Positions 1 to 33,270 of a stretch of 33,270 nucleotides of DNA are shown piece by piece. A program made the position numbers and the translations under genes. The first letter of the stretch is position 1, and the number at the start of each line of letters is the position of its first letter. Source of the stretch: an uncultured Chthonomonas sp. (GTDB taxonomy: Bacteria; Armatimonadota; Chthonomonadetes; Chthonomonadales; Chthonomonadaceae); the NCBI GenBank assembly GCA_903859705.1, contig CAIONQ010000111.1, forward strand, positions 1 through 33,270, read 5' to 3'. The notes below the pieces were generated by a model. The model searched no databases. It was not told where the DNA came from and saw only the letters and a program-made list of their open reading frames with translations.

Positions 1-136
<136 letters not shown>

Positions 137-149
137 ATGTGTAGGTTCG

Positions 150-183
150 GTAATGCAGAGTTCACCTTCGGGTGCTGTATTAC
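150..183 (+). other. Hairpin in the 16S trailer
   Basis: GTAATGCAG (150-158) pairs with CTGTATTAC (175-183) with one G-U pair. Inside it CACC (163-166) pairs with GGTG (171-174) around a TTCG tetraloop, leaving a four-base bulge. It lies 17 bases after the 16S 3' end, inside the transcript that ends at the terminator. It may be a processing or stabilising structure of the 16S precursor; that role is inferred. Confidence 0.5.
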
Positions 184-289
184 TCGGGCTGCAATCCCAG
201 GTCGGTATCCATACTCGATGTTACTATTGCCGCAGGCAAAGTTACTACAGGGTCCACATAAAACGTTACTCGTGACTGAATATTCATCC

Positions 290-330
290 AGAAAGCACCG
301 GAGGCTACTGCCTACCGGTGCTTTCTGTTT
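290..330 (+). terminator. Intrinsic terminator of the 16S unit
   Basis: AGAAAGCACCGG (290-301) is perfectly complementary to CCGGTGCTTTCT (315-326). An inner AGGC/GCCT stem closes a TACT loop, so the hairpin is about 16 bp with one bulged A. TTTCTGTTTCTG follows on the 3' side and supplies a U-rich tail. It lies between the 16S gene and the next protein gene, with no 23S in between. Confidence 0.8.
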
Positions 331-366
331 CTGTGCCATTATAAGATATTCTGAACGGAGGCGATC

Positions 367-906
367 TTGCTTATGTACTCTACTAACCAGTTCCCCTGCC
401 CCACCCAACCCCGCATATTGGCGATGGCGCTTGTGAGCCTATGTATTGTTTCTGGCAACGCCGTGAGAGCCGATGATCGCGCAGACATCACCGCTCTCTA
501 CACAAAACTTCAGGTAGCGCAGAAAGCACAATCTGTTGAAGACACATATCGATTGCTTGCGCCCGATTTCCACCACACACTTCGCAGCGGTCAACAGCTA
601 AATGCCAGGCAGTTTGTTGAATTGATTGGAACCCAGAAGGCAACTGGTAAGCAAATTAAATCAATGGCGATCAAAGTGATTAAAATTGACCAGCAGGGAG
701 ATCGAGCAAAGGTTACCAATAGCTTTGATTGGAGACTTGAGTACTCAGATCCACCGTTAACTGCGGGTAAATCGGGCATGAAACATACTCTCACCTCTGC
801 AGGCACGGTAACAAACGAAATTTGCAAGACCTCGCGAGGATGGCGCTTTGTTACGTTACAAACGGTAAGCGGTAAAATGACACTGGATGGCAAGAAACTA
901 AACTGA
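367..906 (+). CDS. Small secreted protein, NTF2/SnoaL-like fold suspected
   Basis: A 179-residue protein with a likely signal peptide: hydrophobic residues about 17-33, then an Ala-Asp boundary after NAVRA. The mature part starts with a helix (DITALYTKLQVAQ) and continues to LLAPDFHHTLRSGQQLNARQ, a pattern typical of NTF2/SnoaL-like domains, which often bind small molecules or act as uncharacterised exported proteins. No catalytic signature is evident, so the function is unknown. The start is TTG at 367, five bases after GGAGG (357-361); ATG at 373 is the alternative and lies eleven bases after it. It sits behind the 16S terminator and 21 bases before glnE, so it may be co-transcribed with the following genes. 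Confidence 0.72.
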   Translation: MLMYSTNQFPCPTQPRILAMALVSLCIVSGNAVRADDRADITALYTKLQVAQKAQSVEDTYRLLAPDFHHTLRSGQQLNARQFVELIGTQKATGKQIKSMAIKVIKIDQQGDRAKVTNSFDWRLEYSDPPLTAGKSGMKHTLTSAGTVTNEICKTSRGWRFVTLQTVSGKMTLDGKKLN

Positions 907-927
907 GTGTAGGTTACGCGGGCCAGT

Positions 928-3900
928 TTGGGACCTCGTAGGGTTTTAATTTTGTACGAAAGCATTACGGGTTCACTCCCGCTGGAAGATAAAGCAAGAG
1001 CCACGGCCTCGCTTGAAACGCTGCGTGGCCGCGGCATTAGTGATGATGAGCTGGTGCCACTGATTGGGGCGCTTCAGGCGGCCCTGGCTGGCTCTCCCGA
1101 TCCGGATCGTTCAATCAACTGCTTTGTTTCATGGTTTTTGGCGCTTCCTTCACCCAGGGCATACCTGCGCCAGCTTACTGCTGCTGGTTCTGCTCTTGGA
1201 TTGTTCTGTTATGTAACTGGCTGCAGCCAATATTTTGCAGATCTAATTGTAAAAACGCCTGAGTACTTCTCAATCCTGGAAGAGCCGGGGGCACTTGGCG
1301 GCACACGCTCTTCTGCAGCGATGTATCGGCAGATTTCAGGTTTGATTCAGGTGTGTAAGAGCGATGCACTTAAGTCCAGCGTTTTGAGGCGCTGGAAAGC
1401 CGGGCAGATGCTGCGGATAGGTGTTAGAGACCTTGCTGGCCTGGCAGATATGCCTACCACCGCCCGTGAGTTTTCACACCTTGCAGATGCCTGTGTAGAA
1501 GCTGCGCTGGATATTGCCATTAACCTGTATCCACTGGCTCCCGATTGCCCTGTGCCAGGATTTGCAGTTATTGGCATGGGTAAGCTCGGCGGCTACGAAT
1601 TGAACTACTCTAGCGATATCGACCTGGTATTTGTACATGCAGACAATCTACCCATGGAAGTCGTACGTGATGATGGGCGAAAACAGGAGACAATTACATA
1701 TCTGAACCGCATCGCCGAGGCACTCATACGAATACTGCGCGAGGAATCTGCAGATGGCCATGTATTTAGAGTGGATATGCGCCTGCGCCCCGAGGGGCGA
1801 TTTGGGCCACTAACCCGCTCCCTGTCCGGTTTTAGAGCTTATTACGAAAGTTGGGCAGAAGGCTGGGAGTTTCAATCCCTTATTAAAGCCAGATTTATTG
1901 CGGGCGATCATACTGTTGGCAATCAGTATTCGGAGCTAATCACACCGTACATTTACCGTGAGCGCGTATCCGAAGCCGTGCTGACGGAAGTGCGCGAAAA
2001 CAAGAGGCGCATTGAGCAGAAGTGCGATATTGAAGGCGAAACAGAAACCAATGTAAAAACGGGGGTTGGTGGCATCAGGGATGTGGAGTTTCTGGTTCAG
2101 GCGCTTCAATTGGAGCATGGTGGTGCCCACCCAAGAGTGCGCTCTGGCAGCACGTTAACAGCTCTACAGCGTTTGCATCGGGCGCATCTGCTTGGAGATG
2201 ACGATGTACATGCCCTGGCCAACGGTTACATTTTCATGCGAAATCTTGAGCACAGGCTCCAGCTACTGAATAGCTTCCAGGTGCAGAACTTGCCCGCTAT
2301 AACCGATACTGCAGAGCGACGCAAAGTTGCGCTCAGAATGGGTTTTGCATCCGGAGAAGCATTTGAAGAGGAGTTAACCAATCACAGAACATCTCTCCGT
2401 GCCATACTGAACAGGCTCTTTTATCAGCAATTGGTTTCCCGGCCACAGGCCGGCGCGGCCGGCGATTGGGCAGAGTTGCCTGTTCTGCTAGATAACCTGG
2501 CATCCCCTGCTGCAAAAGTACGAATCTCCGATCTGCTTTCCTCAAATGGATTTGTAGACCTAACCACGGCGTTTCAGGCACTCCAATTGCCGATGACAGG
2601 CAATGACTTTGGCGAGATGCCACCCGATACGCCGATAGCTTTTAAACGAATAGCGCCAGAGTTGCTGGCGATGTGTGCACGCTCCTGTAATCCAGACGCG
2701 GCACTGGCTGGCATCGAGCGGCTTGCTCTTGCTGTGCCAAATCGTGCACAACTCTACACGGCATTTGAAGAGAGCACAGACATAATGGACCGACTTGTGC
2801 GCCTTGGTGCGGGCTCGCCGCCCCTACTACAGCGCCTTGCAGCCCACCAGGAGTGGCTGGAAGCTGTCCTGAGCCCCGATGAGGGATCCAGTATCCAACC
2901 ATCACCGGTTCCTGGTGCAGTAGCACAACTTCAGCTTCGATCCGAAGAATTGGCCGCAGAGATGCGCCGACGCCGTAAACGCAATACGGATCCACGGAAA
3001 CATATTGATGCCATCTCGGCTGTATTCCAGCGAGAGGCATTGCTGATTGGGGCAAGAGAGATCTGGGAGGATACAGATTCTCGCCATGCTATGCAAGACC
3101 TTACAGCGCTGGCAGATGCAACCCTGCAGGTACTGCTTGAAATGGCATCCGAAACGGTATCTGCGGCACTTCCGCCTTCCGATGCCAGGCTGGGCGTGCT
3201 GGAGAGAGTAGCACTCATTGGCCTTGGCAAGCTTGGCGGCTGTGAACTTGGCTACGCCAGCGATTGGGATATGATTGTTGCTTTCGAGCCAGAAGACTGC
3301 AACAATGAGAGCTCACAAACCAGCGCTCAATCCGAAATTGTTGAGCGATTGGTATCGGTGATGACCGATTATGCCCAACAGCTGATTACCCGTGGAGCAC
3401 ATGCTGAGATAGACTTGCGGCTTCGCCCCTGGGGTCGAACCGGTGCACTGGCACTTACGCCAGCCGATTATCTTGAGTACTATAATTCGTCTGGAGAAAC
3501 GTGGGAACGCCAGGCAGCAGTGAAGGCACGATTTGTGGCGGGCAACCGAATGGTAGGCGGCCGCATCATGCGCGTAATGCAATCCACAAGCTTTGGAAAG
3601 GGACTTTCTGCGGCAGAGGACTCGCAGATTGTAGCGATGAAAAAGCGTATTGAGAATGAGCGCCTCAAACCCCAACACATCCACAGCGATGTAAAGCTTG
3701 GCCATGGCGGAATGATGGATATAGAGTGGTTGGCACAAAAGCTGCAGCTTGCTTGCGGTCCGAACCACCCGGAATTAAGGACACCAGAGACACTCGTAGC
3801 CATTGGAGCTCTTGCCGCGTCCAACCTGCTGGACAACCAGGAGGCAGATCTCCTCACGGCGGCCTATGGCCTGCTATTCCGCGTTCGCAATGCGCTCTGG

Positions 3901-4107
3901 TTACAGCTTGGCCGCAGCCAGGATACCCTGCCGGAGCCCGGCCCACTATTGCGCACTATTGCTCTGCAGCTTGGCTTTCGGCCGCTGCGAGGCGGCGCCG
4001 CCAAAACGGCTGAAGAGGCTTTGCACGCAGAGTTATCTCACTGCATGTCTGAAGTGCGCGCTGTGTTCAATAGGCGTTTCAACGAGCCGTTCGCAGTTCT
4101 TAGTTAA
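928..4107 (+). CDS. glnE: Bifunctional glutamine synthetase adenylyltransferase/adenylyl-removing enzyme
   Basis: GlnE switches glutamine synthetase off by adenylylation and on by phosphorolytic de-adenylylation, normally directed by PII protein and glutamine. Both nucleotidyltransferase domains are present. The N-terminal one has GMGKLGGYELNYSSDIDLVF near residue 215, DMRLRPEGRFGPL and GVGGIRDVEF near 379. The C-terminal one has GLGKLGGCELGYASDWDM near 764, EIDLRLRPWGRTGAL and HGGMMDIEW near 925. The G-K-L-G-G and D-x-D metal-binding residues are intact in both, so both activities should be retained. At 1059 residues it is somewhat longer than typical (about 950). The start is TTG at 928, the first possible start after an in-frame stop at 910; the SD is weak, and TTG at 952 is an alternative. 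The glutamine synthetase gene is not in this window. Confidence 0.97.
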   Translation: MGPRRVLILYESITGSLPLEDKARATASLETLRGRGISDDELVPLIGALQAALAGSPDPDRSINCFVSWFLALPSPRAYLRQLTAAGSALGLFCYVTGCSQYFADLIVKTPEYFSILEEPGALGGTRSSAAMYRQISGLIQVCKSDALKSSVLRRWKAGQMLRIGVRDLAGLADMPTTAREFSHLADACVEAALDIAINLYPLAPDCPVPGFAVIGMGKLGGYELNYSSDIDLVFVHADNLPMEVVRDDGRKQETITYLNRIAEALIRILREESADGHVFRVDMRLRPEGRFGPLTRSLSGFRAYYESWAEGWEFQSLIKARFIAGDHTVGNQYSELITPYIYRERVSEAVLTEVRENKRRIEQKCDIEGETETNVKTGVGGIRDVEFLVQALQLEHGGAHPRVRSGSTLTALQRLHRAHLLGDDDVHALANGYIFMRNLEHRLQLLNSFQVQNLPAITDTAERRKVALRMGFASGEAFEEELTNHRTSLRAILNRLFYQQLVSRPQAGAAGDWAELPVLLDNLASPAAKVRISDLLSSNGFVDLTTAFQALQLPMTGNDFGEMPPDTPIAFKRIAPELLAMCARSCNPDAALAGIERLALAVPNRAQLYTAFEESTDIMDRLVRLGAGSPPLLQRLAAHQEWLEAVLSPDEGSSIQPSPVPGAVAQLQLRSEELAAEMRRRRKRNTDPRKHIDAISAVFQREALLIGAREIWEDTDSRHAMQDLTALADATLQVLLEMASETVSAALPPSDARLGVLERVALIGLGKLGGCELGYASDWDMIVAFEPEDCNNESSQTSAQSEIVERLVSVMTDYAQQLITRGAHAEIDLRLRPWGRTGALALTPADYLEYYNSSGETWERQAAVKARFVAGNRMVGGRIMRVMQSTSFGKGLSAAEDSQIVAMKKRIENERLKPQHIHSDVKLGHGGMMDIEWLAQKLQLACGPNHPELRTPETLVAIGALAASNLLDNQEADLLTAAYGLLFRVRNALWLQLGRSQDTLPEPGPLLRTIALQLGFRPLRGGAAKTAEEALHAELSHCMSEVRAVFNRRFNEPFAVLS

Positions 4108-4117
4108 TTTATACCGG

Positions 4118-4146
4118 GGCGTAGTGAGCATGAGGCTCGCTACGCC
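4118..4146 (+). repeat. Intergenic hairpin between glnE and plsY
   Basis: GGCGTAGTGAGC (4118-4129) pairs with GCTCGCTACGCC (4135-4146) over 12 bp with a single G-U pair, around an ATGAG loop. No T-run follows, so it is not a classical intrinsic terminator. It ends a few bases before the plsY ribosome binding site (AGGAAG) and could affect mRNA stability, processing or plsY translation. Confidence 0.6.
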
Positions 4147-4163
4147 AGGCAACAGGAAGTTCG

Positions 4164-4778
4164 ATGTATTCTGGATACCTATTACTAGCTCTTAGCTACC
4201 TGCTTGGTTCCCTGCCTTTTGGGCTATGGATAGCCTACAAGGTAAAGGGAATTGATATTCGCACGGTAGGCAGTGGCAACATTGGTTCAACCAACGTTGG
4301 CCGTATCTGCGGGCCGTTCGCCGGCGGCGTTGTGCTTACCATGGATGCTATGAAGGGGTTGCTGCCGCCGCTGGCAGGTATTGCTCTCAAACTGGGCTCA
4401 CCATGGATTATCTCTTCAGCACTCATCGCTATTATTGGCCACAATTTTTCAGTGTTTCTAAAGTTTAAAGGTGGCAAAGGCATTTCTACAAGTGTTGGTG
4501 CCTTGCTGGGAGTATGCCCACCGGTTGCTTTCATTGCTGCAGGTCTGTTCATTCTGGAAGTACTTACAATCGGATGGGTATCTCTGGGATCGTTGCTTGG
4601 GGCGGCATCTCTGCCCTTTAGCATGGCTTACTTCTATCCCCATGACGCGTACAGAATGGCATTTGCCATTGCAGCATGTACCATGGCATTTGCAAAACAC
4701 TTACCAAACATTAGGCGCCTGGCAGCAGGCACAGAGCCAAAGGTTACTCTGCGCAAGTCTTCAGACGGAAAGAGCTAA
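4164..4778 (+). CDS. plsY: Acyl-phosphate:glycerol-3-phosphate acyltransferase PlsY
   Basis: PlsY transfers the acyl group from acyl-phosphate to the sn-1 position of glycerol-3-phosphate, the first committed step of phospholipid synthesis in most bacteria, in the cytoplasmic membrane. The 204-residue length and several hydrophobic segments fit the family. Its conserved motifs are visible: GSLPFG near residue 15, GSGNIGSTNVGR near 37 (the family usually has GSGNxGATN; here Ser replaces Ala), and GHNFSVFLKFKGGKG near 92. The start is ATG at 4164, preceded by AGGAAG at good spacing. One base separates its stop from the priA start, so the two are probably co-transcribed and translationally coupled. 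Confidence 0.96.
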   Translation: MYSGYLLLALSYLLGSLPFGLWIAYKVKGIDIRTVGSGNIGSTNVGRICGPFAGGVVLTMDAMKGLLPPLAGIALKLGSPWIISSALIAIIGHNFSVFLKFKGGKGISTSVGALLGVCPPVAFIAAGLFILEVLTIGWVSLGSLLGAASLPFSMAYFYPHDAYRMAFAIAACTMAFAKHLPNIRRLAAGTEPKVTLRKSSDGKS

Positions 4779-4779
4779 G

Positions 4780-7350
4780 ATGCCTCGTCGCTCCGATTCT
4801 GACATAAGCGGCCCTGAGGGCACACACCTTTCTCTCTGGCCAGAAGATCAGGCTTCGCATGTTCTCGGCCCAATAATTGCAGCAGATGTTGCCATTGATA
4901 TTGACGCGCCAGATCTGCAGAACAACTACACTTACAGCATCCCGGCGCCCCTGATTGCTCAGGTAATCCCCGGTGCCTGTGTACACATTCGGTTTAATCG
5001 TAGAGAACTGCTTGGGTATGTAACATGCGTAAAGATACTTCCGCCATCAGATCCACTGGCAGGTAAGTTATCCCCAATTTTGGGAGTGCTTGCTCCTGCC
5101 GATGGCATCAATGAGGAGCAGCTGAATACCGCACTGTGGATGCAACAAACGTACCTGTGCGATCTCATCACAGCCATCAAGTGCATGGCCCCCAGCCTGC
5201 TGGGCCGCACTATCGAAACTATTTTCAGGCTCTCTCGCCCCGAACTGCGCGGTTATCAGGTAAGCACATCCGCAGAACTGGCGCACATTGTTGATACCCT
5301 CAGAGCCCTGGGCGGAGAAGCATCTGAATCTCAGCTTGAAACCGAGTGCGGCCTTCCAAACTTCAAAAAAGCGGTTAAGGGGCTTGTTGTTACCGGAGCG
5401 CTAATACAGAGCAAAACGCTCTCACACCCCAAAATTTCGGAAAAGCTTGTAACCGTATATGCCCTTGCGTCAGATGCAGATGTAAAGCTAACAGAATTTA
5501 AACCTGGTGCTGGCCAAAAAAAGGTGTTGGACCTGTTTGTGGATCGCCTGCAGTGTGCTGCAGATGGGCAGGCTGGCGCGTTGACTGCTACCGAGATATG
5601 CGCACTTTGTGGGGCAACACCGGCATCAATCAAATCACTTACCGATCGTGGACTTCTTGTAGCAGTGCGCAGAGCGCAACGAAGGTCTCCATACGCAGGT
5701 ATGCTCACGGGCATCCCGGCTCCCGTGCTTTCTTCTCAACAGAGAGCGGCAACAGCAGAGATAAGATCCGCAATCGCCACGGGCGAGCACAAAACACAGC
5801 TTCTCTTTGGCGTTACCGCAAGTGGTAAAACCGAAGTTTACCTGGATGCAATAGCGTGTGCTCTGCAGGGTGGCAGAACTGCAATTGTGCTTGTGCCCGA
5901 AATTGCCCTTACTGCTCAGGTAGTTGAGATATTCGTTGGGCGCTTCTCAGATCAGGTGGCAGTGCTTCATTCCCGCTTATCTGATGGAGAGCGACACGAT
6001 GAGTGGCGCCGAATTCAACTGGGAGATGCCCGAATTGTCGTGGGAGCTCGCTCAGCAATATTTGCTCCCGTTAAGAACGTTGGGTTGATTATTCTGGATG
6101 AAGAGCACGAAAGCAGCTACAAACAGGAAAGCCACCCGCGTTACAGTGCCAGAGAAGTGGCGGCAAGGCGCGCCAGTTTAAGTGGTGCCGTGCTGCTGCT
6201 CGGCAGCGCTACACCATCCGTGGAAACTTACTGGCAAACGCACAATCCCGGGCCGGATGGACGCTTGATACAACGGATAGAGATGCCAGAGCGCATCGAT
6301 CGGCGTCCCCTTCCCCATGTAGAGATTATTGACCAGAGGGCCGAGTTCAAAATACGTCGCTCGTTGTTCTCAGAACGCCTTACCGATGCCATTGGCAACA
6401 GGCTCAAGATTGGCCAACAGACAATCTTGTTTCTAAACCGCAGGGGTTACTCTCAGTTTGTACTCTGTAGGGATTGTGGCTGGACTGCTAAGTGCTCCAA
6501 CTGCGCCGTTTCGCTTACGTACCACAGCGGTGCGCGCTGCTTAAAGTGCCACCACTGTGGGCTTGTTTGCGCCGTGCCATCCCAGTGCCCTACCTGCAGT
6601 GGCGCTAATGTACGCGCTTTTGGAGTTGGTACCGAGAAAGTGGAAGAAGAGGTGCTGCGCATCTACCCTTCGGCGAGAGTTGCCCGAATGGACCGCGATA
6701 CAACAGCACGAAAAGGTGATCATGCGCGCATTCTCAAACAGTTTAGAGAGGGCGAAGCAGATGTACTGATAGGTACCCAGATGGTTGCAAAAGGGCTGGA
6801 CTTCCCTTCTGTTACTCTGGTGGGAGTAATCAGCGCAGACACTTCGATTAACATGCCTGACTTTCGGGCCGCAGAACGCACTTTTCAGCTGCTAACGCAG
6901 GTTGCCGGGCGTGCAGGGCGCGGCAAGAACCCGGGGGAAGTAATAATTCAAACCTTTAGCCCGGATAACTATGCCGTCCAGGCTGCTATTCGGCACGATT
7001 ATGTGCGGTTCTATCTTCAAGAGATAGAGTATCGCAAAGAGCTTGGATATCCGCCCTACTCTCGCCTGGTGAACCTTGTTTGCTCGCACGAGTTAGAAGC
7101 TGATGCAGAAAACCAGTGTGGCGAAATTGCTAGAGCGCTGCATGCTGTTAAGCCAAAAGCAGTAGAGCTAATCGGGCCGTCACCCGCACCACTGGCGCGC
7201 CTGAAAGGCCTTTACAGATTTCATGTGGCGATCCGCTGTGCAGATAGCAACATCTCGCTGGCAAATCTCGTGCGAAGTGCTCTTGCCAAAATGCCATCTG
7301 CGCACCGGCGAGGGTTAACCATAGACATGGACCCACAGAGCATGGCATAG
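4780..7350 (+). CDS. priA: Primosomal protein N', replication restart helicase PriA
   Basis: PriA is a 3'-to-5' DNA helicase that recognises stalled forks and reloads the replisome. The N-terminal DNA-binding domain is present (VAIDIDAPDLQNNYTYSIP...). It is followed by Walker A GVTASGKTE near residue 343 (Ala where GVTGSGKTE is usual), a DEEH box near 440 and GARSAIFAP. An inserted zinc module follows with four Cys-x-x-Cys pairs between about 561 and 606. Helicase motifs GTQMVAKGLDF (about 664) and QVAGRAGRG complete it. Length is 856 residues. The reading frame is open upstream to 4471 inside plsY, but ATG at 4780 has GGAAAGAG at suitable distance and follows plsY directly, so the upstream extension is rejected. 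Confidence 0.97.
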   Translation: MPRRSDSDISGPEGTHLSLWPEDQASHVLGPIIAADVAIDIDAPDLQNNYTYSIPAPLIAQVIPGACVHIRFNRRELLGYVTCVKILPPSDPLAGKLSPILGVLAPADGINEEQLNTALWMQQTYLCDLITAIKCMAPSLLGRTIETIFRLSRPELRGYQVSTSAELAHIVDTLRALGGEASESQLETECGLPNFKKAVKGLVVTGALIQSKTLSHPKISEKLVTVYALASDADVKLTEFKPGAGQKKVLDLFVDRLQCAADGQAGALTATEICALCGATPASIKSLTDRGLLVAVRRAQRRSPYAGMLTGIPAPVLSSQQRAATAEIRSAIATGEHKTQLLFGVTASGKTEVYLDAIACALQGGRTAIVLVPEIALTAQVVEIFVGRFSDQVAVLHSRLSDGERHDEWRRIQLGDARIVVGARSAIFAPVKNVGLIILDEEHESSYKQESHPRYSAREVAARRASLSGAVLLLGSATPSVETYWQTHNPGPDGRLIQRIEMPERIDRRPLPHVEIIDQRAEFKIRRSLFSERLTDAIGNRLKIGQQTILFLNRRGYSQFVLCRDCGWTAKCSNCAVSLTYHSGARCLKCHHCGLVCAVPSQCPTCSGANVRAFGVGTEKVEEEVLRIYPSARVARMDRDTTARKGDHARILKQFREGEADVLIGTQMVAKGLDFPSVTLVGVISADTSINMPDFRAAERTFQLLTQVAGRAGRGKNPGEVIIQTFSPDNYAVQAAIRHDYVRFYLQEIEYRKELGYPPYSRLVNLVCSHELEADAENQCGEIARALHAVKPKAVELIGPSPAPLARLKGLYRFHVAIRCADSNISLANLVRSALAKMPSAHRRGLTIDMDPQSMA

Positions 7351-7465
7351 GCTAATTTTTAAAGAAAATGAAAACGCTCCGAACAGATGTTGTGTGTACT
7401 GTGTCGGTATCGATGAAGCCCTCACAACTTCTGTTTCGCAAGAACTGTAAGAAGGAGTTACACCG

Positions 7466-8884
7466 ATGTCGAAACGTCGTCCGCGGATTGCGATGCCCAC
7501 TCTTTGTTTGCTTGCTGGCGCAGTTTTGCTGCCACACCCTGCACATGCTCAGTTTGCTCAGAGCCAGCATTCTTCGTCAGAAAACAGCTATCTCCTCACC
7601 TCAGATTTTGCTTGCATTATAACTCCACCCTACAGAATTGCCGACAATGTGGAGACATTCAGCTGGTCTCCAGATGGCCATCGGATCCTCGCATTTGCGT
7701 ACTCTCCGCAGATATTCAACCCGGAAAAGCCACAGCCGGAAAGCGACTTAATAGTCAACCGTTACAGTGCCGATACCCACACAACAACAACCGTTTTCAA
7801 GCGTCACTTTGATACGCGCCCCGCACTGGCAGGTGAAACAGCATGGGTGGGCAAATCCAATACGGCCGGGCAGATGGTTTTCTGGCAAGAAGTGAAAGTA
7901 AGCACTACGCCAGATGGTAAACAAAACCGAGAATCGATGATGCATCAGGCGCTAATGTGGATCGATGCATACCGGGGCACTGTGCGAATGCTGCCTGCAG
8001 AACAAGGTGACGAGATACTTGCATCCCCCACATCCAATGCCGCGGTTCACATGCACAGATTTGGCGGAAGCATAAATGGGAGCACTGTAACCTCAATCTT
8101 GCCAGATGGCACTCCCGGGCATGTTGTTGCACTGCCGAGTGGCACGCAGATTGTGCAGACGGAGTGGCTTGCAGAAGGCAAAGCCCTGGGGATGCTACTA
8201 TTTTCTGTACCATCCGCTGTTAGAGGAGACACTAAGACCAATCCGGCTCCCAGGCCACCTCAGTATGCTGTTTTCCATGTAGATAGTGAAACAATTACGC
8301 TGGTGGATAGGAATAAAATCACCGCTTATCGGCCTACTGCTCCGCAGACAAAAGGAACGCTTTTTACTAAATCAACATCGCAGCATGTAACAGATTCCGG
8401 TATTGATAACATTATCCACCCCCTGTGGCTGGCCACAAAAGATGCCACCGAAAAACAGCAGGCAATGCTTTCCAGTGATAGTGATATGGCACGTATGTCG
8501 CCCAACGGGATGTGTGCCGCCTATCGGGCAAATGGTGCCGCATGGGCCGTAGATGTTGTTAAAATCTCTGCAGCTGAGTTCAAGTCTGCCCGTGCCGCGG
8601 CGCGAAGGGCAACTGTCCTGAGCCAGGGCAAACAGGTAGCTCTGGCCGCGATTATGTGGGCCGCGGATCATGATGACACGCTTCCATCAGCAACCAACCT
8701 CAACGACGAATTAACCCCCTACCTTAAGAACTCGCAGTTGTTTGACGGCTTGAACTGGACCTACGCCGGCGGGCCGATGTCTGCCATTCAATCACCTGCA
8801 GAAACGGAGCTCGGGACTATCGATGGCGGAGAAGGCCTGGCTGTTATGTATGCTGATGGGCATGTAAAGTGGCGAAACAGATAG
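7466..8884 (+). CDS. Exported beta-propeller-like protein with a pilin-type C-terminal tail
   Basis: A 472-residue protein with a clear signal peptide (MSKRRPRIAMPTLCLLAG..., cleavage after PAHA, about residue 28). The body is beta-rich with WD40/TolB-like elements (FSWSPDGHRILAFAYSP; MSPNGMCAAYR). From about residue 375 it changes to a pattern seen just after the N-terminal helix of pilin-like DUF1559/H-X9-DG proteins: ARRATVLSQGKQVALAAIMW, then AADHDDTLP, and it ends in MYADGHVKWRNR. The hydrophobic prepilin helix itself is absent. AAGGAG precedes ATG 7466 at good spacing. It ends 71 bases before the preferred sigma factor start and could be the first gene of that operon. Function unknown; the domain calls rest on motif resemblance. 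Confidence 0.85.
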   Translation: MSKRRPRIAMPTLCLLAGAVLLPHPAHAQFAQSQHSSSENSYLLTSDFACIITPPYRIADNVETFSWSPDGHRILAFAYSPQIFNPEKPQPESDLIVNRYSADTHTTTTVFKRHFDTRPALAGETAWVGKSNTAGQMVFWQEVKVSTTPDGKQNRESMMHQALMWIDAYRGTVRMLPAEQGDEILASPTSNAAVHMHRFGGSINGSTVTSILPDGTPGHVVALPSGTQIVQTEWLAEGKALGMLLFSVPSAVRGDTKTNPAPRPPQYAVFHVDSETITLVDRNKITAYRPTAPQTKGTLFTKSTSQHVTDSGIDNIIHPLWLATKDATEKQQAMLSSDSDMARMSPNGMCAAYRANGAAWAVDVVKISAAEFKSARAAARRATVLSQGKQVALAAIMWAADHDDTLPSATNLNDELTPYLKNSQLFDGLNWTYAGGPMSAIQSPAETELGTIDGGEGLAVMYADGHVKWRNR

Positions 8885-8941
8885 GCATTCTATCAGAGGT
8901 AAATGCAGCAGCTGTGGAGGGCGCATTAAACGTACCCCTGC

Positions 8942-8947
8942 AGGAGG
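8942..8947 (+). promoter_or_regulatory. Shine-Dalgarno site that decides the sigma factor start
   Basis: AGGAGG, the strongest ribosome binding site in this interval, lies eight bases before GTG at 8956. The longer reading frame from GTG 8869 has no comparable site and would overlap the preceding gene by 16 bases. This favours 8956 as the true start. Confidence 0.6.
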
Positions 8948-8955
8948 CTCATGCC

Positions 8956-9516
8956 GTGGTGCCAGCCTCTACGGAAATGGAGATCCGCGTACACCGCGCC
9001 ATTTCCGGGGACAAGGAAGCCTTTGAGAGGCTGGTGTATGAGCACCGGCCCAGGGCTCTTCGACTCGCGAGTTCTGTTCTGAAGAATTCTTCAGAGGCCG
9101 AAGACGTGGTGCAGGAAGCATTTCTAAGAGCCTGGGCCAATATCTCAAGCTTCAGAATGGATTGCACGTTCTATTCGTGGATGTCCCGGATAGTGATCCG
9201 GCTGTGCCTCAACCGCCTGCGCTCACCTTTCTGGAAGCGGCAAGATCTTTCGATGTTCGAGACTGCCGTGCAGGGACACATGGTTACCCACGCGGATGCA
9301 TCAAATGCTCGAATAGTGGTGGCTCAGCTGCTCAATTCGATGTCACCGCCACTCAGGGCCGCCCTCATACTTCGCGAACTGGACGGCATGGAATACGAAG
9401 AAATTTCGTTCGCACTGGGCATTCCAGTTGGCACAGTAAAGTCCAGGCTAAACGCTGCCCGTAATCGATTTGCCGGCCTTTGGAATGCGATACAGAAGGA
9501 GACAGACAGTGTCTGA
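8956..9516 (+). CDS. ECF-type RNA polymerase sigma factor
   Basis: A 186-residue sigma-70 family protein of the extracytoplasmic-function class. Region 2 reads AFERLVYEHRPRALRLA, then EDVVQEAFLRAWANI and FYSWMSRIVIRLCLNRLR. Region 4 reads MSPPLRAALILRELDGMEYE, then ISFALGIPVGTVKSRLNAAR, the DNA-binding helix-turn-helix for the -35 element. No region 3 or 1 is present, as usual for this class. GTG 8956 is chosen from the AGGAGG eight bases upstream; GTG 8869 would add 29 residues without homology and overlap the upstream gene. The next gene starts on an overlapping GTGTCTGA. ECF factors are normally held by an anti-sigma factor encoded next to them, which points to the following gene. Confidence 0.93.
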   Translation: MVPASTEMEIRVHRAISGDKEAFERLVYEHRPRALRLASSVLKNSSEAEDVVQEAFLRAWANISSFRMDCTFYSWMSRIVIRLCLNRLRSPFWKRQDLSMFETAVQGHMVTHADASNARIVVAQLLNSMSPPLRAALILRELDGMEYEEISFALGIPVGTVKSRLNAARNRFAGLWNAIQKETDSV

Positions 9517-10075
9517 AAAAATCCCGTTAAACGATGAGGGCGCGCAAGTAGACGGGTTGTCGCCTGTAGCAGCAAGGGCACTGATCGAAGGTTTGCAGGA
9601 TGCTCTGCCTGTACCAGATCCAACCGGATCAACGGAGATCTCAAATATCATTCGCGGTGGGAACGACCTCAACCCATTGCCGCAGCAAATCATGAAGAGA
9701 ATCTCCTGGATGGCGCTCCCGCTACTGATTGCCTTTGCCACCACAAGCCTGCTTCTTGGGCATGCTGCTATAAAGCCTGTTCAAGTTCCATTCGTCTTTA
9801 ACCCGAACGTAGCCATGCTCAAGGAAGAAGCGGTGCAGGCGCCAGAACCCACCCTCACTTCGGCCGAAATGCAGCGGTTGGTGGCCACTGTACAAAATAT
9901 CCCTACCGACGATAACCTCACGAAGTTGATCGGAGATTCTGACGATGCCAGCGTATTTACGCCGCTAGACTACCCGCCATCATGGTGGATTACAGCCATT
10001 GATAAAGAGAAATCTCACCGAGTGCCAACCAGCAAAAACAATGCCTCATACAAATACTATGGGAGCGGCAAATGA
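9509..10075 (+). CDS. Single-pass membrane protein, candidate anti-sigma factor
   Basis: A 188-residue protein starting at GTG 9509, inside the last codons of the sigma gene (8-base overlap) and preceded by AAGGAGA. Residues 1-64 are polar and would be cytoplasmic; one membrane helix (ISWMALPLLIAFATTSLLLG) spans about 65-85; the rest (about 100 residues, Pro and acidic rich) would be outside. Topology and position behind an ECF sigma gene are those of an anti-sigma factor, but I see neither a HxxxCxxC zinc anti-sigma motif nor a known receptor domain. The role is inferred from context. The next gene begins on ATGA overlapping this stop codon. Confidence 0.82.
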   Translation: MSEKIPLNDEGAQVDGLSPVAARALIEGLQDALPVPDPTGSTEISNIIRGGNDLNPLPQQIMKRISWMALPLLIAFATTSLLLGHAAIKPVQVPFVFNPNVAMLKEEAVQAPEPTLTSAEMQRLVATVQNIPTDDNLTKLIGDSDDASVFTPLDYPPSWWITAIDKEKSHRVPTSKNNASYKYYGSGK

Positions 10076-12027
10076 AACTGAGTACACACTTAACTTCAGG
10101 GAAAACTTCGTGGCAGGTCCTGGGTGTCGCAGCCGGAATAGTGCTGGGCCTGTCCACCAATCCACATTTACGTCCACTTATTGTATCGGCATATAGGTGG
10201 CACAGTGCAGGCCCACAACTTGATCTTGCATTGGCCCCAGGGCGCTCAACTTCTCCCAATGCCAGGCAAGAACTGTCGGCTCGATTGCAATCACTCATCT
10301 CTAATAAAACAGCAGACCCTGCAGTCGCTGCAGCCGCCGCTCCTGCAGCGTTTGCAGCAAGCTCTGGTGCATTAGAAGACCGAGTAGTGCAGAGTATTCC
10401 GGAGGCGTCGCTTTGCTGGTCAACAATGGAGGAAAGCAGCCGAGCACATATTGCGCGGGTGATACCGCTGCAAACCGTATTCCACTCTCACCGGAATAGT
10501 CCTGTTGTCGCTGCTGCTTTAACCAGAGCAATAGTTTGTGCAGTAAGCGATTTCAAACGCGCAGATGCGGCGTTTGTGAATGGTGTCTATCCTCGTCCTG
10601 AAGATAAGTATCATTCAGAAGCAAAGTCCGAAGCTCGATTGGGGCCGCTAAACAGGGCACTGCAATTACGATTACTGGCAGTCACGGCGGCTGGCGAAGC
10701 CCTGGAACCTGGTAATGCTTATTGGCCACTGTGCGCAGCACTGGGGCATATGGGGCTACGGGATGATCGGAGTATGATTGCAGCAATGGACCGCGCACAC
10801 CGCTGCACACATTTCAACGAACACTCGAGCGAGCTTCTATCTGGGGCATGCACTCTATACGGTCTCCTCAACCCCGGGCGCACCACTTCGGCTGAAATGC
10901 TTAAAGTTATCGACAACCAGCCATCAACCGTAGTCTACTACCTCTCACTTCTCTGGACGGAATGTGCATGGAAGTCCGTATTACTGGAGCATCAGGGCAA
11001 CAATGATGCAGGTTTTGCCATTCGGTTGCGATTGGCAAAAACCGCAGCACTGGTTGCATCAAACGCCGCTTCACTCGATTGCCGCTTGGTTTCAGATTCA
11101 CTCGTTCTAAATTCAATGGTCGCCATCGGCGGTAATACTGCCGGAATTGCTACTGGCCAACAGCCAGATGTAACGAGAGCACAATCTTACAGTGCCGCGG
11201 TCAACCATCTGGACGCTTTAGGCGAAAAGCAAACGGCAGATTGGTTTCGGTTCGCAGGTGGCAAGGCACTCCGGCATCACGAATGGTTCTCCAGAGGCGC
11301 CAATGTGTATGATCTGGACCTTAGGGGAGTAAACACATCGATTTTCTATTGTGCTACTCTGTGGATTGCAGGGGGACTTTTTGTGGTGGCTGTGCTTGCA
11401 GCCACCGCCACACTGGCCAGAGCAAGAACCAGGTTTATGGTAGCAGAGCCGCCGCCCTGCCTGGCTGAAGCGAAACTTGGAGCAAATGCTGCAATCTGGT
11501 GTATGGTGCTCGCGCTTGGGGCAATCTACTCACATGTGTCCAGAGTGTCGCTCGTGGCCTGTATCATTACCGCGATAATCACAGGTAGTGCGCTGGTGGT
11601 AAGTAAACGAAATGTGCGCCGCCCTGCCGGATTGGGACACGGATACTGGGAAACAGCCGGGTGGGCTTTCTACACCGTACTGCTTGCACTCATAGGTACC
11701 TGGCAGCTCGGTGTACTCTTTAGCCCGGATGGTGAAAGTAGCATGTTTGCATCTGCAGGCACTACCATGCTACAGGCCCATTTCGCTGCTGCCGCTACCC
11801 AGCTGCCGTTTGCGTGCTTATTCTGGTACCTTACATTTGTGATGCAGCGCATTAAGTACATAAGCCCCAATGTGGCCGTATACCGGCTGGCAAAAATTGG
11901 CGCCATCCCTGCACTCACGTTGATCTTGTTGTGCTTTGCCCTGCTCTCCTGGAAAACAGCATCCTATGAAGCCGGGTTCCGGGCAACAATGAACAAGGTA
12001 ACCGCCATTAATCTGCCCGCCGAATAA
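10072..12027 (+). CDS. Large polytopic membrane protein of unknown function
   Basis: A 651-residue protein not recognised from any named family. A first hydrophobic stretch near 16-35 (VLGVAAGIVLGL) is followed by about 380 soluble residues, mostly helical and Ala-rich with several Cys, predicted extracytoplasmic. The C-terminal third holds about five membrane helices: IFYCATLWIAGGLFVVAVLA near 423, IWCMVLALGAIYSHV, VSLVACIITAIITGSALVV, FYTVLLALIGTWQLGVLF and IGAIPALTLILLCFALLSW near 620. The start ATG overlaps the stop of the preceding gene (ATGA), so it is translationally coupled to the sigma factor pair. It may be a sensor or the main product of the operon; no catalytic motif is seen. Confidence 0.85.
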   Translation: MKLSTHLTSGKTSWQVLGVAAGIVLGLSTNPHLRPLIVSAYRWHSAGPQLDLALAPGRSTSPNARQELSARLQSLISNKTADPAVAAAAAPAAFAASSGALEDRVVQSIPEASLCWSTMEESSRAHIARVIPLQTVFHSHRNSPVVAAALTRAIVCAVSDFKRADAAFVNGVYPRPEDKYHSEAKSEARLGPLNRALQLRLLAVTAAGEALEPGNAYWPLCAALGHMGLRDDRSMIAAMDRAHRCTHFNEHSSELLSGACTLYGLLNPGRTTSAEMLKVIDNQPSTVVYYLSLLWTECAWKSVLLEHQGNNDAGFAIRLRLAKTAALVASNAASLDCRLVSDSLVLNSMVAIGGNTAGIATGQQPDVTRAQSYSAAVNHLDALGEKQTADWFRFAGGKALRHHEWFSRGANVYDLDLRGVNTSIFYCATLWIAGGLFVVAVLAATATLARARTRFMVAEPPPCLAEAKLGANAAIWCMVLALGAIYSHVSRVSLVACIITAIITGSALVVSKRNVRRPAGLGHGYWETAGWAFYTVLLALIGTWQLGVLFSPDGESSMFASAGTTMLQAHFAAAATQLPFACLFWYLTFVMQRIKYISPNVAVYRLAKIGAIPALTLILLCFALLSWKTASYEAGFRATMNKVTAINLPAE

Positions 12028-12038
12028 TAACAAATGAG

Positions 12039-12072
12039 GTTTTAGGAGGCAGGGGAACCTGCCTCCTAAAAC
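12039..12072. repeat. Perfect 15-bp inverted repeat with GGAA loop
   Basis: GTTTTAGGAGGCAGG (12039-12053) and CCTGCCTCCTAAAAC (12058-12072) form a perfect stem around a GGAA tetraloop. The T-run is on the 5' arm and the A-run on the 3' arm, the reverse of an intrinsic terminator, and no U-tract follows on either strand. It starts 11 bases after the stop of the membrane protein gene and ends 12 bases before the DUF192 start codon. It may act as an RNA stability or attenuation element, or as a protein-binding palindrome. Confidence 0.75.
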
Positions 12073-12084
12073 GAATTTGGCCAC

Positions 12085-12468
12085 ATGCAAAATGACTTAC
12101 GCCAACTGTGGGATCTTGAGCAGGGAGTTATTATTGTCCCGAAACTTCAGATGGCAGCATCGGTATGGCAACGAAGTGCAGGATTACTGGGCAAGAAATC
12201 GCTGGATACAGATTATGGAATGTGGATCGCTCCCTGCGGGAGCATCCACACCTTTTTCATGAAGTTTGCCATTGATGTGGTGTTTATTAACGGCAAGGGC
12301 GAAGTTACGCATATTATCCCGGATCTACAGCCCTGGCGAATTGGGGCTGCTCCCGCTAAAACGCGCGCTGCTCTGGAACTGCCAGCCGGTGCCTGCTCAC
12401 GCATTGGCCTTAAGGTTGGCAGCCGCGTGCTGGTAACCACTTCTGGCACTCCAGATTTCAAGGGATAG
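12085..12468 (+). CDS. DUF192 family protein
   Basis: A 127-residue protein whose core matches DUF192: SAGLLGKKSL, then GMWIAPCGSIHTFFMKFAID, VVFINGKGEV, a PWR motif (LQPWRIGAAPAK), LELPAGACSRIGLKVGSRVL. The family is a small beta-structured domain of unknown biochemical function, sometimes exported; no signal peptide is evident here. ATG 12085 is the only start available, since an in-frame stop lies at 12067. There is no convincing SD: the sequence upstream is occupied by the perfect hairpin. It converges on the large minus-strand gene, with only eight bases between the stops. Confidence 0.92.
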   Translation: MQNDLRQLWDLEQGVIIVPKLQMAASVWQRSAGLLGKKSLDTDYGMWIAPCGSIHTFFMKFAIDVVFINGKGEVTHIIPDLQPWRIGAAPAKTRAALELPAGACSRIGLKVGSRVLVTTSGTPDFKG

Positions 12469-12476
12469 TCAGTAAT

Positions 12477-15302
12477 TTAAGGGTGTAGCGGTTCTCCAAT
12501 AAATCCAATCGATACCCGCAATCGAGGACGTGCCCGTCCATTGGATGCTGCCGATACCCGAACCCGAGTTTGCCCCGCACCAATAGGAACGGCCTGAATG
12601 CCCTGGAGGTTGGTTAGCACAGCACCTGTTCCAGAGTAAACCACCGCCGTTGTGCCTCCATCATACTCCACGCAGCCACCGGCGGGCACCTCGCACGGAA
12701 ACCGCAGGGTTACTCCCCCAATTATAACTGTGGGGTTCTTAAGAGATAGGTTTTGCAGCGGCATCGCATACACGGAGCCGATCTGAATTTCAGTTGAGCC
12801 CTTAGATAAGTTGTTCAGCCACATGCTGAACTCACCTATCTGGCCATACTCAGTAGACTCCCTGTAAATCGAATACGGATCTCCATATGGCCAGCTATAC
12901 TCCGCCCATCGGCGCCCCTCGGGCTCAACCAGCTCAACCCACCGCCAGCCCGTAAAGTCCAGTGTCACGTAATGCTCACCAATGCCGGCCACCACATGAG
13001 ATGGGCAGCGTAATTGCAGGTTCAGCAAAGCGCCGCTGCCATCGCCCTTAACCCACACCCCAAGCCCTTCGCGCCCCTTCAAATTGCGCACTTCTGAGAA
13101 AACTCTCTTAAACTGAACCCAGGAACCGGTTCGCGTTGCGCTGCTGTTTTCGGCCTGAATAGTGGCAACGGCCTCTCCACCGGGTGTTAACGTGCCAGCG
13201 GCAGATATCCTCGCAGTTATGCCGGGCGCAGCCTGTGCCAGTGTCACCTCTCCTGATGCCGGATCAGCCAGACTAATTCGGTCTGCTGCTGGGCCTGCTT
13301 CCCCGGCCTGCTGCAGGGCTTCGATACGCAGCCTGTAGTGTCCCGTTTTAGTTGGATTATTAACTACTGTTGTGTCAGATACCCACTTATCATCACTTTG
13401 AGTAAATTGATCTGGCCAAATTTTCGCGGTGGAAACAGGAGAAAAGCTCCACCCGGCCTTCAAATCTCCAGTCAGTGTGAACTCGGAATTTGGCTGGGCC
13501 AGTTTCTCTCGCATTGATGTCGGCACTTTCCCGGAGTGGCGCAGATCTTCGTAGCGCTTTATAAGATCGGCGTACCGAGGAAGTGCAGGTACCTTTTGCA
13601 TCATTGTCGGGTCTATACCCATCAGCGCCAGGCCGTTTCCAGTACCCAGGCACTTGCACAGCAGGTACTCCATATCATCTGAGTAGGTAGGCTCACCAGA
13701 GGCTCCTGTCCAGGTACGGATCGACCACCAACCGAGTTGCCCCGGAAGAAACATCCGGGCACACTCCTCGTTCGCTTTGCAATGGATATCAATGAACTGC
13801 TTATGGCTGCGAGTGGGATGATCCCACGCCCCCATACGGCTCCTTACGTACCACAGGTGGTGATGAAACGTGCTCATCTCCATCAGTGCAGATTTCCTAA
13901 GGCGCTTGTTTATCTCCCACACAAACTGAGATCCATAATGCCATGCCAGATCATTGCCACCAAGAATTCCCTCCCCATCCAACGCATCCAGGTAGATCAT
14001 GTCAAACCCACACTCGTTGAACATTGAGGCGGTACTGCCAGCAACTTCTGCAAACAGCGTGGTATTCGGATCTGGAACAAAGAGCCCAAAACACTCTTTG
14101 AGGTGGCGAAGATTAGCACCCTTTTTGTGGGCAGCAACGTGGGTACCGAAGGCTCCCCGGGTGCAGTTAGTAAACGCAAACTTGCCATCTTTTTGAACAC
14201 CACTGTAGTTAATTAGCTCATCGTCCACCATCAATGTAATGCTGTTGAACACAAAGAACCCTGTTATGGCGTTCATGTTTGCTGTGGTTTCCAACACGGG
14301 AACTGTGGTCGATGCCGCATCAAGGTCGTCTGCAAGCGTGAATTCAGAATCGTACGCAAGCCTCTTATCCGGCACAGGGGTAACCCACTTGCACTTCTTA
14401 TCCATAAAAAATGCATAGGTGTGAAGTCCGGCCTTTATGCCAGCTGCATGCAACTTATCAATAACGCGTTTGAAGCTTGCACGTCCCGCTGGGTAAGTTT
14501 GCGGGTTCGGCACGCAGTCGCCAAATCGAAATGAACTTCCTCCATGAAAATCGATCTGGTTAAGGCCGGCACGCTGCGCAAGGGCAATCCACTCTCCTAC
14601 GTTCTGTTCTGTCATGCCACCAAAGTTAAACAGGTAGCTGCCGCTGTTAATGGCCTTGCCAAGTGCGAATGGGCCACCTATCGATGAGTGTGGCAACTCC
14701 GGCGCATCCAAAACCGCCGCCTGAAGTGCGCCATGGAACTGCTTCGTTTTGCTCACAACAATGGATGCCGCCGCCCCTGCAAAACCAAACTTCGATATCG
14801 CGTACGCCTTCAACTGGTTCGTAGCGCGTGGAACTTCCTCTACATTCGTTTGAAGGTTAAGTGCAAGCGCACATGCAGAAGTTGGCTCGGCGGGTATCCC
14901 CTTTAGTGTGAGCGGAATGTCAAACAATACCAGGCGATCGGCATCGGTCAGCCTTGCCTCCTTAACCTGGAAAGTGATGGCCGATCCCTTGGTTTTTACT
15001 CTGATGGATACCGTGCCATGAGAACCATAATCGAGCTCCAACACACCCTGTCGATAGATCGCATGCAATGGCAGCACTGGCCCAGACTTTGTTGTAAGCT
15101 GCCCAAGCTGCCCGGCTGCCCCCGCAATACTCACCCCGCGCGCCCTATCCAAAAGAGCAGTAACATGCCCCCTGGCATCGGCTTCCATTCGAATTGTGCT
15201 GTTTTGCAACACAATTTCTTGCGATGTGGCTTGTACGGTCATTCCAATGGTACAGGCAGCAAAACCAAGTGTAATCTGCAGCTTGGCAGCGGCATTCATC
15301 AT
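12477..15302 (-). CDS. Large secreted glycoside-hydrolase-like protein
   Basis: A 941-residue protein with a signal peptide (hydrophobic to about 22, cleavage near VQA-TSQ). An N-terminal beta-sandwich runs to about residue 230. A TIM-barrel-like domain follows: NQIDFHGGSSFRFGD near 247, FKRVIDKLHAAGIKAGLHTY near 285, and FDMIYLDALDGEG near 437, whose Asp is in the position of a strand-end catalytic acid. A beta-rich insert (TTVPVLE...INYSGV...TNCTRGAFGTHVAAHKKGA) interrupts the barrel between about 320 and 405. The last 350 residues are beta-rich and may bind carbohydrate. The fold resembles alpha-galactosidase-type (GH-D clan) enzymes, but family and substrate cannot be fixed by eye. GGAG lies upstream of ATG 15302; it is divergent from pruA across about 200 bases. 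Confidence 0.82.
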   Translation of the reverse strand: MMNAAAKLQITLGFAACTIGMTVQATSQEIVLQNSTIRMEADARGHVTALLDRARGVSIAGAAGQLGQLTTKSGPVLPLHAIYRQGVLELDYGSHGTVSIRVKTKGSAITFQVKEARLTDADRLVLFDIPLTLKGIPAEPTSACALALNLQTNVEEVPRATNQLKAYAISKFGFAGAAASIVVSKTKQFHGALQAAVLDAPELPHSSIGGPFALGKAINSGSYLFNFGGMTEQNVGEWIALAQRAGLNQIDFHGGSSFRFGDCVPNPQTYPAGRASFKRVIDKLHAAGIKAGLHTYAFFMDKKCKWVTPVPDKRLAYDSEFTLADDLDAASTTVPVLETTANMNAITGFFVFNSITLMVDDELINYSGVQKDGKFAFTNCTRGAFGTHVAAHKKGANLRHLKECFGLFVPDPNTTLFAEVAGSTASMFNECGFDMIYLDALDGEGILGGNDLAWHYGSQFVWEINKRLRKSALMEMSTFHHHLWYVRSRMGAWDHPTRSHKQFIDIHCKANEECARMFLPGQLGWWSIRTWTGASGEPTYSDDMEYLLCKCLGTGNGLALMGIDPTMMQKVPALPRYADLIKRYEDLRHSGKVPTSMREKLAQPNSEFTLTGDLKAGWSFSPVSTAKIWPDQFTQSDDKWVSDTTVVNNPTKTGHYRLRIEALQQAGEAGPAADRISLADPASGEVTLAQAAPGITARISAAGTLTPGGEAVATIQAENSSATRTGSWVQFKRVFSEVRNLKGREGLGVWVKGDGSGALLNLQLRCPSHVVAGIGEHYVTLDFTGWRWVELVEPEGRRWAEYSWPYGDPYSIYRESTEYGQIGEFSMWLNNLSKGSTEIQIGSVYAMPLQNLSLKNPTVIIGGVTLRFPCEVPAGGCVEYDGGTTAVVYSGTGAVLTNLQGIQAVPIGAGQTRVRVSAASNGRARPRLRVSIGFIGEPLHP

Positions 15303-15501
15303 CCTATCACTCCATCAAACAGTGTGAACATTTTAGGCTCTGCATCCTCCTTTCGGCCGCGCAATGCGTTTTACCTTCCAAACAACCTGAAGCTAATTTC
15401 ATTGCCACAGAGCGCTAGTCCAATGTGTCATAATAGCGAAACCTAAATTCGCCTGCAATCCACATAATGGCCCGCGGGCAACAACAGACAGGGCACAAAC
15501 C
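15303..15501. other. Divergent intergenic region
   Basis: About 200 bases separate the start codons of the secreted hydrolase-like gene and pruA, so promoters for both must lie here. I found no hexamer pair good enough to place either. A 10-base palindrome, GCCCGCGGGC, lies at 15470-15479, 22 bases before the pruA start. Confidence 0.4.
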
Positions 15502-17058
15502 ATGTTTACTCCTTTTGAAAATGAAACATACGTAAACTTTGCGGAGGAGACCCCGCGCCGCAAAATGGAAGAGGCGATTACGCTGGTTACCAGCCGCCTT
15601 GGCCGTACCTACCCGATAGTAATTGGTGGGGAGCGCATTACGGATGGTAAGCTGGCGGAGAGTGTTAACCCCGCAAGGCGTTCTCAGGTTATTGGCGTTA
15701 CACCGGATGCAACCCCGGAGTTGGCAGACAAAGCGGTGGCCGCAGCCAACGAAGCCTTCAAAACCTGGCAAAAGGTGCCAGTGGCTCAGCGCGCACGTTA
15801 TCTGGTACGCGCTGCCGCTATAATTCGCCGCAGAATATACGAATTTTCGGCCTGGATGGTGCTTGAAAGCAGCAAGAGCTGGCTGGAAGCGTATGCAGAC
15901 GCTGCCGAAGCCATTGACTTTCTGGAGTTTTACGCCCGGGAAGCGGTGCGCTGGTGCGCGCCTCAGCCAACCACAGATTTTGCTGGCGAAAGCAACATGG
16001 TTCAGTACATTCCTATCGGAGTGGGCGCGGTAATACCACCGTGGAACTTCCCGCTGGCAATCATGGCGGGCATGACCATGGCAGCGGTAGTTACGGGCAA
16101 CACGGTGGTTCTAAAGCCCGCCGAACAATCCCCCATTGTTGCTGCAATATTCTTCGAACTACTGGAGGAGCTTGGCCTGCCAGATGGTGTTGTAAACTTC
16201 CTGCCCGGCCCAGGGGAAACAGTTGGAGAAGCGCTAACTGGCAGCCCATATATTCGGTTTGTTTCGTTTACGGGCAGCAAAGATGTTGGCCTTCACATCA
16301 ATCAACGCATCGCAATCACTCAGCCCGGCCAGAAGTGGATCAAGCGCGGCATCTTTGAAATGGGTGGAAAAGATGCGATCCTCGTTGATGAGGATGTGGA
16401 TCTGGACCAGATCGCCGCAGATGTAGTGCTTGCTGCCTTCGGTTTTCAGGGCCAGAAGTGTTCGGCATGCTCGCGTTTAATTGTACACAAGAACGTTTAC
16501 GATGCTCTTATTGAAAAAGTAGCGGCCCGCGCCGATGCACTTGCAGTTGGCGATCCAGCTGCTGGCAACTTCATGGGTGCAGTAATTGATGGCGATTCCT
16601 TTGCCCGAATTCAGAAGTATATAGAAATCGGCAAATCGGAAGGAAACCTGGTGCTTGGCAGCAAGAATGCCGATCCTGAGGTCTCTGCCGATGGCTGGTT
16701 TGTGTATCCAACCATCATCAAAGATGTGCAGCCTGATTCCCGCCTGGCTCAGGAAGAGATCTTTGGACCTGTTCTTGCCGTACTCAAGGCGGAGAGCTTT
16801 GAACATGGCCTGGAAATAGTGAATGGCACACAGTTCGGCCTTACCGGTGCTGCCTACTCTAACAACCGATCGCGCATTGAAAAAGCTCGGGAGGAGTTTC
16901 ACGTAGGCAACCTGTATCTGAACCGCAAATGCACAGGCGCTTTTGTAGACGTGCAGCCATTCGGCGGTTTCAACATGAGCGGAACCTGCAGCAAGGCCGG
17001 CGGAAGAGAATACCTCGGCCTCTTCTTGCAGGCCAAATCAATATCCGAGCGCTGGTAA
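15502..17058 (+). CDS. pruA: L-glutamate gamma-semialdehyde (1-pyrroline-5-carboxylate) dehydrogenase
   Basis: This enzyme oxidises glutamate gamma-semialdehyde, formed from proline or ornithine, to glutamate with NAD+. The 518-residue length fits the monofunctional RocA/PruA type. Visible features: the N-terminal IGGERI segment, PWNFPLAIMAGM, VLKPAEQSP, the NAD-binding FTGSKDVG, the general base Glu286 in EMGGKDA, and the catalytic Cys320 in GFQGQKCSACSR, then EEIFGPVLAV and PFGGFNMSGT. No proline dehydrogenase domain is fused, and none is encoded nearby. ATG 15502 is the natural start; the SD is weak. With GlnE upstream this makes two glutamate-linked functions in the window, but they are far apart and not one operon. 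Confidence 0.95.
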   Translation: MFTPFENETYVNFAEETPRRKMEEAITLVTSRLGRTYPIVIGGERITDGKLAESVNPARRSQVIGVTPDATPELADKAVAAANEAFKTWQKVPVAQRARYLVRAAAIIRRRIYEFSAWMVLESSKSWLEAYADAAEAIDFLEFYAREAVRWCAPQPTTDFAGESNMVQYIPIGVGAVIPPWNFPLAIMAGMTMAAVVTGNTVVLKPAEQSPIVAAIFFELLEELGLPDGVVNFLPGPGETVGEALTGSPYIRFVSFTGSKDVGLHINQRIAITQPGQKWIKRGIFEMGGKDAILVDEDVDLDQIAADVVLAAFGFQGQKCSACSRLIVHKNVYDALIEKVAARADALAVGDPAAGNFMGAVIDGDSFARIQKYIEIGKSEGNLVLGSKNADPEVSADGWFVYPTIIKDVQPDSRLAQEEIFGPVLAVLKAESFEHGLEIVNGTQFGLTGAAYSNNRSRIEKAREEFHVGNLYLNRKCTGAFVDVQPFGGFNMSGTCSKAGGREYLGLFLQAKSISERW

Positions 17059-17103
17059 CTTCGGCGTATTCACACTCAAAACATGTGTCTGGGAGCCTGT
17101 TCT

Positions 17104-20100
17104 ATGCACTGGATCGTTGTAGGACGCAAGCAGCTGATTGCCGCTACCATTGGCCTCACCGCTGCAGGAGCACTTTTGCCTGCCACTGCACTTGCAGGTG
17201 CACCAGTCAAGGCTCCCAAACCCATCTCGCCAGATTTCAACCGGGAAGTTCGGCCAATTCTTTCCGGCCACTGTTTAAAGTGCCATGGTCCGGATGAAAA
17301 GCAGCGCAAAGGCGGACTGCGGCTGGATCAAGCCAATGCCGCCGTACGCCTTGCTAAGGGCTCAGCCAGCGCAGAAACTACCGAGTTCGTACAGCGCATA
17401 GTTGCGCACGGGCCGGAAATGATGCCGCCGGTTACTGCAAACAAGCCTCTATCACCTGCCGAGATTACAACCCTCAAACGCTGGGTAGCGGCGGGGGCAC
17501 ACTACGAGCCACACTGGGCATTCGTCCAGCCCCATCAAGCTCCCCTGCCCCAGGTTCACGCTGCAGCCTGGGTGCGCAATCCCATCGATAGGTTTGTATT
17601 GTCTCAAATCGAAAAGGCTGGTCTAAAGCCTTCCGAGCAGGCAGATAAATACTCGCTCATTCGGCGAGTCTATCTTGACCTTATTGGTATCCCGCCAACG
17701 CCCAAACAAACCGAAGCGTTTGTGAACGATCATCGGCAAGATGCCTACGAGCGTGCCGTGGATCAGTTGCTCGCTTCGCCCCATTATGGCGAGCGCTGGG
17801 GCCGCAAATGGCTGGATCTGGCTCGCTATGCAGATACAAACGGCTATGAGAAGGACCGTCCGCGCAGCGTCTGGCCTTACCGAGATTGGGTTATCAATGC
17901 GCTGAACCGGGACATGCCATTTGATCAGTTCACTATCGAGCAGATTGCAGGGGATATGCTCCCAAACGCCTCAACATCCCAGCGTGTAGCAACAGGCTTC
18001 CACCGCAATACAATGCTGAATGAAGAAGGCGGCATCGATCCTCTGGAGTTCCGTTTCTACTCCATGACGGATCGCATGGCAACCACCGGCACTACGTGGC
18101 TGGGGCTTACCACGGGGTGTGCCCAATGCCATAGCCATAAGTACGACCCCATTACCCAGAAGGATTACTACCGCACCATGGCCTGCATGGATAACACCGA
18201 AGAGGTGACCATGGAGGTTCCAGATCCCGCAACCCAGGCAAAACGTATCTCCGTTTTTTCTGAGGCAGATAGGCGAGAGAAGCATCTGGCGGATATGTTC
18301 GGGCGGCAGGAAAAGGTTGACTGGCAGCCCACGGCAATCTCCAGCACGGTTACGCGCTCTGGCGCAACAGCCAATAATAAGCCAGATGGATCGGTCTTAA
18401 TTTCGGGCACAAACCCGGAAACAGACCAATACACAGTTGCAGCCACGGCAACGGCCGGCACCGTCAACGGCATAAGGCTCGAAACCCTCACAGATCCTTC
18501 GCTTGGCAACACCGGCCCTGGCCGCACTCCACACGGCAACTTTGTGCTCTCGCACTTCACGGCGCTCCTCAAAACGCCCGCATCCCCTGCCGGAACTCCC
18601 GTTAAGTTCACACGGGCAGAAGCGGATGTCACTCAGGATTCGTTCGCGCCAACTAACGCAATCAGCGGGGTTTCTGGCTCTGGCTGGGCAGTTGCCGTTA
18701 ACGGAAAACTGAACAACAACCATCAAATCGCCTTCTACACGCAAGCACCCATTATCGTACCTGCTGGTTCCACGTGGGAGTTTAAGCTCTCAATGGAGTT
18801 TGGCGGTTACCATACTATTGGCCGCTTTAGATTTAGTACCGGCAAAACAGAAGGCACTGCCGCCGATTCCGCCCAACGCATACGGACAGCATATGAAGCG
18901 GCGCTAGCTGCGTGGATCAAAGATAAGTCTGCAAAAACTACCGCCTGGGAGATCATTCGCCCAGGCAAAATGGATGGTGGCATCCCTAAGCTCAACCAAC
19001 TGCCAGATGGTTCGATTTATGTAACGGGCGACCAGACCAAGCTGGACGTTTACAACCTCACACTGCCCTCTAAGCGCAACAAGCCAATCACTGCAATCCG
19101 AATTGAAGCAATGCCCGATGACCGCCTTCCAGGCAGTGGCCCGGGCCGCGTATTCTATGAAGGATCTGCTGGCGATTTCTTCCTCAGTGAAATGGCACTG
19201 AAAGCAGATGGCAAAGACGTATCTTTTGCAGCAACCGTCCAGAACGGGGGCGATGCCTCTAAAGCCATCGATGGCAACAAACAAACCGGCTGGTCAGTTG
19301 GTGGCCGCCAGGGGAAATCGACCACTGCAATATTCAAACTGAAAGAGCCCGTATCTGCAGACAGTCTCAACTTGCGTATGGAGTTCGAACAGTACTACTC
19401 AGCGCCGCTCGGCAGGTTCCGCATCTCATACACATCAGATGCCGGCGCACTCAGTGCAGATCTGCCCGATGACGTAGAACGAGCACTGAGAACCGAGCCA
19501 GCTGATCGAACTAGGGCACAACTCGCTGCAATAGAATCGCAGTTTCTTGCAACAACACCGGAGCTACAGGCCGAGCGCGATGCCATCGCAGAACTCCGGC
19601 GCAGCGCTCCCACGCCGCCCACATGCCTTGTTTTCCGAGAGAGACCCGCAGACAACCCACGAAAAACCTTTGTTCACCATCGTGGCGAATTCTTGAGCCT
19701 GGAAGAGCAAGTAACGCCTGGCACACCAGTTTTTCTTCCTGCAGTGGATAGGGGACCAAATGCCAATCGCCTTACACTGGCAAAGTGGCTCGTATCCTCA
19801 ACCAATCCGTTAACGGCGCGAGTAACCATGAACCGGCAATGGTCAATCCTGTTCGGGCGTGGCATCGTAAAAACTACTGAGGACTTCGGTTACCAGGGAG
19901 ATCCGCCAACTAATCAGCCGTTACTCGATTGGCTCGCCGTCGAGTTTATGAAGCGAGGATGGTCGCTCAAACAGATGCACCGCCTCATGGTAACAAGTGC
20001 AACCTACCGCCAATCATCGCACATAACAACGAAGAAACTGGAAACCGACCCGGAAAACAGGCTGCTGGCACGCGCTCCACGCGTTCGCCTTGAAGCAGAA

Positions 20101-20697
20101 CAGATCCGTGATGCAGCACTTTCTACTTGCGGCCTACTTTCTGAGAAGATCGGTGGCCCCAGCGTTTACCCACCCCAACCCGCCGGTGTTACCTCAGAAG
20201 GTGCATATGGTGCCTTGAACTGGAGTGTAAGCATGGGCGAGGATCGCTACAGACGTGGGTTATACACGTTCAGCAAGCGTACAGCACCATACGCCATGTT
20301 CCAAACGTTTGATGGCCCCAGCGGAGAGATCTGCGTTGCACGGCGAGAAGTTTCTGATACACCACTTCAAGCGCTAACTCTCTTGAATGATACGGTGTTC
20401 ATGGAGGCCGCACAGGCCCAGGGCAAGCAGTTTGCAACCATGCCAGGCACCGATGGAGTGCGCGCAGGCAAACTGTTCATGCGGATGATTTCTCGGGCAG
20501 CATCAGCAAAAGAGCAAGCTGCACTGGCGGCATTTGTGGGCGCACAGCGCACCCGGTTTGCATCCGGCGAGCTGGATGCTAGAGCCGTATGCGGCCTCCC
20601 CGCATCAGATAAGTCTGCTGATCTGCCCGAGCGCGCAGCATGGACAGTCGCAGCGCGTGCGTTGCTCAACCTTGATGAGTTCATAACCAAGCAGTAG
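17104..20697 (+). CDS. Planctomycete-type cytochrome c/DUF1549/DUF1553 protein
   Basis: A 1197-residue exported protein. It has a signal peptide (MHWIVVGRKQLIAAT..., cleavage near ALAG-AP). A PSCyt1 domain follows with haem site C57-L-K-C-H61, then DUF1549 (NPIDRFVLSQIEKAGL; WGRKWLDLARYADTNG) with a second CxxCH at C339-A-Q-C-H343, and C-terminal DUF1553 (NPLTARVTMNRQWSILFGRG; YGALNWSVSMG). Between them, about 390-830, lie two related beta-rich modules, each with a GPGR...G.F.LS core. These proteins occur with DUF1501 partners, and a role in polysaccharide or sulfate-ester breakdown has been suggested but not settled. The start is ATG 17104 with GGGAG eight bases upstream; ATG 17083 adds seven residues without an SD. 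Confidence 0.93.
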   Translation: MHWIVVGRKQLIAATIGLTAAGALLPATALAGAPVKAPKPISPDFNREVRPILSGHCLKCHGPDEKQRKGGLRLDQANAAVRLAKGSASAETTEFVQRIVAHGPEMMPPVTANKPLSPAEITTLKRWVAAGAHYEPHWAFVQPHQAPLPQVHAAAWVRNPIDRFVLSQIEKAGLKPSEQADKYSLIRRVYLDLIGIPPTPKQTEAFVNDHRQDAYERAVDQLLASPHYGERWGRKWLDLARYADTNGYEKDRPRSVWPYRDWVINALNRDMPFDQFTIEQIAGDMLPNASTSQRVATGFHRNTMLNEEGGIDPLEFRFYSMTDRMATTGTTWLGLTTGCAQCHSHKYDPITQKDYYRTMACMDNTEEVTMEVPDPATQAKRISVFSEADRREKHLADMFGRQEKVDWQPTAISSTVTRSGATANNKPDGSVLISGTNPETDQYTVAATATAGTVNGIRLETLTDPSLGNTGPGRTPHGNFVLSHFTALLKTPASPAGTPVKFTRAEADVTQDSFAPTNAISGVSGSGWAVAVNGKLNNNHQIAFYTQAPIIVPAGSTWEFKLSMEFGGYHTIGRFRFSTGKTEGTAADSAQRIRTAYEAALAAWIKDKSAKTTAWEIIRPGKMDGGIPKLNQLPDGSIYVTGDQTKLDVYNLTLPSKRNKPITAIRIEAMPDDRLPGSGPGRVFYEGSAGDFFLSEMALKADGKDVSFAATVQNGGDASKAIDGNKQTGWSVGGRQGKSTTAIFKLKEPVSADSLNLRMEFEQYYSAPLGRFRISYTSDAGALSADLPDDVERALRTEPADRTRAQLAAIESQFLATTPELQAERDAIAELRRSAPTPPTCLVFRERPADNPRKTFVHHRGEFLSLEEQVTPGTPVFLPAVDRGPNANRLTLAKWLVSSTNPLTARVTMNRQWSILFGRGIVKTTEDFGYQGDPPTNQPLLDWLAVEFMKRGWSLKQMHRLMVTSATYRQSSHITTKKLETDPENRLLARAPRVRLEAEQIRDAALSTCGLLSEKIGGPSVYPPQPAGVTSEGAYGALNWSVSMGEDRYRRGLYTFSKRTAPYAMFQTFDGPSGEICVARREVSDTPLQALTLLNDTVFMEAAQAQGKQFATMPGTDGVRAGKLFMRMISRAASAKEQAALAAFVGAQRTRFASGELDARAVCGLPASDKSADLPERAAWTVAARALLNLDEFITKQ

Positions 20698-20704
20698 GGA
20701 AGTG

Positions 20705-20721
20705 CCGCTGTAGTTCAGCGG
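20705..20721 (+). repeat. Short intergenic hairpin
   Basis: CCGCTG (20705-20710) and CAGCGG (20716-20721) form a 6-bp stem around TAGTT between the cytochrome and DUF1501 genes. It ends 11 bases before the GGGAG ribosome binding site of the DUF1501 gene. There is no U-tract. It could be incidental or modulate the second cistron. Confidence 0.35.
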
Positions 20722-20744
20722 TCAACCGTTCTGGGAGCATTCTA

Positions 20745-22199
20745 ATGGATCCAAAGAAACTGGTGGAAGCGTATAAAATGCACGAGGGCCGGAGACACTT
20801 TTTTAGAGAGTGTGGCCTTGGTGTGGGCAAAATTGCGCTGGCGTCTCTCCTAACCGATGCATACTCATCGTCCGCTGCCGGTGCTGCGCCTCCGGGTGTA
20901 AACCCGTTTGCCGTAAGAAAGCCGCACTTCGCGCCTAAGGCAAAGCGGGTTATTCACCTGTTTATGGCAGGTGCCCCCAGCCAGCTGGATCTGTTTGATT
21001 ACAAGCCAGATCTTATTAAGTACGAAGGCAAACCGCTTCCACCATCCGTTATAGGCAACCAGAGATACGCTTTCATCCGGCCAGATGCTGCGGTGCTTGG
21101 CCCTCGCTTCAAATTTGCGAAGTATGGCCAGAGCGGTGCAGAACTTTCGGAGATGCTCCCACACCTTTCTAAAATAGTGGATGACATCTGTATTGTGCGC
21201 TCTGTTAGCACAACCCAGTTCAACCACGCCCCGGCACAAATTTTCTTCAACACCGGTTTTTCACAGCCCGGCCGCCCGAGTTTTGGTAGCTGGACCATTT
21301 ATGGCCTGGGTGCCGAAACGCAAGATCTGCCTGCCTTCGTTGTTATGTCTACCGGCGCTGGCATAAGCGGCGGTGCCGCAAACTGGTCCAGTGGCTTTCT
21401 GCCAAGCGTCTATGGCGGCGTGCGCCTGCGCAACCAGGGAGATCCCATTCTGGATGTAACGCGCCCTGCTGGCGTGGATGATAAACTTCAGCGAGACACA
21501 CTGGATCTGATTGGGCAGTTCAATAACTCTGAGCTTGCCTCTACCGGTGATCCGGATATAGCAGCCCGTATAGCGGCATACGAAATGGCCGCGAGGCTGC
21601 AAACCTCCGCACCGGACCTGATGAACCTGCACACAGAATCTAAAGAAACTCTGGCTATGTACGGTGCCGATCCAGAGAAGCCATCTTTCGCAAGAGCCTG
21701 CCTGCTTGCCCGCCGAATGATCGAGCGCGGCGTGCGCTTTGTAAACATCTACCACGAAGGTTGGGATGCACACTCCGATGTCGTAGGCAACCTCAAAGGC
21801 AACTGCGGGGCCACCGATCAGGCATCGGCCGCGCTGGTTATGGACTTGAAACAGCGCGGATTGTTGGACGACACCCTTGTTATCTGGGGTGGCGAATTCG
21901 GCCGAACTCCTATGGGCGAATCCAACTCCGGGCTCGGCCGCAATGCCGGCCGGGATCACCACCCATCTGCATTTACCATCTGGCTGGCAGGTGGCGGTAT
22001 CAAGCGTGGAGTTTCGTATGGCAAAACCGATGACCTTGGCTTCAATGCCATCGAAAATCCAGTACACATCCACGATCTGCAGGCTACGCTTCTGCACCTA
22101 CTCGGTCTGGATCATGAGCGCCTTACCTACCGCTATGCTGGCCGAGACTTCCGCATTACCGATGTGGAAGGCGAAGTGATTAAAGGCCTACTTGCGTGA
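20745..22199 (+). CDS. DUF1501 family protein (sulfatase-like fold), Tat-type signal
   Basis: A 484-residue DUF1501 protein, structurally related to the alkaline phosphatase/sulfatase superfamily. The N-terminus has GRRHFFRECGLGVGKIALAS, an RR-containing hydrophobic signal resembling a Tat leader. Characteristic segments are KRVIHLFMAGAPSQLDLFDY, SVSTTQFNHAPAQIFFNTG, GRPSFGSWTIYGLG, NIYHEGWDAHSD, LVIWGGEFGRTPMGE and GRDHHPSAFTIWLAGGG. The His and Asp residues in the last blocks are the likely metal ligands. It follows the cytochrome/DUF1549/DUF1553 gene by 47 bases in the usual order for this pair. GGGAG stands seven bases before ATG 20745. The substrate is unknown. Confidence 0.95.
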   Translation: MDPKKLVEAYKMHEGRRHFFRECGLGVGKIALASLLTDAYSSSAAGAAPPGVNPFAVRKPHFAPKAKRVIHLFMAGAPSQLDLFDYKPDLIKYEGKPLPPSVIGNQRYAFIRPDAAVLGPRFKFAKYGQSGAELSEMLPHLSKIVDDICIVRSVSTTQFNHAPAQIFFNTGFSQPGRPSFGSWTIYGLGAETQDLPAFVVMSTGAGISGGAANWSSGFLPSVYGGVRLRNQGDPILDVTRPAGVDDKLQRDTLDLIGQFNNSELASTGDPDIAARIAAYEMAARLQTSAPDLMNLHTESKETLAMYGADPEKPSFARACLLARRMIERGVRFVNIYHEGWDAHSDVVGNLKGNCGATDQASAALVMDLKQRGLLDDTLVIWGGEFGRTPMGESNSGLGRNAGRDHHPSAFTIWLAGGGIKRGVSYGKTDDLGFNAIENPVHIHDLQATLLHLLGLDHERLTYRYAGRDFRITDVEGEVIKGLLA

Positions 22200-23017
22200 G
22201 TGAGAACGCAGATATTAGCAAGTTACTTTGGGCGCATAGATCCATCCGCAGTTTTACCAGCGAAGACATCGCTCCAGAATTGCTGAATTCCATACTCACC
22301 GATGCGGTTGCCGGTTCATCCTCTTCCGGCAACTTAAACAGCGTAAGCATGGTAGTTACGCGCAACAGCGAACGCAAGCAGAAGTTATTCGAACTGCACT
22401 TTGGCCAACCAATGGTGTTAGAGGCACCGGTTGTAATCACGTTTTGTGCCGATTGGTACAGAACCCGCCAGTGGCTGAAGCTGCGCGGAGCTCGTGATAA
22501 CTTCAACAATTTCCTTGGCTACCATGTGGCCGCGTTTGATGCCATGATTCTCTCTCAATCTGTATGCCTCGGCTTAGAGGCAAAAGGAATGGGAATATGT
22601 TACATGGGCTCCACGCTTAGCAGCATGCGGGAAATCGGGGAGTTGCTCAACCTGCCAGAAACATGCGTGCCAGTTACAACCATTGTTGCAGGCTGGCCAG
22701 CAGAGAACCCGGCAAAGCGAGACAGGCTTCCCGTATCCGCCTTAGTTCACGAAGAAACCTATCATTACCCGGATGACCGTGAACTCGCCGAGATATTCGA
22801 AAGCCGAGAGCGTAAGGGCTGGGAACGATACATGAGCATTCCCGAGCTCAAAGCAGAAATTGAAAAGCGTGGTATCACCTCACTGGCGCAGTTCTACACC
22901 AGTGATGCAAAGTACCCACCCGAAACCTTTGTAGAAGATTCCTTACGAATAATTGAGTTACTTAACGAAAAGGGCTTCTTACCTTCTACTAGCAATCACC
23001 CATCTCGAAGCGCCTGA
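22196..23017 (+). CDS. Nitroreductase family FMN-dependent oxidoreductase
   Basis: A 273-residue flavoprotein of the nitroreductase superfamily, closest in layout to NfsA/FRP-type enzymes that reduce nitro compounds, quinones or flavins with NAD(P)H. Seen: the N-terminal FMN phosphate-binding HRSIRSFTSEDI, the SSSSGNLNSVSMVV segment, DAMILSQSVCLGLEAKGMGI, and IVAGWPAENPAKRDRLPVSA, typical of this subgroup. It starts at GTG 22196, overlapping the DUF1501 stop (GTGA), so it is translationally coupled to the DUF1501 gene. The C-terminal 22 bases overlap the convergent TPR gene. The physiological substrate cannot be read from the sequence. Confidence 0.93.
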   Translation: MSENADISKLLWAHRSIRSFTSEDIAPELLNSILTDAVAGSSSSGNLNSVSMVVTRNSERKQKLFELHFGQPMVLEAPVVITFCADWYRTRQWLKLRGARDNFNNFLGYHVAAFDAMILSQSVCLGLEAKGMGICYMGSTLSSMREIGELLNLPETCVPVTTIVAGWPAENPAKRDRLPVSALVHEETYHYPDDRELAEIFESRERKGWERYMSIPELKAEIEKRGITSLAQFYTSDAKYPPETFVEDSLRIIELLNEKGFLPSTSNHPSRSA

Positions 23018-23463
23018 AGCGCAGCAATGCAGGTATCCAAAACCCCATCGCTGGCAGCTAGGATCATACCAACATGTACGAATGCAGTCCATGCATCCTC
23101 CTGGTCTGGACGCAGGCGGATGCGCTGGATACACGCTTTGAGCGCACTCTCGGCATCATTCAACTCCAAACAGCATCGCATGATAATGCTAAGCGCTTCA
23201 AACCGTTCTTCAGTACAATTTAACGAAGAGAGTGCCCTGCCTGCGGCACCTACGGCCTCGGCATGTCTCATGCACTCTTCCAGGGCTGCCGCCAGCCGTA
23301 ACCACGCGTGCGGGTTTTCTGGAGCATAGGATACTGCACGCTCTAACCACACCACGCACAGATCCCACGCGCCCTGCTCCGCAAGCGCTTCCGATCGCTC
23401 TACATAAAGCTCCGTAAGGTCTGAAAGCGGCTGACTATCACCACGACTTGATGAAAAACGCAT
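22996..23463 (-). CDS. Small tetratricopeptide-repeat protein
   Basis: A 155-residue protein of helical repeats. Seen: ELYVERSEALAEQGAWDLCV, VWLERAVSYAPENPHAWLRL and AAALEECMRHAEAVGAAGRA, with the small-large residue spacing and the A-x-x-x-P ends typical of TPR. A third repeat (SALKACIQRIRLRPDQEDAW) follows. Such domains act as protein-binding scaffolds; the partner is unknown. The frame is open up to ATG 23523, but ATG 23463 has AGAAGGTG eight bases before it and removes an atypical leader, so it is preferred. It is convergent with and overlaps the nitroreductase gene, and divergent from the BTAD regulator, whose own TPR repeats make a functional link possible but unproven. Confidence 0.82.
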   Translation of the reverse strand: MRFSSSRGDSQPLSDLTELYVERSEALAEQGAWDLCVVWLERAVSYAPENPHAWLRLAAALEECMRHAEAVGAAGRALSSLNCTEERFEALSIIMRCCLELNDAESALKACIQRIRLRPDQEDAWTAFVHVGMILAASDGVLDTCIAALQALRDG

Positions 23464-23750
23464 GTTTGTGGCACCTTCTTGCTTTCCATGGGGTCCAATC
23501 ACTGGGGTTGATGTTGGCCGCATACGAGCAGTCTAAGTGCCGAGCATGTGAAAAAGGCATGTGAAATATCTGAACCCGCAGCATAAATAACATGGCCTGG
23601 CAAAATCGCACGAATTAGTGCTTCACGGAGTTCTTGGTGCAACGATGCTTGTGTATATAAATGGGCAGGACAGAATGCGTCTGAAAGCCAATAGCTACAT
23701 GCTTCCATCGCGTCCGCAGGCTCAGGATTTGGCCTGCAGGCATCCTCAGT

Positions 23751-26687
23751 TTGCGATCCACTTATCGTCAGGCATGCAAGTTGAACTCAAATAGCAATAC
23801 AACCCGCCCTTACCGATTTGTACTCACAGGCAAGTTTGAATTCTGTTCTCCCCGGCCAGTGGCATGGAGCGCACCCAAGAGCGCCGCCGTACTTATAGCA
23901 ATGCTATGTGTGAGCGGCGGCAAACCGCTTTCTCGTGCCTTCATTGCTTCTTCACTTTGGCCAGAAACGGCCGATACCATTGCAAGAGACTATCTGCGCC
24001 ACCTCCTCACAAAGCTGCGGGCAGCGCTTGGGCCCGGGCAGGATATTCTCATCTCTCATCCAGATGGCTCACTGTCGATCGAATTCGAGCAGGTTAGTTG
24101 TGATCTTATCGAGATCGAGGCACTCGTAAATGAAAACACGCTGGATTCATTAACTGCCGCTCTTGAAATGGTTCGTGGGCCGTTATTAAAAGACTCTCAG
24201 GCGGAATGGGTAGTTAGTGAGCGCCACAGGATCGACGCGCTAATAAGTAATGCCGCAGGGCAACTTGCAGATCTGTGTATTCAAAACCGGAGCCCGCTAG
24301 AGTGCCTGGCCCAGATTGAGCATTGCTACAAAATGGTGCCTCATTCGGAAGCTGTTGTGCGTTGCGCCATGCGGATACTGATGGCATGCGGCCGCTTAAC
24401 AGATGCGTCCGATATCTACCAGTCTTATAAAACACGCCTTCGCAAAAGCCTTGGAGCGAAACCAGAGGAAGAATCAGCCAGGCTTAATGCCGAGATACAC
24501 AAGCTTGCTGCCGAAAAAATTGCCCCGGTACTAAAACGGCGGAAGATCCTGCCGGTGCAAAAAGGCAACTTACCCCAGCCCATGGGCACCCTGTATGGCC
24601 GGGATGCACTCCTACGTGAGCTATGCACATTGCTGGAAAGCGGTAGGCTTGTAACTCTCACAGGCCCCGGAGGGATCGGCAAAACACAGCTTTCGCTGCA
24701 CGCCGCAGTTTTCTCTCGTGAAGACTATACGGATGGAACCTGGTTTGCAGACCTATCGGCCGCAGCAAATGCAGCACAAATTTGGCAGGTGATTTCTGCC
24801 ACACTCCAGGAGGGTCAACCAGCCAATGCAGATGTCAGCTCGCTCGCAATAGCGTTTCCGGTTACTGCACGTGCACTGTTGATCTTAGATAACTGCGAGC
24901 ACATCATAAGGGAGTGCAGAGAAATAGTCCCTAACCTGCATGCAGCTTGTCCCGGGCTAACTCTGCTGCTAACAAGCAGGATCGCCCTTAAAGTACCTGG
25001 AGAAAAAGAAGTTAGATGTAACCCATTAGATCTGCCACCGCCGCGCATTACTAAGAAGGTAGCTTTTGGAATGCCATTGAGTGCAACTGGCACGTCACCA
25101 GAAGTACTATTAGAGTATCCATCGATTGCTCTGTATGCGCATAGAGCACAGCATGCCACGCGTACATTTGTTTTGGATGACTATTCGAGTCTGGCAGTGG
25201 TTGAGATTTGCCAGATGATGGATGGCATACCTCTTGCCATCGAGCTTTGTGCCGCCTGGACCCGATGCCTTACGGTACAGCAGATTAGAGACCGGATCCG
25301 CGAACGCCTTAGTCTTGCCCGCACGCCCGATGCCGCCACGCCAGTTAGGCACCAAACGTTACAAAACGCCATAAATTGGAGCTACGAACTGTTATCCCCA
25401 GGCGAGCAAGTGCTGTGGCAGATTACTGCCCTGCTGCCAGTTGGGTTTACCCTGCCAACTGCCGTAGCATTGATGCGTAGTTTGTCACCACAAGTTGCAT
25501 CGGAAGATGCTTGTCTGGATAGCATACGCTCACTTGTAGATAGCTCTATACTGATTTTTCAGGGTGCACCACCTGGCAATTCAACCGCTGCGCGTTACAA
25601 ATACCCGGATACCATACGCAGATTTGCTGTAGAAATGGAGCACTCGCCAGCGTATGGCCGCGCCGTAGTAACCACATACACTCAGCTTGGCCTGCAAGTC
25701 GAAAAGGAGCTGGCTGGCCCTGGCCAGGCAGAATGTATGCGCATGCTGGATGCAGAGCATTTGAACTTTAGAGCGGCTGCATCGCTTGCAATTAACCTTG
25801 AAATGGGTGGCGCTGCGCTTGATATTGCCATAAGCCAGTGGCGGTACTGCTACGCACGCGGTACGTTTTTGGAAGGATATAGCTTGCTAGAGGCTGCGCT
25901 GAAGTTTGCGCCTGGCACCGCTTCGTTAGATAGGTGCGCTGCTGCCCATGCCGCCGCCGGCAACCTTGCCCTCCACTGCGGTCAAACAGACCACGCTGAA
26001 CAGCACTTTATATTATCGGCTGGAATTCAAGAGCAGAGGTGTGATCATGCTGGCATGGCAAGTGCTAAAGGATCTCTATCACTAATTGCCAGCGAGCGTG
26101 GAGACTATGATGCCGCACGGGAGCTGTTAGAGAGCGCCAAATCCATTTTCGAAAGAATCGAAGACACACGGGGTGTATCAGTATGCCTTGGCAATCTTGC
26201 AATTGCCGCATCCCACCAGGGCGATTTTGAAGCGGCGAGTGGCTATTATGTTCAAAGCCAGGAGCGCTTCAAAGCTGCCGGTGACATACAGCGGTTGGCA
26301 CTTGGATATGGAAACCTCGCCGGGCTATATATCAGTATGTTTAGCCCAGAGCGTGCGGTACCCGTAGTTATTGAAGGTCTTGAACTTAGCATGGAACACT
26401 TCAGCCCTGCAGTAGTCGCGCATCTCCTGCTCTCCGCTCTTGCCATTTGTGATCATCACGGCAATCACATTGCATCAGCAATAATTGGTGGAGCAGATGC
26501 CCGCCTGCGTTCAGAGTATCATCTGCCACTTACCTCGGAGATGAGTGCAGAGCAGAGCGGCCTGCTTCGTAATTCTAGCCAGGCGCTTGAAGATGAGGTG
26601 TTTCACCATCAGTATGAACTGGGCGCACAGCTTACAAACGAGGCACTGCTTGAATGGCTTAGAGACACTATGAGGCTCTATCCATAG
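23751..26687 (+). CDS. BTAD/STAND-type regulator (winged helix, NB-ARC-like ATPase, TPR)
   Basis: A 978-residue cytoplasmic regulator. Residues about 20-105 form an OmpR-type winged helix (SLWPETADTIARDYLRHLLT). A bacterial transcriptional activator domain (BTAD) follows (DLIEIEALVNENTLDSLTAA through YKTRLRKSLGAKPEEESARL). A STAND ATPase comes next: Walker A GPGGIGKT at 305-312, Walker B LLILDN with D380, LLLTSRIALKVPG, and GIPLAIELCAAWTRC. The C-terminal half is TPR-like (AAGNLALHCGQTDHAEQHFI; LGNLAIAASHQGDFEAAS). In such proteins ligand sensing by the repeats and nucleotide exchange control DNA binding. The start is uncertain: TTG 23751 is the longest, TTG 23781 also possible, both with weak SD. 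No target genes can be named. Confidence 0.93.
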   Translation: MRSTYRQACKLNSNSNTTRPYRFVLTGKFEFCSPRPVAWSAPKSAAVLIAMLCVSGGKPLSRAFIASSLWPETADTIARDYLRHLLTKLRAALGPGQDILISHPDGSLSIEFEQVSCDLIEIEALVNENTLDSLTAALEMVRGPLLKDSQAEWVVSERHRIDALISNAAGQLADLCIQNRSPLECLAQIEHCYKMVPHSEAVVRCAMRILMACGRLTDASDIYQSYKTRLRKSLGAKPEEESARLNAEIHKLAAEKIAPVLKRRKILPVQKGNLPQPMGTLYGRDALLRELCTLLESGRLVTLTGPGGIGKTQLSLHAAVFSREDYTDGTWFADLSAAANAAQIWQVISATLQEGQPANADVSSLAIAFPVTARALLILDNCEHIIRECREIVPNLHAACPGLTLLLTSRIALKVPGEKEVRCNPLDLPPPRITKKVAFGMPLSATGTSPEVLLEYPSIALYAHRAQHATRTFVLDDYSSLAVVEICQMMDGIPLAIELCAAWTRCLTVQQIRDRIRERLSLARTPDAATPVRHQTLQNAINWSYELLSPGEQVLWQITALLPVGFTLPTAVALMRSLSPQVASEDACLDSIRSLVDSSILIFQGAPPGNSTAARYKYPDTIRRFAVEMEHSPAYGRAVVTTYTQLGLQVEKELAGPGQAECMRMLDAEHLNFRAAASLAINLEMGGAALDIAISQWRYCYARGTFLEGYSLLEAALKFAPGTASLDRCAAAHAAAGNLALHCGQTDHAEQHFILSAGIQEQRCDHAGMASAKGSLSLIASERGDYDAARELLESAKSIFERIEDTRGVSVCLGNLAIAASHQGDFEAASGYYVQSQERFKAAGDIQRLALGYGNLAGLYISMFSPERAVPVVIEGLELSMEHFSPAVVAHLLLSALAICDHHGNHIASAIIGGADARLRSEYHLPLTSEMSAEQSGLLRNSSQALEDEVFHHQYELGAQLTNEALLEWLRDTMRLYP

Positions 26688-26722
26688 CCATTGGCGCATC
26701 TACTTGTATCAATACCATACAG

Positions 26723-26753
26723 CTGACCTATCGCCGGCGGAAACAGATATACT
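26723..26753 (+). promoter_or_regulatory. Possible sigma-70-type promoter
   Basis: CTGACC (26723-26728) and TATACT (26748-26753) are separated by 19 bases, upstream of the hypothetical gene at 26808. The -10 is a fair match; the -35 is poor and the spacing long, so this is tentative. Confidence 0.3.
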
Positions 26754-26807
26754 TAATCAGAACTCCTGCCTGTATCCATAATCATCCTTTGTGGAGACTG
26801 AACTGTA

Positions 26808-27452
26808 ATGAACCAACGCAAGTCCGGCACCTACAGCAAAGATACCCAGTTGTCTCTGTTTGATGAAGCAGAAGGCTGGGCGTCCGAGAGTCCTGAGCAT
26901 AGGCCAGTGTGGCATTTCGAACATGAAGAAGATGTGGACTACATTGCAGACGAACCCGTAACAGCCCATCTTTATCACCTTCAAGACATAAAAGACATAT
27001 CGCGGGATTATGAGGCAGACCTATTTCGCGAAGTGCTGTTTGCTTTAATTGGCCTGGCAGATCAGCGAACAAAACAACGAAGAGACTGTAAGTTCACAGT
27101 GTTTTGTGGAACCGTGCCGGGCAGAAGCACCTACGCCATCTGCATAGCCACACAACAGGAAGACGTGTTGGAGCATCTTGCCGCAAGATTGCGTGGATTG
27201 CCCGGGTGGTACCTGTGGCAAGAAGGCCTCTCCACAGATTTCAACCCCATATTTCGATACGATACCGGAAGCATCATACAATACGTAACAGACGAAACCG
27301 GTGGAACAACGATAGTAGACGGCAACGAGCGATTTGGAACCGGAGCCACCATGCACCGCCGGCGCTGGAAACCCGCAGAAGCCGTCGGCTCAACAGTATC
27401 CATCTACGCACGGCGCATCAACCATCAGGCAGGTTCGGCGATCTGCCGATAA
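26808..27452 (+). CDS. Hypothetical protein, acidic N-terminus and basic C-terminus
   Basis: A 214-residue protein I do not recognise. The first 60 residues are acidic (SLFDEAEGWA, HFEHEEDVDYIADE). The middle holds DLFREVLFALIGLADQRTKQ and FTVFCGTVPGRSTYAICIAT, which look like an alpha/beta domain. The C-terminal part is basic (RRRWKP, YARRINHQ). No signal peptide or membrane helix. GGAG lies 12 bases before ATG 26808, rather far. It is monocistronic: the BTAD gene ends 120 bases before it and a good terminator follows at 27615. The frame downstream of the stop is not a continuation of the gene. Confidence 0.75.
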   Translation: MNQRKSGTYSKDTQLSLFDEAEGWASESPEHRPVWHFEHEEDVDYIADEPVTAHLYHLQDIKDISRDYEADLFREVLFALIGLADQRTKQRRDCKFTVFCGTVPGRSTYAICIATQQEDVLEHLAARLRGLPGWYLWQEGLSTDFNPIFRYDTGSIIQYVTDETGGTTIVDGNERFGTGATMHRRRWKPAEAVGSTVSIYARRINHQAGSAICR

Positions 27453-27509
27453 AACACCAGCAAATCAACCAGGGTCGGCGGCGTTGTAACTGTGAGGCAC
27501 GAACAGTGT

Positions 27510-27557
27510 ATAGCAGCGCTGACAACAAGAGAGCTCAATCAGTAAATAGCAGCGCTG
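27510..27557. repeat. Repeated ATAGCAGCGCTG element
   Basis: ATAGCAGCGCTG occurs at 27510-27521 and 27546-27557. With flanks the match is CAGTNNATAGCAGCGCTG, 18 bases with two unmatched positions, 36 bases apart. A 10-base tandem pair (TACCAGCAA at 27592-27600 and 27602-27610) follows, in the transcribed trailer of the preceding gene. The role is unknown. Confidence 0.5.
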
Positions 27558-27614
27558 GTTACAATCATCATCCGCAGAGCTGGCAAACACCTACCAGCAA
27601 ATACCAGCAAGCCT

Positions 27615-27644
27615 AAAATTGACGGGTGGTCCCCGTCGATTTTT
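27615..27644 (+). terminator. Intrinsic terminator
   Basis: AAAATTGACGGG (27615-27626) pairs with CCCGTCGATTTT (27632-27643), one T-G pair, around TGGTC, and ends in a T-run. The A-rich 5' arm and T-rich 3' arm are the classical layout. It ends the transcript of the gene at 26808-27452. Confidence 0.8.
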
Positions 27645-27986
27645 AGCGCGGTAGTAATCGCCCAAACGGCACACGTAGGGACAGCCTGCTTGTCCCCACC
27701 CGAGCTCCCAGCAAGCGAAAGCCAGGCAATCCGGAGGTGCGCATTAGTTCCTCTCCCCAGGGTTTAAACACGATCATACTAAGTAAACCTATCCGCCTCC
27801 TTAGGTGTTAAAAACCGAGTTCGGGAGAGGTTAGGTGATTGCGGTGCAACACACAGGGGAACGAGGGAACAGGTAGCTGGGGTAATGGTCTTACGGGTCG
27901 TACTGGTCCTACCCAAACGCCTCCAAAACACTTCCAATAGGATCCACCATTTTCTCTTCGCGATTGCCTCGTCCCTCTCCAAGTTA
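27645..27986. other. Gene-poor intergenic stretch
   Basis: I see no credible gene here. A minus-strand frame of 86 codons exists, but it has repeat-derived composition. A stem GGGACA/TGTCCC at 27678-27696 surrounds GCCTGCT. Three imperfect 9-base tandem units lie at 27887-27913. The stretch may be a remnant of dispersed repeats. Confidence 0.5.
27887..27913. repeat. Three tandem 9-base units
   Basis: GGTCTTACG, GGTCGTACT and GGTCCTACC follow one another directly, sharing the GGTCNTAC core. This looks like a small minisatellite. I cannot see from this window whether it is dispersed in the genome. Confidence 0.5.
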
Positions 27987-28015
27987 TTGACTTTATACCC
28001 ATGCCATAGTACAAT
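27987..28015 (+). promoter_or_regulatory. Sigma-70-type promoter of tRNA-Thr
   Basis: TTGACT (27987-27992), a 17-base spacer, and TACAAT (28010-28015) make a near-consensus housekeeping promoter. Transcription would start around 28022, about ten bases before the tRNA. Confidence 0.8.
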
Positions 28016-28031
28016 ACCTTCCGTCAGCATT

Positions 28032-28103
28032 GCCGACATGGCTCAGTGGTAGAGCAGCTGTTTCGTAAACAGCAGGTCACCGGTTCGAATCCGGTTGTCG
28101 GCT
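28032..28103 (+). tRNA. tRNA-Thr (anticodon CGT)
   Basis: A 72-base cloverleaf: acceptor GCCGACA/TGTCGGC; D arm GCTC-AGTGGTA-GAGC; anticodon arm GCTGT-TTCGTAA-ACAGC with anticodon CGT at the middle of the loop; T arm ACCGG-TTCGAAT-CCGGT. It reads the ACG threonine codon. The CCA end is not encoded (TTCC follows). It has its own promoter upstream and is not part of an rRNA operon. Confidence 0.96.
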
Positions 28104-28179
28104 TCCCCCTCCTCTCTCTTGACCTCGTTTTTTATTATCGAAGCCCGCGATGCAGGCACGCGGGAACAAGAGAATCAAA

Positions 28180-29679
28180 ATGACAAACCCCGGTGTGCAA
28201 TCCCCTATTAAACAGATAGCTCTGGTAACGGTAGTGTGCCTGGCTGCAGGTGCCCTGTTCCTGTCACGCGGGCACCGCTCCTCGTCTGCCCGTTACACGG
28301 TAGTGGATACTGTAGATGGTTGGGTCTATGTTTACGGAAATCACCTGTACCAGCGAATAAATGATGAAGTGATGCTGCGCAAAATTGGCGAAACACACGC
28401 ACTGAAGCCTGACGTAAATAAACCAGCCTTAACGGCCGAGCTGCCCTCCGATCCCGCCTTCCCAGATCTATCTGGCAACTTTCGACTCTGTTTTTCGATT
28501 ACTCCTATCAAAACTACCGGCCAATTAGGTTCAGCCGCTGGTTCCCCGGGTTCTGTATCCATGGGTGGATCACCAGGCGTATCAAGCGCAGTAGGGTCTC
28601 CAATACCGGGCTCAATACAAATAAAACCTGGCAAACTCCCTCAAAAACCAACGGACGAACCCAATGTATCTCGTATGAAGTGGATGGGCTCCTTCAGTAC
28701 AACTACCGCAGCGCTAAAACCGCCCCCTGGTATTGTTGTACGTCCACTCAAGGCCAATGCCAGGTTTAACGGAAGCACAAAGGCACCTAACCTGGCGTTG
28801 TACCGCATAAATACAGATGGCAACAGATTAGGACCCGATCTCCAACTTACTTCCCCGCTCGCGGTAACTTCTGCAAATAGAGTTTACTGGCTGGAAGACA
28901 AGCCCGATTTAATTGCCCAGACCTCTAACGGCAAACAGTATTGGAACTCCGTAATCGGATACTCAAAGCTCTGGTGTAGGGATCTTTCTAAACAGGAATC
29001 AAAAGCGGTTCTACTTCGGGAAAGCATCTCAGATTACATTCCATTGTTCGCAGTAGACGGCGGGGCTGTGTGGGTAGAACAGAACCCATTTCCAGATAAG
29101 TCTCAAACCCTCTACTACAGCCGAGCATCCGATGGTGTGTACTTTAATTGCGGTATTAGCCATGCTACTGGCCGAACTGGTATGGCAGCAGCAAATGGTA
29201 ATGGCTGGCTGGCGTGGCTATCGGCCTCCGAAACGGTAACCGAAGGAACGCGAATAGCAAAACTTGCGAACGAGCTGGTACTGTGCAAACTATCAGAACC
29301 TAAATCGGCAGGAGAGCCTGGCATAGGGCGGCAATACTCGGTTCCAACCGAATCTGTAGTTGCCCCCACTGGCGAAACGCTGAGCATTCGAGACTCCAGA
29401 CTATTCTGGGTTAACAACAAGCTGTTCTGCACTGCCGTAACGAATAAGAGTGGTGTGCACTGGTATGATCAAGACCAATATATTTGCCGCGTACACATTC
29501 CGGATGAAGGAAAGAGCTATATCGAACCTGTCCAAATGGTGCCAGGTGTCGCACAGAATATCCAGTTGAACGTCGATGGCATCTGGTTTCAGGTGTACCG
29601 TGAACCTGATGTTAGCGGAACTGGGATAAGAAACAAACTTGCCAGAATGGATTGGATGCTGCCTGTAAAGCAGCCTTAG
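28180..29679 (+). CDS. Membrane-anchored extracytoplasmic protein, propeller-like
   Basis: A 499-residue protein with one N-terminal hydrophobic anchor (IALVTVVCLAAGALFLSRG, about 14-32) and the rest outside. Residues about 115-145 are a low-complexity Gly/Ser/Pro stretch (SPGSVSMGGSPGVSSAVGSP), probably a flexible linker. The C-terminal 300 residues are beta-rich with repeated aromatic strands (RVYWLEDKPDLIAQT, AVWVEQNPFPD, LFWVNNKLFC, IWFQVYREPD), which suggests a beta-propeller without a recognisable active site. ATG 28180 is preferred because AAGAG precedes it; ATG 28150 has no SD. Its stop overlaps the stop of the convergent membrane-HTH gene by four bases. Function unknown. Confidence 0.8.
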   Translation: MTNPGVQSPIKQIALVTVVCLAAGALFLSRGHRSSSARYTVVDTVDGWVYVYGNHLYQRINDEVMLRKIGETHALKPDVNKPALTAELPSDPAFPDLSGNFRLCFSITPIKTTGQLGSAAGSPGSVSMGGSPGVSSAVGSPIPGSIQIKPGKLPQKPTDEPNVSRMKWMGSFSTTTAALKPPPGIVVRPLKANARFNGSTKAPNLALYRINTDGNRLGPDLQLTSPLAVTSANRVYWLEDKPDLIAQTSNGKQYWNSVIGYSKLWCRDLSKQESKAVLLRESISDYIPLFAVDGGAVWVEQNPFPDKSQTLYYSRASDGVYFNCGISHATGRTGMAAANGNGWLAWLSASETVTEGTRIAKLANELVLCKLSEPKSAGEPGIGRQYSVPTESVVAPTGETLSIRDSRLFWVNNKLFCTAVTNKSGVHWYDQDQYICRVHIPDEGKSYIEPVQMVPGVAQNIQLNVDGIWFQVYREPDVSGTGIRNKLARMDWMLPVKQP

Positions 29680-30389
29680 TTGTAACTGCCAGCGTCAATA
29701 CTTGAAGATGAGTCTGTCATGGATGAGGACACATCAATGGTTGCACTGCTATCGGTCATCCAGGAACCTACATCAAGAATGGCGCTATTGTCTGATACTG
29801 GCATGTTAAAGTCGTGAGATACCGAGCTATCAATTTGATGTGTGGCATGAGTGTGTGTATGGTCATGCAGATCGGTTGTGGCTCTAAGGAGTTCGCTTGC
29901 GGTATTTGCGTCTTGATGTACGGCCCGGACCAGAACATCGCTATACTGGGTTCCTTCAGAGGCCGGCCTCAGTAAGCTAAGCATCTCCAGCGAGTCCAAA
30001 TGATACATTGGCTCACCATTAACATCATAATCGGGTTCTATTCCTTCTGAGTGTAACACCTCTGTAAATTGGGTTTCGCTCATTCCCAACTGGGCGGCCG
30101 CCTCGGACCTCGTAACTGCTTTTCGAATTACCATAGATTCTCTGGTAATCCACAATCCAACGCCAACAAATAATATGCAAAAGCAACTGGTAAGCAACAT
30201 GCTCACGATGGCACCAACGCTGCCATCCAGTATCTTTTCCCATGTGTTGCTTAGCATTGCAATAGTAACAAATATGGGAATTGCAGTAAGAATCAACCCG
30301 AAGGTTACAGGTGGCCGGCCACGGAAGTCACCCTCTATGAAGACGGTGTTGTGCTTGTTGCCTTTTCGCGTATTGGTAGAAAATCTCAT
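29676..30389 (-). CDS. Membrane protein with HTH-like segment, His-rich stretch and repeat tail
   Basis: A 237-residue protein with an unusual layout. A basic N-terminus is followed by two membrane helices (TFGLILTAIPIFVTIAMLSN, then AIVSMLLTSCFCILFVGVGL). Next comes a MerR/excisionase-like helix-turn-helix segment (RSEAAAQLGMSETQFTEVLH), then YHLDSLEMLSLL. A His-rich stretch (DLHDHTHTHATHQ) follows, and the protein ends in about three copies of a 13-residue Ser/Asp unit (SSATIDVSSSMTD). The topology puts the HTH and tail on one face, probably cytoplasmic. ATG 30389 has GGAG nine bases upstream; longer starts (30404, 30449) lack an SD and fall in or before a terminator of the cyclophilin gene. 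Not recognised as a named family. Confidence 0.8.
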   Translation of the reverse strand: MRFSTNTRKGNKHNTVFIEGDFRGRPPVTFGLILTAIPIFVTIAMLSNTWEKILDGSVGAIVSMLLTSCFCILFVGVGLWITRESMVIRKAVTRSEAAAQLGMSETQFTEVLHSEGIEPDYDVNGEPMYHLDSLEMLSLLRPASEGTQYSDVLVRAVHQDANTASELLRATTDLHDHTHTHATHQIDSSVSHDFNMPVSDNSAILDVGSWMTDSSATIDVSSSMTDSSSSIDAGSYN

Positions 30390-30404
30390 GTTCCTGTTCT
30401 CCAT

Positions 30405-30445
30405 ACAGAAAACAGAGGCGAGGCAGGCATTGAGCCCACCTCGCC
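30405..30445 (-). terminator. Intrinsic terminator of the cyclophilin gene
   Basis: On the minus strand GGCGAGGTGGGC pairs with GCCTGCCTCGCC over 12 bp, two of them G-U pairs, around TCAAT. TCTGTTTTCTGT follows. The two wobbles become A-C mismatches on the plus strand, so the hairpin is built for minus-strand RNA. It lies 25 bases after the cyclophilin stop. Confidence 0.75.
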
Positions 30446-30470
30446 ACAATACCCGGTTGGTTGTACGATG

Positions 30471-31151
30471 CTACGGAACCACAGTAGCCGTTTTGATGCC
30501 ATCGAGTTTCGGGAAGTTCTGATCCAGAAACTTGTTGCCACCTTCCGCAATCTGTCCCTGTAGCTGTGTTAGCCCCTCGGCATATCCGTTGTAGAGTGCA
30601 TCCACAACTTCCATACCCTTCACAATTTTACCGAACGGTGCAAACTGCATGCTATCGAGGTTAACGTTATCTCGCAGGTTGATAAACAGCTGTACCGATC
30701 GGCTATTGGGCAAGCTGGACTTGGCGTAAGTAAGAAAACCCCGTTTGTTGGACTGAACAACCGGATCATCGTTGATGTTGGACTGGAGCCACTTGGTAGC
30801 GATGGATGGATCGCCGTGAATACCAAACTGCACTACGAAGTTAGGAACAACGCGGAAGAACTTTACGCCATCAAAATAGTGGTGCTTAACCAGGGTGTAG
30901 AACCTATCTGCCCCGGCAGGAGACCATGAGCGCGTTACAGATACAACGAACTCTCCCTTGCTGGTTACGAACTTTGCATTGAACTTTGCGGGCGCCTGCT
31001 CCTTCAGATTTGCAGGATCCTTGAGGGCCGCTTTAAGCTTAGCGATATCGGCATCGCCAGATTTTGCCGCCTGCTTTTTCTGCGCATGTGCGCCAGAAAT
31101 GCAGCCCCCCAGCACCAACGCAGCCATGGCTGTGGTCAAAACTCTATTCAT
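30471..31151 (-). CDS. Exported cyclophilin-type peptidyl-prolyl isomerase
   Basis: A 226-residue protein that would assist folding outside the cytoplasm by isomerising prolyl bonds. The N-terminus is a signal peptide (MNRVLTTAMAALVLGGCISG): either a lipoprotein signal with LGGC or a normal one cleaved after AHA. The cyclophilin core is clear: KFVTSKGEFVVSVTRSWSPA, FDGVKFFRVVPNFVVQFGIH, SNKRGFLTYAKSSLPNSRSV, QLFINLRDN and FAPFGKIVKGMEVVDALYNG. FGIHGDPS replaces the usual QGGDPTG, so the loop is modified. ATG 31151 has AGGAAAG just upstream, while ATG 31205 gives an unlikely leader. It has its own promoter and terminator. Confidence 0.94.
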   Translation of the reverse strand: MNRVLTTAMAALVLGGCISGAHAQKKQAAKSGDADIAKLKAALKDPANLKEQAPAKFNAKFVTSKGEFVVSVTRSWSPAGADRFYTLVKHHYFDGVKFFRVVPNFVVQFGIHGDPSIATKWLQSNINDDPVVQSNKRGFLTYAKSSLPNSRSVQLFINLRDNVNLDSMQFAPFGKIVKGMEVVDALYNGYAEGLTQLQGQIAEGGNKFLDQNFPKLDGIKTATVVP

Positions 31152-31219
31152 GCTTTCCTGTGTACTCCTTGAGTTATTGCATTCGTGGTGAAATTGTGTG
31201 CCCATTTGGACCTATTTGT

Positions 31220-31228
31220 ATTATATCA
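31220..31228 (-). promoter_or_regulatory. Extended -10 promoter for the cyclophilin gene
   Basis: Reading the minus strand, TGATATAAT gives a consensus TATAAT with the TGn extension. No good -35 at 17 bases is present, as extended -10 promoters allow. Transcription would start near 31213, leaving a leader of about 62 bases before ATG 31151. Confidence 0.6.
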
Positions 31229-31241
31229 CTTAACCCAAGCA

Positions 31242-32927
31242 TCAATCCGAGGATGCGAGCTGTTCTTGCGATGTGTTGGCTGCATCTTTAATCTGCCCGC
31301 GCAGCACCTTCTTATCGATTTTGCCTACTGATGTTCTCGGCAAGGCACCCACAAAGTGGATATCCTTGCTGCGTGGTAGCTGCCACCTTTCGAAACTGTT
31401 GCGCAGGTGAGAAATCAGCTGGATGGCTCTTACAGGCTGTGCCTCCTGTTTCAATACGACAAACGCGGCCGGGGCTTCGCCCCGAAGCTCATCTGGCCGG
31501 GCAACAACGGCTGCTTCTAGAACCGAAGGATGCGATGCCAGGGCATTCTCCATGGCTATCGAGGCTATCCATTCTCCCCGGCTCTTGATCATATCCTTTG
31601 ATCGATCGGTAATCAGCATATACCCCGAGGCGTCGATAGACGCCACATCGCCCGTACGGAACCAACCGTCTGAGGTAAATTCCGGGTCCTCCGGGCTGCG
31701 TTTAAAGTACTGTTTCGCCACCCAGGGCCCTCTCACAACTAGTTCGCCGAAGTGGTTGCCATCTGTAGGCAAATCGCTACCTGCGTCATCCACAATCCGC
31801 ATCTCAACGCCGTTAACGGGCAGCCCCTGCCGGGTTTTGAGGGTGATACGCTCCTCCAGAGGCTTATGAAGGTCTGCCGCTTTCAGAACACATGCGGAAC
31901 CGACGGGTGATATCTCCGTCATGCCCCACGCATGCAGAAACTCCACACCAAACTGCTGTTCGGTTAGTTCTATTAATGCTCTGGGTGCAGCCGCTCCTCC
32001 GCAGATAACGCGCTTCAGGCTACTGATATCGTGCTGATGATGCAGAAGATGCTGAAACAACAGGTTCCAAACTGTTGGCACACCGGCACCACAATTCACC
32101 TTGCACCGCTCAATCAAATCGGCAACCGGGCGCGCGGCAATGTGGCTGCCCGGGAACACCAGCGCTGCTCCTGTCATCCCCGCGCTGTAAGGCAATCCCC
32201 AGGCGTTGGCATGAAACATGGGTACCACAGGCATAAGCGTTTCGCTCTCGCGCACGCCCAGCGAATCCGCCATGCAGCAGGTGAGGCTATGAAGGTAAAG
32301 CGATCTATGGCTGTAGAGCACACCTTTTGGCTCCCCGGTTGTGCCAGAGGTGTAACAGAGGCTGGCAGCGCTGTTCTCGGAGATATTCGGAAACTGCTCG
32401 TCAGCATTCGATGCTGCCAGAATGGCCTCGTAGTTGTGCGCTCCGCACGGCACATCGGCGGTCAGCGTTGGCCCCTCCGGCATTACCACAACCTCTGGTG
32501 GGTTCGCCATTCCCTCCACTGCTTCAATTACTGCCGCGAGCAGAGATTCATCGGCAAACACAACCCTGGCCTCGCCATGTTCCAGAACATATCTGCGTTG
32601 ATCCGGGAAAAGCCGAATGTTTACGGTGTGCAAAACAGCACCGATCGAGGGCACGGCGTAGTACAGCTCAAGATGTCGGTGGCTGTTCCAGGCGAAGCTG
32701 GCTACTGTATCACCTGGGCGGATGCCAAGCTGCGTGAGTGCGGACATAAGGCGCAATACACGCTCGTAGAGATGTGCGTTTGTGTGGGTGGCCACCGTTA
32801 AATCGGCACATCGGGATTGGATGGTTGTTTGTGGGTAAACCGTGGCAGCCCGCTGTAAAATTGTTGGGACCGTTAACTGCGAATCCATCATCAGGCCCGG
32901 GACAAACTTGCCTATGCTATGTGCCAT
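31242..32927 (-). CDS. AMP-forming acyl-CoA synthetase (fatty acid-CoA ligase)
   Basis: A 561-residue member of the ANL superfamily that activates a carboxylic acid with ATP and transfers it to coenzyme A. Core motifs: phosphate loop YTSGTTGEPKGVLYSH, adenine site HAWGMTEISPVG, GWFRTGDVASID followed by DRSKDMIKSRGEWIAS (hinge), and the C-terminal catalytic Lys in RTSVGKIDKKVLR. The layout matches medium/long-chain fatty acyl-CoA ligases of beta-oxidation more than acetyl-CoA synthetases. ATG 32927 has AGGAG at good distance. It is followed by the cyclophilin gene on the same strand, which has its own promoter. A 12-bp inverted repeat upstream (32989-33031) may regulate it. The exact substrate is open. 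Confidence 0.94.
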   Translation of the reverse strand: MAHSIGKFVPGLMMDSQLTVPTILQRAATVYPQTTIQSRCADLTVATHTNAHLYERVLRLMSALTQLGIRPGDTVASFAWNSHRHLELYYAVPSIGAVLHTVNIRLFPDQRRYVLEHGEARVVFADESLLAAVIEAVEGMANPPEVVVMPEGPTLTADVPCGAHNYEAILAASNADEQFPNISENSAASLCYTSGTTGEPKGVLYSHRSLYLHSLTCCMADSLGVRESETLMPVVPMFHANAWGLPYSAGMTGAALVFPGSHIAARPVADLIERCKVNCGAGVPTVWNLLFQHLLHHQHDISSLKRVICGGAAAPRALIELTEQQFGVEFLHAWGMTEISPVGSACVLKAADLHKPLEERITLKTRQGLPVNGVEMRIVDDAGSDLPTDGNHFGELVVRGPWVAKQYFKRSPEDPEFTSDGWFRTGDVASIDASGYMLITDRSKDMIKSRGEWIASIAMENALASHPSVLEAAVVARPDELRGEAPAAFVVLKQEAQPVRAIQLISHLRNSFERWQLPRSKDIHFVGALPRTSVGKIDKKVLRGQIKDAANTSQEQLASSD

Positions 32928-32978
32928 AAGAGCTCCTGTGCTCCCGCAGTGCGTTGTTTTGCATCTGACGTGGATTTA

Positions 32979-32984
32979 ATTTTA
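32979..32984 (-). promoter_or_regulatory. Possible -10 element of the acyl-CoA ligase gene
   Basis: TAAAAT on the minus strand, 52 bases before the ligase start and five bases from the inverted repeat. No convincing -35 was found. Its position next to the palindrome is what makes it plausible. Confidence 0.35.
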
Positions 32985-32988
32985 TGCA

Positions 32989-33031
32989 CTAACATACTCA
33001 TTGCATGTGTGTGTGTAGTTGAGTATGTTAG
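32989..33031. promoter_or_regulatory. Perfect 12-bp inverted repeat, candidate operator
   Basis: CTAACATACTCA (32989-33000) and TGAGTATGTTAG (33020-33031) are exact reverse complements separated by 19 bases rich in GT (TGTGTGTGTGT). The element lies 61 bases upstream of the acyl-CoA ligase gene and 141 bases upstream of the gene at 33173. A -10-like sequence flanks it on each side: TAAAAT on the minus strand at 32979-32984, and TATGAT on the plus strand at 33038-33043. This suggests a shared operator or two half-sites, though an RNA hairpin cannot be excluded. Confidence 0.55.
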
Positions 33032-33172
33032 GGCCGGTATGATTTCCACATTGCAGCACCGAATCCTGCTGTGGAGTGAGGTGCCGTGATCAGGGGAGTT
33101 ATAAACACGTTCAATTCAAATTATTTGCAGGGTGCGTTCGAGATAAGTAGGTAATCCAAAGAGGAAATAGTA

Positions 33173-33270
33173 ATGCCATCCCATGATTCTCCATTGTGCG
33201 TGTCGACCAAGAAACTCACAGGAGAACAAGAGATGGCGATGGATATTTCGACAGATGCGGTTAAAGACCT
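33173..33270 (+). CDS. Unidentified gene, 5' end only
   Basis: An open frame starts at ATG 33173 with GAGGAAA before it and runs off the window after 32 codons (MPSHDSPLCVSTKKLTGEQE, then MAMDISTDAVKDL). A second in-frame ATG at 33233 has AGGAGA upstream and may be the real start. The visible part is too short to assign a family. It is divergent from the acyl-CoA ligase gene. Confidence 0.6.
   Translation, partial: MPSHDSPLCVSTKKLTGEQEMAMDISTDAVKD

What the first reader, a model, noticed from the sequence alone, without database searches (positions are those of the whole stretch)
8956..12027. ECF sigma factor coupled to two unrecognised membrane proteins: candidate new signalling system
Three genes overlap (GTGTCTGA, then ATGA): an ECF sigma factor, a single-pass protein with anti-sigma topology but no known anti-sigma motif, and a 651-residue protein with a ~380-residue external domain and about five C-terminal helices. 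The third could be a sensor, an anti-sigma partner or a release factor. Together with the exported protein at 7466 this may form an envelope-sensing unit not matching the common RseA or zinc anti-sigma types.
Basis: partly seen in the sequence, partly recalled or inferred. Interest (0 to 1): 0.62.

Follow-up and report, generated by a model that had tools for sequence, protein, structure and literature searches.

The report
Three-gene Armatimonadota ECF sigma switch
This stretch holds a self-regulated genetic switch, made of a sigma factor, a shortened membrane anti-sigma factor and an undescribed membrane protein with a TPR-like outer domain, and the same trio recurs across the bacterial phylum Armatimonadota, so it looks like a common but overlooked envelope-signalling module.

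Summary
Sigma, middle gene and third gene recur in this order in at least 51 loci of the phylum Armatimonadota. 49 of 119 third-gene homologs have an ECF sigma directly upstream, against 0 of 237 control ORFs. All 28 testable nearest sigmas are followed by both genes. The middle protein is not of an unrelated type. Orthologs in the same operon position, one in this genome, are zinc anti-sigma factors (zf-HC2, HxxxCxxC). The window copy aligns with them from just after the zinc motif to the membrane helix. It is best read as a zinc anti-sigma domain trimmed of helices 1-2; zinc loss happened at least three times in these operons. The third protein founds an undescribed family (163 of 291 genomes): an N-terminal helix, a TPR-like external solenoid and about six membrane helices, with no sign of a protease. 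Operons share a spacing-specific promoter, GAAC-N17/18-[CT]GTC. The window copy lies at 7380, upstream of the exported-protein gene. It is the only intergenic exact match in the genome, so this is a four-gene autoregulated operon. The likeliest role of the third protein is partner or sensor for the anti-sigma factor; self-controlled effector is the main rival. New variant of a known kind.

The parts
7380..7405 (+). ECF-type promoter CGAAC-N17-TGTC (-35 at 7380-7384, -10 at 7402-7405), 86 nt upstream of the ATG at 7466
   Evidence: Motif class GAAC-N17/18-[CT]GTC found upstream of 25 of 49 operons, shuffles mean 0.9, max 4, only spacings 17 and 18 enriched; TGTC/N17 form shared by the window sub-clade; only intergenic exact match among 11 in the genome
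7466..8884 (+). exported protein, 472 aa, first gene of the operon; weak C-terminal DUF1559 / H-X9-DG-like match
   Evidence: Pfam PF07596 E 0.0096, below its cut-off; same position upstream of sigma in congener G001 (L036), and beside a third-gene homolog in L045
8956..9516 (+). ECF sigma factor, 186 aa, sigma2 + sigma4
   Evidence: PF04542 1e-16, PF08281 1.4e-14; PDB relatives RpoE, SigH, SigW; AGGAGG at 8942-8947
9509..10075 (+). single-pass anti-sigma factor, 188 aa: cytoplasmic 9509-9700, membrane helix 9701-9757, external tail 9758-10072; zinc half missing
   Evidence: Gene position and profile match to zf-HC2 orthologs; no HxxxCxxC in its own sequence
10072..12027 (+). 651-aa membrane protein of an undescribed Armatimonadota family: N-terminal helix about residues 13-31, external TPR-like solenoid about 60-410 (10249-11301), membrane part about 424-627 (11341-11952)
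   Evidence: Homologs in 163 of 291 genomes; AF2 pLDDT 80-97 over most of the solenoid, membrane part low; TPR matches
12039..12072 (.). perfect 15-bp stem-loop at the end of the operon

Best explanation
This is an autoregulated ECF sigma switch. Resting state: the sigma is held at the membrane by the short cytoplasmic part of the 188-aa protein, a class I zinc anti-sigma domain that has lost helices 1-2 with the zinc site and keeps helices 3-4. The external tail of the anti-sigma is read by the 651-aa partner, whose N-terminal helix and membrane bundle hold a TPR-like domain outside the membrane. A signal at that domain, possibly the exported 472-aa protein or its ligand, changes or exposes the anti-sigma and frees the sigma. 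The sigma then transcribes from CGAAC-N17-TGTC at 7380 and makes more of all four proteins, a closed positive-feedback loop with few or no other targets. Shown by sequence: the genes, their conserved linkage, the descent of the anti-sigma, the promoter motif; supported by a model: the TPR-like fold. Inferred: inhibition of the sigma, contact between the two membrane proteins, the signal and the release step.
For: Linkage: 49 of 119 against 0 of 237; two further triplets; 28 of 28 testable nearest sigmas have both genes downstream. Anti-sigma identity: orthologs with HxxxCxxC, zf-HC2 4.3e-9, only PDB hit RsiW though weak, E 0.36, profile match E 1.4e-7. L106 lacks residues 4-37, exactly the zinc half, in an otherwise alignable protein, and its sigma lies in the zinc clade. 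Cytoplasmic segment median 94.5 residues with zinc, 61 without. Partner: TPR-like fold; conserved external tail motif PPVPLxSLLxxPxPRAALLW in the zinc clade; in L043 the separate middle gene is gone and the third gene starts at its place. Promoter. Literature: helix 1 of class I domains binds sigma4, helix 4 binds sigma2, HxxxCxxC spans helices 2-3 (PMC7406223).
Against: 70 of 119 third-gene homologs have no sigma beside them and linked and unlinked ones interdigitate in the tree (17 changes), so the family does more than serve sigma factors. The exact promoter occurs in no other intergenic place, which fits an effector role of the operon products equally well. The suspected fusion L043 rests on position; its N-terminal similarity to the anti-sigma is weak. 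No complex could be modelled. The tail motif of the zinc clade is not clearly kept in the window protein.
Confidence: 0.55

Rival explanations
1. The third protein (and the exported protein) is the output, not the sensor: the sigma / anti-sigma pair controls only the making of this envelope protein, and sensing lies in the anti-sigma or a protease elsewhere.
For: The only intergenic exact promoter in the genome is that of the operon itself; many homologs stand alone, so the protein has a job without sigma.
Against: Unlinked homologs do not carry the promoter (4 of 70, shuffles 1.3); 28 of 28 testable nearest sigmas keep the protein; L043 replaces the anti-sigma gene by an extended third gene.
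Confidence: 0.3
2. The third protein is itself the anti-sigma or part of a two-protein anti-sigma, its cytoplasmic N-terminus touching the sigma.
For: L043 has a 60-residue cytoplasmic extension starting where the anti-sigma should start; third-gene homologs next to zinc anti-sigmas in L058, L096, L097 start with a DFxxAVLANL segment that resembles helix 4.
Against: Most members, the window included, have a short N-terminus; similarity of the extensions to the anti-sigma is at noise level.
Confidence: 0.08
3. The third protein is a protease or release factor that cuts the anti-sigma.
For: Multi-pass membrane protein beside a single-pass anti-sigma, like the site-1 protease PrsW, an integral membrane protease that cuts RsiW (PMC4598750).
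Against: No Pfam or NCBIfam peptidase match above cut-off; conserved columns lie in the external domain and none in the membrane part looks catalytic.
Confidence: 0.04

Closest known systems
SigW-RsiW (Bacillus subtilis) and other class I zinc anti-sigma pairs
   Same: ECF sigma followed by a single-pass anti-sigma of the zf-HC2 / ASDI class; orthologs here keep HxxxCxxC, and RsiW is the only PDB hit of one of them
   Different: The window copy lacks the zinc motif and about 30-40 N-terminal residues; a third, TPR-like membrane protein is encoded with it
CnrH-CnrY-CnrX (Cupriavidus metallidurans), class II anti-sigma
   Same: Sigma, short single-pass anti-sigma whose cytoplasmic part has two helices, and a periplasmic sensor (PMC4598750, PMC7406223)
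   Different: No shared descent shown; the third protein here is TPR-like with about six further membrane helices; the anti-sigma descends from class I
RpoE-RseA-RseB (Escherichia coli)
   Same: Membrane anti-sigma with a second protein that binds its external part (PMC8103513)
   Different: No RseA or RseB domain found; the third protein is membrane-embedded

Membership tests
ECF sigma factor | sigma2 and sigma4 without sigma3 | tested here: met
   PF04542 1e-16, PF08281 1.4e-14, 186 aa
Class I zinc anti-sigma (zf-HC2 / ZASD) | HxxxCxxC zinc motif | tested here: not met
   Absent from the window protein; present in orthologs L058, L059, L103 and others
Class I zinc anti-sigma (zf-HC2 / ZASD) | descent from the family | tested here: met
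   hhalign of the window clade against zinc orthologs: probability 94, E 1.4e-7; same gene position and overlap; L106 intermediate
Class I zinc anti-sigma (zf-HC2 / ZASD) | three-helix bundle plus helix 4 | tested here: inconclusive
   The part aligned begins behind the zinc motif, which implies loss of helices 1-2; no structure of the window protein was made
Class II anti-sigma (CnrY type) | two helices that wrap sigma2 and sigma4 | not testable with these tools
   Needs a complex structure; the cytoplasmic part of 64 residues reads as two helices by eye only
RseA / RseB | RseA or MucB/RseB Pfam domains | tested here: not met
   No match for either protein at E 1
Tetratricopeptide repeat proteins (third protein) | Pfam TPR model above cut-off | tested here: not met
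   Only 2 of 13 members match TPR_19 weakly, best E 0.036; the window protein matches nothing
Tetratricopeptide repeat proteins (third protein) | TPR-type helical hairpin solenoid | tested here: inconclusive
   Top Foldseek and VIA matches are mostly TPR proteins, but no Foldseek E <= 0.001 and Z 8-11

The most novel reading that the evidence does not exclude
Within one conserved operon lineage, the zinc class I anti-sigma domain has been cut down several times to a two-helix domain like that of class II (CnrY), each time in the company of a dedicated TPR-type membrane partner that has taken over signal reading; the module is a phylum-wide signalling system of Armatimonadota that has not been described.
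Probability: 0.4. Interest if true: 0.7.

Novelty: new variant of a known kind. Interest (0 to 1): 0.58.

Why it matters
Armatimonadota carry many ECF sigma factors (many in Chthonomonas calidirosea, PMC4959169; 30 rpoE genes in Fimbriimonas, PMC4072686), and I found no paper on how any of them is controlled. Here one whole class gets a defined module, a promoter motif and a third component. The series from zinc domain (L170) through zinc-less full length (L175) to trimmed (L056) inside one clade shows how one class of anti-sigma domain could turn into another, and makes it directly testable which helices are needed to hold a sigma factor.

Tried and rejected
Single-protein scan of genome contigs with the third protein found nothing; a diverse alignment had no stretch conserved enough to search; a narrower one gave 20 named loci. 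The idea that unlinked third-gene homologs belong to the same regulon: motif in 4 of 70, near shuffle level. The idea that L043 is a proven fusion: N-terminal similarity not significant in a profile test and p 0.039 for one of seven pairs. A wide regulon: exact-motif matches are inside genes except the operon's own. The apparent depletion of the motif against its reversed control is mostly base composition. Literature searches found no description. The ECF group number could not be assigned.

Full report
Observation. The three overlapping genes are present as described. The sigma is an ordinary ECF factor (PF04542, PF08281) whose closest solved relatives include RpoE, SigH and SigW. The 188-aa and 651-aa proteins match no Pfam family and nothing significant in NCBIfam. 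The window is contig C111 of a 6.24-Mb genome. The length match is an inference.

Linkage. A profile of the third protein finds homologs in 163 of 291 genomes of the phylum, often several per genome. In the window and 110 fetched loci (L036-L065, L096-L175), 49 of 119 long homologs have an ECF sigma within 1 kb upstream on the same strand; 0 of 237 other long ORFs do. Between them lies a short single-pass gene in nearly every case, its start mostly overlapping the sigma stop by 8 or 4 bases. Two more triplets turned up later. Of the 29 sigmas most similar to that of the window in the 31 nearest genomes (E < 1e-30), 28 are followed by both genes (in L043 by the extended third gene alone); the 29th sits at a contig end.

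The middle protein. In 27 of the 49 operons it carries HxxxCxxC, and two of the 12 members scanned match Pfam zf-HC2 (best 4.3e-9). The only PDB hit of the L059 ortholog is RsiW, at a weak E of 0.36. A profile of the zinc-less proteins of the window clade aligns with the zinc orthologs of the same family at probability 94 and E 1.4e-7, starting just behind the zinc motif and running through the membrane helix; with the membrane helix removed the cytoplasmic part alone still gives E 3e-4, the external tails do not match. On the sigma tree the zinc state needs five changes, at least three forced by well-supported branches, against 16 in shuffles. The cytoplasmic part is shorter without zinc (median 61 against 94.5 residues; Mann-Whitney p 3e-8, not corrected for kinship). 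Two cases show the path: L106 has lost residues 4-37, exactly the zinc half, while its sigma stays inside the zinc clade and its external tail motif is kept; and in one clade of Fimbriimonadaceae L170 has zinc, L175 is zinc-less at full length, L056 is zinc-less and short. The genome of the window has a zinc-bearing copy as well (L103 / L199, G000:C90). Mixed zinc and zinc-less groups are known among class I anti-sigma domains, and helix 1 contacts sigma4, helix 4 sigma2 (PMC7406223). New here is the loss of the helix 1-2 region.

The third protein. AF2 on 22 sequences gives an all-helical external domain at pLDDT 80-97 over most of residues 60-410 and a poorly resolved membrane part. Structure matches are mostly TPR proteins, without any Foldseek E below 0.001 and with VIA Z of 8-11, so TPR-like is the fair word. 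The strongest conserved columns (GERLDPDNAFFP) fall in this domain and none in the membrane part looks catalytic. Between window and congener the sigma keeps 54% identity, the third protein 22%, so it evolves fast. 70 homologs stand without a sigma, and linked and unlinked ones interdigitate.

Promoter. Upstream of the operons the motif GAAC-N17/18-[CT]GTC occurs in 25 of 49 sequences; shuffles give 0.9 on average and 4 at most; spacings 17 and 18 give 8 and 17 sequences, all others 0-2. In the window it lies at 7380, upstream of the exported-protein gene, and the same TGTC form with N17 is found in L036, L047, L061, L163, L196 and L197, the nearest zinc-less operons. CGAAC-N17-TGTC occurs 11 times in the whole genome; ten matches are inside ORFs and the only intergenic one is this promoter. 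No forward sigma-70-like site was found in 7300-12600. The operon therefore reads exported protein - sigma - anti-sigma - third protein, apparently autoregulated and with few if any further exact-motif targets; weaker variants of the motif were not searched.

Mechanism. Most likely, anti-sigma and third protein form the membrane unit that holds and releases the sigma. Evidence is the near-obligate gene trio, the conserved external tail motif of the zinc clade, the peptide-binding type of fold outside the membrane, and L043, where the third gene begins at the place of the missing anti-sigma gene. That last case is suggestive only. The chief rival makes the third protein the output. Neither is proven.

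Noticed in passing
window 12085-12468: A DUF192 gene follows the operon behind a perfect 15-bp hairpin; a DUF192 homolog also follows the third gene in L036 and L048.
   Followed up: partly
L199 12144-15310 (G000:C90): A second, zinc-bearing copy of the module in the same genome, with its own CGAAC-N17-CGTC promoter; that motif also lies intergenically upstream of two other genes (L217, L224).
   Followed up: partly
L049 8426-13191 / L183: Third-gene homologs in tandem with an extra anti-sigma-like gene between them and no sigma in between.
   Followed up: no
L133 2012-4436: Reversed order: third-gene homolog first, ECF sigma directly behind it, and the promoter motif 48 nt upstream of the homolog.
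   Followed up: no
L058, L096, L097 starts of the third gene: Cytoplasmic N-termini with a DFxxAVLANL segment that resembles helix 4 of the anti-sigma domain.
   Followed up: partly
window 4471-7350: The PriA ORF carries about 138 residues before the start of the PriA profile; the true start is probably downstream.
   Followed up: no
window 1-130: The contig begins inside the 3' end of a 16S rRNA gene.
   Followed up: no
window 23751-26687: Regulator with BTAD, AAA/NB-ARC and TPR domains (SARP-like).
   Followed up: no
window 17083-22199: PSCyt1/PSCyt2/PSD1 protein followed by a DUF1501 protein, a pair of planctomycete type.
   Followed up: no
window 12477-15302, minus strand: A 941-aa exported-looking protein with only a weak CBM_11 match below cut-off.
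   Followed up: no
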